The position numbers were made by a program, and so were the translations under genes. The notes under the pieces were generated by a model. It had not been told where the DNA came from, did no database searches, and saw nothing but the letters and a program-made list of their open reading frames with translations. Of a stretch of DNA of 64,000 nt, positions 1-64,000 are shown piece after piece. The stretch comes from Litoreibacter sp. (GTDB taxonomy: Bacteria > Pseudomonadota > Alphaproteobacteria > Rhodobacterales > Rhodobacteraceae). The DNA is taken from NCBI GenBank assembly GCA_026710325.1, contig JAPORH010000116.1:1-64000 (forward strand). Direction: 5' to 3'. Every line of letters begins with the position of its first letter. The stretch's first letter is position 1.

Positions 1-158
1 CGGGCGCTTTCAAGCCCAAAATCGAAGGCTATTTCGCCGTGAGTCGTGTACCGTGGGCTCTCGGGGAACAAAGCCCGAGTGCGAACGCCATATCAAACTT
101 CGCGCACCATTCTGGAAGGTGCGCAGAATGCGTTGCTAACTAACCGGCTTTTTTGTTC

Positions 159-248
159 TGGCGGAGGAGGTGGGATTCGAACCCACGGTAGACTTTCACC
201 TACGTCGGTTTTCAAGACCGGTGCATTCAACCACTCTGCCACTCCTCC
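159..248 (-). tRNA. tRNA-Ser (anticodon TGA)
   Basis: Reverse complement GGAGGAGTGGCAGAGTGGTTGAATGCACCGGTCTTGAAAACCGACG...GGGTTCGAATCCCACCTCCTCCGCCA: 7-bp acceptor stem, long variable arm, T-loop GTTCGAATC, encoded CCA, anticodon loop CTTGAAA. Confidence 0.97.
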
Positions 249-485
249 GACGCGACCCGCTTACTGCCTGGGCAACGATTCTGGAAGGTTAAAAAACCTT
301 TATCTGATTTCGCGCGATGACAGCCAGATCTCGCCGAATAACGCGGGTTTGTCTTTGCAAACCAGCCGAAACGGAATAAACTTCGCCCGAAGAGGGTCGC
401 AAAGGCCACAAAGTAACAGGCAATCCGCACCGATCGCGCCACAGGCACAACAACAAGCGACAGGCGGAAATGAGGGGCAAAAGCA

Positions 486-2606
486 ATGAAAACCAACACC
501 ATCGCGCCGGTGAGCAATCAAAATTTCATGCGTGCAATACTGTTTTGCGGCTTAGCCCTTGCACTATCGGCATGTGAAGATGGTGAAGGTCTAAACCTCG
601 ACTTCCTTCAAACTGAGCCAAAGACCGAGACCGCAGCCGCAAGCACGACAGCGGCACCGGACGGGGTCATCGAGCAAGACGTCGAAGCGCCAGATATTTT
701 CTCGGTCAACGAGAACGGACTTTGGGACGGTCGCCCTTCACTCGGCGGGACCTGGGTTGCACATCCAGACGTGAAAGACCCGCAGCGTGTGGTGATCAGA
801 AACGCAGATAATGGCAAATCGGTCGTCGGTGCCCTCTTCCGGCGCGAGAGGCTGAATCCCGGGCCAAAACTGCAAGTCAGCTCCGATGCGGCAGAAGCAC
901 TCGGAATGCTGGCCGGGCAACCCGCGAAACTTTCGGTTGTCGCTCTGAAGAAAGAGAAAATTACACCGCCCCCTGTTGTGGCGCCAGTCGATGGCGTTGA
1001 GGACGCGGAAGTGGCCGCCGCAACAGCTGATATCGAAGCCAAGCCGCTCGATGCAGTCGATGTTGCAAGCTCTGCTATTGAGCGCGCAGCTCCTACGCCG
1101 CGTCCAAGCAGCGCAGCCGCGCCAGCCGTTGCGCCAGTTGCCGCAGCCCCAGCAGCAGCCGCCCCTGCTACTACGAACAGTTCGCTGCCCAACCCTTTCA
1201 TTCAAGTTGGAACCTTTTCGGAAAAAGGAAATGCCGACGCGGCCTCAGACCAGCTGCGCAAGGCCGGTATTATTCCAACGGTTAAAAGCAGTTCGGGCGA
1301 GGCAGGCACGCTCTTCCGCGTGTTGGTTGGACCCGCATCGGATATAGACGAACGGAAGGCCCTGCTCACCAAGGTCCAGGGGCTCGGCTTCGAAGACGTA
1401 TTTTTCGCGAACAACTTACCCGACATTAAAGGAGTTCAAGCTGTGATCCGCATTGCCTCCATCTTGCTATCCTTCGCGCTGACGGCTCTCCCAGCTGCGG
1501 CGTTCGAGACGATCGCAAAATCGGCCATCGTTCTCGATGTAAACACCAATCAGACCCTGATGGAAAAGAACGCGGATATGGCGCTTCCGCCCGCGTCCAT
1601 GTCAAAGCTGATGACGCTTTACATGACGTTTGAAGCCTTAAGCGACGGGCGCTGGACGCTAGACAAACGCGTGCCTGTCTCGGAATTTGCAGCTTCTTTT
1701 GGCGGGTCAACCATGTTTCTCGAACCCGGCGATCGCCCGACAGTGGAAGAGCTCATTCGCGGTGTCATCGTCCTCTCGGGCAATGATTCAAGTGTGGCTT
1801 TGGGCGAGGCAATGGCCGGGACAGAGGCCGCATTCGCTCAGCAAATGACGCTGCGCGCCCAAGAGCTGGGCATGACAAGCTCAACATTTGTGAACGCCAG
1901 TGGCTGGCCTGCCGCGGGTCACCGCATGTCGATGCGCGACCTAGCGATCCTCGCCAAAAGGCTGATCCAGGACTTCCCGCAATATTACGGCTATTTTGCC
2001 GAAACCGAGTTCCAATACGAAGACAGCCCGCCCGCGAACCGCTTCAACCGCAATCCACTGCTGAAGCTCAACATCGGCGCGGATGGGCTCAAGACCGGCC
2101 ATACTGAGGAGGCGGGGTTCGGGCTTGTGGGCTCGGCGCAGCGCAGCGGCCGCCGCATTATCTTTGTTTTCTCCGGCCTCGACACCTCAGCACAGCGGGC
2201 GCAAGAGGCCGAAAAAATGACCAACTGGGCCTTCAATCAGTTTGTTGAACGGCAATTGGCTGATGACGGGGTCATCCTGACCGAGGCAGATGTCTGGATG
2301 GGTGAGGTCGCAAAGGTCGGACTTGCAGCGAAGGAAGATGTCAAAGTGCTGATCCCTGTGATCGGTGCGCGCGATGTCAAAACAAAGATCAACTATGTGG
2401 GCCCCTTGGAGGCCCCGATTGAAGCGGGGGACGAAGTCGCGCGACTTGTCGTGACTGTACCGGGCTTCGACGACATCGTGCATCCGCTTGTCGCTACGGA
2501 AACCGTCCCCGAGGGCGGCTTTGCCACACGCCTGCGCACGGCCGCCATGGTGCTTTTGGGTCAGCTGACAGGCGAACTCATGGATCGTGCGGAGACGCTG
2601 TTCTAG
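486..2606 (+). CDS. SPOR-domain lipoprotein fused in frame to D-alanyl-D-alanine carboxypeptidase (PBP5/DacC-like); may be two proteins with an internal GTG start at 1443
   Basis: N-terminal lipoprotein signal (LALSAC), Ala/Pro linker, SPOR-like NPFIQVGTFSEKGNADAASDQL; then a second signal peptide VIRIASILLSFALTALPAAAFE and the penicillin-binding motifs ASMSKLMT (SxxK), SGNDSS (SxN), KTGHT (KTG). Confidence 0.85.
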   Translation: MKTNTIAPVSNQNFMRAILFCGLALALSACEDGEGLNLDFLQTEPKTETAAASTTAAPDGVIEQDVEAPDIFSVNENGLWDGRPSLGGTWVAHPDVKDPQRVVIRNADNGKSVVGALFRRERLNPGPKLQVSSDAAEALGMLAGQPAKLSVVALKKEKITPPPVVAPVDGVEDAEVAAATADIEAKPLDAVDVASSAIERAAPTPRPSSAAAPAVAPVAAAPAAAAPATTNSSLPNPFIQVGTFSEKGNADAASDQLRKAGIIPTVKSSSGEAGTLFRVLVGPASDIDERKALLTKVQGLGFEDVFFANNLPDIKGVQAVIRIASILLSFALTALPAAAFETIAKSAIVLDVNTNQTLMEKNADMALPPASMSKLMTLYMTFEALSDGRWTLDKRVPVSEFAASFGGSTMFLEPGDRPTVEELIRGVIVLSGNDSSVALGEAMAGTEAAFAQQMTLRAQELGMTSSTFVNASGWPAAGHRMSMRDLAILAKRLIQDFPQYYGYFAETEFQYEDSPPANRFNRNPLLKLNIGADGLKTGHTEEAGFGLVGSAQRSGRRIIFVFSGLDTSAQRAQEAEKMTNWAFNQFVERQLADDGVILTEADVWMGEVAKVGLAAKEDVKVLIPVIGARDVKTKINYVGPLEAPIEAGDEVARLVVTVPGFDDIVHPLVATETVPEGGFATRLRTAAMVLLGQLTGELMDRAETLF

Positions 2607-3218
2607 GTGTTCATCACGTTTGAGGGGATTGACGGGTCGGGCAAGTCGACCCAGTCGCGACTGCTTGCTGGCCATCTGGAAGCTGCAGGCAGGCAAGTTG
2701 TGCTGACGCGCGAACCGGGTGGCTCTCCTGGAGCGGAGGAAATTCGCAAGTTGCTGGTAGAAGGTGCGACAGACCGCTGGTCCGCTGAGACCGAGATTTT
2801 GCTGTTTACTGCCGCCCGCCGCGACCACCTGGAAAAACGTATCTTACCAGCGTTGCAGGATGGGCAGATCGTCATCTCCGACCGTTTTGCCGACAGCACG
2901 CGTGTCTATCAGGGCGCCACACGTGGGGAGCGGCGCGCGATGGTCGATAGCCTGCATGCACAGATGATCGGAACCGAGCCTGATCTGACATTGATCATCG
3001 ACATGGACCCGGACGCCGCGCTGGAACGGGGCCTTGCACGCGGCAGCGGCGAAGACCGGTTCGAAGAGTTCGGCGCAGAGTTCCAGCATCGCCTGCGCGC
3101 AGGGTTTTTGGCACTCGCCGAAGAAGAGCCCGCCCGCTGCATGATCATAAATGGCAATCGCCCCGCTGATGAAGTGGGTGCGGAGGTGCAAGCGCTTGTG
3201 CTAAGCCGCTTGGCATGA
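2607..3218 (+). CDS. tmk: thymidylate kinase
   Basis: MFITFEGIDGSGKSTQ P-loop, DRFADSTRVYQG; GTG start immediately after upstream stop. Confidence 0.95.
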   Translation: MFITFEGIDGSGKSTQSRLLAGHLEAAGRQVVLTREPGGSPGAEEIRKLLVEGATDRWSAETEILLFTAARRDHLEKRILPALQDGQIVISDRFADSTRVYQGATRGERRAMVDSLHAQMIGTEPDLTLIIDMDPDAALERGLARGSGEDRFEEFGAEFQHRLRAGFLALAEEEPARCMIINGNRPADEVGAEVQALVLSRLA

Positions 3219-4333
3219 GCGACGAGGACCTCCCCCAACCCGATCAGATCGAAGGCGCACCGCATCCACGGGAAACCGCGCGGCTCATCGGCCAAATTGC
3301 GGCGGAAGATGCCTTCCTATCAGCCTTTAACAGTGACCGGTTGCATCACGCCTGGATGATCACTGGCGCTCAAGGCGTCGGTAAGGCAACGCTCGCTTGG
3401 CGCATTGCACGCTTCCTACTTGCGACGCCAAAAGATGACGGCGGCATGTTCGCAGCCCCTGCCCCATCAACGCTCGACATCCCTGAGAGCCATCCCGTAA
3501 ACGCCCGGATCGCCGCGCTTTCTGAACCCGCGCTCTTTCTGTTACGCCGCCCATGGGATGAGAAGACAAAGAAGCTCAAAACCGTGATTTCCGTCGAGGA
3601 GGTTCGCGGCCTGAAAAGCTTCTTCGCACTCTCCAACCCCGATGGCGGCAGGCGGGTGGTTATTGTCGACGCGGCAGATGAGCTAAACACCTCCTCCGCA
3701 AACGCGTTGTTGAAAGTGCTCGAGGAACCGCCTGCCGATTGTCTGCTGCTTCTAGTTACGCATCAACCGTCCAAACTGCTGCCAACGATCCGCTCCCGAT
3801 GCCGGGAGCTGCGCTGCGGGGAGCTTTCGCCCGATGATATGGCCAAGGCGTTAGAAGCAGCAGGTGCGCAAGTGGGCGATAGTGGCGTCGCACTCTCCCA
3901 ACTGTCGGGCGGTTCCGTTGGCGAGGCTTTCCGCCTCCTCAATCTCGACGGTTTGACACTTTACAAAGAGCTCACTGCCCTGATCGAGACCTTCCCAAGG
4001 CTCGACAGAAGCGCCGCGCTAAAATTCGCCGAGAAAGCCGCCGGGCGCGGGGCCGAAGCGCGGTTTGATCTGATGCTGCTCCTTATGGATGTGGCGCTTT
4101 CGCGACTAGCGCGCGCCGGGTTGGGGTTGATAGATACGCAAGTCGCCTCCGGCGAGCTGCGCATGCTCGCACGACTTTCGCCTAATGAGGTGGCATCGCG
4201 GAGTTGGGCGGAGCTTTCAGCAAAATCTTCCGCCCGCGCGCGTCACGGCCAAGCCGTGAACCTTGACCCCTCTTCCCTGATCCTAGATATGCTTCTGTCA
4301 ATGAATGACGTGGCGGGCCGCACCGCCGCTTGA
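3215..4333 (+). CDS. holB: DNA polymerase III subunit delta'
   Basis: HHAWMITGAQGVGKATLAWRIARFLL, NALLKVLEEPP, LLLVTHQPSKLLPTIRSRCR. Confidence 0.93.
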   Translation: MSDEDLPQPDQIEGAPHPRETARLIGQIAAEDAFLSAFNSDRLHHAWMITGAQGVGKATLAWRIARFLLATPKDDGGMFAAPAPSTLDIPESHPVNARIAALSEPALFLLRRPWDEKTKKLKTVISVEEVRGLKSFFALSNPDGGRRVVIVDAADELNTSSANALLKVLEEPPADCLLLLVTHQPSKLLPTIRSRCRELRCGELSPDDMAKALEAAGAQVGDSGVALSQLSGGSVGEAFRLLNLDGLTLYKELTALIETFPRLDRSAALKFAEKAAGRGAEARFDLMLLLMDVALSRLARAGLGLIDTQVASGELRMLARLSPNEVASRSWAELSAKSSARARHGQAVNLDPSSLILDMLLSMNDVAGRTAA

Positions 4334-5130
4334 GAGGCGCGATGACACCCCCAGAGATCACTGACAGCCATTGCCACCTCGACTTCCCCGATTTTGATGA
4401 AGATCGTGACGCGCTGATTGCCCGCGCCCATGAGGCAGGCGTCACCCGCATGGTCACGATCTGCACCAAGCTGCGGCTGGAACCTCAGGTGCGCGCCATC
4501 GCAGAGACCTATGACAGCGTCTTCTATGCCGCCGGCACCCATCCTATGAGCGCCGCCGATGAGCCCATGGCCACGGTTGATGAGCTTGTGAAGCTCGCCG
4601 CCCATCCTAAATTCGTAGGTATCGGCGAAAGCGGGCTCGACTACCACTACACCGCCGACAGCAAGGATGTGCAGCAAGAAAGCCTAAAGGTTCATATCGA
4701 GGCCGCACGTCAAACCGGCTTGCCTCTCATCATTCATGCCCGCGCCGCCGATGAGGACATGGCACGCATTCTGACTGATGAATTCAAGACCGGCGCCTAT
4801 ACCTGCGTGATGCATTGCTTTTCTTCGAGCAAAGAGCTGGCACAAGCCGCGCTTGATCTGGGCTTTTACCTGTCCATGTCCGGCATCGCTGCATTCCCCA
4901 AAAGCCAAGAGCTGCGCGATATCTTCGCGATTGCCCCGGTTGACCGCATCCTCGTTGAGACCGATGCGCCTTATCTCGCGCCGCCGCCCTTCCGGGGCAA
5001 GCGCAACGAGCCGGGCTACACCGCACATACGGCAAAGGTTGGGGCGGAAGTCTTCGGCATGGACTACGTCGATTTCGCGGCTCAGACAGAGGCCAATTTC
5101 AACCGCCTCTTTACCAAGGCAGCCGCATGA
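4330..5130 (+). CDS. TatD family metal-dependent hydrolase
   Basis: ITDSHCHLDFPDFDED, GIGESGLDYHY, PLIIHARAADEDM, VMHCFSSS, LVETDAPYLAP; start may be the ATG at 4342. Confidence 0.93.
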   Translation: MRGAMTPPEITDSHCHLDFPDFDEDRDALIARAHEAGVTRMVTICTKLRLEPQVRAIAETYDSVFYAAGTHPMSAADEPMATVDELVKLAAHPKFVGIGESGLDYHYTADSKDVQQESLKVHIEAARQTGLPLIIHARAADEDMARILTDEFKTGAYTCVMHCFSSSKELAQAALDLGFYLSMSGIAAFPKSQELRDIFAIAPVDRILVETDAPYLAPPPFRGKRNEPGYTAHTAKVGAEVFGMDYVDFAAQTEANFNRLFTKAAA

Positions 5131-5927
5131 GACGGCGCTTCACGATACTCGGATGTGGCTCCTCCGGTGGCGTCCCGCGCCTCGGCGGACATTGGGGCGA
5201 TTGCGACCCAGAAAACCCGAAAAACCGGCGTAGGCGCTGTTCGCTGCTGGTCGAGCAAATCGGGCCGGACGGCACCACCACCGTGCTCATCGACACATCA
5301 CCTGACCTGCGCGGGCAGCTGCTCGACGCCGAAGTCGGACGGCTCGACGGCGTCGTTTACACCCACGCCCATGCCGACCATGTGCATGGCATCGATGATC
5401 TGCGCATGATCGTCTTCAACATGCGCGAGCGGGTTCAGGTTTGGGCGGACGCCTCAACCTCAGAAGCGCTGGAAGCGCGCTTCGGCTATGTGTTCAAAAC
5501 GCCGCCCGGTTCCGGTTATCCACCCATATTGGAGCTCAACCCGATCGAGGGCGATGTCACGATCAACGGCCCAGGTGGGGAGATCACCTTCACCCCGTTC
5601 GAGGTGCAGCACGGCACAATCCGTTCTCTCGGTTTCCGCATTGATGATGTCGCCTACCTGCCCGATGTCTCAGACCTCGATACAGGTCGCAAAGCCATGC
5701 ATGGGCTCGATTGGTTGGTCATCGACGCGCTCCGCCGAACGCCGCATCCGAGCCATTCGCATCTAGACAACACGCTTGAGTGGATTGCCGATCTAAAACC
5801 GCGTCAGGCCGTGCTGACCAATATGCATGTCGACCTCGACTATGAGACGGTGAAAGCGGAGACGCCCAAAAACGTGACCCCCGCCTATGACGGCATGGCC
5901 TTTGAGATCATGACCATAGATACATGA
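5127..5927 (+). CDS. MBL fold metallo-hydrolase (PhnP-like)
   Basis: ILGCGSSGGVPRLGGHWGDCDPENPKNRRRRCS, YTHAHADHVHGIDDLR (HxHxDH), SHLDNTLEW, LTNMHVDLDY. Confidence 0.9.
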   Translation: MRRRFTILGCGSSGGVPRLGGHWGDCDPENPKNRRRRCSLLVEQIGPDGTTTVLIDTSPDLRGQLLDAEVGRLDGVVYTHAHADHVHGIDDLRMIVFNMRERVQVWADASTSEALEARFGYVFKTPPGSGYPPILELNPIEGDVTINGPGGEITFTPFEVQHGTIRSLGFRIDDVAYLPDVSDLDTGRKAMHGLDWLVIDALRRTPHPSHSHLDNTLEWIADLKPRQAVLTNMHVDLDYETVKAETPKNVTPAYDGMAFEIMTIDT

Positions 5928-6853
5928 GCGACCTGATTTCCGTCATCTTACCGGTCTTTCTAGTGATCGGGGCGGGCTATCTGGCGGTAAAGTTCAGAAC
6001 CTTCCCCGAAAGCGGTGTCGATGGGTTGATGAAGTTCACACAAAGCTTTGCGATCCCATGCCTGCTGTTCAAAGCCATCGCTGAACTTGAACTGGGTATC
6101 TATTTCACTGCGCCGCTTCTGGCCTCCTACTACCTGCCCTGCATTGCGATGTTTGTACTGGGCATCATCGGCGCTCGCATGTTCTTTGGAAGACCGTGGG
6201 AGGACAGCGTCGCTATCGGTTTCGCTTGTATGTTCGCGAATTCGGTGCTGCTGGGCCTGCCTATCATGGAGCGCGCCTATGGCGCCGACGCACTTGACCC
6301 GAACTACGCGCTTATCGCGTTGAACGCGCCCATTTGCTACGGGCTTGGGATCACTGTCATGGAGACCGTCAAGCATCGCGGCCAGCCGCTATTTGCAACG
6401 CTGAAGGCCGTCAGCAATGCCATGGTCCATAACGCGCTGATCTGGGGATTGGCTTTGGGATTCATCGTCAATCTCAGTGAGATTTCAATTCCACAGGTTG
6501 CTGGCGATGCCCTGGATCTGATGATCCGAGCGGCGCTTCCTGCTGCGATTTTCGGCATGGGGGGCGTGCTTGCGCAATACAAGTTTGAGGGTGACCTTGG
6601 TCCCGTCATCATGATCTGCGGACTAACGCTGCTGTTGCGCCCCGCAATGTCTTACGGGTTGGTGTCAGGCTTCGGTTTGGATGTCCCCGCCACAAGGTCT
6701 TCTGTGCTTACAGCCGCGATGGCGCCAGGCATCAACGCTTATGTTTTTGCCAACATGTACGGTGTTGCCAAACGGGTCGCTGCTTCGGCCGTCTTGGCTG
6801 CTACGGCCCTTTCAATTCTGTCCATAACCGGCTGGCTATTGTTGCTACCCTAA
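5924..6853 (+). CDS. AEC family (auxin efflux carrier-like) transporter
   Basis: Multi-TM protein; MSDLISVILPVFLVIGAGYLAVK...FGMGGVLAQYK...MAPGINAYVFANMYG typical of the AEC family. Confidence 0.85.
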   Translation: MSDLISVILPVFLVIGAGYLAVKFRTFPESGVDGLMKFTQSFAIPCLLFKAIAELELGIYFTAPLLASYYLPCIAMFVLGIIGARMFFGRPWEDSVAIGFACMFANSVLLGLPIMERAYGADALDPNYALIALNAPICYGLGITVMETVKHRGQPLFATLKAVSNAMVHNALIWGLALGFIVNLSEISIPQVAGDALDLMIRAALPAAIFGMGGVLAQYKFEGDLGPVIMICGLTLLLRPAMSYGLVSGFGLDVPATRSSVLTAAMAPGINAYVFANMYGVAKRVAASAVLAATALSILSITGWLLLLP

Positions 6854-7857
6854 AGCGCCATCATGGCGTGAAGCTCATGTGTCTTGAGCGCACGCAGCGC
6901 CGTTTGATCAACGTCACGTTCGGCCAAAAGCGCCGCGAGTTCGGGCCCGCCGTCGCCCGGCCCGAACAAGGCCAACGCATCCGCTGTGAACAAGCTTTCG
7001 GTCAAAGCACCCTCCGACCAGATCAGCTCATGTTCATCAAACATAAGGTGGAAATAGGTGACAAACCCGCCCTCTCGACGGGTCACACCAGCGGCTCCGA
7101 CAAAAGCATGAGCGGGCGCCAGTACAGCCTCCTCGCCGAACAGCAGATCAGGACGCCAGCCCGACACCAAAACACGGTGCTGTGGGGACACCAGAAGCGG
7201 CTCGGGATTGCCCAAAACACCAGGGGCAAAGCGGATCGGTGCAAAGCGCTCTATGGCGGGATAGGTGCAGGACCCAACCCAGCGAAGAGGCTGCGCGCCA
7301 TTTCCCAAAGTCTCAACCAAATCACCCGGGCGCAGGGTTTCGACCCGCTGTTCGCCCAAAGGCGTCAAAATGCGTGTTCCTTTCGCGAAGCAAGGCGGCG
7401 TGGCGTAGTCCACATTGTCAAAAACAGGGCCTTCCTGCGCCGCCGTCACCGTTAGCGGGACCCCAATCGGGGGGAAGCCAGCGACCGGACCGATGAAAGC
7501 CAGAGCCTCCACGGTGGCATAGGACGGGGAGCCGTTGTTCACGTTAAAGGCGATGATGGTGTAGTTATTGGTGCCATCGGTCACAGTGAAGGAATATTCG
7601 GCCTCGACCCGCGTCCCTGCTGAGAAGGTCTCACCGTCGATCGTGGTCTCATTTGTCAGATTCTGCCCGGACCCACCATTGTCCTCAAAATCATCATCAT
7701 TGTCGGTGATCGAAATCGGCACCCACGAGTTGTTGTTGAGCGTAATTGTTTCGCCCACAAGATGGGAGCCATCCCCTTGCGTAACGCCATCCAACTGCTC
7801 ACCACCGGAAACGGTGATGTTAGATTCAGCCAACGTATAGATATCATATGTGGGCAT
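6850..7857 (-). CDS. Hint (Hedgehog/intein) domain-containing protein
   Basis: PPCFAKGTRILTPLGEQRVETLRPGDLVETLGNGAQPLRWVGS...LLVSPQHRVLVSGW. Confidence 0.88.
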   Translation of the reverse strand: MPTYDIYTLAESNITVSGGEQLDGVTQGDGSHLVGETITLNNNSWVPISITDNDDDFEDNGGSGQNLTNETTIDGETFSAGTRVEAEYSFTVTDGTNNYTIIAFNVNNGSPSYATVEALAFIGPVAGFPPIGVPLTVTAAQEGPVFDNVDYATPPCFAKGTRILTPLGEQRVETLRPGDLVETLGNGAQPLRWVGSCTYPAIERFAPIRFAPGVLGNPEPLLVSPQHRVLVSGWRPDLLFGEEAVLAPAHAFVGAAGVTRREGGFVTYFHLMFDEHELIWSEGALTESLFTADALALFGPGDGGPELAALLAERDVDQTALRALKTHELHAMMAL

Positions 7858-7976
7858 AGGTACTCAGACTCGCGACAGTAAAACAGCCGGAGTATTCCAG
7901 CCGCAGATGGACACCGAATGACCATATCGGGGCCAAACAGGGGCAATCGCGGGGAAATTTTGCGTGAAAAGGGCGC

Positions 7977-8888
7977 TTAGCCTGGTGAAATACCGCGCAA
8001 CCGTTCGGACCGGCGGCGGAGCAGCTCCACTGTCGTCAGCAGCAGGATTGAGATGATCACGAGGATCGTTGCCACCGACAGGATTGCCGGGCTGATCTGC
8101 TCCCGGATGCCATTCCACATCTGGCGCGGGATGGTCTGCTGGTCGTGCGCAGCTACAAATAGGACCACTACGACCTCGTCAAAGCTGGTAACAAAGGCAA
8201 ACAGCGCGCCTGAGATCACACCCGGCAGGATCAGTGGCATGGTGATCTTGAAAAATGTCGTCGTCGGGTTTGCACCAAGGTTTGCCGCAGCCCGCGTGAG
8301 CGAGTGGTCAAAGCCCACCAGGGTCGCCGTCACCGTGATGATCACGAAGGGAATCCCAAGCGTCGCATGCGCCATGATGATACCCGCATAAGTGTTGGCG
8401 AGCCCTGTGGCAGAGTAGAAGAAGAACAGGCCCGTCGCAGTGATGATGATCGGCACGATCATGGGCGAAATCAGAATGGCCATGATCGCCCTCCGGTAGG
8501 GCATTTCAGGCCGGGATAGCCCAAGGGCCGCCACCGTGCCCAAGACAGTCGCCAATAATGTCGAGAAGAACCCGATAATGACCGAGTTCTTTGCCGCCGA
8601 TATCCAGTTCGCATTGGCCCAAGCATCCGCCCACCAGCTGCCATCGCGCGGCGCGTCGGGCTCCAACATGCCGAAGGTCAACAAAAGGTCATACCAGCGC
8701 GCCGAATAGCCTGTGGGTTCCAGCTTCAACATCTTCTCAGTGAAGGTGAAGTAGGGCTCCGCGTTGAAACTCAGCGGGATGACGATCAGGATCGGCGCGA
8801 TCAGGAACAGAAAGATCAGAAAGCAGATCACCAGATAGGTGTAGTGCCAAACGCGCTCCAGGGTCGATGCATGTGTCGGTAAGGCCAT
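7977..8888 (-). CDS. spermidine/putrescine-type ABC transporter permease (PotC-like)
   Basis: Multi-TM binding-protein-dependent permease: AAANLGANPTTTFFKITMPLILPGVISGALFAFVTSFDEVVVVLFV. Confidence 0.9.
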   Translation of the reverse strand: MALPTHASTLERVWHYTYLVICFLIFLFLIAPILIVIPLSFNAEPYFTFTEKMLKLEPTGYSARWYDLLLTFGMLEPDAPRDGSWWADAWANANWISAAKNSVIIGFFSTLLATVLGTVAALGLSRPEMPYRRAIMAILISPMIVPIIITATGLFFFYSATGLANTYAGIIMAHATLGIPFVIITVTATLVGFDHSLTRAAANLGANPTTTFFKITMPLILPGVISGALFAFVTSFDEVVVVLFVAAHDQQTIPRQMWNGIREQISPAILSVATILVIISILLLTTVELLRRRSERLRGISPG

Positions 8889-8894
8889 GTCAGA

Positions 8895-10208
8895 TCACCC
8901 CAGCTTCAGGTTGTCGATGCCCACGAGCCGGTCGTAGAGCCAGTAGAGGATCAGGATGCCCCCCAAAAGGATGGAGGCCAGCGCCGCAGCCAGCGACCAG
9001 TTCAACGATTTCTGCATATGGAAGGCAATGAGATTGGAGATCAGCTGCCCGTCAGCGCCGCCCACAAGCGCGGGCGTGATGTAGTATCCCACAGCAAGGA
9101 TAAAGACGAGCAATGCCCCCGCCCCAATTCCCGGAACAGTTTGTGGGAAATAGATACGCCGGAATGCGGTCCAGCTGGTCGCGCCCAAAGAGCGCGCCGC
9201 GCGCACATAAGACGGATTGATCGGCCGCATAACCGAATAAAGCGGCAGCACCATGAAGGGCAGCAAGATATGCACCATCGCCACGATCGTACCCGTCTGG
9301 TTGTACATCATCTGGATACGGTTTTCATCGGCGAGGATCCCCGCCCCCACCATCGCATCATTGACCACACCTTGGCTTTGCAGAAGCACCATCCAGCTGG
9401 TTGTACGCACCAGAAGCGAGGTCCAGAAGGGCAAGAGCACAAAGATCATCAGCAGGTTTGAATATCTCAGCGGCAAGGTCGCCAGCAGATGCGCGATCGG
9501 ATAGGCGAGGATGAAACAAAGCCCCGTGATCAAAAGCGATAGGAACAGGGTTCGCTGGAACAAGGTCACATAGACCTGCCGGTTCTCATTTACTTGGGTG
9601 ACCGAGCCGTCGACGTCCCGGGTCAGGTCCACCGCTGCGAGGTAGAAGTTGAGCGTGTAGGCGGAGGAGGCATCGCGCATCGCGGCCCACATCTCAGGGT
9701 CAGCCCAATCCTCGTCCAGATCTAGCATCGCCTCTATGAACGGCGCTTCGAGCTTGGCTGCACGCCGCGCAGCCTTGGTGAACATCGCGCGCGAGCCCGC
9801 GCGCTCGTAGTTGATCCGGGTTCCGACCACACCCGGCGCTTTCAGCTCCCGCAACAAGACGAGATCAGCGACCAAAGCCTCATATGCCGCCTCGTCCGGC
9901 TCTGTGCCGCGCGGGTTGTTGTCAAACCAGCTGCGCAGCTCGACCATGATTGGCGTCTGCACACCAGTGGAAATATTTGTGTGGGTGGTAAAGCCCGGGT
10001 TATGGACCGAGCGGTGGAGCATCTGCGCAATCGGGGCCACAAAGGTCAGAAGCACGAAGGCAAAGAGCGGCAGCACAAGGAACAGGGCTTTGCGTCTGGC
10101 CCGCGCCTGTGCGGCGTTCAGCGCGTCTTTGAGCGGCTTGCCATCTGCGGTCGTCAACCGTTCCTGCGGTGCTGCTGCGCTGAAGCTGCCTGCGGTCGCG
10201 TCTGCCAT
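8895..10208 (-). CDS. spermidine/putrescine-type ABC transporter permease (PotB-like)
   Basis: YVRAARSLGATSWTAFRRIYFPQTVPGIGAGALLVFILAVGYYITPALVGG EAA-type loop; long N-terminal insertion. Confidence 0.9.
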   Translation of the reverse strand: MADATAGSFSAAAPQERLTTADGKPLKDALNAAQARARRKALFLVLPLFAFVLLTFVAPIAQMLHRSVHNPGFTTHTNISTGVQTPIMVELRSWFDNNPRGTEPDEAAYEALVADLVLLRELKAPGVVGTRINYERAGSRAMFTKAARRAAKLEAPFIEAMLDLDEDWADPEMWAAMRDASSAYTLNFYLAAVDLTRDVDGSVTQVNENRQVYVTLFQRTLFLSLLITGLCFILAYPIAHLLATLPLRYSNLLMIFVLLPFWTSLLVRTTSWMVLLQSQGVVNDAMVGAGILADENRIQMMYNQTGTIVAMVHILLPFMVLPLYSVMRPINPSYVRAARSLGATSWTAFRRIYFPQTVPGIGAGALLVFILAVGYYITPALVGGADGQLISNLIAFHMQKSLNWSLAAALASILLGGILILYWLYDRLVGIDNLKLG

Positions 10209-10265
10209 GTCCCTGCCCCTAGAAATGAGACGCTACATCGTCCCAAAGCCCGATTGTCTCAGGCG

Positions 10266-10303
10266 AAAAAGTCGGCGGCGCGCCCCTCCCAAAGCGCGCC
10301 GCC
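10266..10303 (-). terminator. intercistronic rho-independent-like hairpin between SBP and PotB-like genes
   Basis: Perfect 10-bp stem GGCGGCGCGC/GCGCGCCGCC (10274-10283/10294-10303), followed on the minus strand by GACTTTTT. Confidence 0.7.
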
Positions 10304-10315
10304 AGGCTAGCTAAC

Positions 10316-11386
10316 TTATTGAGCCAGCCAAGCGTTGAAGCGCTCGTTCAGCTCCGCGTCCCGGTCGACCCAGAACTCGAAGTTGTTGACGAGTGCATTC
10401 TCCAGATTAGCCGCCGCAGTTGGCATATGCGGGGCCATCTCGGTTTTGCCGTCGTTGAACAGACCCACCAATTCACCGGACGACTTGCGTGCTGGACCGT
10501 AGGAAATCCAGGACGCCTGATCTGCTAGACGCTGTGTGTCGGTGGAGAACTTGATGAAGTCCAAAGCGGCTTCTTTGTTCGGTGCGCCTTTCGGGATCAC
10601 GAACAGGTCGAAGTCGAGGATTTGACCGTCCCAAACGACTTCCAGTGGTTGGCCTTCGGCCACAGCTGCATTGAAGATACGGCCGTTATAGGCGGTGGAC
10701 ATGGCGACTTCGCCGTCGGCCAGCAATTGTGGCGGCTGTGCGCCAGCTTCCCACCAGACGATCTCGTCCTTGATGGTGTCGAGCTTGGCGAATGCGCGGT
10801 CCACGCCTTCGTCGGTTTCAAGCAGGTCGTAAACTTCGCCAGCTGGAACGCCATCGGCCATCAGAGCCATTTCCAGCGTCGCTTTAGCAGACTTACGCAG
10901 GCCACGCTTGCCAGGGAAGTCAGCCAGGTTGAAGAAATCGTCAATGCTGTCAGGTGCAGTGGCATTGTTTTCTTTGTTATAGGCAAAGACGGTGGACCAA
11001 ACGATGTTAGCGACAGCGCAGTCCTGGATGGCGCCTTCGATGAAATCATCGACCGCAGCGGTTCCATCGGGTGCTGCTGGAAGAATGGAGCTGTCGATCT
11101 CTTCAAGCAGGCCCTCGTCGCACAGACGAACCGCGTCGGAGAATTCGACGTCAGCCACGTCAACAGTCACGTTGCCCGCTTCCACCTGCGCCTTGATCGG
11201 CGTTGCAGGGTTGTCGCTGTCGACCGAGTTCACTTTGATGCCAGTCTCGGCAGTGAAGGGTTTGTGGTAGGCTTCGACTTGGCTCTTGGTGTAAGCGCCA
11301 CCCCAGCTCATCACAGTCACTTCCTGCGCGTTTGCTGCGAAAGCAAAGCCCGTCAGCGCCGTTGTCAAAATCAGTGTCTTTTTCAT
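10316..11386 (-). CDS. ABC transporter substrate-binding protein, polyamine type (PotD/PotF-like)
   Basis: MKKTLILTTALTGFAFAANAQEVTVMSWGGAYTKSQVEAYHKPFTAETGIKV. Confidence 0.92.
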   Translation of the reverse strand: MKKTLILTTALTGFAFAANAQEVTVMSWGGAYTKSQVEAYHKPFTAETGIKVNSVDSDNPATPIKAQVEAGNVTVDVADVEFSDAVRLCDEGLLEEIDSSILPAAPDGTAAVDDFIEGAIQDCAVANIVWSTVFAYNKENNATAPDSIDDFFNLADFPGKRGLRKSAKATLEMALMADGVPAGEVYDLLETDEGVDRAFAKLDTIKDEIVWWEAGAQPPQLLADGEVAMSTAYNGRIFNAAVAEGQPLEVVWDGQILDFDLFVIPKGAPNKEAALDFIKFSTDTQRLADQASWISYGPARKSSGELVGLFNDGKTEMAPHMPTAAANLENALVNNFEFWVDRDAELNERFNAWLAQ

Positions 11387-11442
11387 CCTTAGTCTCCCAG
11401 TTGGATTTTTGCGCGGCCTCCTGAAGGCCGCTTATTGAAATG

Positions 11443-12525
11443 TCAGAGGGCGTCCAGGGCGCGCGCGTCTTCCGGCGCCCAGTTGATCTTGGTGACCTCG
11501 CCCACTGACAAATGTTCGTGGCCGGCCGAGTTCGGCACTTTCACCACAAATTCGTCGTTCCCGTGTACGTTCAGGCGGCAGCGGATATGATCGCCCAGGT
11601 AAATCAGTTCCAGCACCTGTGCTTCAGTCACGTTGGTGCCTTCAGGGCCGATATTCACGCGCTCGGGCCGGATCGAAATCAAAGTCTCGCTCCCCACAGG
11701 TCCGCAATTCACCGCGAGCGCTTGCGTGGTCTTGCCATTCGGCAATTCAACCGTTGCGATATCGCCCGTCAAAGACTGAACCTTGCCTGACAACTTGTTG
11801 TTTTCGCCAATGAATTGCGCAACAAAACTGTTGTCTGGACGTTCGTACAAGTCTTCCGGCGGGGCAAGCTGCTGGATGCGCCCGTCCTCGAACACCGCAA
11901 CCCGGTCGGACATCGTCAAAGCCTCGGTCTGGTCGTGGGTCACATAGACCACGGTGATACCAAGATCATCCGATATCCGCTTGATTTCAAACTGCATATG
12001 CTCGCGCAGCTGCTTGTCCAGCGCACCGAGCGGCTCGTCCATCAAAACCAGTTCCGGCTCAAACACCAGCGCCCGCGCCAATGCCACGCGCTGCTGCTGA
12101 CCGCCTGACAGTTGCGCCGGGCGCCGCGCGCCAAACTCACCCATTTGCACCATCTCGAGCGCGCGCATGACCTTTGCCTCGCGCTCGGACTTTCCGAGGC
12201 CGCGAACCTCCAAAGGAAAGGCGAGGTTCTCCCCCACGGTCATATGCGGAAACAGGGCATAGTTCTGAAATACCATGCCGATGCCGCGCTTGTGGGGGGG
12301 AATGTTGTTGATTTCCCGACCGTCAAGCCGGATTTCGCCATGGGTCGCAGTTTCAAACCCCGCCAGCATCATCAAGCAGGTCGTCTTGCCTGAGCCCGAA
12401 GGGCCCAACATGGTCAAAAACTCGCCCTTTGGCATGGACAGGTTCAGGTCTTTGACGACCAGTGTTTCGCCGTCATAGCTTTTTTGCACTCGGTCAAACG
12501 CCACGAAAGCGTCGGCAGAATTCAC
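11443..12525 (-). CDS. ABC transporter ATP-binding protein, polyamine type (PotA-like)
   Basis: LGPSGSGKTTCLMMLAGFE, LSGGQQQRVALARAL, MDEPLGALDKQLR, TOBE region. The ORF extends to 12645; the N-terminal ~40 residues look non-coding, start likely GTG/TTG near 12525-12531. Confidence 0.9.
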   Translation of the reverse strand: MNSADAFVAFDRVQKSYDGETLVVKDLNLSMPKGEFLTMLGPSGSGKTTCLMMLAGFETATHGEIRLDGREINNIPPHKRGIGMVFQNYALFPHMTVGENLAFPLEVRGLGKSEREAKVMRALEMVQMGEFGARRPAQLSGGQQQRVALARALVFEPELVLMDEPLGALDKQLREHMQFEIKRISDDLGITVVYVTHDQTEALTMSDRVAVFEDGRIQQLAPPEDLYERPDNSFVAQFIGENNKLSGKVQSLTGDIATVELPNGKTTQALAVNCGPVGSETLISIRPERVNIGPEGTNVTEAQVLELIYLGDHIRCRLNVHGNDEFVVKVPNSAGHEHLSVGEVTKINWAPEDARALDAL

Positions 12526-12638
12526 GTCCAACAAATGGGACTCCCCAGGTATTTGTAGGCCCCCCACCCCAGGGAGGCTTTGCCCGGAGCAAACTAAAAC
12601 CCGGATCGCGCTATGTTTCAACAAAGTTTTACAAAGAA

Positions 12639-12711
12639 TTTGCATTTACCAATGCGGCGGCCCGGATTTATGCGTTAAGCTTGTTTGAGAGGCAGAATTG
12701 CTTTGCATTTA
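12639..12711. repeat. 10-bp direct repeat TTTGCATTTA x2 in a divergent promoter region
   Basis: TTTGCATTTA at 12639-12648 and 12702-12711, 63 bp apart. Confidence 0.6.
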
Positions 12712-12736
12712 GCGTATTTGATGCATTTCTTTTAGA

Positions 12737-13627
12737 ATGACCAACCACATCGCAGCGCTTGCGCGTATCCCTGATGACCAGATGGCCGATCTGCGGCGCA
12801 AAGACACCGCCAAAGGTCTGCTCCATCTGGCTCTTTACATTTGTCTGATCGCCCTTACCGGGACAGCTATCGCATTGGGCGTCCCATTTTGGTGGGCGCT
12901 CTTGCCAGTGCACGGGATCTTGCTCACCTTCCTCTTCACACTTGAACATGAATGCACCCATCAGACCCCTTTTGCCTCGCCCACGCTCAGTGATCGGGTC
13001 GGGCACGCCTGCGGCCTCGTCCTGATCATACCCTTCACCTGGTTCAGGTATTTCCACCTTGCCCATCACCGCCACACCAATGATCCCGAGCGCGACCCGG
13101 AGCTCGCGCACGGTGCCAAGCCCAAGACGACACTCGGGCTCGCGCTGCACCTAACGGGCCTTCGCTATTGGCGGGCGATCATGTCTCAATTCGTCACAAA
13201 CATGCGCGGCCAAGCGCGCGCGGACTACCTGCCCGCCTCCGCCCTCCCGCGGATCACGCGAGAAGCACGGATCATGGGGGTGATATATACCGCAGCGGCG
13301 CTTTCGCTCTTTTGGACGCCCATCCTCTTATGGCTCTGGGTCGTCCCGATGATCCTGGGTCAACCCTTCCTACGGCTCTACCTTCTCGCAGAGCATCACC
13401 GCCTGCCATATGTCGCAAATATGCTTGAAAACACACGTACCACTTACACCAACCGCGTCATCCGCTTTCTGGCCTGGAACATGCCCTATCATGCCGAGCA
13501 TCACGCGGCCCCGCAGGTGCCTTTCCACCAACTCCCCAAACTGAACGCGCTTTTGCAGGCGGATTTGAAGGCCACCGCCGACGGATATGTAGATTTCACG
13601 GCCGAGGAGCTGCGGCAGTTGCGATAG
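12737..13627 (+). CDS. fatty acid desaturase family protein
   Basis: Histidine boxes HECTH, HLAHHRHT, HAEHH plus TM segments. Confidence 0.9.
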   Translation: MTNHIAALARIPDDQMADLRRKDTAKGLLHLALYICLIALTGTAIALGVPFWWALLPVHGILLTFLFTLEHECTHQTPFASPTLSDRVGHACGLVLIIPFTWFRYFHLAHHRHTNDPERDPELAHGAKPKTTLGLALHLTGLRYWRAIMSQFVTNMRGQARADYLPASALPRITREARIMGVIYTAAALSLFWTPILLWLWVVPMILGQPFLRLYLLAEHHRLPYVANMLENTRTTYTNRVIRFLAWNMPYHAEHHAAPQVPFHQLPKLNALLQADLKATADGYVDFTAEELRQLR

Positions 13628-13699
13628 AGCGCATCTTCGCTTGCAACACAGCCGCGAAGCTGCGACTTCGTTTCCCAACCAATGACAGGGAGATGAGAC

Positions 13700-13984
13700 A
13701 TGGCCGTCTACGCAATTGTACAAGTCGACGTCACCGACGCTGAAGCCTACGGAAAATACGCCGAGCTCGCAGGCCCGGCGGTTGCCAAATATGGCGGCGA
13801 ATTTCTGGCCCGCGGCGGCGCGGTGGAAGTCATGGAGGGTGAAACCCGCGCGCGGTGCGTATTGATCCGCTTTCCCGACATGGAGACCGCGAAAACCTTC
13901 TATGACGGCCCGGAATATCAGGAGGCGTTGAGCCACGCTCTACCTGCTTCGGTCCGGGACTATAAATTCGTCGAAGGCGTCTGA
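13700..13984 (+). CDS. DUF1330 domain-containing protein
   Basis: MAVYAIVQVDVTDAEAYGKYAELAGPAVAKYGGEFLARGG...VLIRFPDMETAKTFYDGPEYQ. Confidence 0.9.
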   Translation: MAVYAIVQVDVTDAEAYGKYAELAGPAVAKYGGEFLARGGAVEVMEGETRARCVLIRFPDMETAKTFYDGPEYQEALSHALPASVRDYKFVEGV

Positions 13985-14007
13985 CCTCGCGCAGTCAAGT
14001 TGACTAT

Positions 14008-14044
14008 AGGCCGATCCATCTTTCAGAAGATTGGGTCGGCCTTT
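14008..14044 (+). terminator. putative intrinsic terminator downstream of DUF1330 gene
   Basis: AGGCCGATCCATCTTTCAGAAGATTGGGTCGGCCTTT: long stem (GGCCGATCC/GGGTCGGCC with one G-U pair, plus inner ATCTT/AAGAT), short T tract. Confidence 0.6.
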
Positions 14045-14051
14045 GATAAAA

Positions 14052-14276
14052 TTACTCGACGCAGATGCGGTTACCATCGTCATCTTCGACGAATACGACA
14101 GCGCCTTCCCGGTCATACAGGTAGCAGCCCCCTTCCAGACCAACCGCTTGCTCATCGACCCCTTCAGGCAAACGTTCTAGCACGCTGTCAGGTATGCCGG
14201 CCTCAACCAGCAGCCGCTCATCTGTCGAGGCGCAGGCAGCCAAGAGGCTCAACCCAACGATTAATCCGGTTCTCAT
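14052..14276 (-). CDS. small putative lipoprotein
   Basis: MRTGLIVGLSLLAACAS lipobox, 74 aa. Confidence 0.65.
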   Translation of the reverse strand: MRTGLIVGLSLLAACASTDERLLVEAGIPDSVLERLPEGVDEQAVGLEGGCYLYDREGAVVFVEDDDGNRICVE

Positions 14277-14305
14277 TCAGTACTCTCCCTGTCTTTCGTA
14301 GGACC

Positions 14306-16272
14306 TTAGCAGTCTTGCGTCTGCTTGCGCCGACTTTTTGGCATCGACGCGTCTATGCTCTGAATTTCGCCACTGTCGTCAAAATCCTCAACAGGCAGAG
14401 CGAGCCTGCGCCGCCAATTCGGGTGCTCGTCTATTGTGCCGGGCAGATTTTGCGCGTCCAGCGCCCCAAGCGCATCATCCAGCTGCACCGCGAGCAGGGC
14501 CGAAGACGCGCGCGCCAGCTCCATATGAATGGCTTGCGACACCCCTTGGGGGAAGCCACCGGGCCAATATGACACTGACGGCGCAAGCTACCCCTGAGCC
14601 GGGCCCGTGCGTTGTGGCGTTGCACCGCCTCGTGGCCCGACAGCCAGCCAAGCTTCTGCCACCATGCAATATCCTCAGCGTACCAAAAGCCACGCAATGT
14701 GGGCGTGTCGTGGGTGCCAAAACAGGCCAGGCTTTGCGCAGCCAGCTCATGCGCGCCCTTGATCTCTCCGTCCCCATGGCTTTCGAACTGCCAGACCGCG
14801 TAGCTATAAAGCCCGGCCTCAGACAGTTTCTGCCGAAACCCGTCAGGGACAAGCCCAAGGTCTTCCCCGACGATCACGCAGCCTGCGCGCTCTGCCTCAA
14901 TGGCGATGATGGCCAAAAGGCTGTCGAGCGGCTGGCTGATGTAGCCGCCCGGGCTGCCATCATCAGGCAGCCAGAAGCTGCGCAACAGCCCAAGCACATG
15001 GTCAATCCGTAACAGCCCGCAGCGCTGCATCAGGCTTCGAAGCATCGCGCGCAGCGGCGCATAGAACGCCTGCGCCAAAGGCCCCGGCGCATGCGCCGCC
15101 AACGCCCAGGATTGACCTTGTGGGTTGAGGTGATCGGGTGGCGCGCCAATCGTCACGCCTTTCGCAATGGTGCCCGGGTTCATCCAAACCTCCGCGCCGC
15201 CGGGGCGCGCGCCGACAGCAAGATCCAGATAGAGGCCCAGCGACATGCCCGATGCGAGCGCGGAGCGTTGCGCCCGATCCAACTGCGTCTCCGCCCGCCA
15301 TTGCAACCAAGCATGGAATTCTGTGCGTGCTCCGGCGGCGCGTTCCGCGGCAGCGCCCGGGTTTTGAAGCTTTTCCGACCATGTCCTGATGTCAGCGCCA
15401 TGGATCTCGCTGATCGCCTCATACTGGCAAAATGCTCTCAGCTCGGCGCCTTGCGCATCGCGCCATTTGGCAAGTGCCTCGACGTCCCAATCCCGGGCCT
15501 CGTACTCCGCTTCCAAGGCGGTCCGATGCGTTTGGCGGAACGCCGCATAGTCAATAAGCGAGGCAGCAGGTGTGGGCCCGAGCCCAGCCGATACGGCAAT
15601 ATGGTCGATGTTGAAAAAGCCACGATGCGTTGGCGAATAGGGGCTGATCATGTCTCCAGCGGCCCATCCGAGCGCGTGCCCCGGGTTGATGCCAAAATAC
15701 TGCGCGCCCGCCCGGCCCATGGCAGCGCTGGCATGCGCCAAATCCTCGTAATTGCCGAGCCCGCCATTTGTGTCGGATCGCAGCCCGTAAAGCGCGCCAA
15801 TCACGCCCCAACACTGCTCCTGCCCCGTGCAGTCCAAAACACTGGGGCACCGTCTCGGGCAGACAAGCAAACGCGCCTCCTGCCGGTCTTTTCCCGCACG
15901 GGCAACAAGGTGGTAGTAGCCGCTTTCAAGCGCTGGCAAATGCAGCTCTGCCTCGGCCTTGCCCGCCGCGACCTCTTTGCCGCCCTCTGCAAGCACCGAC
16001 CATTCGCACGCCCGGCGAACCGAAATCATCGCGACTTCGCCTGCTTCAATGACATGCTCATTGTCTATGAGTTGCGCCTCGCGCGCACTGTAAAACGTAG
16101 TCAGATGCTCCGCCACGGATGCCTCAGACCCCGCATCGACACCTAGCGCGCCAAGCAAAGCGCGCGCGGTATCCGGGCTTGTACGATGCTCGACCCCGTG
16201 CAGGTCGTGAAATGCCAGATGCACGCCATGGGCGCGCGCCAACTCAAAAAGTGCCGCATCGGATGTCATCAA
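14306..16272 (-). pseudogene. malQ: 4-alpha-glucanotransferase, apparently frameshifted near the C-terminus
   Basis: 613-aa frame carries MalQ motifs (YFGINPGHALGWAAGDMISPYSPTHRGFFN, LRIDHVLGLLRSFWLP, GTHDTPTLRGFW), but its last ~55 aa are low-quality. The expected end (LAVQLDDALGALDAQNLPGTIDEHPNWRRRL) is in another minus frame, 14306-14575. Confidence 0.85.
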
Positions 16273-18371
16273 ACGGCGTCCCTCAGCACAAAGGCGCAGA
16301 GCGTTTTGGGCGCCAGTGTCACGCTTGAGCCGGTAATGATCTGCGCAGATTGCGCTGCTATCCGCGTATCAATCTCACGCACCCAAGCCTTGCCGCCCGG
16401 GTCAGGAAGGCAGAGCTCCAAAGGCGCGCTCTCCCGGTTGAACGCGATCAATACCTCATCGGCGTCGACGTCCGACCGCACAACCTCCGCACTGCCGCGC
16501 AGATGCAGACACAGATTGGCCAGCCCTGGGTCACGCCAGTTGAGCGCGCCACCGTCAAAGGCGCGCCATTCCACATCCTTTTTGTGGTCCAAGGGGCGTG
16601 TCGCACCGTGCAAAAAATCGGCTTGTCGTAAGACGGGATGGGCGCGCCGGAAGCGCGACAGCGCGGCTGTGAATTCGACAAGCTCCGGATCAAACTGATC
16701 CCAGTCAAGCCAAGTCGTCTCATTGTCCTGGCAATAGGCATTGTTGTTGCCTGCTTGGGTGTTGCCCCCTTCATCCCCTGCCAGCAACATCGGCGTGCCT
16801 TGTGACAAAAACACCGTTGCCAGCAGATTGCGCACGCGCAGCGCACGTTTCGCGCGCACCTTCGGGTCGTCTGTCTTTCCCTCAATGCCAAAATTCTCGC
16901 TGAAATTGCTGTGATGGCCATCAGCGTTGTTTTCACCATTTGCATGGTTGTGCCGCGCCTCAAAGGCCGTCGTATCGGCAAGGGTAAACCCATCATGGGA
17001 GGCCGCATAATTGATCGTCGACCACGGGCGGCGGCCATGCCGGTCAAACACCTCCGCCGAGCCCATGAGCGCGCGCCCGAGGTCCGGTGCGCTTTGCGGA
17101 TCACCCCGCCAGAAACGACGGACGCTGTCGCGATACTGGTCGTTCCACTCGGCAAAGGGCGCGGGAAACGCGCCAAGCTGATAGCCGCCGGGCCCTATAT
17201 CCCAAGGCTCTGCAATAAGCTTGACCCCCATCAAGACCGGGTCTTGCCGCAACGCGTCCAAGAAGCCCCCGCGCCGATCAAATCCGTGCCGCTCCCTACA
17301 CAAGGTGGTGCCTAGGTCAAAGCGGAACCCGTCCACACCCATGCATTCCACCCAAAACCTCAGACTGTCGAGGATCATCCGCAGCACAAAGGGATGGCGC
17401 GCATCCAGCGTGTTACCACAGCCCGTGTCGTTCACATAAAACCGTGGCTGGCCGTCGATCAGCCGATAGTAGGAGGCGTTGTCCAGCCCGCGAAAACTGA
17501 TCGTCGGGCCAAACTGGTCGCTCTCGGCGGAATGGTTGTAAACCACGTCCAAGATGACCTCGATCCCCGCCTCATGGAAACGGTCCACCATGGCGCGGAA
17601 CCCTGTTATGCCAGCGGGCCCGAAATAGCGTGGCTCCGGGGCGAAAAACCCGACCGTGTTATAGCCCCAGTAATTGACAAGCCCCCGCTTCAACAGCGCA
17701 GGCTCAGACATCATGGCCTGCACCGGCAAAAGTTCCACCGCGCTGACGCCCAGCTTGGTCAGATGGTCCAGCATTGCGGGAGACGCCATCGCATCATAGG
17801 TGCCCCGCAACGCTTCCGGCACGCCCGGGTGGCGCATGGTAGCGCCTTTGACATGGGCTTCGTAAATCAGCGCGTTGTCCCAACCGCGTCCCAACGTCTT
17901 CGCATCGCGTAGGAACAATGCCGGGTCAGGGACAACACATTTGGGCACATGGGCCGCACTGTCACGCGTATCAAAGCTCAAATCAGCCTCGGGCGCGTTT
18001 TTCTGGTAGCCATAGGTGGCGTCGTGATTGGTAAAGGCGCCATGAAAGCCTCGCGCATAAGGGTCAATCAGCAGCTTATTGACGTTAAACCTATGGCCAT
18101 TTTGCGGGTCATAGCTGCCTGCAACCCGGTAGCCATAAAGCGCGCCGGGCTGCACTCCGGGAAGGTAGCCATGCCAAACGGAACCAGTACGCTCGCGCAG
18201 GGCGATGCGTTGCTCCTCCCGCGTCCCGTCAGAGGAGAAGAGGCATAAAAACACCTCCTGCCCATGTTTTGAAAACAGCGCGAAATTCGTGCCTTCACCG
18301 TCAAAATGCGCACCCAACCGGTGCGGATTGCCCGGCTCAGGCGTTGCGGTCACGACATCCTGGCGCGTCAC
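16269..18371 (-). CDS. glgX: glycogen debranching enzyme
   Basis: GH13 isoamylase-type: HRLGAHFDGEGTNFALFSKHGQEVFLCLF, DVVYNHSAE, GVDGFRFDLGTTLCRE; 4-bp overlaps with neighbours. Confidence 0.95.
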   Translation of the reverse strand: MTRQDVVTATPEPGNPHRLGAHFDGEGTNFALFSKHGQEVFLCLFSSDGTREEQRIALRERTGSVWHGYLPGVQPGALYGYRVAGSYDPQNGHRFNVNKLLIDPYARGFHGAFTNHDATYGYQKNAPEADLSFDTRDSAAHVPKCVVPDPALFLRDAKTLGRGWDNALIYEAHVKGATMRHPGVPEALRGTYDAMASPAMLDHLTKLGVSAVELLPVQAMMSEPALLKRGLVNYWGYNTVGFFAPEPRYFGPAGITGFRAMVDRFHEAGIEVILDVVYNHSAESDQFGPTISFRGLDNASYYRLIDGQPRFYVNDTGCGNTLDARHPFVLRMILDSLRFWVECMGVDGFRFDLGTTLCRERHGFDRRGGFLDALRQDPVLMGVKLIAEPWDIGPGGYQLGAFPAPFAEWNDQYRDSVRRFWRGDPQSAPDLGRALMGSAEVFDRHGRRPWSTINYAASHDGFTLADTTAFEARHNHANGENNADGHHSNFSENFGIEGKTDDPKVRAKRALRVRNLLATVFLSQGTPMLLAGDEGGNTQAGNNNAYCQDNETTWLDWDQFDPELVEFTAALSRFRRAHPVLRQADFLHGATRPLDHKKDVEWRAFDGGALNWRDPGLANLCLHLRGSAEVVRSDVDADEVLIAFNRESAPLELCLPDPGGKAWVREIDTRIAAQSAQIITGSSVTLAPKTLCAFVLRDAV

Positions 18372-19804
18372 CCGGCAAGGCTTTCATAAAGCGCGACGTA
18401 AGCCCCGGCCGAACCTGCCCAATCGACGTCATGGCGCATGGCCGCCCGTTGCATGCCGCGCCAGAGCTTGGTGTCAGAATATGCTGTGATAACCCGGCCG
18501 ATGGCCACCTCAATCGCCTCGTAATTGACGGCATCAATCATGAACCCCGTCGCGACACCCGCCTGAAACGCGGCGACATTGGCGTCGATCACCGTATCGG
18601 CAAGCCCACCCGTGCGCGCGACCACTGGCAGCGTCCCATATCGCAACCCGTAAAGCTGCGTCAGCCCGCAAGGTTCAAACCGGGAGGGGATCAGAATGGC
18701 ATCGCTGCCGCCTTGCAAAAGATGAGACAAAGGCTCGTCATAGCCAATGAAAACTCCGACATTGCCGGGGTATTGCGCGGCGGCCGCCCGGAACCCTTCC
18801 TCCAGCTCCGGCGCTCCGCTGCCCAAGACCACAAGCTGCGCGCCACGCTCCACAAGATGGGGCACAGCACCAAGAAGCGCATCGAGCCCCTTTTGCTCCG
18901 TCAATCGGCTAATGACGCAAAAGAGCGGGCCTTTGCTATCGGCGGAAAGGTCAAAACGCTCTGAAATCGCGGCGCGGTTCTCCGCCTTGCGGTTCAGGCT
19001 GCGCGCATCAAAGCGTCGGGCGAGCGCGTCATCTTTGGCGGGATTCCAGATCTCAGTATCGATACCGTTCAACAGTCCCGACAGGTACTGCGCGCGGTTT
19101 TGCAAAACCCCTTCGAGCCCCATCCCAAATTCGGGCGTAAGAATTTCGCGCGCATAAGTCGGGCTGACGGTGGTGATCTTGTCGCTGTAAGCCAGCCCGC
19201 CTTTGAGAAAGCTGAGATCGCCGTAAAACTCCAACCCCTCCGGGTGGAACCAATCCGTATTGAGCCCAAGACGGCCCATCTCATCCGCGCCGAACCGGCC
19301 CTGGAAAGCGATGTTGTGTATTGTCGTGATTGTCTTTGGCTGTGTAACACCTGCCATCCGAAGATAAACAGGCGCAAGCGCGGCCTGCCAATCATGGGCA
19401 TGCAACACATCAGGACTGAAGCCATCAATCGCCCCCATGGCCGCCCGCGCCGCTGCCTGCGCGAGCGCGCCAAACCGGATCGCATTGTCGGTGAAATCCT
19501 GGCCATGCTCGTCGGAATAGAGGCCCCCCGGCCGGTCAAAGAGCTGGGGCATATCGAGCAAGATCAGTTTCAGACCCTGCGCGTCAACGGCAACCAGTCG
19601 CCCAGGGCCACCGGGCAGATCGTCAAATTGCGCGACGTCTTTCCCCCTTGGCAGCAGCGGGAAAAGCGGCGGATAGGCTGGCAAGAGAACATGTGCCTCA
19701 ACACCCAAAGGCGCAAGCGCACCAGGCAGCGCGCCGACCACGTCCGCCAAACCGCCCGTCTTAACGAAGGGCGCGCATTCGGAAGCGACCATCAGTACCT
19801 TCAC
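18368..19804 (-). CDS. glgA: glycogen synthase
   Basis: VLMVASECAPFVKTGGLADVVGALP (KTGGL), PSRFEPCGLTQLYGLRYGTLPVVARTGGLADTV. Confidence 0.97.
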   Translation of the reverse strand: MKVLMVASECAPFVKTGGLADVVGALPGALAPLGVEAHVLLPAYPPLFPLLPRGKDVAQFDDLPGGPGRLVAVDAQGLKLILLDMPQLFDRPGGLYSDEHGQDFTDNAIRFGALAQAAARAAMGAIDGFSPDVLHAHDWQAALAPVYLRMAGVTQPKTITTIHNIAFQGRFGADEMGRLGLNTDWFHPEGLEFYGDLSFLKGGLAYSDKITTVSPTYAREILTPEFGMGLEGVLQNRAQYLSGLLNGIDTEIWNPAKDDALARRFDARSLNRKAENRAAISERFDLSADSKGPLFCVISRLTEQKGLDALLGAVPHLVERGAQLVVLGSGAPELEEGFRAAAAQYPGNVGVFIGYDEPLSHLLQGGSDAILIPSRFEPCGLTQLYGLRYGTLPVVARTGGLADTVIDANVAAFQAGVATGFMIDAVNYEAIEVAIGRVITAYSDTKLWRGMQRAAMRHDVDWAGSAGAYVALYESLAG

Positions 19805-19805
19805 G

Positions 19806-21065
19806 TCAGGCCTCCAATTCGTCGATCATCTTCTGGGTGATCAGACAGATGCCGTTTTCAGTACGGCGGAAGCGCTTCGCGTCTAGTTCTGGGTCCTCAC
19901 CGACGATCAGCCCAGGTGGAATTTGCACGCCCCTGTCGATGATCGCGTTCTTGATGAAGGCGCGGCGCCCCACCTCGCAATAGGGCAACGCAATGACGCC
20001 TTCGAGCTGCGAGAAGGAGTGCGTCTTGACCCCGGTAAAGAGCAGGCAGCGATAAAGCGACGAGCCGGATATGATGCACCCGCCCGACACCATCGAAGAC
20101 ACTGCCTGCCCGCGCCGCCCCTCTTCATTGTGAATGAACTTGGCGGGAGGCAGCAGCTCCGAGTAAGTCCAAATCGGCCAGTCCTGATTATAGATATCAA
20201 GCTTGGGTTGAAAATCTGTAAGGTCGATATTGGCCTGCCAATAGGCGTCGATGGTACCGACGTCGCGCCAATAGGGCTCAGTCTCCATTCCCGTCAACAC
20301 GCAGGAACGGCTGAACGGATGGGCCCGTGCACCGCCTTTGGCTACCAGCCCTGGAATAATATCGTTGCCAAAGTCGTTGCTGGAGTCTGGGTTGGCCGCA
20401 TCTTTTTCCAAAATCTCGTACAAGAAGTCTGCCTCAAAAACATAGATACCCATACTGGCCAGTGACATGTCCGGGTTGCCGGGCATGGCGGGTGGGTCGG
20501 CCGGTTTTTCGACGAAATCGAGGATCTTGTCCTTGTCGTCGACCGCCATGACGCCGAAGCCCTTTGCCTCCTCGCGTGGCACCTCGATACAGCCCACCGT
20601 GACCTTGGCGCCGGAGTTCACATGCTCCTCGATCATGGAGGAGTAGTCTTGTTTGTAGATATGATCACCCGCAAGGATCACGACATATTTGGGTCCGTAG
20701 CCGCGAATGATCTCGATATTCTGGGTGACCGCATCGGCCGTGCCCTTGTACCAATTGTCATTGTCGAGCTGTTGGGAGGCAGGCAGGATGTCGATGGATT
20801 CATTGCGCTCCGCCCGGAAGAAGCTCCATCCCCGCTGGATGTGGCGGATTAGACTGTGCGCTTTGTATTGCGTGGCCACCCCGATGCGGCGGATGCCGGA
20901 ATTGACGGCGATAGAGAGCGCAAAGTCGATGATCCGCGTCTTGCCGCCGAAATACACGGCGGGCTTGGCGCGAATATCAGTCATCTCTTTCAACCGGCTG
21001 CCGCGTCCCCCTGCAAGCACGAAGGCCATGGTCTGTCGTGCCAAATCGGCTCTGTCTTCCTTCAT
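19806..21065 (-). CDS. glgC: glucose-1-phosphate adenylyltransferase
   Basis: [42 protein letters not shown] extends to 21104 (TTG); ATG at 21065 has a better SD (GGGGGGA). Confidence 0.96.
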
Positions 21066-21100
21066 AGGTCTTAATCCCCCCAAGTCTGACTGTGGCTTTT

Positions 21101-23308
21101 TCAATTACTCGAAAGTTTGAAATAAACACTCGCAAGCGGCGGCACCATAATCTCGAGCGATTGGTCGCACCCATGGGCTGGAACGTCCTGCGACTGCACC
21201 CCGCCCGGATTGCCTGCATCGCTACCGCCATAAAGCGCCGCATCGGTGTTCAGCGCCTCATCCCAATGACCCGCATTCGGAACCCCGATCCGATAGCCGG
21301 GGCGCGGCACGGGGGTGAAGTTGGTCACAACCAAAACAGGCGCGCTACCTTCGTCGCCATGGCGCACCCAAGACACGACCGAATCCGCCGCATTGCCGCC
21401 GTCAATCCACTGGAACCCTTCCGGTGTCACATCAAGCTCATAGAGCGCAGGCGTGCCGCGGTAGAGCGTGTTGAGATCGCGTACCAATCGCTGCATTCCT
21501 TGATGCGGTGCGTGATCCAGCAAGTGCCAGTCAAGGCTGCCCTCATTGTTCCACTCGTCAAACTGCGCAAACTCGCAGCCCATGAACAAAAGCTTCTTGC
21601 CGGGGTGGCCCCACATGAAGCCGTAATATGCGCGCAAGTTCGCAAATTTCTGCCAGTCATCGCCTGGCATCCGCGCCATGAGCGAGCCCTTGCCATGCAC
21701 CACCTCGTCATGGCTGATCGGCAGGATGAAATTTTCGGAAAACGCGTAATGCAGCCCGAAGGTGATCTTGTCGTGGTGGTATTTGCGGTTGATCGGGTCC
21801 TCGCCCATGTAGCGCAGCGTGTCGTTCATCCAGCCCATGTTCCACTTGAACCCAAAGCCCAGTCCGCCCGCTGACGTCGGCGCGGAAACACCCGGAAAGG
21901 CCGTGCTTTCCTCCGCCGCCGTCATGATGCTGTCGTCAGCCGCGTAAACCGCCTCGTTCATACGCTGCATGAAGGCGATGGCTTCCAGATTCTCCCGCCC
22001 GCCATCTTTGTTGGGTACCCATTCGCCCTCCTTGCGGGAGTAATCCCGGTAAAGCATCGAGGCCACCGCATCCACGCGCAGCCCGTCGATATGGTATTCC
22101 TCAAACCAGAATTTCGCGTTTGCAATCAGGTAGTTCTGAACCTCTGTTCGACCATAATTATATACCAGAGTATTCCAATCCGGATGGAACCCCTCTTTGG
22201 GGTCGGCATGTTCATAGAGCGGGCTTCCGTCAAAGCGGCCAAGCCCGTGTTCGTCGGTCGGAAAATGCCCCGGCACCCAATCGATGATCAGCCCAAGCCC
22301 AGCCGCGTGACAGGCATTAACAAAAGCGCGGAACTCATTTGGCGAGCCGAACCGCGACGTCGGCGCGAAAAGGCCCACGGGCTGATAGCCCCAAGATCCG
22401 CCAAAAGGGTATTCAGAAATCGGCGTCAGCTCGATATGGGTGAAGCCCATGTCGGCGGCGTAGGACACAAGCTGCTCGGCATGCTCGAGATAGGAAAGCG
22501 ACCGCCCGCCCTCCTCCGGCACGCGCTTCCAGCTTTCGAGATGCACCTCATAGATGGAAATCGGCTGGTCGATCTTCTGCTTTGCGCCGCGCGCGGCGAG
22601 CCAGCCGTCATCATTCCATTCAAATCCATCCAGGTCGCGCACAACCGACGCGGTGCGCGGCGGCAGCTCCGCGCCGAACCCGACCGGGTCAGCTTTCAAG
22701 GGCAGCAGGTTTTTCTCCGCGTCCAGCACCTCGTATTTGTAAACCGCGCCATCGCCCAAACCTGTCAAGAAAATCTCGTGAATGCCGGTCGAGCCACGGC
22801 GGCGCATCACATGCCGCCGCCCGTCCCAGCCGTTGAAATCCCCTACGACCGAGACGCGCGCAGCATTTGGCGCCCAGACGGCGAAATGTGTACCGTCCAC
22901 GCCTTCATGCGTGCCGACATGCGCGCCAAGCGCATTCCAAAGCGCACCATGCGTACCTTCGGCCAAAAGGTATTCATCCAGATCACCCAGGCGCGGGCCA
23001 AAGCTGTAAGCATCATGCTCTTCCCAGCTCTCGCCGCCGCGGGTCAGTCGCAAGATGTAATCAAAGCGCTTCTTGCGACGCGGGATGCGGGCGGCGAAGA
23101 CCCCGCCATCGACCCGGTCCAAGGCAGTGATCTTCTTGCCCGTCTTGGCGTCCAGCACATCGACGCTATCGGCCTCAGGCCGCATCGCGCGTATCACCAG
23201 CGTCCCATCTTCAAGCGTGTGCAGCCCAAGGACTGAGAACGGGTCGCCATGATGCACCGCCTCTAAAGCAAGAGCGGCATCCGGGTGAATAAGCTCAGGT
23301 TGGCTCAT
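21101..23308 (-). CDS. glgB: 1,4-alpha-glucan branching enzyme
   Basis: [67 protein letters not shown]; start MSQPELIHP overlaps the glgP stop by 4 bp. Confidence 0.96.
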
Positions 23309-25680
23309 GCGGATTTCTCCAACGCCGCCTCCGACTGCCAGACATGCCAAATATCGCGCGCATAGCCCTTGATCGTGCGGTCGGAGGAGAACCATCCCAT
23401 CCGCGCCGTGTTTCTGAGCGCCATCGCAGCCCATTCCTCCGGGACGCGGTAAGCGGCATCGACACGCCTTTGCGTCGTATAATAGTCATCGAAATCACAG
23501 GTCACGAGGAAGTAGTCGTGGTCATAAAGCATACCGACAAGCCCGTGGTAGCGGTTCGGGTCCTCTGGGCAGAACCGCCCCTCAAAAATCTGGCCCAATA
23601 CGCGGCGCATGCGTGCGCTTTGCTCAATCGCGGCGCGGGCGTATCCGTGTTGCGCACGGCGCTCCATCACCTCACGCGCCGTAAGTCCGAAGAGGAAGAA
23701 GTTCTCCGCCCCGACATGATCGCGAATTTCCACATTGGCCCCGTCCAACGTGCCAATGGTCAGCGCGCCGTTGAGCGAAAACTTCATATTCCCGGTTCCT
23801 GACGCTTCCTTGCCTGCAGTTGATATCTGCTCAGACAGGTCCGCCGCAGGGATCAGGCGTTCTGCCATGGTCACATTGTAATTGGGCGGGAAGACGATTT
23901 TCAGCCGGCCTTTGGTGGCCGGGTCAGCATTAATAACGGCCGCCACATCATTGATAAGGCGGATGATTTCCTTGGCAACATGATACCCTGGCGCAGCCTT
24001 ACCCCCGAAGATTTTCACGCGAGGGGTCCAGTCCTGCTCCGGCGCGTCGCGCATGTCATTCCACAGCGCAACCGTCTCCAGCAAGTTCATCAACTGGCGT
24101 TTATATTCATGGATGCGCTTGATCTGCACGTCGAACATCGCGTCCGGATCGACGGACACGCCGCATGTGTCTTTGAGCCAGTTCGACAGCTTCGCCTTGT
24201 TGTCACGCTTGATCGACTGAAACGCCGCTAGGAACTCCTTGTCGCTATCCTTTGCCCCAAGCTGCTTGAGCTGTTCGAGATCAGTGAGCCAGGTCTCCCC
24301 AAGCTCCGAAGTGATCAGCTTGCTCAGTCCCGGGTTGCAGCCATCCAGCCATCGGCGCGGGGTGATCCCGTTGGTCTGGTTGATGATGCGGGTGGGGTGA
24401 ATGCGGTGCAGCTGCTCAAACACCGTTTCCTTGACCAGTTCGCTATGCAGCGCGGAGACGCCATTGACCTTATGTGCCATGATGAAGGCCAGCTCCCCCA
24501 TGCGCACTTCGCCATGCTCGACAATACGCGGGCTGCCGGGGTGTTCGGCCTGCTGGGCGTCGTCAATGTCGCGTATGATTTCAAGATGGCGCGGCAGGAT
24601 ACGCCCCATCAAATGCTCGCTCCACCGCTCCAATGCCTCGGGCAAAAGCGTGTGGTTGGTATAGGCAAGGCAACGGCGGGCCAAAGCTATAGCCTCGCTC
24701 AATTCCAATCCGTGCTCATCAGTCAGAATACGCACCAACTCTGGCCCGGCAATCGCAGGGTGCGTGTCATTGAGCTGGATCGCGACCATGTCGGGCAGTT
24801 TCGACAGATCATCCGAATCGCGGAAGAAACGCCGCATGATGTCTTGAAGGGAGGCTGCGGTGAAGAAATACTCTTGTTTCAGACGCAGCTCTTTGCCTGG
24901 CTCGGTCGTGTCATCAGGGTAAAGCACGCGGCTGATCGTGCGCGCCAAAGCCTCCGACCGGCTAGCCGCGATAAAGTCGCCGCTGTTGAAGCTTGCGAGG
25001 TCGAAATGCGTCACAGGCCGTGCCGACCAAAGGCGCAACGTGTTGCACCACTTGCCCTGCCAGCCAATCACCGGCGTATCAAAAGCCATCGCAAACACCG
25101 TTTCGCCCGGGTACCAGACGGCCTTGCCGTGGTGATGTTCAACATGGCCGCCGAAATTGATCCGGTATTTCAGCTCCGGGCGCTCAAACTCCCAAGCATG
25201 GCGCTGCGTGAGCCAGGTTTCCGCCCGCTCAATCTGCTGACCGGCCATGAAGTCCTGTTCGAACAGCCCATGTTCATAGCGAATGCCGTAGCCATGCGCC
25301 GGAATACGCAGGGTCGCAAGGCTGTCCATAAAGCAGGCCGCAAGACGCCCCAGCCCGCCATTGCCCAAAGCCGCGTCAGGTTCGTCATGTACAATCTCAT
25401 CATAGTCTTGGCCCAGCTCTTGCAACGCGGCCTTGGCTTTCTCGACAAGACCCAGATTGGCCGCGACATCTTCGATCAGGCGACCCATCAAAAATTCCAT
25501 CGACAGATAGTAGACCCGCTTTTGCCCCTCGGCGCGCGCTTCGGCCAAGCTTTCGTGCCATGGGCCAATCATCTCGTCGCGCAGGGCCAAGGACAGCGCC
25601 ATGCGCCAATCGTAAACGCTTGCGGTGTCTTGTTGTTTGCCAAGCGAAAACCGCAGGCGATCTAGAATGACGTCTTTCAT
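23305..25680 (-). CDS. glgP: glycogen phosphorylase
   Basis: YYLSMEFLMGRL, DAALGNGGLGRLAACFMDSLA, NQTNGITPRRWL, EASGTGNMKFSLNGALTIGTLDGANVE (PLP site). Confidence 0.96.
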   Translation of the reverse strand: MKDVILDRLRFSLGKQQDTASVYDWRMALSLALRDEMIGPWHESLAEARAEGQKRVYYLSMEFLMGRLIEDVAANLGLVEKAKAALQELGQDYDEIVHDEPDAALGNGGLGRLAACFMDSLATLRIPAHGYGIRYEHGLFEQDFMAGQQIERAETWLTQRHAWEFERPELKYRINFGGHVEHHHGKAVWYPGETVFAMAFDTPVIGWQGKWCNTLRLWSARPVTHFDLASFNSGDFIAASRSEALARTISRVLYPDDTTEPGKELRLKQEYFFTAASLQDIMRRFFRDSDDLSKLPDMVAIQLNDTHPAIAGPELVRILTDEHGLELSEAIALARRCLAYTNHTLLPEALERWSEHLMGRILPRHLEIIRDIDDAQQAEHPGSPRIVEHGEVRMGELAFIMAHKVNGVSALHSELVKETVFEQLHRIHPTRIINQTNGITPRRWLDGCNPGLSKLITSELGETWLTDLEQLKQLGAKDSDKEFLAAFQSIKRDNKAKLSNWLKDTCGVSVDPDAMFDVQIKRIHEYKRQLMNLLETVALWNDMRDAPEQDWTPRVKIFGGKAAPGYHVAKEIIRLINDVAAVINADPATKGRLKIVFPPNYNVTMAERLIPAADLSEQISTAGKEASGTGNMKFSLNGALTIGTLDGANVEIRDHVGAENFFLFGLTAREVMERRAQHGYARAAIEQSARMRRVLGQIFEGRFCPEDPNRYHGLVGMLYDHDYFLVTCDFDDYYTTQRRVDAAYRVPEEWAAMALRNTARMGWFSSDRTIKGYARDIWHVWQSEAALEKSA

Positions 25681-25801
25681 CGGATCCAAACTCGTTCAGA
25701 AATGTGGGCGCTAACATGGGGTTTTAGCGTGAATCATCTGGGGTTGGAAGCAACCAAGGCGCATATCTGCCCGATCACAGGCGCATAGCACAGCGCGTTG
25801 A

Positions 25802-26644
25802 TTAAAAAGGTGCGCGTTGGTGGTGCAGCCGGTAAGCGCGCGGCGTGGTTCCGTAGTGGCCGCGAAAAACACGATAGAAATGGCTTATATTTTCAATCCC
25901 ACATTGCGCGGCAATTTCGGGAATCGGGTCTTTGCTACGCGCCAAGCGATCCGCGGCAAATTCGCTTCTGACGCGATTGATATAGGCTGATGGCGTTAAG
26001 CCAAGCGCGCTCTTGCAGGCGCGGCACACATGTTCGTGGCTGCGCCCCGCCACAGCGATGAACCCAGGCGCGCCTTGCCGGAACACGGCCGGGTCGCGTG
26101 CGGCTTCGCATGCCTCGGCCAGCCATTGGGGCACTTTGTTGCCAAAAGAGCTGACAGGGGGGACGACCCGGTTGGCGAGTGTCAGCAAAAACTCATCCAA
26201 CCGCGCATGGCTGCGTTTGGCGTTGGCGAGCTCTTGGGCCACGTGAATGGCGCGCTCGACCCGTGGCCCATGCAACAAATGCGTCTCGGGCTTCAACCCG
26301 CCGGTATCAAAGAAACGGCTCCGAAACTCCTGCTGGTAGCGGGTTAGAAAATGCGCCGCAGTGTCCGCGCGAAACATGACATTGATGATGTCGCAGCCAA
26401 GTTTCGGGTCCGCGCGAAAGGCATGCGCATCCTGAGGGCGCATAAATAAAAGGTGGCCCGCGCGTAGCCTTTCCCGCGCACCATTGATCCAGTGATCCGC
26501 CTCGCCCTTTTCGACCAGAAATACTTCGAAATAGTCGTGATCATGCGCGTGTTCGGGCCATTTCCGCGCTAACGATTTGCGCGCAACATGGCAGGCTTCG
26601 TCCGGCCTCAAATAGCTTGAAATGTGGAATCGTTTGACCTGCAT
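25802..26644 (-). CDS. AraC family transcriptional regulator
   Basis: Cupin-like N-terminus (KWPEHAHDHDYFEVFLVEKGEADHWING) and C-terminal HTH (TPSAYINRVRSEFAADRLARSKDPIPEIAAQCGIENISHFYRVFRGHYGTTPRAYR). Confidence 0.9.
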   Translation of the reverse strand: MQVKRFHISSYLRPDEACHVARKSLARKWPEHAHDHDYFEVFLVEKGEADHWINGARERLRAGHLLFMRPQDAHAFRADPKLGCDIINVMFRADTAAHFLTRYQQEFRSRFFDTGGLKPETHLLHGPRVERAIHVAQELANAKRSHARLDEFLLTLANRVVPPVSSFGNKVPQWLAEACEAARDPAVFRQGAPGFIAVAGRSHEHVCRACKSALGLTPSAYINRVRSEFAADRLARSKDPIPEIAAQCGIENISHFYRVFRGHYGTTPRAYRLHHQRAPF

Positions 26645-26669
26645 GGCGCTAAGATAGGCAAATAAACCA

Positions 26670-26722
26670 GTCCAAAACCATCAGTAAATATCAATATAGC
26701 ATCAAAAAATGTCAATCTGGAC
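26670..26722. promoter_or_regulatory. phased TCA repeats flanked by GTCCA/TGGAC in the divergent araC/PhyH intergenic region
   Basis: TCA at 26681, 26691, 26702 and 26712 (10, 11, 10 bp spacing); GTCCA 26670-26674 and TGGAC 26718-26722. Confidence 0.45.
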
Positions 26723-26776
26723 ACATGCACGACCCTCAAGGCAACGCTAACGTATTGTGCGGGAGGATTAAATTTT

Positions 26777-27604
26777 ATGCTGTTTATGAATCAGGATTTG
26801 TCTTTCAAACCGGTTTTGAATGAGCGCCCCCATGTCCTGAACGCGGCGGATATCTCACGCTATAATCTTGAAGGGTTTTGCCAGCCGATCAACGTGTTTT
26901 CTCCGGCCGAAATTTCCGAGATACGCGCATATGTGAATAACCTCATCGCTGCCATGGGCGAGAAAGGCGGTTACGGCATCAATTGCTATCAGGCGCGGCT
27001 ATCAGGGCTGTACGATATCGCGACGAACCCTCGCATTCTCGACTGCGTCGAAGACCTGATCGGCCCGAACATCCTTTGCTGGGCCAGCGCGATCCTGTCG
27101 AAAAAACCGCATGATCCAAAGCGCGTGCCGTGGCACCAAGACGCCAGCTTTTGGATGCTGTCACCCGCGCGGACGGTGACTGTATGGCTTGCCATTGACG
27201 ATGCCGATGAGGCAAATTCGGCCATGCGGTTCATCCCGGGGACGCATAAATTGGGGCCCTTGGAGACCTCGACTCGCGATGATGGTGCCTCCGTTTTCCA
27301 TAAGGGAACAGCCGATGCTGATGCGCTCGGCGCGCCTTTCACCAACAGCTTGAAAGCAGGGCAAATCTCTCTCCATGCCGATATGCTGGTGCATGGCTCG
27401 CAACCCAACATCTCGGACCGCAGGCGCTGTGGGCTCACGCTGAGATATTGCCCGCCGGAGGTACGGATTATTGATGCGGATTGGGAGCGCGGGGTCGAAG
27501 CAATCGCCTGTCGCGGCAATCCCGGTGATTGGAGGACGCACCCGCGCCCAGACAACAACGATATTCTGGCAACCACGAGCCCCGTGGTCGTGGCAAATAA
27601 CTAG
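26777..27604 (+). CDS. phytanoyl-CoA dioxygenase (PhyH) family protein
   Basis: VPWHQDASFW (HxD), MRFIPGTHKLG, LVHGSQPNISDRRRCGLTLRYCP (distal His and Arg). Confidence 0.9.
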   Translation: MLFMNQDLSFKPVLNERPHVLNAADISRYNLEGFCQPINVFSPAEISEIRAYVNNLIAAMGEKGGYGINCYQARLSGLYDIATNPRILDCVEDLIGPNILCWASAILSKKPHDPKRVPWHQDASFWMLSPARTVTVWLAIDDADEANSAMRFIPGTHKLGPLETSTRDDGASVFHKGTADADALGAPFTNSLKAGQISLHADMLVHGSQPNISDRRRCGLTLRYCPPEVRIIDADWERGVEAIACRGNPGDWRTHPRPDNNDILATTSPVVVANN

Positions 27605-27613
27605 GGGGCGGTC

Positions 27614-28294
27614 GTGGAGATTACCTGGTACGGCCACGCGGCCTTCGGACTGACCTCACAAAACGGCCCAAGGCTGATTACGGATCCCTACACGCCCGAG
27701 GGCGTGGGCTATGCGCCTATCACAGACCCGGCCGATCTGGTGGTGATCTCCTCCGATGATGATAGCGCGCATTGCCGCGCTGACTTGATTGCTGGCGAGC
27801 CGGAGGTCATCAACGCGCTGCACGCCGCCCAAAACGGCGGCCACGCCACCGCAGCCGGTCTGCGCGTCGACGCAATCGAAGCCGCCGAGTGGAACCACCA
27901 CCCAGACCACGCCGTCCCCGGCCAAAACGGCATGTACCGCTGGGAGACGGATGGAATCAAATTCGCGCATATGGGCGATGTCGGAAACCCGCTAACCGAG
28001 GCCCAGCAGGATTTCTTCCAGGACACCGACGTGCTCTTCGCGCTGGCAGGCGGATATCTGACGATCCTGCTGCCCGATCTGATGGAAATGGTGCACCGCA
28101 CCAAGCCCAAACTCATTATCCCGATGCACTTTCGCACGCTGAGCTACCGGCCGCGCAACACGATGTGGATCGAGAGCTTTCTGCACTATTTCAAAGAAGA
28201 GGATGTCGATTTCGCCTGCAATCACACGGTGACATTGACAGCCCAAGACATTCCCGAACGCACACGTGTTCTTGTGATGGATTACCGGCGCTAA
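27614..28294 (+). CDS. MBL fold (UlaG-like) protein with degenerate HxHxDH motif
   Basis: MEITWYGHAAFGL, LITDPY, AHMGDVG, PKLIIPMHF; expected SHxHxDH is SSDDDSAH. Confidence 0.75.
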   Translation: MEITWYGHAAFGLTSQNGPRLITDPYTPEGVGYAPITDPADLVVISSDDDSAHCRADLIAGEPEVINALHAAQNGGHATAAGLRVDAIEAAEWNHHPDHAVPGQNGMYRWETDGIKFAHMGDVGNPLTEAQQDFFQDTDVLFALAGGYLTILLPDLMEMVHRTKPKLIIPMHFRTLSYRPRNTMWIESFLHYFKEEDVDFACNHTVTLTAQDIPERTRVLVMDYRR

Positions 28295-28375
28295 GGGAAC
28301 GCAACCCGGGCCGGCCAACCGGCTCCGGACAAAAAACGCCTTCAAGAATGGAGGCGCAACATAGGGAGAAACACC

Positions 28376-30106
28376 ATGCGATTGACCAAACTGGTCGCAA
28401 CCGCGTCGCTGATGGCTCTGACGGCCATGACCGGCGCTCAGGCCCAGGACGTGGCCCGCGAAGACACTGTGATCTTCGATCTTGACCGCACCATCAAAGA
28501 CCCCAGCAATTTCAACTGGTTAACCCCCGGCACCAAGCGCATGCATGGCGCGCATCAAACCATGTGGGAGCCGCTTTTCATTTTGAATTACGCCACCGGG
28601 AACATCGACCCTTGGCTCGCCACAGGTTTTGAAGCCAATGATACTTCGACGGAATTCACCATTTCCCTGCGTGAAGGCATCGAATGGTCGGACGGAGAGG
28701 CTTTCAACGCCGATGACGTGGTGTTCACAGTCAATCTGGCGCTGACTAATGAAGAGATTTCCTCGCGCGAAGCCTCCACCGTGCGTGCCCAGGTCGCTAG
28801 CATCGAGAAACTCGACGACCTGACCGTTAAAATGACGCTGAACGCCCCCAACCCGCGCTTCATTGTGGAGAATTTCGGCGTGCGGATTTTCGGCTCTTTC
28901 CTGATCATGCCGGAGCATATCTGGAACGGCGAGGACCCCGCGACCTTCGCCTTCAACCCGCCCATTGGCACCGGGCCCTACACTTTCACCTCCGCCACCA
29001 CTAACCGCGCGATCTGGGATCGCAACGATGATTGGTGGGGTGCCAAGACCGGCTTTATGGACCTGCCAGAGCCGCAGCACGTGATTTTCCTTGAATCGGG
29101 TGGCGCGGAAAGCCGGGCGCAGCTGATGGCCACCAACCAGATGGATGCGGCGCAAAACGTCTCCGTCGGCACGTTTGAGGCGATCCGGGCGCAAAACCCG
29201 GCCGTAACCGCATGGTATTCCGACTACCCATATGCCGCCGCAGACCCTTGCGCGCGCCAGTTGGAGATCAACACAACCATCGCACCCTGGGACGATCCAG
29301 CCATGCGCCGCGCGGTCAACCACATCATCGACCGCACTCAGATCGTGAATATCGCGACCGAAGGGGCAACCGTGCCGTCGCGCACGATGTTCGCGCAATA
29401 TGGCTCGATGGATCCGTTCATCAACGCGGTCGTGGATGCGGGCTTTGAGCTGGCTCCCACGGCAGATGTGGCGGCAGGCCAAGCGCTGATTGAGGCGGCG
29501 GGCTACGCGAAAGGCTCAGACGGGATTTATGAGAAAGACGGCGAAGACCTGAGCGTGAAAATTCACGTCAACTCCGCCTCGACCGAATATACCCGCACCA
29601 TCGACATGATCGTGGAGCAGCTTAATCGCGCAGGCGTCGCAGCCTCCTCCGTCCCGGTGGAGAACGGCGTATTCTGGGGGGAGGTTCTACCGTTTGGGTC
29701 CTATGAGATGAGCTACTCCTGGCTCTCCTGCGGCTCGGTCAATGAGCCCTGGGCCTCAATGGGACGTTATACGGTTAAGGACGTGGTCCCCGTGGGCGAG
29801 CGCAGCCCGGGCTTTAATAACACCTCCCGTTGGGATGGCCCCGCAGCCGCGGCCTATTCGGAAATTGTCGACAGCATGGCGGCGCTACCTTTGGGTGACA
29901 AGAGCATCCCCGGCAAAGTGGCAGATGCCTACCAGCATCTCGCAGCCGAAATGCCCTTCATCCCGTTGGTGCAGTCCTTCAAGCTTTTGCCAATGAACAC
30001 AACCTATTGGACCGGGTGGCCGACGGCTGACAACAATTACAACCATCCGTTCTTCTGGTGGAACTCCACCCACCAGATCATCCACAATCTCGAGAAAGCC
30101 AACTAA
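28376..30106 (+). CDS. ABC transporter substrate-binding protein (SBP_bac_5 / peptide-oligosaccharide type)
   Basis: Signal peptide, MHGAHQTMWEPLFILNYATGNIDPWLATGFE, LREGIEWSDGEAFNADDVVFTV, RRAVNHIIDRTQIV. Confidence 0.92.
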   Translation: MRLTKLVATASLMALTAMTGAQAQDVAREDTVIFDLDRTIKDPSNFNWLTPGTKRMHGAHQTMWEPLFILNYATGNIDPWLATGFEANDTSTEFTISLREGIEWSDGEAFNADDVVFTVNLALTNEEISSREASTVRAQVASIEKLDDLTVKMTLNAPNPRFIVENFGVRIFGSFLIMPEHIWNGEDPATFAFNPPIGTGPYTFTSATTNRAIWDRNDDWWGAKTGFMDLPEPQHVIFLESGGAESRAQLMATNQMDAAQNVSVGTFEAIRAQNPAVTAWYSDYPYAAADPCARQLEINTTIAPWDDPAMRRAVNHIIDRTQIVNIATEGATVPSRTMFAQYGSMDPFINAVVDAGFELAPTADVAAGQALIEAAGYAKGSDGIYEKDGEDLSVKIHVNSASTEYTRTIDMIVEQLNRAGVAASSVPVENGVFWGEVLPFGSYEMSYSWLSCGSVNEPWASMGRYTVKDVVPVGERSPGFNNTSRWDGPAAAAYSEIVDSMAALPLGDKSIPGKVADAYQHLAAEMPFIPLVQSFKLLPMNTTYWTGWPTADNNYNHPFFWWNSTHQIIHNLEKAN

Positions 30107-30118
30107 GGCTTCTCCTTC

Positions 30119-30143
30119 GTGGCGGCGCCCCGCGCGCCGCCAC
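30119..30143 (+). other. intercistronic hairpin after substrate-binding protein gene
   Basis: Perfect 10-bp inverted repeat GTGGCGGCGC-CCCGC-GCGCCGCCAC; no T tract. Confidence 0.65.
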
Positions 30144-30174
30144 ATACCCTCACGCCAGATCGGAGGAATGTCCC

Positions 30175-30942
30175 ATGTCGGACATCAAGGCGCATTTCGA
30201 AAACCACGGATTTTACCTCGCCAAAGGACTGTTCAAACCTGAGGAGGTTCAGGCGCTGGAAACAGATTTCGACCGTATTGTCGGCCAGCTGACGGCGAGC
30301 GGCGAGGCCATCGACGCCACTTGGGATGGCGGCGAGGCGCAGAAAATCGCCAGCCAGAATGACGTGATCCTGCACACGCATAACGTGCAGAAATACTCCC
30401 GCACTTGGCTAAACGCCTTCCTGAATGAACGGTTCCTGAGCGTGGTCGAACAAATTATCGGCCCCGACATCATACTCCATCATTCCAAGCTGTTCCAAAA
30501 ACCGTCGGAGAACGGTTCCCCCTTCCCTATGCATCAGGACTGGCCCTATTTCCCAACCGTGCAAGACAGCATGATCGCGGGCATCATCCACGTCTCGGAC
30601 GCCACGGATGAGATGGGCTGCCTGCGCATCTACCCGGGCTCGCACAAACTGGGCCGGGTCAAGGGCGCAGATGGTCGGCGGCAAAACGACTTGATCGACA
30701 GCTACCCGATTGAAGATGCAACAATCATCGAAGCCGAAGCCGGTGACGTCATCTTCTTCCATTACTTCACTTTGCACGGCTCCATGCCGAACCGCTCTGA
30801 TGCCACGCGCAAAACCGTGCTCTGTCAGCTCTATGCAGGGACCGACCGTATCGAAGACGGCAACACCCATCCCGACGAGCGGATGGTGCTGCGCGGCTGG
30901 AACCACCACATCAGCCGCGCCGCCGCTGGCCAGGCAGCATAA
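30175..30942 (+). CDS. phytanoyl-CoA dioxygenase (PhyH) family protein (second copy)
   Basis: FPMHQDWPYFP (HxD), CLRIYPGSHKLG, FTLHGSMPNRSDATRKTVLCQLY; SD GGAGGAA upstream of ATG 30175. Confidence 0.92.
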   Translation: MSDIKAHFENHGFYLAKGLFKPEEVQALETDFDRIVGQLTASGEAIDATWDGGEAQKIASQNDVILHTHNVQKYSRTWLNAFLNERFLSVVEQIIGPDIILHHSKLFQKPSENGSPFPMHQDWPYFPTVQDSMIAGIIHVSDATDEMGCLRIYPGSHKLGRVKGADGRRQNDLIDSYPIEDATIIEAEAGDVIFFHYFTLHGSMPNRSDATRKTVLCQLYAGTDRIEDGNTHPDERMVLRGWNHHISRAAAGQAA

Positions 30943-30953
30943 AGGGGCAAGAC

Positions 30954-31967
30954 ATGAGCACGATCCCCCGCGCCTATCTTCTCAACCGGTTGCTGACGCT
31001 GTTTCTGACCGTCTTCATCGCGGCCACGCTGATCTGGATCATCCCCCGCCTCAGCCCCGTTGACCCGGCGGAGATCATGCTGGGCCGCATGGCCGCAGGC
31101 GCTGGCGCAGTCGCGGATTCGGAGGCCATACTGGCGCAGCTCCGCCAAAATTTCGGGCTCGATGATCCGCTTTTCGTGCAATACCTCAAATACTTGTGGA
31201 ACACTGTTACCTTCAATTTCGGCCTCTCCACAGCCACTTTCCCGACACCCGTCTCCGCCCTGATCGCGCAAGCGCTACCTTGGACGCTCGGGCTTATGAT
31301 CTTGTCCCTGATCATCACCTTCTTCATCGGCAACCTCCTAGGCGCGCTGATGGTGTGGGAGAAGAGCCCGAAGCTTGTCCGCGTCGCGATCCCCGCCGCG
31401 ATGGTCTTCACCTCCATCCCGCCGATCCTGTCTGGGCTGCTGCTGATGTGGATCTTCGCGGCCAAGCTCCGCTGGTTCCCACTCACTGGCGCCTACGGTT
31501 TGACGGTCGAGCCCGGCTGGTCCTGGGATTTCGCCGTTTCCGTCATGCACCACGGCTTCCTGCCTGCACTCTCCATCGTGATCGTGACCTTCGGCTTCTG
31601 GGCGCTCGGCATGCGCGGGCTGATGATCACAGTGCAGGGAGAGGATTACGTGACGCTCGCCAAGGCCAAGGGCCTGCGCCCGCGCTACATCCTTTACAAA
31701 TACATGATCCGCAACGCGATCCTACCGCAGATCACTGCCTTCGCGCTGAAGGTCGGACTGCTTATCGCAGGCCAGGTCCTCGTCGAACGCATCTTCGCCT
31801 ATAACGGCATGGGCAAGCTGCTCTATGACGCGATCCTCGATCAGGACTTCCCCGTCATACAAGGGGTCAGCTTCGTCATTATCCTGATGACGGCGCTGTC
31901 GGTCTTCATCGTGGACCTGATCTATCCCTTCATTGACCCGCGCATCCGGCATGAGGTGACTTCATGA
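30954..31967 (+). CDS. ABC transporter permease (DppB-like)
   Basis: AYLLNRLLTLFLTVFIAATLIWIIPRLSPVDPAE; GEDYVTLAKAKGLRPRYILYKYMIRNAILPQITAFALKVG. Confidence 0.93.
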   Translation: MSTIPRAYLLNRLLTLFLTVFIAATLIWIIPRLSPVDPAEIMLGRMAAGAGAVADSEAILAQLRQNFGLDDPLFVQYLKYLWNTVTFNFGLSTATFPTPVSALIAQALPWTLGLMILSLIITFFIGNLLGALMVWEKSPKLVRVAIPAAMVFTSIPPILSGLLLMWIFAAKLRWFPLTGAYGLTVEPGWSWDFAVSVMHHGFLPALSIVIVTFGFWALGMRGLMITVQGEDYVTLAKAKGLRPRYILYKYMIRNAILPQITAFALKVGLLIAGQVLVERIFAYNGMGKLLYDAILDQDFPVIQGVSFVIILMTALSVFIVDLIYPFIDPRIRHEVTS

Positions 31968-32890
31968 GCGACATGCCCCTCACCCGCGCCGAGCGCAAAC
32001 GCCAGCGCCGCATCCGCCGCTTCGACAATCCATGGCTCAACCCCAAGCTCTTTTGGGGCGCGGGGCTGCTGCTCGCCATCATTGCCGTCGGCATCCTTGG
32101 GCGTTTGTTTTGGGACCCGGAGCTCGTCTTCGTGGGCTCCGGCATCCCCAAAATGCCGCCGCCCGGCTTTGAAAATCTGCGCGGCCAAAGCGGCACATTC
32201 GCCAACCCGCTCGGCACCGAGGGCTCCGGCCGCGACATGCTCGCGCTGATCATCATCGGCGCGCCGAACTCGCTCTATGTGGGACTCATGGCCTCGCTTA
32301 TAGGCATGTCCGTAGGCATTTTCCTCGGCTTCACCTCCGGCTTCGTGGGCGGGCGGACGGATGACGTGATCCGGGTTCTCTCCGACGTCATGATCACCAT
32401 CCCGCCTTTGCTGATCTTGGTGGTCTTTCAGTCGGCCTTCGGCGACGTCACACTCACGATGATGGCGCTGCTCATCGCAGGCTTTGTATGGCAGTCACCT
32501 ACGCGCCTCATACGCGCGCAAGTCCTGTCGATGAAGCAATCGGGTTATGTGCAAATGGCCCGCCTCTCCGGCGCATCCACATGGCACATCATGTTCAAAG
32601 AGATGCTGCCTAACCTGGTTCCCTACCTCTTCGGCTCCTTCATCGCAAATGTGACCACGTCCATCGTCACTGCCGTTGGCCTCGAAGTCCTGGGCCTCGG
32701 ACCACAGCGTATCCCCACCCTTGGCCGTACAATATATGAGGCGATCAACGCGGGCGCGCTGATCCAGAACCTCTGGTGGTGGTGGGGCATTCCGACACTA
32801 CTGCTCGCCGTTATGTTCATCGGGCTCTTGCTCATCAACCTCGGCCTTGATGAGGTCTCCAACCCCCGTCTGAGAAAGTTGAAACTATGA
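31964..32890 (+). CDS. ABC transporter permease (DppC-like)
   Basis: NPLGTEGSGRDMLALIIIGAPNSLYVGL; SGYVQMARLSGASTWHIMFKEMLPNLVPYL. Confidence 0.93.
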   Translation: MSDMPLTRAERKRQRRIRRFDNPWLNPKLFWGAGLLLAIIAVGILGRLFWDPELVFVGSGIPKMPPPGFENLRGQSGTFANPLGTEGSGRDMLALIIIGAPNSLYVGLMASLIGMSVGIFLGFTSGFVGGRTDDVIRVLSDVMITIPPLLILVVFQSAFGDVTLTMMALLIAGFVWQSPTRLIRAQVLSMKQSGYVQMARLSGASTWHIMFKEMLPNLVPYLFGSFIANVTTSIVTAVGLEVLGLGPQRIPTLGRTIYEAINAGALIQNLWWWWGIPTLLLAVMFIGLLLINLGLDEVSNPRLRKLKL

Positions 32891-34614
32891 GCGCGTTGTC
32901 CATCACCGACCTCTCTATCGACTTTCCGACGACCAAGGGGGTCGTCCACGCTGTGACCGGGCTCTCCCTAGCGGTCGCGCGTGGACGGCGCGTCGGCTTC
33001 ATCGGCGAAAGCGGGTCCGGCAAAACCACAACCGCGCTTGCTGTCATGCAAATGCTCGCCGAACCGGGCAAGGTTGCAGGCGGCTCGATTACGCTTGGCG
33101 AGACAGACATGCTGTCGCTGAATGAAGAAGAGATGCGTAAAGCCCGCCTCAGCCGCGTCAGCTACATCCCGCAAGGCGCGATGAATTCCCTCAACCCTAT
33201 CATGCGGATCGAAGACCAGCTTTGGGACGGCATAACCGCGCATGAGGGCACAACGGATCGGGAGCAACTGAAAGCCCGCTCCGACGAGGTGTTGGAAAGC
33301 GTGGGCATGCCTGCCCGCGTCGGCCAGCTCTACCCGCATGAGCTGTCGGGCGGCATGAAGCAACGGGTCTGCATCGCGCTCGGCGTGATCCTGACACCGG
33401 ACCTGATCATCGCCGACGAGCCCACCAGCGCGCTCGACGTTGTCACGCAGCGCCATGTGATGCAGACCTTGAAAGACGTGCAGGACAAGATCGGCGCAGG
33501 GCTGATCCTGATCGGCCATGACATGGGGCTGATGGCGCAATCCGTCGATGAGCTCGCCGTGCTGAAAGATGGCGTCCTGGTCGAGCATGGCGACTCAAGA
33601 CAAATCATCGAAAACCCGCAACACCCTTACACGCAGGAGCTGATCTCCTCCGTCCCGCTGGTCGGCGGCGATAGCTTTCTGGACGCCGAAGTCGGCGCGC
33701 CGCCCATCAACCGGGGCGAACCGGGCGTGCCGCTCCTGGAATTCAAATCCGTCTCCAAAACCTACGGCAATGTCACGGCCCTGCAGCCCATGTCCTTCGC
33801 GCTCGACGGGGAGGTACCGAAGATCATCTCCATCGTGGGCCAATCCGGCTCAGGCAAATCCACCATGGGCTCCCTCATGCTGGGCTTCAACCCGCCCTCC
33901 ACCGGTCAAGTGCTGTTCGAAGGGCAAGACATCGCCAAGATGAACGCCGCGCAATCGCTGGAGTTTCGCAAACAGGTGCAGGCCGTCTTCCAGGACCCTT
34001 ACGCTTGCTTCAACCCGTTTTACCGGGTCAATCACGCGCTGAAATTCCCGTTCAAGCAATTCGGCTATGCCACGTCGGAGGCGCAGGTGCAGGAGAAGAT
34101 GGAGGAAGCCTGCCGCGCCGTAGGCCTCGATCCGTCCCTCGTGCTGGGGCGCTACCCGCACCAACTGTCAGGCGGTCAGCGCCAGCGCCTGATCGTCGCG
34201 CGCGCGCTTATGCTCAGCCCAAAGCTCTTGATCGCCGACGAGCCAGTTTCGATGGTCGACGCATCCTTGCGCGCCACAATACTGAAAAACATCTACGACC
34301 TGAAAGACCGCTATGGCATCTCGATCCTCTACATCACCCATGATCTGGCCACGGCCTACCATGTCTCCGACTACGTGATCGTGCTCTATCAGGGCCATGT
34401 CGCCGAGGCCGGCCCGCCACAGGAGGTGATTGGCAACCCCAAACACGAATACACTCGCCTCTTGATCGACTCGATCCCTTGGCCCGATCTCGACCGGTCC
34501 TGGGGCACGCCGTCCACCGCTGCTGAGGACGCCGAACGCCTCGACCGCCTCGCGCGCGACAATAAGACCGAATTCCGCGGTTCCGTGTCCGGTTTTGACC
34601 TCGAGCTGTCGTAA
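32887..34614 (+). CDS. ABC transporter ATP-binding protein with two fused nucleotide-binding domains (DppD-DppF-like)
   Basis: Two Walker A motifs (GESGSGKTT, GQSGSGKST) and two signatures (LSGGMKQR, LSGGQRQR). Confidence 0.94.
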   Translation: MSALSITDLSIDFPTTKGVVHAVTGLSLAVARGRRVGFIGESGSGKTTTALAVMQMLAEPGKVAGGSITLGETDMLSLNEEEMRKARLSRVSYIPQGAMNSLNPIMRIEDQLWDGITAHEGTTDREQLKARSDEVLESVGMPARVGQLYPHELSGGMKQRVCIALGVILTPDLIIADEPTSALDVVTQRHVMQTLKDVQDKIGAGLILIGHDMGLMAQSVDELAVLKDGVLVEHGDSRQIIENPQHPYTQELISSVPLVGGDSFLDAEVGAPPINRGEPGVPLLEFKSVSKTYGNVTALQPMSFALDGEVPKIISIVGQSGSGKSTMGSLMLGFNPPSTGQVLFEGQDIAKMNAAQSLEFRKQVQAVFQDPYACFNPFYRVNHALKFPFKQFGYATSEAQVQEKMEEACRAVGLDPSLVLGRYPHQLSGGQRQRLIVARALMLSPKLLIADEPVSMVDASLRATILKNIYDLKDRYGISILYITHDLATAYHVSDYVIVLYQGHVAEAGPPQEVIGNPKHEYTRLLIDSIPWPDLDRSWGTPSTAAEDAERLDRLARDNKTEFRGSVSGFDLELS

Positions 34615-34617
34615 CAC

Positions 34618-37617
34618 ATGACCCATGACGCGCGTTTCACGGCGGAAAAGATCGCCAAACGGCTGGAGCTGATCCGCCCGCTGGTCTTTCGCAACAAGCA
34701 GCCTTTGCCCCCGTTCTGGATCCTACCGCTCAAAGACGCGATTGAGGAACCACCGCTCGACGCAGACCCGAGCACCTGGGACCGCGTCCCGCATAACAGC
34801 TATTGGGGCAAACCCGATCTGAACTTCCTCATGCGCTCCCATTTCACCGTGCCGAGCGATTGGGTCGGCAACCTCGCCCTGCACCTGCCTTTGGGAGAGG
34901 CCGGCGATATTTTCACCCATCCCGAGGGCCTGGTTTATATCGACGGCAAGCCGATTGCGTCGGCCGACCGCTACCACCACACCGTGCCCCTGCCTGATCA
35001 CGTCCATGACGGGCAGAACCACCAGATCGCGCTGCATGGTTGGACCGGGTTGTCCGGCTGGCCACCCGATCCAAACAACAACCAGCAACTTTTCATGGAG
35101 ACCTGCACGCTCGTCACCCGCGACCGGCCCACACAGTTTTTCCTCTGGCTCGCCAATGCCGCCCTCGGCACCGCGCGGGAGCTGCTGGACCGGCGCTCAG
35201 AGCGGCACAATATACTAACCGCGCTCGACCGCGCCTTTCTGACGCTCGATACGCGCGACCCTGTTGGGTCGGAGGCGTTTTACGAAAGCGTGCCCCACGC
35301 CCTTGAACAACTCCGCTCAGACCTCGACCAATCCGGTGCGCCGCAAGACGTGACGCTCCACGCCATTGGCCACGCGCATATGGATGTGGCCTATCTCTGG
35401 CCCGTGAGCCAGATGCGCAGGAAGGTGGCAAGAACCTGCTCCAACGCATTGAGATTGATGGAAGAATACCCGACCTTCCGCTTCTCCAACTCCCAAGCCG
35501 TGCTCTACGACTTCCTCGAAGAGGACTACCCGGAGATTTTCGAGCGTATCCGCATGGCGGTCGCCCGCGGCCAGTGGGAAGTCTTCGGCGGCATGTGGGT
35601 GGAGCCCGACGTCAACCTTGCAGGGGCCGAGGCGCTGGTGCGGCAGCTCGTCCTCGCCCGCCGCTATTTCCGCCGCAAATTTGGCGATGCGGAGACGCCT
35701 ATCCTCTGGCTCCCCGACACGTTCGGCTTCCCTTGGAGTCTACCGCAGCTGGCCGCCCAAGCTGGGATCAAATGGTTCTGCACCAACAAGATGAACTGGA
35801 ACCAATCCAACCGCATGCCGTCCTCGACCTTCTGGTGGCAGGGCATTGATGGGACGAAACTCCTCTCCCACGTGCTGACCACGCCGCGCGACGTGCAATA
35901 TCTGCCCTTCCCGACGAACTATAAAAGCGACCTCACCGCGCCGGAGGTGCTGGGCACATGGGAGCATTCCACCGCCAAGGACCGCATCCGCGACCTGCCC
36001 ATTTGTTTCGGCTACGGCGATGGCGGCGGCGGCCCGACCGAAGGGCTGATCCAGACCGCCAAAGCCTATGCGTCCATGCCCGGCATGCCTGCGCTGAAAA
36101 TGTCCACCGTCCGCGACGCTTTCGAGGCGATGGAGCCACAAGCAGAAGGTCTGCCCGTCTGGAATGACGAGCTCTACCTCGAAGGCCATCGCGGCGTGCT
36201 GACCTCCAACGGCTGGATCAAGCGCAAGAACCGCAAGGCCGAAATCGCGCTCCATGAAGCCGAGGCGCTCGCTGTCATCTTCGGTTTTGAGGCAGACCTG
36301 ACCAAAGCGTGGGAGCTGCTCTGCCTCAACCAGTTCCACGACATCATAACCGGCACTGCCATCCGCGACGTGTTCGAAGACGCTGCTAAGGACTATGACG
36401 CAATAGCCGCAGATATCGCGGACGTACTAGCCCCCATTCTGGAGGGCGCCGACGCCGTCACCAACACCTCCCCCTATCCCCAAGCTCCACTCGTCGAAGC
36501 GGACGGCACCTTCCACCAAATGCCTGAAATGGCTCCTTACGAAACGCTCTCGTTGGATGCCGCCCTTCCCGTCCGAGACACGCCAAGCACCACCCAATCC
36601 GGCTCTAGCTTCACACTAGAGAACGCCCAGATCCGTGCCATCATCAATCAAGCAGGCCAGATCACGGAGTTTTACGACAAGCGCGCCAAGCGGCAGGTCC
36701 TCTCAGGTCTTGGAAATGTGTTGCAAGCTTTTGAGGACCGCCCCCTCGTCTGGGACGCATGGGATATTGATCCGTTTTTCGAGGATAGGGCCGAGACGCT
36801 CGACGGCCCTGCCGAAGTTTCAATTTCCGAACAAGGCGCGCATCGCGCAGCGCTGACTGTCAAAAGACGTTACGGCTCCAGCACGATCACCCAAGTCATC
36901 CGTTTGGAGAATGGTTCGGCTCAGCTGGACTTCGAAACTGACGTCGATTGGCACGAAACCCATGTGCTGCTGAAGGTCGCATTCGAGATCAACGTCCTCG
37001 CCCCCCGCGCCACCTATGACATCCAATGGGGCCATATCGAGCGGCCCACGCATCGCAACACCAGTTGGGACGCAGCCAAGTTCGAAGTCTGCGCGCATCA
37101 ATGGGCCGACCTTTCAGATGGAAGCTACGGGGTCGGCCTGCTCAATGATTGCAAATACGGATACGACATTCGGGACAACACAATGCGCCTGTCTTTGATC
37201 AAATCCGCCACTATGCCCGATGTGGCTGCGGATCAGGGGGCACATCACTTCACCTACGCGCTTCTACCGCATCAGGGCGATTGGCGCGGCACGGTCGAAC
37301 GCGCGGCGGCAGCGCTGAACCATCTCGCGCGAGTCCATGGCGGGTTGGCGCGGGACCCGCTCGTCCGATGCGCCGCTCCAAATGTAGCGCTGGAGACCTT
37401 AAAGCCGTCTGACTTCCACAATGGTTTCGTTCTACGCCTCTCAGAAGCGCATCGCATCTACGGGCCCGTTCAAATCACCTTGCCTGACCTCGTCACCTCC
37501 GTCGCGCGCTGTAACCTGCTTGAGGATATCGAGGAGGAACTGCAGCTCGACGGTCGCATTCTGACCCTGACCCTCAAACCGTTCGAAATCGTCACCCTGC
37601 TCTGCCGAGTAGCCTAA
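34618..37617 (+). CDS. alpha-mannosidase, glycoside hydrolase family 38
   Basis: AIGHAHMDVAYLWP metal site, GGMWVEPDVNLAGAEALVRQLVLARRYFRRKFG, LWLPDTFGFPWSLPQLAAQAGIKWFCTNKMNWNQSNRMP, LCLNQFHDIITGTAIRDVFEDA. Confidence 0.94.
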   Translation: MTHDARFTAEKIAKRLELIRPLVFRNKQPLPPFWILPLKDAIEEPPLDADPSTWDRVPHNSYWGKPDLNFLMRSHFTVPSDWVGNLALHLPLGEAGDIFTHPEGLVYIDGKPIASADRYHHTVPLPDHVHDGQNHQIALHGWTGLSGWPPDPNNNQQLFMETCTLVTRDRPTQFFLWLANAALGTARELLDRRSERHNILTALDRAFLTLDTRDPVGSEAFYESVPHALEQLRSDLDQSGAPQDVTLHAIGHAHMDVAYLWPVSQMRRKVARTCSNALRLMEEYPTFRFSNSQAVLYDFLEEDYPEIFERIRMAVARGQWEVFGGMWVEPDVNLAGAEALVRQLVLARRYFRRKFGDAETPILWLPDTFGFPWSLPQLAAQAGIKWFCTNKMNWNQSNRMPSSTFWWQGIDGTKLLSHVLTTPRDVQYLPFPTNYKSDLTAPEVLGTWEHSTAKDRIRDLPICFGYGDGGGGPTEGLIQTAKAYASMPGMPALKMSTVRDAFEAMEPQAEGLPVWNDELYLEGHRGVLTSNGWIKRKNRKAEIALHEAEALAVIFGFEADLTKAWELLCLNQFHDIITGTAIRDVFEDAAKDYDAIAADIADVLAPILEGADAVTNTSPYPQAPLVEADGTFHQMPEMAPYETLSLDAALPVRDTPSTTQSGSSFTLENAQIRAIINQAGQITEFYDKRAKRQVLSGLGNVLQAFEDRPLVWDAWDIDPFFEDRAETLDGPAEVSISEQGAHRAALTVKRRYGSSTITQVIRLENGSAQLDFETDVDWHETHVLLKVAFEINVLAPRATYDIQWGHIERPTHRNTSWDAAKFEVCAHQWADLSDGSYGVGLLNDCKYGYDIRDNTMRLSLIKSATMPDVAADQGAHHFTYALLPHQGDWRGTVERAAAALNHLARVHGGLARDPLVRCAAPNVALETLKPSDFHNGFVLRLSEAHRIYGPVQITLPDLVTSVARCNLLEDIEEELQLDGRILTLTLKPFEIVTLLCRVA

Positions 37618-37988
37618 CTTTTTGGCTGAAACTCCGGCGGCAACCCTTCGCTCCAAAGGCGTAGCTCGTCCAGAAACCCAAGCGCCGTTTGCCCAAACGG
37701 TGTGATTGAATACTCGACCGAGACGGGCGCCGTGTCGCGCACTTGCCGCCTCACTAGCCCAGTTGCCTCCAACTGCCGCAGACGTTCGGTGATCATCTTC
37801 TTGCTCGCACCTTCTATCATGCGGGCAAGGTCATTGAACCGCACCAGCCCGTCCCGAAGGTGCCACAGGATCGAACCGGTCCATTTCCCGCCAATCAGCC
37901 GCATGCCTCGCTCAATCGCGCAAGGCGCAAGGCAAGCATGTTCGACAAAACGGCGGCCTTTCTCATCCTGGTCCACCCTGGCGCGCAT
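37614..37988 (-). CDS. HxlR family transcriptional regulator
   Basis: CAIERGMRLIGGKWTGSILWHLRDGLVRFNDLARMIEGASKKMITERLRQLEATGLVRR. Confidence 0.92.
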   Translation of the reverse strand: MRARVDQDEKGRRFVEHACLAPCAIERGMRLIGGKWTGSILWHLRDGLVRFNDLARMIEGASKKMITERLRQLEATGLVRRQVRDTAPVSVEYSITPFGQTALGFLDELRLWSEGLPPEFQPKS

Positions 37989-38100
37989 CGCGGCCTCCTA
38001 ATCCTAGGTTACAAAAAGTATACTGGTTGTTATTCGTATCCAGCCATCGCTATCTCCTGTCAAGCGACCAAGAACTTTGTCAATTGCAATGGAGCCCCCC

Positions 38101-38823
38101 ATGTCCCGACCCGATATCCACCTGTTCACCGCCGCGACGATGAATGGCTACAAGCCGGTCATTTTTCTTGAAGAGGCAGGCGTCCCTTACGACCTCACTT
38201 TCCTCGACTTCAGCAAATGGGAGCAAAAGGCGTCGGACTATATGAAGCTCAACCCGAACGGGCGGATCCCCACCATCGTGGATCGCTCCAATGGCGACTT
38301 CGCCGTGTTCGAATCCGGCGCGATCCTATGGTATCTGGCCGAGAAATACGGAGCTTTCCTGCCTGAGGACCCGAAGGCAAAGTCAGAGACGCTGCAATGG
38401 CTGATGTTCCAGATGGGCGGCATCGGCCCGATGATGGGGCAAGCGATGTATTTCCAGCGTATTGCCGCCCCCAACGGAAACGAGGAGCCGTTCTCTATCA
38501 AGCGCTATGTCGATGAAACCCGCCGTCTTTTGGAGGTATTGGATACGCGATTGGCCGGGCGGGACTGGCTGGCGGGCGGTACCTACACGATTGCAGATAT
38601 GGCGACCTACCCCTGGGCGCGCGCATTCCCTTGGGCAAAGGTTTCAGTCGACGGGCTCGACAATCTCAAAGCGTGGTTCGATCGGATTGATGCGCGTCCA
38701 GCCGTTCAAAAAGCGCTCACCATCCCCAAAGCGCAGCCGCAATTCTGGGATGCGGCTGCGGATGATAGCCTATTCGCCGCAGAAAACGCAGCGCGGTTTT
38801 CCTCTGATGTCAAACCGACGTAG
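38101..38823 (+). CDS. glutathione S-transferase family protein
   Basis: YDLTFLDFSKWEQKASDYMKLNPNGRIPTIVDRSNGDFAVFESGAILWYLAEKYG. Confidence 0.92.
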   Translation: MSRPDIHLFTAATMNGYKPVIFLEEAGVPYDLTFLDFSKWEQKASDYMKLNPNGRIPTIVDRSNGDFAVFESGAILWYLAEKYGAFLPEDPKAKSETLQWLMFQMGGIGPMMGQAMYFQRIAAPNGNEEPFSIKRYVDETRRLLEVLDTRLAGRDWLAGGTYTIADMATYPWARAFPWAKVSVDGLDNLKAWFDRIDARPAVQKALTIPKAQPQFWDAAADDSLFAAENAARFSSDVKPT

Positions 38824-38842
38824 GCGCTGATCAATGACCTTT

Positions 38843-39256
38843 TTAGGAAGCAGGCGCTTTGAGCCCCTTATCCATCAGTGCCTTGATCTGGGACTGCGAC
38901 GTGCCCGCAACGATGCGCCCCAGTTCCGCGTCACCGCGCAAAACCAAAAGCGTTGACCGGCGCGGTATGGCGCGATCCGTCGTCACAGCGGCTGACTTGT
39001 AGGTATCCCAGTCAACCTTTACGAATTTCATTGCTGCGTCATAGGCCGGGTCTTCACTGCGGATTGCATTGATCACGCGTTCCTGGCGCCGACATGTGCT
39101 GCACCAGCTAGCAGAGAAGTCAACGAAAACCGTTTTTCCTTCCGCCAGCGCGTCTTCGATGACGCCCGGAGTGTAATCCACGAAATTGGCGGCCATGGCC
39201 GAAAAGGGGGCAAGGGTCGCCGCAAAGGCTGCCGCAAGAAGGTGACGTCTTTTCAT
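38843..39256 (-). CDS. periplasmic thioredoxin family protein
   Basis: Signal peptide MKRRHLLAAAFAATLAPFSAMA; VFVDFSASWCSTCRRQERV (CxxC). Confidence 0.88.
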   Translation of the reverse strand: MKRRHLLAAAFAATLAPFSAMAANFVDYTPGVIEDALAEGKTVFVDFSASWCSTCRRQERVINAIRSEDPAYDAAMKFVKVDWDTYKSAAVTTDRAIPRRSTLLVLRGDAELGRIVAGTSQSQIKALMDKGLKAPAS

Positions 39257-39270
39257 AAGCTTATCCTTGG

Positions 39271-39984
39271 TTAGAGAGAGACAGAGAGATCTTGAAGCCA
39301 GATTGGCATGACATCCAAAAGCCACCCTTCGATGACGTAATGGACTTGGAAAAACAGCATAGCACCGACGGCCACGAAGGTCGCGCCGATGATGGGTTTG
39401 GAGCGTTCGGCAAGCCCGCGCAGGGCCTGCGCACGGGTCCGGATCGCCTCCCGCGCGCCAAGGCCCAACCCGATAATCAGGGTCGAGACACCAAGTGCAA
39501 AGGCGCACATGATCAAAGTGACATAGCCCAGATTTTCGCCTTGAGAGGCCAGCGCAATCGCCCCGCCCAACGTCGGCCCAATGCAGGGCGACCAGACCGC
39601 ACCCAGAAGCAAACCGCCCAGAAACTGGCCGCGCAGCGAACCTGCATCGATATCATTCATCCGCGCATCGGCTCCGGCGGCCATACCGGCCGTGGCCATC
39701 TCAAATCGCGAGGACAGTTGCGGCACCAACAGGATCAAGCCGAAGACCATCATTAACACCGCGCCAATTTGCGCGAGCCGGTCCTGCGTCAGCCCGATGC
39801 TTGCACCAAATGCCGTCACCAGCACGCCAAACACCACGAAAGACAGGCTCATGCCGGCCGCCAAAGCCACCGGCCCGTATCTATTGGCGTTGAGCGCACC
39901 CACGAGAATAATCGGCAATACCGGCAGCACGCATGGGTTTATTAGTGTCAAAAGCCCTGCGAGATAGGCAAAGATGAATTCCAT
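39271..39984 (-). CDS. cytochrome c biogenesis protein CcdA family
   Basis: AYLAGLLTLINPCVLPVLPIILVGAL; LLGAVWSPCIGPTLGGAIALAS. Confidence 0.9.
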   Translation of the reverse strand: MEFIFAYLAGLLTLINPCVLPVLPIILVGALNANRYGPVALAAGMSLSFVVFGVLVTAFGASIGLTQDRLAQIGAVLMMVFGLILLVPQLSSRFEMATAGMAAGADARMNDIDAGSLRGQFLGGLLLGAVWSPCIGPTLGGAIALASQGENLGYVTLIMCAFALGVSTLIIGLGLGAREAIRTRAQALRGLAERSKPIIGATFVAVGAMLFFQVHYVIEGWLLDVMPIWLQDLSVSL

Positions 39985-40135
39985 AGGGCGGTTGCCTCAT
40001 CAATTATGGCGAACACCGTTGAACGGGGCTGTCTACACAATCTCAAACGATGTAGCGGGCAAGGTGCACACGGTCATGTCACGTTCGCGTGTGGAAATGG
40101 TGAACGCGTGCCAAGCCATTTGTCTGAGAGATCTG

Positions 40136-41734
40136 CTAGCGCGCGACGTCAACGAGCCCGCTGTCTTTCAGAAGGTCAATGCAGAGCCGCTCAATCGGTT
40201 TTTCGGAGATCGTTTTGGGAATTTCGTCGAGCACCTGCCAGATGGCGGGCACCTCGTTTTTCTGCAGCTCGGACCGCGCCCACTCCGCGATCTTTTCGGT
40301 CTCAGCGCCAGGTTCCAGCACCAGCGCCGCCACAAGCGTTTTTTCCCCTGCGACCGTCTCCGGGGTCGCAACGCCATAGGCGAACACATCCGCGACACCC
40401 GGGTGTTTGCTCAGCACCGACTCCACCAGATAGGTGTTCACAAACTCGCCATTCCGCCTGACACCGCCGCCTACGCGGTGATGGAACCAGTACCAGCCAT
40501 CCGCGTCACGGCTAGCGATATCCCCGCTGCGAAACCAACCGCCTGAGACCTTCTCGGCGCTGGCCTTCTCGTTATGTAAATACTCGACTGGGTCCGGGCC
40601 CCGATCCTCATAACGAAAACAGATATGGCCTTGGGTGCCATCAGGGACAGGATTGTCACTGTCGTCCAGAATTTCCGCGACAATCCCCTTTGGCGGCCGC
40701 CCAACGGAACCGATCGGCCCCTCGCTATGGTGGTTGATCAACACGCCGCCACCTTCGGTACTGCCGTATAGCTCTGTGATCTGGACGCCGTACCGCTCCC
40801 GATACGCATCCCAAAGCGCGGCCGGCATACCCGACGAGATCACCAGCTTGACCGGATTGCCCTTGTCATCGACCCGGGGCGGGTTGGAAAAGAACTCAGG
40901 CGTCATGCCACCCAGAAGACTAAAGGTCTGGCAGTCATAGGCCCGGCAGATGTCGAGCATACGCGTCTTGGTAAACTTGCGGCTGAACACCATATGCTGG
41001 CCGCGCCGCATCGCGATGTTGAGGATGTACTGCGCGTTGACATGGCAGAGCGGCAAACCAGTATAGAGCCTGTAGGAAGGATCAATCCCCAGACCCAGCA
41101 GAAGCTTGTAGTCGCGCAAATGGCTGGCATGGCTGCGCACCACCGCTTTGGGGTTCCCGGTCGTGCCCGAGGTGAACATCATGAAGAGCGGGTCGCCTTG
41201 CGCAATTTTTTCTGGCGCGGCCAACGGAACAGCTCCGGCCAGCGCCGCATCATATTGGATCCAGCTTTGCCGCGTTTCGGGCAGTTGTGGCAACGTCCCG
41301 ACGAGCAACACATTTTTGAGCGCGCCCAAACGAGGCTCGACATCCAGAACCAGCTGCGCCGCATAATCCCCCAAGATCAACGCCTTGCACGCTGTGAACT
41401 CCAGCATGTAGACCAGCTTGTCTCCGGTACTACGCGGGTCGATAGGGACGTAAACGGCTCCCAGAAAAGCCGTCGCAACCATCATCTCGATGAATTCCGG
41501 GTGGTTTTGCAGCATAATCGCCACGGGGTCGCCCTTGCCGATCCCAATCGATTGCAGCCACCCCGCAAGCGCCATCGCGTTTCGTTCAAGCATGCCCCAA
41601 GTCAGTGCTTCATCTTCAAACCCGCCATCAGGTGCGATGCTGACAAAGCTCGCAAGAAGGGCATCCGGGCGCTCCTTTGCCCAGGACGTCACGATGTCGC
41701 CAATTGGTAACTCTGTGTTCTCCAAACCTGCCAC
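40136..41734 (-). CDS. AMP-dependent acyl-CoA synthetase/ligase
   Basis: PLFMMFTSGTTGNPKAVVRSH, ITELYGSTEGGGVL, GWFRSGDIASRDADGWYWFHHRVGGGVRRNGEFV. Confidence 0.9.
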   Translation of the reverse strand: MAGLENTELPIGDIVTSWAKERPDALLASFVSIAPDGGFEDEALTWGMLERNAMALAGWLQSIGIGKGDPVAIMLQNHPEFIEMMVATAFLGAVYVPIDPRSTGDKLVYMLEFTACKALILGDYAAQLVLDVEPRLGALKNVLLVGTLPQLPETRQSWIQYDAALAGAVPLAAPEKIAQGDPLFMMFTSGTTGNPKAVVRSHASHLRDYKLLLGLGIDPSYRLYTGLPLCHVNAQYILNIAMRRGQHMVFSRKFTKTRMLDICRAYDCQTFSLLGGMTPEFFSNPPRVDDKGNPVKLVISSGMPAALWDAYRERYGVQITELYGSTEGGGVLINHHSEGPIGSVGRPPKGIVAEILDDSDNPVPDGTQGHICFRYEDRGPDPVEYLHNEKASAEKVSGGWFRSGDIASRDADGWYWFHHRVGGGVRRNGEFVNTYLVESVLSKHPGVADVFAYGVATPETVAGEKTLVAALVLEPGAETEKIAEWARSELQKNEVPAIWQVLDEIPKTISEKPIERLCIDLLKDSGLVDVAR

Positions 41735-41782
41735 CTAGTTTCTTTACCCTCTGAAAAACGTCATTTGCGCAGCCGATGAAAC

Positions 41783-41796
41783 TTACAAATTTGTAA
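41783..41796. promoter_or_regulatory. 14-bp perfect palindrome TTACAAATTTGTAA, candidate response-regulator site upstream of PepSY gene
   Basis: Perfect palindrome; the extended motif ATTTGTAA-nn-T-n-TC-n-CGCAG recurs at 44206-44225. Confidence 0.5.
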
Positions 41797-41888
41797 ACTC
41801 TCGCGCAGCTTCCCACAATGCTCGCCCCCCATCTTGGTCTCATCGAAAAGCAGACAGGCTTTCAACAGACACAAAAAGGAGAGATCAA

Positions 41889-42191
41889 ATGACGAAGACA
41901 AAAATTGCTACAGGCGCACTGGCAGGGCTGGCACTCACTGGGGCCGTCGCAGGTTCCGTATCGGCACAAAGCGCCGCGGAGGCCACCGGCCTGACCATGG
42001 CGCAAGCCATCGAAATCGCGCTTCTGGAAGTCTCCGGCGAGGTGCAGGAGGCCGAGTTGGAAAAGGATGACGGTGTGATGATCTACGAGATCGAAATACT
42101 GGATGCGAACGGCCAGGAGTATGAAGTCGAAATCGCCGCTGACACAGGCACGGTGATCGAGGTCGAAGCGGAAGATGAGGATCACGACTGA
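41889..42191 (+). CDS. PepSY domain-containing protein
   Basis: Signal peptide; LTMAQAIEIALLEVSGEVQEAELEKDDGVMIYEIEILDANGQEYEVEIAADTGTVIEVE. Confidence 0.88.
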   Translation: MTKTKIATGALAGLALTGAVAGSVSAQSAAEATGLTMAQAIEIALLEVSGEVQEAELEKDDGVMIYEIEILDANGQEYEVEIAADTGTVIEVEAEDEDHD

Positions 42192-42274
42192 CCCGCACCA
42201 TACAAGCGAAGCATTGGCAAAATCGGAGGTCGGTCATTAGACTGACCTCCAACCATTTGAAGCCCGAGGGAAAC

Positions 42275-42958
42275 ATGCGAATTCTACTGCTGGAGGACGA
42301 CGCACAGCTTGGCTCCTGGGTCACAAACGGGCTGCGCGAAGAAGGCCATGTCGTTGACCATTTTTCGGATGGCAAGGACGCGCTGATGGCGGCCATGGGA
42401 CAGGAATACGACTTGTTGATCTTGGACCGTATGGTTCCCGGCCTTGACGGTCTGGCCGTTTTGAAATCCTTGCGGGCGTCCAAGAACAACACCCCTGCCC
42501 TGTTCCTCACGGCCCTCGGCGAGGTCGATGCCCGGGTGGAGGGCTTTGATGCGGGTGGCGACGACTACCTGACAAAGCCCTTTGCCTTTGCGGAGCTGTC
42601 CGCGCGAGTCGGCGCGCTTGGCCGCCGCCGCGACGGCGCAGACCAGACCCAGACCGAAGCCACCACCCTGCGCCACAGCGATCTGACCCTCGATCTGCTG
42701 GCGCGCACTTGCAAGCGTCAGGATCAACAGATCGAGCTGATGGCCAAAGAGTTCAAACTGCTTGAGTATCTCATGCGCAGGCCCGGACGGCTGGTCACAC
42801 GCACGATGCTGTTGGAGCAGGTTTGGGATATGAGTTTTGATCCCACGACCAGCGTGGTGGAAACCCATATCAGCCGATTGCGCTCCAAAATCGACAAGCC
42901 TTTTGAAACCCCGTTGATCAAAACCCGCCGAGGGGAAGGCTATGTCTTTGGCGGGTAA
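42275..42958 (+). CDS. OmpR-family response regulator
   Basis: MRILLLEDDAQLGSWVTNGLREEGHVVD, LLILDRMVPGLDG, DDYLTKPFAFAEL, C-terminal winged helix. Confidence 0.95.
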   Translation: MRILLLEDDAQLGSWVTNGLREEGHVVDHFSDGKDALMAAMGQEYDLLILDRMVPGLDGLAVLKSLRASKNNTPALFLTALGEVDARVEGFDAGGDDYLTKPFAFAELSARVGALGRRRDGADQTQTEATTLRHSDLTLDLLARTCKRQDQQIELMAKEFKLLEYLMRRPGRLVTRTMLLEQVWDMSFDPTTSVVETHISRLRSKIDKPFETPLIKTRRGEGYVFGG

Positions 42959-44213
42959 ACTTGCCTGGCTCCGACGCTCGTCGACGCTACGGCTCTCACT
43001 CGCCCTTTCAGCAATTTTTGCGCTGTGCATGGCGACGGCCGTTTTTATCGCAATTGCCATCGGGTCTGACGTGTTCGAACGCCGCATCGATACAACGCTC
43101 GAAACCCTTGCACGGACGTCTGATTTGGGCGGGGCGCGCGGCGACACTTTCGGGGTCATCCTGCGTCGCCCTGACGACATAAACGACCTGCCCCGCCCCT
43201 TTGCGCGCGTCATCGCGCGCGGCGGCGGCACGGTTGTTCTGGACCGCGACTACCGCCAATCCGAAGCATGGCGCGTGCTGGTTGACCGCGACAGCAAGGG
43301 CGCGCCGATCATGGCAGCCCTTCCCCTTGAAGATGCGGAGGACGCGTTTGATCTGCTGGGGGGGATTCTATGGATCACCGTGCTGACCATGATCGCCTTG
43401 ACTCTGATGGTCGGACTGGTCACGGGCATTCTCGCCCAACGGCGCATGAAGCGCATCAATGGCACGCTCACGGCACTGGCGTCTGGCGATCTAACCGCAC
43501 GCACCGGGATCGCACGCAATAGGGATGATCTGGACGATATGGCGCGTCAGGTTGATGTGACCGCGTCGGAGTTGGAGCGGCTGGTCGCGCAAACCCGAAA
43601 CCTCAGTGCAAGCCTGGCCCATGATCTGCGCACACCGCTGGCGCGGCTCAGGTCTCGCCTCGAAACCCTGCCTGAGGGAGAGGAACGCGGCGCCGCGCTG
43701 GAGGAAGCGGAACGCCTCTCCAGCATTTTTGACACGATCATGCGGGTCGCGCGGATCGAAGCGGCGCAAGGAACTGACGGGTTTGAACCCGTGGCCCTCG
43801 GTGAGCTGATGCGCGATCTGGCGGAGACCTTCGGACCCGTGGTCGAGGATGAGGGCAAAACACTCAATTTAAACATAGACGGCAATGATACGGTAATGGC
43901 CGACCGCCAAATGCTGGTTCAGGCCACAGCCAACCTGATCCAGAACGCCATGCGCTACGGCGGGGACCAAATCGCGCTGTCAGCACGCGCGGGAGCCATC
44001 TCTGTCGCCGACAATGGCCCCGGGGTCGATCCTGACCAATATGCTGAAATCGTCAAACCGATGGTCCGTCTCGACACAACGCGGCAAAGTGACGGAACGG
44101 GGCTGGGGCTCGCGCTCGTGCGTGCGGTGGCAGACCGCCATAATGCCCAGCTGATCTTATCCCAAACCGACCCGCACGGGCTGACGGTCACTTTGAAGTT
44201 TGCAGATTTGTAA
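42942..44213 (+). CDS. sensor histidine kinase
   Basis: HAMP-like region; LSASLAHDLRTPLARLRSRLE H-box; NLIQNAMRYG, VADNGPGVDP, GTGLGLALVRAV. Confidence 0.94.
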   Translation: MSLAGKLAWLRRSSTLRLSLALSAIFALCMATAVFIAIAIGSDVFERRIDTTLETLARTSDLGGARGDTFGVILRRPDDINDLPRPFARVIARGGGTVVLDRDYRQSEAWRVLVDRDSKGAPIMAALPLEDAEDAFDLLGGILWITVLTMIALTLMVGLVTGILAQRRMKRINGTLTALASGDLTARTGIARNRDDLDDMARQVDVTASELERLVAQTRNLSASLAHDLRTPLARLRSRLETLPEGEERGAALEEAERLSSIFDTIMRVARIEAAQGTDGFEPVALGELMRDLAETFGPVVEDEGKTLNLNIDGNDTVMADRQMLVQATANLIQNAMRYGGDQIALSARAGAISVADNGPGVDPDQYAEIVKPMVRLDTTRQSDGTGLGLALVRAVADRHNAQLILSQTDPHGLTVTLKFADL

Positions 44214-44251
44214 GGTTTCACGCAGGCGGGCGTAAGTTCCGGCCCGCATAT

Positions 44252-44281
44252 CAGTTTCATCAACGACAACAGATGAAACTG
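44252..44281 (+). other. perfect inverted repeat in 5' region of small membrane protein gene
   Basis: CAGTTTCATC-AACGACAACA-GATGAAACTG, immediately before the GGAG SD and ATG 44292. Confidence 0.7.
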
Positions 44282-44291
44282 GAGATACCAA

Positions 44292-44501
44292 ATGAAATCC
44301 TTCCTAACCAAAATCGCATCGAGCGCCGCAAACGTTGCCCTCATCATTCTGGCCTGCGTTCTGGCGGGGCTGGGCCTGTGGCTGGTCTTCGTGCTTGCGT
44401 TGTTCGCACTTGCGGTGATTGGCCTGAGTTTTCTGGCCGCGCCGCTTTTGGCGCTGATCCAGCCCGACAAAACAGACGAAGCTGAGACGGTCACCGCTTA
44501 A
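44292..44501 (+). CDS. small hydrophobic membrane protein
   Basis: 69 aa, VALIILACVLAGLGLWLVFVLALFALAVIGLSFLAAPLLALI; GGAG SD upstream. Confidence 0.65.
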   Translation: MKSFLTKIASSAANVALIILACVLAGLGLWLVFVLALFALAVIGLSFLAAPLLALIQPDKTDEAETVTA

Positions 44502-44533
44502 CGCGGTGACCTCGCGTGGACGGGGGATCAGAG

Positions 44534-45040
44534 ATGACAGAAAAAGCAAAACCACATGGATTTGTAACGCGGGTGATCCACTGGCTCGCAGCCGGTTTGC
44601 TTGCCTTTGGCTACTTAAAAGGGCTGGACAACGTATCCCAACTCGCTGACCCGGGTTTGATGCAGCTTGAAATCTTCTACGCCCTGGGGCTCGGCGCACT
44701 CTTTGCCATCCGACTGATCTGGACGAAGACTTTCGCAGGCGCTACGCGGCTGCCCAGTGAGGCCCCGGCGTGGGAGCATAGGGTGTCGCGGGCCGTACAT
44801 TTTGGGCTTTATGCATGCGTTTTCGGGATTGTTTTGTCCGGGCTTGGCATCGCGCTTGCGTTCTCAGTCCCTGCGCTCAGCGGGTTTGCGCTGTCAGCGA
44901 TGGTTTTTCTGCATGAGGCTTTTTTGAACCTTTTGCCTGCCTTCCTGCTCACCCATATCGCCGGTGCGCTTTGGCACAAGATCATCCGGCGCGATGGCGT
45001 GTTGGAAAGCATGACCGGGACTCTGGGGCGTCCCGCCTAA
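44534..45040 (+). CDS. cytochrome b561 / b-type cytochrome domain membrane protein
   Basis: HGFVTRVIHWLAAGLLAFGY; multiple TM; FLLTHIAGALWHKIIRRDGVLESMTG. Confidence 0.87.
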   Translation: MTEKAKPHGFVTRVIHWLAAGLLAFGYLKGLDNVSQLADPGLMQLEIFYALGLGALFAIRLIWTKTFAGATRLPSEAPAWEHRVSRAVHFGLYACVFGIVLSGLGIALAFSVPALSGFALSAMVFLHEAFLNLLPAFLLTHIAGALWHKIIRRDGVLESMTGTLGRPA

Positions 45041-45077
45041 ACTACCCGAAAGCCCAGGCGGCGAAAGAGGCCGCCCG

Positions 45078-46157
45078 CTAGGCCCCATCCAAAACCGCAT
45101 CCGCAACAGCCGCGCCGCAGGTTGCAGTATCAGCAGGCCCACCAAGATCGGACGTGCGCAACCCCTCCTCCGCCAAAACGCGCTCGAATGCAGCGATGAT
45201 CGCATTGCTGGCCTGCTCGGCACCAAGATGCTCCAACATCATCGCCGCCGCCCAAATCTGCCCAATGGGATTGGCGATGCCTTGCCCGGCAATATCCGGC
45301 GCCGAGCCATGGACCGGCTCAAAGAGCGAAGGGAACACACCTTCAGGGTTGATGTTGCCCGACGGCGCAATCCCTATCGTTCCGGTGCAGGCCGGGCCAA
45401 GATCGGACAGGATGTCGCCAAACAGGTTTGAGGCCACAACCACGTCGAACCAATCCGGATGCAGCACAAACTGGGCCGTCAGAATGTCGATATGGTATTT
45501 GTCGACGGTTATGCCGGGGTAGTCAGCGGCCATTGCCTCCACCCGCTCATCCCAATAAGGCATCGTGATCGAGATCCCGTTGGATTTGGTCGCCGATGTC
45601 AGGTGTTTGCCGCGTTTTGCTGCCAGCTCAAAGGCGTATTTCAGGATGCGGTCCACCCCGACACGGGTCATGACGGTTTCCTGCATGACGACCTCCCGGT
45701 CGGTGCCGGGGAACATCTTGCCCCCGATGGAGGAATACTCGCCCTCGGTGTTCTCCCGCACGATCATCATATCGATGTCGCCAGGGGACCGGCCCGCCAA
45801 CGGAAGCGGAACCCCTGGCATCGCGCGCGCCGGGCGCAAACTCACATATTGATCAAACTCCCGCCGAAACTGGATGAGCGAGCCCCAGAGCGAGATGTGA
45901 TCCGGCACAATCTCCGGCCATCCAACGGCTCCAAAAAACAACGCGTCGCTTCCACCTAACTGGTCTTTCCAGTCGTCAGGCATCATCTGCCCGTGCTTGA
46001 CGTAGTAATCGGCGGACGCGAAATCGTGCTCGACGAAGTCAAATCCCAGGTCGAACCGCTTGGCCGCTGCCTGCAAGACGCGGACACCTTCTGGCGTAGT
46101 CTCTTTCCCGATCCCGTCGCCCGGGATTACGGCGATTTTCCAACTGTTTTTTGACAT
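45078..46157 (-). CDS. tartrate dehydrogenase (isocitrate/isopropylmalate dehydrogenase family)
   Basis: IAVIPGDGIGKETTPEGVRVLQAA, GSLIQFRREFDQYVSLRPARAMPG, VRENTEGEYSSIGGKMF, NLFGDILSDLG. Confidence 0.9.
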   Translation of the reverse strand: MSKNSWKIAVIPGDGIGKETTPEGVRVLQAAAKRFDLGFDFVEHDFASADYYVKHGQMMPDDWKDQLGGSDALFFGAVGWPEIVPDHISLWGSLIQFRREFDQYVSLRPARAMPGVPLPLAGRSPGDIDMMIVRENTEGEYSSIGGKMFPGTDREVVMQETVMTRVGVDRILKYAFELAAKRGKHLTSATKSNGISITMPYWDERVEAMAADYPGITVDKYHIDILTAQFVLHPDWFDVVVASNLFGDILSDLGPACTGTIGIAPSGNINPEGVFPSLFEPVHGSAPDIAGQGIANPIGQIWAAAMMLEHLGAEQASNAIIAAFERVLAEEGLRTSDLGGPADTATCGAAVADAVLDGA

Positions 46158-46278
46158 GCGCGGTCCTTTCCGTTCCTCACTGAGTAGGCCACTCGGTAAG
46201 GTCAGGCAACAAAGGTCGGCGCATGCCTGTTTTGTGTGTCAGACGGCTCGACGTCGCATCGACCCGCCTTGTTGTGTC

Positions 46279-47484
46279 TTACTCAGCGGCGACTTGAGCG
46301 GACGCTTCGTCTTGTTCGCCGTATCCCTTCGGGACCGAAAGGTCAGGCAGGCCTGCCGCACGTTTTTGAAGCGCGCGGCCAATAACGACGCGGCTGATTT
46401 CGGTCGTGCCGTCAACAATGCGCAGCATCTGGGCCAGACGCGACAAGCGGTCCAAGCCGTATGGCTTGAGCAAGCCCATACCGCCCAACACTTGGGTGCA
46501 GGTGTTGGCGGCCTTCACGGCAGCATCTGGCACAAAGCGTTTGGCATGCGCAGCCATCAACGGACCCTCGGGCGAGCCAAGCGCTTCGGCGGCTTTGCGG
46601 TACAGCAGCTTGGAAGCTTCCAAATCCGTCGCGACCTCCCCGAGCATCCACTGAATGCCGTCGAGCTCTATGTTCTTCCCACCAAACATCTTGCGGTTTT
46701 TCGAATAAGACAGCGCGGTGTCCAGCGCCGCTTGCATCAGCCCACAGCAACCGGACGCGATCGACACACGCGCAATATCAATCGCCATCAGCGAGCCCTG
46801 CAGCCCCTGCCCGATTGGCAGGATGACGTTGTCCTCACTCACTACAACATTGTCGAGATACATCTCAGACATCGGCAGGAAGCTGTAAGACGGCGTGTCG
46901 TAAAGCGGGCCAAAACTGAGGCCCGGCGCATCTGCCGGGATAGCAATCATGGCCATGTCTTTGTGACCCGGCGCGTCGCTGGTCTTCACAACCGTGAAGT
47001 AAATGTCAGCCTCACCAGCCAAGCTGACCCAGGCTTTCGAGCCGCTGATCGTCCAAGTGCCGTCATCGTTGATGGTAGCGCGCGTGTACATCTTCATCGG
47101 GTCGGACCCCGATTGCGGCTCAGTCAGCGCAAAGTTTGCAAGCTTACGGCCCGACGTCAGATCGCGGGCCCACTTTTCCTTGAACGCGTCGGTTCCGTAA
47201 CCGCAGCCCGCAAAGGTGCAAATGTTGTGCATCGACAAGGCAAAGGCATAGGCCCCGTCACCCAATCCCAGCTGTTCATAGACCTGGATGCCTTCAGACA
47301 ATGGCAGGCCCTGCCCACCCCATTCCTCAGGCGCGTAAAGCCCTGTCAGACCCGCCGCACCCGCTTTGTCGGAGGCATCGCGCGGCCAGGATTTTTTCTC
47401 ATTCCATGCATCGACATTCGGGATAATCACATCCTGCGTATGATCATGGGCGGCAGCGAGAATGGTGTCGAGTTTGGTAGACAT
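46279..47484 (-). CDS. acyl-CoA dehydrogenase family protein
   Basis: FALTEPQSGSDPMKMYTRA, ISGSKAWVSLAGEADIYF, CTQVLGGMGLLKPYGLDRLSRLAQMLRIVDGTTEISRVVIGRAL. Confidence 0.93.
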   Translation of the reverse strand: MSTKLDTILAAAHDHTQDVIIPNVDAWNEKKSWPRDASDKAGAAGLTGLYAPEEWGGQGLPLSEGIQVYEQLGLGDGAYAFALSMHNICTFAGCGYGTDAFKEKWARDLTSGRKLANFALTEPQSGSDPMKMYTRATINDDGTWTISGSKAWVSLAGEADIYFTVVKTSDAPGHKDMAMIAIPADAPGLSFGPLYDTPSYSFLPMSEMYLDNVVVSEDNVILPIGQGLQGSLMAIDIARVSIASGCCGLMQAALDTALSYSKNRKMFGGKNIELDGIQWMLGEVATDLEASKLLYRKAAEALGSPEGPLMAAHAKRFVPDAAVKAANTCTQVLGGMGLLKPYGLDRLSRLAQMLRIVDGTTEISRVVIGRALQKRAAGLPDLSVPKGYGEQDEASAQVAAE

Positions 47485-47646
47485 GGGCAAATTCCTTGGA
47501 TGGACGCACATATCCAATCACGCCAACTGAAATATGGGCGCTGCATTGGAAAGATGCTTTGATTTGACTTTCGAAGCCTGCATACAAGGCGCAAGACGGC
47601 TTCTCCATCTCACGGACTGACAGCTCATTGTCCAAAAGTGACAAAT

Positions 47647-48675
47647 TCAGCCAGTTGGCGCGTTCCGTCGGCGATAAGCACTCGGTGTGCCCCCTGTCCA
47701 TCGATGAAACGCCTTATGAAAGCTTGCAGCGGAGGAAAAACCAACATCCTGCGCAATCGCCTCGATGCTGGCATCGCCCACTTGCAAGCTCCGGATGGCT
47801 ATGTCGCGTCTAAGCGCATCTTTGATGGATTGAAAGGAGGTCCCATCGGCCTCCAACCTTCGGATCAGGGTGCGGGGCGTCATGTGGAGCGCTTTAGCTG
47901 CGGCCTCAAGATGCGCCTCCTCCCAAGTCGACTGGTTGAGATAGGCGCGCACGCGCAAGGATTGGGTATGCTCTTGGGAGCGGGTGAATATCCAATCGCG
48001 CGGTGCATTTTCCAAGAAACGGTCAAGGTCGTTGGTGCTACGGACTTGCACCGGGCCCAAGGCATCGGTGTTGAAATAAATCGCCGATTTGTGGGCTGCA
48101 AACCGAACCGGGGCCGGAAAAATCAGCGCGTAATCCTCGTCAAAGCTTGGCCGGTCGAAAGCGAAATCAACGGCAGCAACCGCGACCTCCCGGCGCGCAA
48201 GCCAAGACAAGATACCATGCGCCAGCTTGAGGATCAGCATATGACCAAACCGTTGCGAAGGCGCGTCGGTCAGAGGTATCAGGCACAGCGCCCGCGTCTC
48301 ATCGCCCTCGGCCAGTTCAAACTGGTAGTCATCCAACAGCAAGTTCCAAAAAGTCGAAAAGCGGTAGAGCGCCGATGCCAAACTGGTCGACTCGCGCAGT
48401 GACGTGAGCAGATGCTGAAGCGCGCGCGGACGAACAGGGCGCGACCAGAGTCCCATCATTTCGTCGCCGGTCTCTACGGCCGCCAACTGGTAGAGCCGAA
48501 CGATCTGGTCAAGCGTCACCCGCCCTTGGGGCGTGTCACCCCCAACAGCCAGACCCGATCTTTCCAGCAAAGAGCGGAAGTGATCCGGGCCGCAAAGCGA
48601 CTCCAGCGCAACTAGCCAATCCCATATGAATTGGGTTGAGACGGTCGAGATCGCGGCTGTTGGCTTGGCAGTCAT
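47647..48675 (-). CDS. AraC family transcriptional regulator (arabinose-binding-domain type)
   Basis: C-terminal HTH: ALHMTPRTLIRRLEADGTSFQSIKDALRRDIAIRSLQVGDASIEAIAQDVGFSSAASFHKAFHRWTGGTPSAYR. Confidence 0.92.
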   Translation of the reverse strand: MTAKPTAAISTVSTQFIWDWLVALESLCGPDHFRSLLERSGLAVGGDTPQGRVTLDQIVRLYQLAAVETGDEMMGLWSRPVRPRALQHLLTSLRESTSLASALYRFSTFWNLLLDDYQFELAEGDETRALCLIPLTDAPSQRFGHMLILKLAHGILSWLARREVAVAAVDFAFDRPSFDEDYALIFPAPVRFAAHKSAIYFNTDALGPVQVRSTNDLDRFLENAPRDWIFTRSQEHTQSLRVRAYLNQSTWEEAHLEAAAKALHMTPRTLIRRLEADGTSFQSIKDALRRDIAIRSLQVGDASIEAIAQDVGFSSAASFHKAFHRWTGGTPSAYRRRNAPTG

Positions 48676-48807
48676 TCCATTGGCACGCTATCAGCCAAAC
48701 GGCTTGGCAGAAACCCATCCCTCCACGCTTTTGCGAAGCAGCGAGCTATGCCGCCAGCTCGCGCTTAGCCCAACCGGCAGAAGCCACCGGGTTTCCTCAC
48801 ATCTCGT

Positions 48808-51800
48808 TCAGTCAGACTTGCCAAAACCACCGCCGCCGGGCGTTTTCATGATGAAACTATCGCCAGGTGACAGCTCGACCTGATCATTGCCTTCAAGGCG
48901 TTCGAACTCGCCATTGGCACGCTGCACGGCATTCTCACCAGTCGCCCCGGGCGCGCCGCCTTCAACACCATGCGGCGGCACCACACGGTGGGAGGTCAGA
49001 ACCGTCACAGTCATCGCCTCGTTAAATGTCAGCCGCCGAACGATGCCATCACCGCCATCAAACTGCCCGTCTCCGCCGGAGCCCGTGCGGATGGAAAACT
49101 CCTCTACCTCAACCGGGAACCGCGTCTCCAACACCTCCGGGTCGGTCATCCGCGTATTTGTCATATGGCTGTGCACCGCGCTGGTGCCGTCGAACCCGTC
49201 ACCGGCCCCTGTGCCCCCGCAAATCGTCTCATAATTCTGATAAACATCATTGCCGTAGACAAAGTTGTTCATCGTGCCTTGGCTGCCCGCAATCACGCCA
49301 AGCGCACCATAAAGCGCATCCGCGATGGATTGGCTCACTTCGGTATTTCCGGAAATCACGGCCGCAGGCGCTTTCGGGTTGATCATGGACCCTTCCGGCA
49401 CAATCAGTTCCAGCGGCTTCAGGCACCCCTCATTCATCGGGATATCGCGGCCCACAAGCGTTCGGAACACGTATAGGACCACCGCCCGGCAAATGGCCAT
49501 GGGCGCATTGTAGTTGTATTCGCTTTGCGGCGAGGTCCCGGTGAAATCAATCGTCGCGCAACGCTCCGCCTTGTTCACACGGATCGCGACCTCGATCCTC
49601 GCACCACTATCCATCGGGTAGCTGAACGCGCTGTCTTTCAGCACATCCAGAACCCGCCGCACACTTTCTTCGGAATTGTCCTGAACATGACCCATATAGG
49701 CATGGACCGTCTCAAGCCCGAATTGCCGCGTGATCTTTTGCAGCTCCGAAGCGCCCGTTGCATTGGCAGCAATTTGTGCGGCCAGATCGGCCATATTCTG
49801 GTCGACGTTGCGGCACGGGTATGTGCCTGAGGCCAGAAGCGCGCGGGTCTCTCCCTCCCGCAAAGCCCCTTGGTTCACGAGCAGGAAATTGTCGATCACA
49901 ACGCCTTCCTCCTCGATCACCCGGCTGTCGGGCGGCGCCGATCCCGGTGTTTTGCCGCCGATATCGGCGTGGTGCCCACGGGAGGCGACGGTGTAGATGA
50001 TGCGCTCACCGTCCTCATCAAACACCGGGGTAATCACCGTCACATCCGGCAAATGCGTGCCGCCGTTATAGGGGTTGTTCATCATGAAAACGTCGCCCGG
50101 ACGGATTTTGTCGTCATTCTCCCGCAACACGGTGCGCACGCTTTCCGACATGGAGCCCAGATGGACCGGCACATGCGGGGCGTTGGCGACCAGATCGCCA
50201 CGCTGATCAAAAATCGCGCAAGAGAAATCGAGCCGCTCCTTGATGTTCACCGAGTAAGCCGTATTGGCCAAGGTCGCCCCCATCTGCTCGGCGATGGACA
50301 TGAACAAGTTGTTGAACACCTCCAGCATCACCGGGTCGACCTGGGTGCCGATCGCCTCGACGCGCCTCAAGGGCACGATCCGTTCAAGGATCAGATTGCC
50401 ACCAGCCGCACAGGTCGCGCGCCAGCCAGGCTCGATCACATTGGTGCCCGTTGGCTCGGTCAGGATCGCGGGACCATCAACCGATGCCCCAGTGGCAAGG
50501 GTGTCCCGGTTGACCAAGGGCACGTTCCGCCATTCGCCTTCAAAACAGACCGAGACCTCAGTTGTCTCAGTGCTCGTCGCGCCCGGGTCGGGCATGCTCA
50601 CCGCTTCCCCCGTCCGGCCAATCGCTTCAACCACAAGAACGTCGATGATCAGATCGCTGGTGTCGGGTGCAAAGCCGAAGCACTGCATATGGGCATTCGC
50701 AAAATCAGACGCCATCTCAGACGCAGCTCCAAACGCCACCTCCAGGCTTTGTTGCGCGTCACGCGGACGGATTTGCGCGCGTTTCAGCACCTCAATGTCG
50801 CCAGCCGCGATCCCCTGATCCTGCACCTCTTGGCGCGCCACATCCGCCATCGCGTCCAAAGCCGCCCCGGCCCCGGCATCATCCAAGGCCCTTTCAAACT
50901 GCTGCTCCCTCATCGCGCGCACGTCGGCAAGCCCCATCCCAAAGGCCGACAAGACGCCCGCAAACGGATGGATAAAAATGCGCTCCATGCCCAAAGCGTC
51001 AGCCACAAGACAAGCATGTTGCCCGCCCGCGCCACCGAAGCAATTCATCGTGTATTTGGTCACGTCATAGCCGCGCTGCACGCTGATTTTCTTGATGGCG
51101 TTGGCCATATTTTCAACCGCGATGCGCAGGAACCCTTCGGCAAGCTCCTCTGGCGATTTGCCGTCGCCGATCTCGCTGGCCAAAGCCTCAAACTTTTCGC
51201 GCACAACCTGCTCGTCAAACGGCAGATCCGCGTTCGGGCCGAAAACATGCGGGAAATGATCAGGGTTCAACTTACCCAAAAGCACGTTGCAATCCGTCAC
51301 GGTCAGTGGCCCGCCCCGCCGGTAAGCCGCAGGCCCCGGGTTTGCGCCCGCGCTTTCAGGGCCCACCTGCATCCGGCCATCGCGATAGGACAGGATCGAG
51401 CCGCCCCCCGCCGCGACCGTATGGATCGACATCATTGGGGCGCGCATCCGCACGCCCGCAACCTCCGTCTCGAAAGAACGTTCGAACTCCCCCGCGTAAT
51501 GGCACACATCGGTGGAGGTCCCGCCCATGTCAAAGCCGATCAGCTTCTCATAACCCAGCTCACCGGCGGAGCGGACCATCCCAACCACGCCCCCTGCCGG
51601 ACCCGAGAGGATCGCATCGCGCCCCTGAAACAGCCGCGCATCAGTCAGCCCGCCATTGGATTGCATGAACATCAACCGCTCGCACCCGCCTTTATGCGCG
51701 CCAAGCGCATCCGCCACTTGATCTACATAGCGCCGCAGGATCGGGGAGAGGTAGGCATCCACCACCGCCGTATCACCGCGCCCGACCAGCTTGATCAGTG

Positions 51801-52383
51801 GGCTGACCTCATGGCTGAGCGAGACTTGGCTGAAGCCGATCTCTCGCGCCATCTCGCCCAATCGCTTTTCGTGGCCCGGGAACCGGTAGCTATGCATTAG
51901 CGCAATCGCGATGGAGCGGTACCCTTCGGCATAGGCGCGCGACAACGCTTGAAATGCGGCAGCCTCGTTCAGCGGGGTGAGGACGGCACCTTCTGCATCC
52001 AGTCGTTCTTCAACCTCTACGGCCTCGTCATAGAGCAGCTCCGGCAGCTCGATATTCAGATCAAACAGCTTCGGGCGGTTCTGATAACCGATGCGAAGAA
52101 GGTCCTTCATGCCCTTGGTAATGAACAGAATTGTCCGCTCGCCCTTGCGTTCCAAAAGCGCGTTGGTGGCAACAGTCGTCCCCATCTTAACCGCTTCGAT
52201 CATCCCGGCAGGGACCGGCGCATCCGCCTCCAGGCCCAAAAGCTCCCGAATGCCGTGGACGGCCGCGTCCTTGTAGACCTCCGGGTTCTCCGACAGAAGC
52301 TTATGCGTCTTCAGATCGCCCTCAGGCGTCTTGGCCACGATGTCGGTGAACGTGCCGCCGCGATCTACCCAAAATTGCCACAT
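48808..52383 (-). CDS. 5-oxoprolinase/hydantoinase family protein, fused HyuA-HyuB-type domains
   Basis: MWQFWVDRGGTFTDIVAKTPEGDLKTHKLLSENPE; FDMGGTSTDVCHY; C-terminal HyuB: MLEVFNNLFMSIAEQMGATLANTAYSVNIKERLDFSCAIFD. Confidence 0.95.
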   Translation of the reverse strand: MWQFWVDRGGTFTDIVAKTPEGDLKTHKLLSENPEVYKDAAVHGIRELLGLEADAPVPAGMIEAVKMGTTVATNALLERKGERTILFITKGMKDLLRIGYQNRPKLFDLNIELPELLYDEAVEVEERLDAEGAVLTPLNEAAAFQALSRAYAEGYRSIAIALMHSYRFPGHEKRLGEMAREIGFSQVSLSHEVSPLIKLVGRGDTAVVDAYLSPILRRYVDQVADALGAHKGGCERLMFMQSNGGLTDARLFQGRDAILSGPAGGVVGMVRSAGELGYEKLIGFDMGGTSTDVCHYAGEFERSFETEVAGVRMRAPMMSIHTVAAGGGSILSYRDGRMQVGPESAGANPGPAAYRRGGPLTVTDCNVLLGKLNPDHFPHVFGPNADLPFDEQVVREKFEALASEIGDGKSPEELAEGFLRIAVENMANAIKKISVQRGYDVTKYTMNCFGGAGGQHACLVADALGMERIFIHPFAGVLSAFGMGLADVRAMREQQFERALDDAGAGAALDAMADVARQEVQDQGIAAGDIEVLKRAQIRPRDAQQSLEVAFGAASEMASDFANAHMQCFGFAPDTSDLIIDVLVVEAIGRTGEAVSMPDPGATSTETTEVSVCFEGEWRNVPLVNRDTLATGASVDGPAILTEPTGTNVIEPGWRATCAAGGNLILERIVPLRRVEAIGTQVDPVMLEVFNNLFMSIAEQMGATLANTAYSVNIKERLDFSCAIFDQRGDLVANAPHVPVHLGSMSESVRTVLRENDDKIRPGDVFMMNNPYNGGTHLPDVTVITPVFDEDGERIIYTVASRGHHADIGGKTPGSAPPDSRVIEEEGVVIDNFLLVNQGALREGETRALLASGTYPCRNVDQNMADLAAQIAANATGASELQKITRQFGLETVHAYMGHVQDNSEESVRRVLDVLKDSAFSYPMDSGARIEVAIRVNKAERCATIDFTGTSPQSEYNYNAPMAICRAVVLYVFRTLVGRDIPMNEGCLKPLELIVPEGSMINPKAPAAVISGNTEVSQSIADALYGALGVIAGSQGTMNNFVYGNDVYQNYETICGGTGAGDGFDGTSAVHSHMTNTRMTDPEVLETRFPVEVEEFSIRTGSGGDGQFDGGDGIVRRLTFNEAMTVTVLTSHRVVPPHGVEGGAPGATGENAVQRANGEFERLEGNDQVELSPGDSFIMKTPGGGGFGKSD

Positions 52384-52452
52384 GAGACGGTTCTCCTTCG
52401 TTTGCGGCCCGCGGACCGCATCATTTCGTATCTGTTATTGAGGGGTCAGTGG

Positions 52453-53736
52453 CTACTCAAGCGCCTTAGGTAGCCAGAGCGCGATATCGGGAAAAGCTAT
52501 CAAAGCGAAAGCCATGGCCAGCATAGTCAGGCAATAGGGCAAAGCGCCGAGCATCACCTCATTCAGGTTTCCGGATTTCCGCGCCCCCTGCACCACGTAA
52601 AGGTTGAGCCCCACGGGCGGGGTGATCAGCGCCATCTCGATCAGCACGATCATCAGGATGCCAAACCAGATCACATCATAGCCCTGCGCCAAAACCATCG
52701 GCACGATGATCGGGATCGTCACGACCATCAGCGACAAGGTCTCGATGAAGAAGCCCAGCACGATGTAGATCACCACCACGACCATGATAAAGCCGAGCGG
52801 GGTCAGGCCCAGCCCTTCCAAAAATGTCGTCAGCTCGCGCCCCAACCCGGCGGAGGACAGCGTGAAATTAAGGAAAGATGCGCCGATGATGATGAGCATG
52901 ATCATCGAGGTGACTTTGATGGTCCCCAACAAGCTCTCCCGCATCATCGTCACACTAACACCGCCAAAGGCCAGCGCAATCAGCAGCGCGCCTGCCACGC
53001 CAACAGCCGCCGCCTCCGTGGGCGTCGCCCACCCGCGATAGATGGAGCCCACGATCAGCGCAAAGAGGATCAGGATCGGGATCAGGTCCACAAGCGCACG
53101 CGCCATTTGCAGGAACGGAAAGACCCGCCGGTTGCCGCCCAGCTCGGGCCTGATGGCGCAGATGATTGCCGTGATAATCAGAAACGCCAGCGCCAGAGCC
53201 AGCCCCGGAATAAGCCCGGCCAGAAACAGCTGCGGGATCGAGGATTGGGTCAGAAACCCGTAAACGATCAGGTTGATCGAGGGCGGGATCATGATGCCCA
53301 GCGTGCCGCCTGCCGCAATCGCGCCCGAGAAGAGCTTCGGGTCATAGCCCAGCTTCTCCGCCTGCGGCATGGCCACGGTGGCAACCGTCGCCGCTGTCGC
53401 CACCGAGGAGCCGGAGGTGGCGGAAAACATCGTGGCCGTCGCGACATTGGCATGCACCAACCCGCCCGGCAGCCAGCTGACCCAGCGATCCAGCGCCGCA
53501 TAGGTGCGCGTCGCCACGCCGGATCGCACAAGAATTTCGCCCAAGAGCACAAAGAAAGGGATCGCGATCAATGTGGCCGAGCTGGAGGAGGACCAGACCA
53601 TATTTCCAAGCGCCCGGGTCAGCGGGAAATTTGAAAAGAACTGATCTACGCCGAAGCCCAGAAGGAACAAGACGATGCCCACGGGGATAGACAGCGCCAA
53701 CAGCGCCAAAAGCCCGGCTGAAACATAGGTAATCAT
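52453..53736 (-). CDS. TRAP transporter large permease subunit (DctM-like)
   Basis: Multi-TM; MFSATSGSSVATAATVATVAMPQAEKLGYDPKLFSGAIAAGGTLGIMIPPSINLIVYG. Confidence 0.95.
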   Translation of the reverse strand: MITYVSAGLLALLALSIPVGIVLFLLGFGVDQFFSNFPLTRALGNMVWSSSSSATLIAIPFFVLLGEILVRSGVATRTYAALDRWVSWLPGGLVHANVATATMFSATSGSSVATAATVATVAMPQAEKLGYDPKLFSGAIAAGGTLGIMIPPSINLIVYGFLTQSSIPQLFLAGLIPGLALALAFLIITAIICAIRPELGGNRRVFPFLQMARALVDLIPILILFALIVGSIYRGWATPTEAAAVGVAGALLIALAFGGVSVTMMRESLLGTIKVTSMIMLIIIGASFLNFTLSSAGLGRELTTFLEGLGLTPLGFIMVVVVIYIVLGFFIETLSLMVVTIPIIVPMVLAQGYDVIWFGILMIVLIEMALITPPVGLNLYVVQGARKSGNLNEVMLGALPYCLTMLAMAFALIAFPDIALWLPKALE

Positions 53737-54281
53737 TTCAGGCTGTCCTGCTCTGCAAATGCGCCGATAAAAGGCTCAGTTTCATCCGCGCGGCCTCTTA
53801 ACAAAAGGCCAATCGCGGCGAGCGTCACTAGGCAAGACATCACCGCAAACCAGACCCAGCCCGCGAACCACGGGACCTGCACCCAGGCGAGCGGCGTGGC
53901 CAGTGGCGTGTTGGCGCGGCTGCCGTTCTCAATCGCGCGCTCCACAACGGGCCAGCATTTGATGGCAATCGTGACGACAACAGCCGACATGATGACCATC
54001 GAGAAGACGTCGAACAATGCCCGTAGCGTGCCTTGCGTACGCGATCTCAAAAGATCGATACGGATATGGCCCAACTCCAACAGCGCATAGGCCATCCCCC
54101 AGGAGCTGACCAAGGCCATCGCATACCCCGCAAGTTCCTCTGAGCCGCCAAAGGACGCATGGACCTGGCGCAGCGCAATATCGGCCACCACGAAGGCAGC
54201 CATGGCCAAGAGCCCCACCCCCACGATCATAGCGATCGCCTGGTTGAGCCTCCTGAGCCTATTGATCAATGCCAGTTCCAT
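53733..54281 (-). CDS. TRAP transporter small permease subunit (DctQ-like)
   Basis: Four TM segments; overlaps dctM-like gene by 4 bp. Confidence 0.9.
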   Translation of the reverse strand: MELALINRLRRLNQAIAMIVGVGLLAMAAFVVADIALRQVHASFGGSEELAGYAMALVSSWGMAYALLELGHIRIDLLRSRTQGTLRALFDVFSMVIMSAVVVTIAIKCWPVVERAIENGSRANTPLATPLAWVQVPWFAGWVWFAVMSCLVTLAAIGLLLRGRADETEPFIGAFAEQDSLK

Positions 54282-54312
54282 ATCTCTCGCGTCCCTTGGG
54301 CTTTGCTCGGTC

Positions 54313-55338
54313 TTACTCGATGGTCACGCCAACGACTTTGCCCACGCTGTCATTCCAGCGCGCGGCCCAGTCGCTGCCCGCGCGCTCGGCCCAATCTGGC
54401 AGAACCTGACCGATCAGGATTTCACGTGCGCCGTCGAAATCGGCATCCGAGATCTCGACCAATGCCATGTCCCGCGCGTCGCCTGCTGGGCAATCGCCAT
54501 TTCCGGTCAGGCAGGCAATGTCATTGACCAAAGCATCCTGGGCGCTGGCCCACGCCGGTGCTTCGAACTCGGAGGCAATCTGCGTGCGCAGCATGTCCTG
54601 TTTCTCCGCGCCCAAGCTGTCCCATTTATCCGCATTCATGGCCGTGACAACATGGTCCCAACCGCCCAGCGGGATCGGTAGCAGATGCGTCGACACTTCC
54701 CACCAACCGGCGGAATAGCCCGAACCGGCCCCTGTCACCGCGCAATCTACAACCCCGTTCTGAAGCGCACCCGGCACCTCGGAGAAGGAGACGTTCACGC
54801 CCTCAGCCCCAAGCGCCTCCAAAAACAGCGCGGTCATCCGGCCAGACGCCCGTACCTTGAGACCCTTCAGGTCCGAAAAGCTTCCGATCTCAGCATTGCA
54901 GAACACAACCTGAGGCGGGTATGGCGCAATCGCCAGCACTTCGGCGTTGAAGCGGTCGCGGTAGATGTCGGAGACCATTGGTCGGGCCGCGTCGACCATA
55001 GCGCGCGCTTCATCAGCACTCAGCGCCAGCAGCGGCACGTCGAGGCCTTCCAACTCTGGCGCGTCACCGACGGCGTAATCGGCAACGGTCATGGCAACGT
55101 CATAGACACCCTGCCCCAGAAGCGGGTAAATCTCCGACAGGCCAAGGCCCATCTGGTTATGAGTGGTCAGCTCTACGTTGAAATCCCCTGCAGCAGGCAA
55201 CTTCTCAGACCAGAAAGGCGCTTCATATTGTTTGTGCAAAGGCAGGCTGGACCAGCTGCCGACAACTGAAAGGTCCTCGGCCAGGGCCGGGCCTGCTAGC
55301 GCTGACGCGGCCATCAGGGCAGTCATAATGCGTGTCAT
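54313..55338 (-). CDS. TRAP transporter substrate-binding protein (DctP-like)
   Basis: Signal peptide MTRIMTALMAASALAGPALA; FSDLKGLKVRASGRMTALFLEALGAEGVNVSFSEVPGALQNGVVD. Confidence 0.92.
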   Translation of the reverse strand: MTRIMTALMAASALAGPALAEDLSVVGSWSSLPLHKQYEAPFWSEKLPAAGDFNVELTTHNQMGLGLSEIYPLLGQGVYDVAMTVADYAVGDAPELEGLDVPLLALSADEARAMVDAARPMVSDIYRDRFNAEVLAIAPYPPQVVFCNAEIGSFSDLKGLKVRASGRMTALFLEALGAEGVNVSFSEVPGALQNGVVDCAVTGAGSGYSAGWWEVSTHLLPIPLGGWDHVVTAMNADKWDSLGAEKQDMLRTQIASEFEAPAWASAQDALVNDIACLTGNGDCPAGDARDMALVEISDADFDGAREILIGQVLPDWAERAGSDWAARWNDSVGKVVGVTIE

Positions 55339-55342
55339 GTCG

Positions 55343-56194
55343 TCACTCCTTGTTGGTTTTTTCGTTTTGGTTTGGGTCTTGGTAAATCGTCGTCTCAGCG
55401 TCTTCGGCGACATCCGTGATCAACATGTGCCCCGGCGCATGGGTGATGCAGATCGGAAGCTTAGCCGCCTTGAGCACGTTTTGCGGCGTCACCCCGCAGG
55501 CCCAGTAGACTGGGACCTCGCCGGGTTTGACGTCCACCGGATCTCCGTAATCTGGCGCGCTGAGGTCTGAGATGCCAATCGCGGCCGGATCGCCAATCGC
55601 AATAGGTGCGCCATGCGCTTGCGGGTATTTTGCGCTGATCGCACGCGCCGCATCAATCTGATCCGCCTTCAAGGGGCGCATCGTGACGACCATCTGGCCA
55701 CCAAACGGCCCCGCCGGGACAAGGTCGATATTGGTGCGATACATCGGGACATTGCGTCCCATCTCGATATGGCGCACTGGGATACCGGCCCGGATCAACG
55801 CGTTCTCAAATGTGAAGGAGCACCCAAGCGCCACTGTCACGAGATCATCCGCCCAATGGCTGGTGATGTCGGTGACTTCCTCAACCAACGCCCCCTCTTT
55901 GAAAACCCGATAACGCGGCACGTCGCTGCGAATGTCTATGTCGCGGCCAAGCGTCGGCAGCATATGCGAGCCGGTGTCGCCGACACCTACCACAGGGCAA
56001 GGCTTGGGGTTGCGCTGGCAAAACCGCAGGAAGTCCAGCGCATATGCCTCAGGGAGAATGGCAAGGTTGCACTGGAGCTTCCCCGCGGCCAGCCCGGCCG
56101 TATGGCCGTCATGCGCGCCGGTCCGAATGCGGCGCCGGATCGCTTCGCTGGAGAGGCTCGCGCCGTCTTGATCTGTCTTTGATAGGATCACCAT
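55343..56194 (-). CDS. putative hydro-lyase, DUF1445 (D-glutamate cyclase-like) family
   Basis: AIRRRIRTGAHDGHTAGLAAGKLQCNLAILPEAYALDFLRFCQRNPKPCPVVGVGDTG...VYWACGVTPQNVLKAAKLPICITHAPGHMLITD. ORF extends to 56248; MVILSK start favoured. Confidence 0.92.
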   Translation of the reverse strand: MVILSKTDQDGASLSSEAIRRRIRTGAHDGHTAGLAAGKLQCNLAILPEAYALDFLRFCQRNPKPCPVVGVGDTGSHMLPTLGRDIDIRSDVPRYRVFKEGALVEEVTDITSHWADDLVTVALGCSFTFENALIRAGIPVRHIEMGRNVPMYRTNIDLVPAGPFGGQMVVTMRPLKADQIDAARAISAKYPQAHGAPIAIGDPAAIGISDLSAPDYGDPVDVKPGEVPVYWACGVTPQNVLKAAKLPICITHAPGHMLITDVAEDAETTIYQDPNQNEKTNKE

Positions 56195-56259
56195 GAAGTC
56201 CCCACCTGCGTCTGCCAAAACCATCACACGCAGATGAAATTCATTCAAATTATCATTTT

Positions 56260-56275
56260 TTATCTATAGCGATAA
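56260..56275. promoter_or_regulatory. LysR-box-like palindrome TTATCTATAGCGATAA
   Basis: TTATC-N6-GATAA between the LysR gene and the DUF1445 gene. Confidence 0.4.
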
Positions 56276-56286
56276 ATTTCCTGAAA

Positions 56287-57165
56287 CTACCCCGGGTGCT
56301 CTTTGTGCCATGTCACGGCAACATCGCGTGCAATTTCCGCACTGTTTTCAACAAGAAAGCTGCGCGGCTCGGCAAGGTAGGAGGCCGTGAACTCCAAAGG
56401 CGGTGGAACAAAGCCCGGGTCAAACTCTTCGACCTCCTTTGCCTCCAGATGACGCGCAGCCAACACGCGTGGATGCGGACCGACGGCGATTCCCGCCGCA
56501 ATCATCTTCATACTTGCCGAGAGGGAGGCCGAGGAAAACACACGCGTCTTCGGTCCGACCCTACGTGCCAGCTCAGAAGTCAACTCACGGTAAGGGCGGG
56601 TCTGGCTAGAATAAGAGATGATCGGCGTCTCCGACAGATCAACCGCCCCAAGCTTTGACGCCTTGTACCAATGCAAATCAAATTGCGGCAGCGCAATATT
56701 CTTCACCGAATAGTCAGAAACGGGTCCCATCAAAAACGCAAGATCGAGCCGCCGCTCCAACAAATCGGACCGTAGCTTCAACGAGATATCTACCGTCAAA
56801 TCCACATCGACCCGCGGGTATTGCGCACTGAACGCCTGCATGAATGAGGGCAACCAAGCCTGCGCAATCGTCTCCGACGCGCCGAGCCGGAACAACCCTT
56901 CCGTCTCCGCCGGGTTGGCGACGCGCTGCTTGATTTCCTCCTCGACAAACAACATCTGCTCGGCATAGCCCAGAAGCTGTTGGCCCTGTTTGGTCAGCAC
57001 CAGATCACCCGGCCCGCGCTCAAAAAGCTTCGCATCCAGCTCATGTTCGAGGTTTGCAATACGCGTCGAAACAGCAGGTTGCGACAAATGCAGCCGGTCG
57101 GAGGCCTTGCGGAACCCCCCAAGCCGCGCGACCCATAGGAATGTACGGAGTTGTTCGAATGTCAT
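56287..57165 (-). CDS. LysR family transcriptional regulator
   Basis: MTFEQLRTFLWVARLGGFRKASDRLHLSQPAVSTRIANLEHELDAKLFERGPGDLVLTKQGQQLL. Confidence 0.94.
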   Translation of the reverse strand: MTFEQLRTFLWVARLGGFRKASDRLHLSQPAVSTRIANLEHELDAKLFERGPGDLVLTKQGQQLLGYAEQMLFVEEEIKQRVANPAETEGLFRLGASETIAQAWLPSFMQAFSAQYPRVDVDLTVDISLKLRSDLLERRLDLAFLMGPVSDYSVKNIALPQFDLHWYKASKLGAVDLSETPIISYSSQTRPYRELTSELARRVGPKTRVFSSASLSASMKMIAAGIAVGPHPRVLAARHLEAKEVEEFDPGFVPPPLEFTASYLAEPRSFLVENSAEIARDVAVTWHKEHPG

Positions 57166-57254
57166 AGCCCATTCAAAACATTTATCGATGGCGACATCAA
57201 ATGATCAATGTCTTTGCAGCCAAACCGCGATCTCTAAGGTGGAAGCGAGACCAA

Positions 57255-58148
57255 CTACAATCGTTTGGCGGGGCGCAACTCTTCAAATATCCAGTCCCGA
57301 AAGGCCTGTACCTGCGCCGGCCTGCGGCCCGTTTTAGGCTCGACAAACCAGTAGGAAACACCCGCCGGAAACCGCCCCAGCAGCGCCGGTTTGAGCTGCC
57401 CCATGGACAGGCCATCTTCGGCCAGTGCTTCCAAAGCCAAAAATACGCCCTGTCCGGCCATCGCCGCATCAAGGCAGAGCGATGCATCCGAAAAGACCGG
57501 GCCATCGCCCAGCAAACTCTCCGGCTCTCCATTCGGGGAAAGCCAAACCTCCCAGCCGAACAGCCCGTTCGCTTGCTCGCGAATGATCGGCAAACCTGCA
57601 AGATCAGACAGCTCGGTTACGGTCTCCGCCACAGCGGGCGCACACACAGGCAAGACACGCTGAGGCAGTATTTCCTCTGCAGTCACACCGGGCCAGTCGC
57701 CGCGCCCCACGCGGATACAGGCATCCACATTGCCGTATTCCGGTGTCACATGGGCCCCGGAGGCATCAATCCGCACCTGCACGTCCGGCCGTCTTTCGGC
57801 AAACCGCCCCAAACGACGCACCAACCACTTGGCCGCAAAAACAGGGGCAACGGAAATCGTGATCGCGTTTTCGGACCCGAGCTGTGTGAGTGCGACGCCG
57901 CGGGACAGAGCCGCGAAGCCATCACTCAGATGCGCCGCCACTTCGCGCCCCAAATCGGTCGCGACCATGCCTTTGGGCCTGCGCTCAAAAAGCATTTGCC
58001 CCAACTGGGCCTCTGCCTTGATCACTTGCTGGCTGACAGCGCCCGGCGTGACACCTAGCTCACTTGCGGCCGCGGCAAGCGATCCCAGACGCGCAACAGC
58101 TTCAAAAGCGCGCAATGCGCTCAAATTCACCTGGGACAAGTTCTTCAT
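57255..58148 (-). CDS. LysR family transcriptional regulator (GcvA-like)
   Basis: NLSALRAFEAVARLGSLAAAASELGVTPGAVSQQVIKAEAQLGQMLFERRPKGMVATDLGREV. Confidence 0.93.
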   Translation of the reverse strand: MKNLSQVNLSALRAFEAVARLGSLAAAASELGVTPGAVSQQVIKAEAQLGQMLFERRPKGMVATDLGREVAAHLSDGFAALSRGVALTQLGSENAITISVAPVFAAKWLVRRLGRFAERRPDVQVRIDASGAHVTPEYGNVDACIRVGRGDWPGVTAEEILPQRVLPVCAPAVAETVTELSDLAGLPIIREQANGLFGWEVWLSPNGEPESLLGDGPVFSDASLCLDAAMAGQGVFLALEALAEDGLSMGQLKPALLGRFPAGVSYWFVEPKTGRRPAQVQAFRDWIFEELRPAKRL

Positions 58149-58499
58149 ATAGTTTTTCTATACCAATTCCGAGAAATACTCGAGTGAAACATTGAGTTAT
58201 CAAGTATATTTCCTAGATATGATAAAGAAAAAATATACCCCCACCCGCCCGCAAAACTTCCCGTTCATCAGCCATCTGTTCCGTCAGACGGGCCGTTTGC
58301 GCCAACAGGCCGACGACAGCTTCGCCCAAAACCCGGGCTCGCACCCCGAAATCATCGCTATGACGGAAAGGCAACGGGCTGACCTACCCTTTCCTCGGTT
58401 TCACCTGAGCGACGCTTCAGGCATGGATCACGAAAATATCGCCGCGTCGTGCAAAGATGTGTAGGCCGCAGCCCTGAGAAACAAAATCAAGCCCCGGGA

Positions 58500-59402
58500 T
58501 CAGGCATTCCCCTGCACAGAAAGTGCGGTCACAACTTGGGTCGCAAATTTCAGAGCCGCCACAGGCAAAGTCCGGCCGCGCAGGTGGCCAAGGTACAGCT
58601 CTCCACCCGAGACATCTCGGTGGGCAATGGGCATGAAGGCCATATCGGGACGCGCGAGTGCATTGAGCCCTACGGGAATTTGGAACCCGATCCCTTGCCC
58701 GTAGGCTGCGAAATGCCGAACCATGTCGAAACTGTCGGTCTCAAGAACAGGTTCAAGTTTGCGCCCGAGCCGCGCAGACGCCTGTTCCAGCAAGACGCGC
58801 ACTCCGAATTGGGATGCGGGCAGAACAAGATCGTATTCAAGGCAGTCGCGCAGCCGCAGGCTCTCTTGCCGCGCCAATGGGTGCGCGGCTGACATCACCG
58901 CCATGACGGGTTGATGCACAGCGTGCAGCACTTCGAAATCGACCATGTGAGCAGGTTCAAACACCAAGGCAAGGTCACTGTCGAAGCTGACAAGATCGCG
59001 TTCGGCCTGAATGCGGTCGCGCACGTTCACTGTGAAGGTAACATCGGGAAACTCGGCGCGGTATTTGGATATTTCGCGGGGCAAAAAGTAAGGCAGCAAG
59101 GCTTGCGAGCAGGCAATCTTAACATGGCCCCGGCGGATACCCGAAAGGTCCGCGACCTGGCCGTGGACGCGGGCCAAATCCTGTCGCTGCAAGCGGATAT
59201 GATGAAGAAGAAGCTCCCCCGCCGGGTTCAGCCGCATCCCGCGGGGAAGCCGTTCGAAAATCTCCGAACCAAACTCTTCCTCGAACCCCTGGATACGCCT
59301 GTTCAAAGCGGAGGCGGTGATATTGGTGTCTTCCGCCGCCTTGCGGATCGAACCGGAGCTATGCACCGCTTCAATCATGTCATAGATCAGAAGATGGCGC
59401 AT
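58500..59402 (-). CDS. LysR family transcriptional regulator
   Basis: IEAVHSSGSIRKAAEDTNITASALNRRIQGFEEEFGSEIFERLPRGMRLNPAGELLLHH. Confidence 0.92.
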   Translation of the reverse strand: MRHLLIYDMIEAVHSSGSIRKAAEDTNITASALNRRIQGFEEEFGSEIFERLPRGMRLNPAGELLLHHIRLQRQDLARVHGQVADLSGIRRGHVKIACSQALLPYFLPREISKYRAEFPDVTFTVNVRDRIQAERDLVSFDSDLALVFEPAHMVDFEVLHAVHQPVMAVMSAAHPLARQESLRLRDCLEYDLVLPASQFGVRVLLEQASARLGRKLEPVLETDSFDMVRHFAAYGQGIGFQIPVGLNALARPDMAFMPIAHRDVSGGELYLGHLRGRTLPVAALKFATQVVTALSVQGNA

Positions 59403-59441
59403 GAGGACAAACCTGCTTATTCGATGAGCAATTCAAAGCGG

Positions 59442-59491
59442 TGCAAAAAATGCATCGCTACGCTTCATTCTTAACATTTGTTTGCATCGCT
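59442..59491. promoter_or_regulatory. candidate LysR operator: TGCAAAAAATGCA (T-N11-A) plus TGCATCGCT direct repeat
   Basis: TGCATCGCT at 59451-59459 and 59483-59491 (32 bp apart) in the divergent LysR/SBP intergenic region. Confidence 0.45.
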
Positions 59492-59541
59492 TGAAAGCGG
59501 CACGCTGGCGGAAAACCTTCCTCGCTCGCAAAGGACTTGCC

Positions 59542-61152
59542 ATGACAGACACTTCCCGCAGAACTTTCCTGAAACTCACCGGCGGCACGGTCGGTGCAGC
59601 CATGCTGCCCTTCCTGAAGACCATGCCGGCCCAGGCCCAGTCGGGCGGCCGGATCGTTGTCGTATCGGGCCAAACCATCAACAGCCTTGATTTGCACCGC
59701 ACAGGGACGAACCGCGCCTCCTACCAGGTGGCGGTGAACTGCTATGACCGCCTGGTCAGCTTCGGCACCAAAGACGCGCCCGGCGGCGGCCTGTCCTACG
59801 ACTATGATGTGATCGAACCGGAATTGGCCGAAAGCTGGACGATCTCGGATGACGGGCTGACCATGACTTTCAAGATCAAACCGGATGCGACCTTCTGGGA
59901 CGGGCGCAAGGTCACGGCAGCCGACGTGAAGTGGTCCTTTGACCGCGCCGTGTCTGCCGGTGGCTTCCCCACAGTTCAAATGAAAGCAGGCGGGTTGGTA
60001 CGCCCTGATCAGTTCGAGGCGGTGGATGACGAGACATTTGTCATCACCCTCGACAAACCATCTAAGCTGACTTTGCCGGACCTCGCCGTGCCGGTGCCGT
60101 TCATCATCAATTCGGAAGAGGCAAAGGCCAACGCGACCGAGGACGACCCTTGGGCGATGGAATATCTCCATACAACACCGGCGGGGTCTGGCGCCTTCAA
60201 GGTCGTACGTTGGGATCAGGGCCAGCAACCCGTCTATGAGCGCAATGATACTTGGGTTGGCGGCCCCTTGCCAAGCTTTGAGCAAGTGATCGTGCGCGAA
60301 GTGCCAAGCCCGGCGACGCGCCGCGCGCTCGTCGAACGCGGCGACGTGCAGATGTCGTTCAATATTCCAAACAAGGATGCCTCTGAGCTTGCGGAAATGG
60401 ACGGCGTGGACGTTTACTCGACACCGATCGAGAATTGCATTCACTGCCTCTGCCCGAACTTCAATTTCGAGCCGTTCCAAGATGCCAATGTCCGCAAAGC
60501 GCTGGCCTATGCGATCCCCTACGAAGCGATCTTCCAGACTGCCGCCTATGGTCGAGGTGCGCCCATGTGGGGCGGCGAAGCCGAGATCACCGACACGGCA
60601 TGGCCCCGCAAGTCACCCTTCATGACGGATATGACGAAGGCCAAGGAGCATATGGCCGCCTCCGGCTTTGAGGTGCCTCTGTCGATCAGCCTTGGGCTGG
60701 CCGACTGGATGGAGCCAACCGCGCTTTTGATGCAAGAGGCCTTCGCCGAGATCGGCATCAAGGCAGAGATCGAAAAGATCCCCGGCGCAAATTGGCGGTC
60801 GGCGGCCCTCGTCGAAAAACGCCTGCCCCTGCATCTAGAGAATTTCGGCGGCTGGTTGAACACCCCTGATTACTACTTCTTCTGGGCCTACAAGCACGGG
60901 CACCTGTTCAACTCTTCGAACTACCTGAACGAGGAAATTGAACAGCTGGTGGACAGCACGCTCCACATCCCGATGGACGATCCAGCCTATGCGCCGAATA
61001 TCAAGCGGATGTTCGAGATCGCGTTTGAGGACCTCCCACGCATCCCGCTATGGCAGCCCGCTTTGAACGTCGCAATGAACGGCGCTTCGGGCTACGAGTT
61101 CTGGTTCCACCGCCAGCTTGACGTGCGTCCGTTAACGACCGCCACGACCTGA
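59542..61152 (+). CDS. ABC transporter substrate-binding protein (SBP_bac_5), Tat-type signal
   Basis: MTDTSRRTFLKLTGGTVGAAMLPFLKTMPAQAQ; ELAESWTISDDGLTMTFKIKPDATFWDGRKVTAADVKWSFDRAV. Confidence 0.93.
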   Translation: MTDTSRRTFLKLTGGTVGAAMLPFLKTMPAQAQSGGRIVVVSGQTINSLDLHRTGTNRASYQVAVNCYDRLVSFGTKDAPGGGLSYDYDVIEPELAESWTISDDGLTMTFKIKPDATFWDGRKVTAADVKWSFDRAVSAGGFPTVQMKAGGLVRPDQFEAVDDETFVITLDKPSKLTLPDLAVPVPFIINSEEAKANATEDDPWAMEYLHTTPAGSGAFKVVRWDQGQQPVYERNDTWVGGPLPSFEQVIVREVPSPATRRALVERGDVQMSFNIPNKDASELAEMDGVDVYSTPIENCIHCLCPNFNFEPFQDANVRKALAYAIPYEAIFQTAAYGRGAPMWGGEAEITDTAWPRKSPFMTDMTKAKEHMAASGFEVPLSISLGLADWMEPTALLMQEAFAEIGIKAEIEKIPGANWRSAALVEKRLPLHLENFGGWLNTPDYYFFWAYKHGHLFNSSNYLNEEIEQLVDSTLHIPMDDPAYAPNIKRMFEIAFEDLPRIPLWQPALNVAMNGASGYEFWFHRQLDVRPLTTATT

Positions 61153-62171
61153 TGAACGCACGCACAAAAATGATCCTGGGCCGGATGGCCCAGGCGATCC
61201 CGGTCGTGATGGGCGTTGTTGTGATCTCATTTTTGCTCACACGCGCCCTACCCGGGGACCCCGCCGCCTATTTTGCGGGTCCGGCAGCGGATGAGGCGTC
61301 GATTGCCGAAATCCGTGAGGCGCTTGGCCTCGACAAACCGCTCTTTCAGCAGTTTTTCCTATATGTTGGCGATCTGGCGCGCGGTGATCTGGGTACCTCG
61401 CTGACCACGGGGCAGACCGTCATGTCCGATCTCGCAGCCCGTTTGCCTGCCTCCCTCGAACTGACGCTCGTTGCACTGCTTTTGTCCTGTGCCATTGCCA
61501 TCCCATTGGGGGTTCTCGCAGCAACCCGGCCCGGGACGTGGGTGGATCATCTCTGCCGCGTGCTGGTGACGGCCGGTGTGTCGATGCCAACCTTCTTCAC
61601 AGGGATCGTGCTGATCTATGTGTTCTATTACCTCGCCGGGCTCGCGCCCTCGCCTTTGGGGCGGCTCGACTTCATTTATCTGTCGCCGCCGCATGTCACC
61701 GGGTTCTATCTAATCGACGCAGCACTGGCTGGTGATTGGGAGACATGGTTTGGCGCCCTCAAGCAGCTGATCCTGCCAGCAACCACCTTGGCCCTTTTCA
61801 CACTGGCACCGATCGCCCGCATGACGCGCGCGGCCATGCTGTCGGCGCTGTCCTCTGACTTCATTCGCACCGCCCGTGCCGCGGGCCTTGGCAGCCGCAA
61901 GGTTCTCTATGGCTACGCGTTTCGCAACGCGCTCCTGCCGGTCGTCACCACCCTCGGCATGGTGTTTTCCTTCACACTTGGCGCGAATGTTCTGGTCGAG
62001 AAGGTCTTCGCCTGGCCCGGCATCGGGTCTTACGCGGTCGAGGCGCTGGTTGTCTCCGACTACGCCGCCGTGCAGGGCTTTGTTCTTGCGATGGCGCTTC
62101 TGTTCGTGGCTCTCAATCTCGTCATCGACATTGCCTACGCGCTGATTGACCCGCGCATCGGATTGAACTGA
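61152..62171 (+). CDS. ABC transporter permease (DppB-like)
   Basis: LLTRALPGDPAAYFAGPAADEASIAEIREALGLDKPLFQQFF; FIRTARAAGLGSRKVLYGYAFRNALLPVVTTLG. Confidence 0.94.
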   Translation: MNARTKMILGRMAQAIPVVMGVVVISFLLTRALPGDPAAYFAGPAADEASIAEIREALGLDKPLFQQFFLYVGDLARGDLGTSLTTGQTVMSDLAARLPASLELTLVALLLSCAIAIPLGVLAATRPGTWVDHLCRVLVTAGVSMPTFFTGIVLIYVFYYLAGLAPSPLGRLDFIYLSPPHVTGFYLIDAALAGDWETWFGALKQLILPATTLALFTLAPIARMTRAAMLSALSSDFIRTARAAGLGSRKVLYGYAFRNALLPVVTTLGMVFSFTLGANVLVEKVFAWPGIGSYAVEALVVSDYAAVQGFVLAMALLFVALNLVIDIAYALIDPRIGLN

Positions 62172-63052
62172 TGGTTGATATGACAAGCTCCCAACCCGCG
62201 CGCAAAGGCGACACGACGCTGGGGCATATTGCCTATGTGCTCAAAGACAACCCGGTCACGATGCTGGCCTTTGCCATGCTGGCCTTCTTTCTGGGCTGCG
62301 CTTTCTTTGGCCCCGCCTTGGTGCCCTATGACCCGCTGGCGACCAATGCCGCCCGCGCGCTGGAGGCACCCAGCTGGGACCACTGGTTTGGGACCGACAA
62401 TCTGGGCCGTGACGTGTTCAGCCGGGTTATCGTCGCCACGCGTCTCGATTTAACCATCTCGGTCGCGGCGGTCGCCTTGAGTTTCGTGGTCGGATCGATC
62501 CTCGGCTCAATCGCGGGCTACTGGGGCGGCTGGCTTGATGCGGTCTTGAACCGTTGCCTCGATACGATCATGGCCTTCCCGCTATTCGTTCTGGCCATGG
62601 GCGTCGTTGCGGCCCTCGGAAACACGGTCGAGAACATCATCTACGCCACCGCAATCATCAACATCCCCTTCTATGCCCGGCTCGTGCGGGCGGAGGTCAA
62701 TATACGCCGCAATGCAGGCTTTGCGCAGGCGGCAAAGCTGGCGGGCAACAGCGACCTGCGGGTCCTCGCCGTTCACATCTTCCCTAACGCCCTGCCGCCG
62801 ATGATGGTGCAGGTCTCGCTCAATCTGGGCTGGGCCATCCTGAACGCGGCGGGCCTCAGCTTTATCGGTCTGGGCGTGCGTCCGCCGACCCCGGAATGGG
62901 GGATAATGGTGGCGGAAGGTGCGAACTTCATCGTCTCAGGTGAATGGTGGCTCGCGGTCTTCCCCGGCCTGTGGCTGATGCTGGCGGTCTTCACCTTCAA
63001 CCTTCTCGGCGACGGTCTGCGCGACATCGTTGATCCCCGAAAAAGGACCTGA
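62171..63052 (+). CDS. ABC transporter permease (DppC-like)
   Basis: HWFGTDNLGRDVFSRVIVATRLDLTISV; AGFAQAAKLAGNSDLRVLAVHIFPNALPPMMVQ. Confidence 0.94.
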   Translation: MVDMTSSQPARKGDTTLGHIAYVLKDNPVTMLAFAMLAFFLGCAFFGPALVPYDPLATNAARALEAPSWDHWFGTDNLGRDVFSRVIVATRLDLTISVAAVALSFVVGSILGSIAGYWGGWLDAVLNRCLDTIMAFPLFVLAMGVVAALGNTVENIIYATAIINIPFYARLVRAEVNIRRNAGFAQAAKLAGNSDLRVLAVHIFPNALPPMMVQVSLNLGWAILNAAGLSFIGLGVRPPTPEWGIMVAEGANFIVSGEWWLAVFPGLWLMLAVFTFNLLGDGLRDIVDPRKRT

Positions 63053-63055
63053 GTG

Positions 63056-64000
63056 ATGCTGTCGATCAAGGACCTCTCGGTTGCGTTCAAAACCCGAAAG
63101 GGGGAGGTGAACGCGGTGCGTGGCATCTCCCTTGATGTTGGCAAAGGCGAAACGCTGGGGATCGTTGGCGAAAGCGGGTCCGGGAAATCTGTGACCTCCT
63201 ACGCGCTGATGCGCATTCTCGATGCGGGCGGCGAAATCCGCACCGGCGATGTGAGCTATGGTGGGATCGACCTGCGCGCCGCATCAGAGCGGGACATGCG
63301 CGACATTCGCGGGCGCGAAATTTCGATGATCTTTCAGAACCCGCGCGCCGCTTTGAACCCGATCCGGCGCGTCGGCCATCAGGTGGAAGATGTGTTGATC
63401 CGTCACGCTCAGGCCACACGGCAAGATGCCAAAACCAAAGCCATCGCCGCGCTTGAAGCCGTCAAGATCAACGATGCCGCTGCGCGGTATGAGGCCTACC
63501 CGTTCGAGCTTTCCGGGGGCATGTGTCAGCGGATCGTCATCGCCATCGCACTGGCCTGCAAACCGCAGCTTCTGATCGCAGATGAGCCCACCACCGGGCT
63601 CGACATCACCACCCAGAAAGCGGTCATGGACCTTGTCGGCGCGCTCGCGAAAGAGCGCGGCATGGGCATGATCCTTATCACCCATGACCTCGGCCTTGCC
63701 TCGCAATATTGCGACCGCATCGTGGTGATGAAAGACGGGTTGATTGTCGAGGAAGGCGCGCCGGGCATGCTTTTCACTGACCCGCAGCACCCATATACCC
63801 GCAAACTGGTGGATGCCACTCCGCGCCTTGGTGCGTCGATCCGGAACCTTCTGCCGCCTGACGCGCGCAGCCCGGAACCCGAGCATAAGGTCCATACCCG
63901 GCCACTGTTGGAGGTGCGCGATCTGGTGAAAACCTATCCCGGCAAAGCCGGGCCGGTACAGGCCGTGAAGGGCATCTCTTTCGACATCAAAGCCGGGCAG
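63056..64000 (+). CDS. ABC transporter ATP-binding protein (DppD-like, probably DppDF fusion), truncated by window end
   Basis: MLSIKDLSVAFKTRKGEVNAVRGISLDVGKGETLGIVGESGSGKS; LSGGMCQRIVIAIALACKPQLLIADEPTTGLD; open to base 64000, where a second domain (LLEVRDLVKTYPGKAGPVQAVKGISFDIKAGQ) begins. Confidence 0.93.
   Translation, partial: MLSIKDLSVAFKTRKGEVNAVRGISLDVGKGETLGIVGESGSGKSVTSYALMRILDAGGEIRTGDVSYGGIDLRAASERDMRDIRGREISMIFQNPRAALNPIRRVGHQVEDVLIRHAQATRQDAKTKAIAALEAVKINDAAARYEAYPFELSGGMCQRIVIAIALACKPQLLIADEPTTGLDITTQKAVMDLVGALAKERGMGMILITHDLGLASQYCDRIVVMKDGLIVEEGAPGMLFTDPQHPYTRKLVDATPRLGASIRNLLPPDARSPEPEHKVHTRPLLEVRDLVKTYPGKAGPVQAVKGISFDIKAGQ

Follow-up and report, generated by a model that had tools for sequence, protein, structure and literature searches.

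An operon in a Litoreibacter sp. window (the whole analysed stretch of 64,000 nucleotides) is a real, conserved unit whose gene content is consistent with the use of O-methylated alpha-manno-oligosaccharides through uptake, oxidative demethylation and cleavage by a GH38 alpha-mannosidase. Judged from the sequences compared, this reading is an evenly balanced proposal. One of the two PhyH-family oxygenases (PhyH1) is a core member of the operon, and the other (PhyH2) is an accessory whose place is taken by a cytochrome P450 in some related loci.

Table 1. Features of the operon and their positions in the window
Feature	Position	Strand	Evidence
AraC-family regulator, divergent	25802..26644	-	Pfam AraC_binding, HTH_18; present in 50/50 comparable loci
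Putative AraC operator, 21-bp direct repeat (RTCAA-N16-RTCAA)	26687..26715	+	precedes PhyH1 in 45/47 AraC-PhyH1 intergenic regions
PhyH1, Fe(II)/2-oxoglutarate oxygenase, core	26777..27604	+	Pfam PhyH 5.8e-27
MBL-fold hydrolase (Lactamase_B_3), altered metal motif SSDDDxxH	27614..28294	+	Pfam 1.4e-40
SBP_bac_5 solute-binding protein (SBP), signal peptide, predicted oligosaccharide-binding subgroup	28376..30106	+	profile search
PhyH2, Fe(II)/2-oxoglutarate oxygenase, accessory slot	30175..30942	+	Pfam PhyH 3.3e-35
ABC permease (DppB/OppB type), BPD_transp_1	30954..31967	+	Pfam
ABC permease (DppC/OppC type), BPD_transp_1	31964..32890	+	Pfam
Fused double ABC ATPase	32887..34614	+	two ABC_tran stretches
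GH38 alpha-mannosidase, Ams1/MAN2C1 type, signal peptide not seen	34618..37617	+	Pfam GH38 N, middle, C

A conserved, locally regulated operon

Open reading frames and Pfam domains agree with the coordinates and layout of a preliminary description of this DNA, in which a divergent AraC gene is followed by eight co-directional genes (Table 1). The order of AraC, divergent from PhyH1, MBL, SBP, a variable slot, two permeases, ATPase and GH38 recurs in 51 related loci from about 28 Rhodobacteraceae genera and Roseibium, and is therefore far above chance; culturable isolates such as Nereida sp. MMG025 and Cognatishimia sp. MH4019 are among its carriers. The halves of the ATPase are encoded by two separate genes in L024, L036, L037 and L103. 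GH38 is retained in every operon visible to its end; the downstream HxlR and GST-like genes were rejected as operon members because conservation does not extend beyond GH38.

Of the 50 loci that extend to these genes, 49 have an intact PhyH1 and, likewise, 49 an intact MBL. The preliminary description would have been refuted by PhyH genes that are not conserved with the transporter and GH38; for PhyH1, the outcome went against refutation. PhyH2 occupies its slot in only 13 of the 51 loci. The view of both PhyH proteins as equal core parts was rejected on this count. In the one genome that lacks PhyH1 in the operon, a 60% copy is present elsewhere with its own divergent AraC gene.

A search of 25 genomes for the pattern of the direct repeat gave roughly a single match in each, located at the operon, and one control match in all. 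A larger AraC regulon was rejected on this search, which gave essentially the operon site alone, and the best reading is a self-contained, locally regulated operon.

The MBL protein lacks the first two histidines of HxHxDH, the canonical metal motif of MBL and UlaG-like proteins, and carries SSxxDxxH instead. Close orthologues all keep the replacement motif, as do most distant relatives, while H(H)PxH, HMGD and IPMHFRT persist as well, so the site is constrained and altered, not decayed; a pseudogene was rejected on the conservation of the altered motif. The nearest solved structure is TM0207 (7e-24). The protein is tentatively regarded as a probable auxiliary hydrolase, perhaps acting on a lactone or ester intermediate.

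Predicted import and cleavage of alpha-mannosides

Sequence comparison supports the import and hydrolysis of alpha-mannosides well. In profile searches, the SBP matches the mannoside-binding protein 4pfu first (4e-52), followed by the chito-oligosaccharide binder 1zty (2e-46), NikA (7e-29) and DppA (4e-17). These matches place it in the oligosaccharide-binding subgroup of SBP_bac_5, where its nearest characterised relatives are glycan binders. It shares this predicted subgroup with the Thermotoga mannoside SBP (4pfu/5hm4) and the chito-oligosaccharide SBP (1zty); to our knowledge, no oxygenases have been described with either.

The motifs HAHMD and WLPDTFGF, which the preliminary description had recognised in GH38, align together with QFHDIITGTAI to HCHID, WLPDTFGY and QFHDCLPGSSI of Ams1. 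The match to Ams1 reaches 4e-133 with the catalytic and metal residues kept (metal His/Asp, nucleophile Asp), and the nearest solved structures are of the Ams1/MAN2C1 type, not MngB-like. Domain make-up and catalytic residues are common to the cytosolic Ams1/MAN2C1-type enzymes and the protein in the window, where the gene lies among those for oxygenases and for an SBP_bac_5 importer. The earlier proposal of a glycoside importer and an alpha-mannosidase is therefore supported by the SBP profile, with a mannoside binder at its head, and by the intact GH38. Chloroflexota loci with the order SBP-permease-permease-ATPase-ATPase-GH38 (L036, L037) contain a homologous importer (SBP 54%) and GH38 (46-47%); however, no PhyH or MBL relative was found alongside, and the regulator is GntR/LacI-like, not AraC.

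The oxygenases and the exchangeable slot

Both oxygenases exceed the Pfam PhyH cut-off of 22 bits (95.8 for PhyH1, 122.8 for PhyH2). The HxD motif and distal His and Arg previously read in each are found as H-Q-D, His and Arg, invariant across 14 PhyH1 and 5 PhyH2 sequences (19 in total); in PhyH1, the residues of the iron triad and 2-oxoglutarate site are H120-x-D122, H206 and R217. The structure model of PhyH1 (pLDDT 87) has ThoJ and SyrB2 as its nearest structures, and its structural neighbours (ThoJ, SyrB2, GriE, proline hydroxylase) act on peptides or amino acids, not sugars. The AlphaFold model of PhyH2 is weak (pLDDT 60), and because of this its fold ranking, with PHYHD1 on top at about 17% identity, is given little weight; sequence matches to PHYHD1 are no better than to other PhyH enzymes.

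Across the 51 loci, the slot contains PhyH2 in 13 and a P450 in two and is empty in 36; the operons with an empty slot count against the O-methyl reading. All nine PhyH2 orthologues found among 397 genomes sit in this operon, and a 38% relative of PhyH2 adjoins AraC and carbohydrate ABC genes. The P450-bearing operons (L139, L156) are widely separated on the operon tree, and L156 is 89-99% identical in all other genes to L159, which carries PhyH2. PhyH2 is thus a swappable accessory. The operon in the window has no P450, and no ferredoxin or reductase gene is present inside the two P450-bearing operons.

The best solved relative of the slot P450 is 6g5o (1.5e-85, the next at 7e-36), which we take to be a 6-O-methyl-galactose P450; the evidence from the loci is independent of that identity. 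The slot P450 falls in the clade of P450s that O-demethylate sugars (6-O-methyl-galactose). On Microscilla pSD15, a 38% relative lies beside genes for a 2Fe-2S ferredoxin, an FAD-dependent oxidoreductase, a Zn-alcohol dehydrogenase, an alpha/beta hydrolase, a beta-agarase and a sulfatase, which is the make-up reported for 6-O-methyl-galactose demethylation loci (PMC10033563). Further relatives adjoin GH31 and sugar ABC genes, or GH38 and sugar ABC genes (L145). The swap indicates a shared oxidation, not necessarily a demethylation.

The P450 loci for 6-O-methyl-D-galactose in marine Bacteroidota, which serve porphyran use (PMC10033563), combine, as is proposed here, oxidative O-demethylation of a marine sugar with a glycan-use locus, and relatives of their P450 are those that fill the PhyH2 slot. 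Unlike the Bacteroidota loci, the operons described here mostly rely on Fe(II)/2-oxoglutarate oxygenases and include an alpha-mannosidase and an ABC importer, with no ferredoxin or reductase genes in the operon.

Proposed route and its alternatives

By homology, the SBP and ABC importer would take up small alpha-mannosides. In the cytoplasm, PhyH1, joined by PhyH2 or P450 in some strains, would hydroxylate the O-methyl caps, from which formaldehyde would leave; the chances of this demethylation step are about even. The uncapped ends would then be accessible to the Ams1-type GH38, whose family and intact catalytic residues suggest the release of mannose. PhyH1 may serve the common methyl position, speculatively O-3, and the slot probably serves a second position, perhaps O-6 because related P450s act on 6-O-methyl-galactose. 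Formaldehyde would enter the glutathione-dependent pathway encoded in the genome; such genes are present but are expected in many bacteria and hence do not discriminate. The genome gave no match to a type I mannose-6-phosphate isomerase (PF01238).

PhyH-family enzymes are known to O-demethylate 2'-O-methyl ribose to formaldehyde (2025, PMC12709175). These PHYHD1/FJS 2'-O-methyl nucleoside demethylases have the family and the HxD...H triad in common with the oxygenases of the operon, but their substrate is ribose in nucleosides, whereas the context here points to mannosides, and the identity is low. In algal oligomannose glycans, terminal 3-O- and 3,6-di-O-methyl mannose blocks jack bean alpha-mannosidase (PMC6344472), and molluscs also carry 3-O- and 6-O-methyl mannose (PMC8699351). 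A search of the literature for PhyH with mannosidase in Roseobacter, partial in coverage, found nothing relevant. The preliminary description had proposed import and oxidative trimming of a decorated alpha-mannoside: the importer, GH38 and oxygenases do form one unit, but PhyH1 and PhyH2 are not equally integral to it. Its option of an O-methylated mannoside gains independent support from the swap of P450 and PhyH2 and from the published ribose O-demethylation. It is possible, if somewhat doubtful, that PhyH1 and PhyH2 form a new class of Fe(II)/2-oxoglutarate hexose O-demethylases that uncap terminal mannose from algae and molluscs for the alpha-mannosidase, a P450-free route that is exchangeable with P450 in one slot.

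The same import and GH38 cleavage may instead serve a different decorated mannoside, with the oxygenases hydroxylating or cleaving a group other than O-methyl. Their target might be an aglycone, a deoxy or amino position of the sugar, or an ether or ester of another kind. In structure, PhyH1 comes closest to enzymes that hydroxylate non-sugars, and PhyH chemistry is broad; a sulfatase inserted in the operon of one genome (L112) shows that decorations other than methyl are possible, and the occurrence of MBL beside Mo-hydroxylase genes elsewhere hints at a general chemistry of oxidation and then hydrolysis. The presence in the same slot, twice, of a P450 from the clade that O-demethylates sugars speaks against this reading, which is unlikely. 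Less likely again is oxidation of the sugar itself by PhyH1, for example at C1, with the MBL protein as a lactonase and GH38 freeing the sugar. UlaG, a member of the wider superfamily, is a lactonase, the spacing between PhyH1 and MBL is often 3-4 bases, and MBL relatives in L161 and L168 adjoin sugar kinase, sugar ABC, aldolase and dehydrogenase genes. However, losses of PhyH1 and of MBL from the operon occur independently (L103, L146, the latter a single genome with MBL only as a remnant), the operon contains no dehydratase or aldolase, and no evidence was found that a PhyH enzyme oxidises the anomeric position.

Uptake and hydroxylation of a peptide, glycopeptide or amino-acid derivative, with a secondary role for GH38, is very improbable. 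Peptide binders do occur in the SBP_bac_5 family and PhyH1 resembles ThoJ, GriE and proline hydroxylase, but a peptide importer was rejected on the SBP profile, far closer to oligosaccharide than to peptide binders (4e-52 vs 4e-17), and the constant retention of GH38 also disfavours it. The least probable reading is the uptake of mannosylglycerate (digeneaside), one of the substrates suggested at the outset, or of another small solute, with GH38 as an MngB-type hydrolase. GH38 family membership and a weak match to the NCBIfam MngB equivalog are in its favour; the score of 64.5 bits, below the cut-off of 1138, led to its rejection, the nearest solved structures are of another type, and this substrate would explain no oxygenase.

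Algal and animal glycans commonly carry O-methylated sugars, which withstand glycosidases, and one oxidative route, that of the P450, has been known so far, for one sugar. If the O-methyl reading is true, a simpler 2-oxoglutarate route that needs no partner proteins and is coupled to an alpha-mannosidase would account for the access of Rhodobacteraceae to methyl-capped oligomannose, add a source of formaldehyde in algal glycan turnover, and provide enzymes for glycan editing. Because PhyH2 and P450 replace each other in operons that are otherwise nearly identical, the hypothesis can be tested directly. In marine Rhodobacteraceae, the operon is likely a means of overcoming the methyl groups by which algal sugars are shielded from mannosidases.

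Gene content, conservation and regulation of the operon

The nine genes that the preliminary description placed at 25802-37617 were all confirmed by an ORF and Pfam check of the window: a divergent AraC gene, then the Fe(II)/2-oxoglutarate oxygenase PhyH1, the Lactamase_B_3 protein MBL, the SBP_bac_5 solute-binding protein (SBP), the second oxygenase PhyH2, two permeases, a fused ATPase and the alpha-mannosidase GH38. Its reading of the active sites also holds. HQD, the distal His and the Arg are retained in both PhyH proteins in an alignment of orthologues, and the GH38 motifs HAHMD, WLPDTFGF and QFHD match Ams1. By direct sequence reading, a signal peptide is present at the SBP N-terminus and absent from PhyH1, MBL, PhyH2 and GH38, making these four most likely cytoplasmic enzymes.

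Conservation across relatives, raised in the preliminary description as a point to check, is borne out. A survey of 397 Rhodobacteraceae genomes found an MBL relative in 32, and among the loci compared the ordered unit is carried by 24 of these 32, the window's own not counted; locus L112 is counted among the ordered units though its GH38 falls past the contig end. An order-level search revealed further loci with the unit, while a class-wide sample of 337 genomes held none except the window's own. Together with added named genomes (Nereida, Jannaschia, Roseicyclus, Cognatishimia, Roseibium), the survey and search give 51 loci with SBP and GH38. PhyH1 is found in 49 of the 50 loci that extend to its position, the exception being genome G004, which has a copy elsewhere (L171). 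Of 50 loci, 49 have an intact MBL and one, L146, has a remnant. No gene 3' of GH38 is common across the compared loci.

Averaged over the loci, the permeases are 83% and 82% identical, SBP 78%, PhyH1 and MBL 70% each, and GH38 57%; with the importer (78-83%) above the hydrolase, the imported compound seems, on sequence comparison, more constant than GH38. The inserted sulfatase gene of L112 hints that the substrates of that strain may be sulfated. In Chloroflexota, loci L036 and L037 combine the importer and GH38 with a GntR/LacI-like regulator and without oxygenases, possibly an older form of the unit. Elsewhere in the window, the hydantoinase/oxoprolinase locus is likely to serve lactam or hydantoin uptake.

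Between AraC and PhyH1, 45 of 47 intergenic regions contain the pattern RTCAA-N16-RTCAA at a fixed 21-bp period, the arrangement that a direct-repeat operator of AraC type should have. Its extended form has about one match in each of 25 whole genomes, located at the operon (reversed control, one match in all), so that the AraC regulator looks dedicated to the operon.

Features located in the window and in related loci
Sequence	Coordinates	Strand	Feature
Window	30058		possible start of the PhyH2 ORF
Window	30175		PhyH2 start matching orthologues in alignment
Window	48808-55338	-	fused hydantoinase/oxoprolinase gene adjoining a TRAP transporter (DctM, DctP)
Window	59542-61152		second SBP_bac_5 gene, then permease-sized genes
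L112	4649-6127	-	sulfatase gene inserted between MBL and SBP
L128	2076-2921		xylose-isomerase-like TIM-barrel gene between AraC and PhyH1 (Pfam)
L129	2037-2885		same gene and position (assigned by same homology cluster)
L145	7084-12577		P450 of the sugar-demethylase clade, transcribed towards a GH38 gene and sugar ABC genes; AraC gene also present
L168	13690-15700 (stored coordinates)		MBL relative (53%) directly 5' of a P450 (53%) of the sugar-demethylase clade
L171	8866-10641		G004 PhyH1 copy (60%), divergent from its own AraC-family gene; glucose/sorbosone dehydrogenase-type gene downstream

Oxygenase exchange between SBP and the first permease

Across the 51 loci, the place between SBP and the first permease holds PhyH2 in 13, a P450 in two and nothing in 36. 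The 397 genomes contain nine PhyH2 orthologues, every one of them inside the operon, and none of the 51 loci has P450 and PhyH2 together. The two P450-bearing operons are widely separated on the operon tree. One of them, L156, shares 89-99% identity in every other gene with its PhyH2-bearing sister L159, a clean swap between oxygenases; presumably, the site needs the same or an equivalent oxidation in both.

The nearest solved relative of the P450 is 6g5o/6g5q (1.5e-85; next structure, 7e-36), which we take to be the carbohydrate-active P450 of Formosa agariphila. On Microscilla plasmid pSD15, a 38% relative is followed by a 2Fe-2S ferredoxin and an FAD-dependent oxidoreductase, in a locus that further holds a Zn-alcohol dehydrogenase, an alpha/beta hydrolase, a beta-agarase and a sulfatase. 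Loci that demethylate 6-O-methyl-D-galactose oxidatively are described with this same gene set (PMC10033563), a match that supports placement among sugar demethylases independently of the identity of 6g5o/6g5q. P450, ferredoxin and reductase are also grouped in Catenovulum, from algae. Among the P450 relatives in Rhodobacteraceae, the one in L141 has GH31, short-chain dehydrogenase and sugar ABC genes as neighbours, and L145 forms a locus type of its own that once more joins the P450 clade to an alpha-mannosidase-family enzyme.

The altered metal motif and other settings of MBL

Two His of the first MBL metal motif are gone; the Asp and last His of that motif, the HMGD Asp and the PMH His remain. 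The substitute SSxxDxxH is kept even in most relatives of 33-46% identity, which suggests a metal site altered yet under selection.

Outside the operon, most MBL loci have an oxidising enzyme in common. In L125, L127, L162 and L163, relatives of 57-61% adjoin genes for a Mo-hydroxylase (CoxL/CoxM type) or for XdhC/MobA, a recurring locus type distinct from the operon; the last three additionally carry a Peripla_BP_6 ABC gene. In L161 the neighbours are a PfkB kinase and a sugar ABC gene. A second case in which MBL accompanies a P450 of the sugar-demethylase clade is L168; this locus is of sugar-acid type (PfkB kinase, sugar ABC genes, DHDPS-family aldolase, aldehyde dehydrogenase) and contains neither GH38 nor PhyH. 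Our best guess, held with low confidence, is that MBL is an auxiliary hydrolase of an oxidised product.

Proposed O-demethylation and methylated mannosides

PhyH-family enzymes, among them bacterial FJS and PHYHD1, were reported in 2025 to strip the nucleoside 2'-O-methyl in a 2-oxoglutarate-dependent reaction that releases formaldehyde, an activity widespread in PF05721 (PMC12709175). Sugar O-demethylation therefore belongs to the chemistry already known for the family. A fold search with a weak predicted model of PhyH2 ranked PHYHD1 first, and a 38% PhyH2 relative lies inside an AraC/carbohydrate ABC locus of Paenibacillus. The closest structures to the PhyH1 model, which is a good one (pLDDT 87), are ThoJ and SyrB2, a predicted likeness that neither supports nor excludes a sugar substrate. 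The genome has genes for S-(hydroxymethyl)glutathione dehydrogenase and S-formylglutathione hydrolase at a distance of about 2 kb from each other; the two suffice for formaldehyde handling, though they are common among genomes.

The SBP profile is closest to a Thermotoga mannoside-binding protein and chito-oligosaccharide binders, with nickel and peptide binders far behind. Oligomannose glycans of Chlorella carry terminal 3-O- and 3,6-di-O-methyl mannose, and this methylation protects them against jack bean alpha-mannosidase; Porphyridium and Chlamydomonas are reported to have 6-O-methyl mannose (PMC6344472), and both 3-O- and 6-O-methyl mannose are found in molluscs (PMC8699351). An alpha-mannosidase with one or two putative O-demethylases closely fits the problem of methyl-capped mannose; which methyl position is taken by PhyH1 and which by PhyH2 or the P450 is a guess.

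No description of the gene set was found in the literature searched, which was partially covered. Oxidative demethylation of a methyl sugar by a P450 ahead of its use is a known principle; a 2-oxoglutarate route linked with GH38 and with an importer of the SBP_bac_5 type appears to be new.
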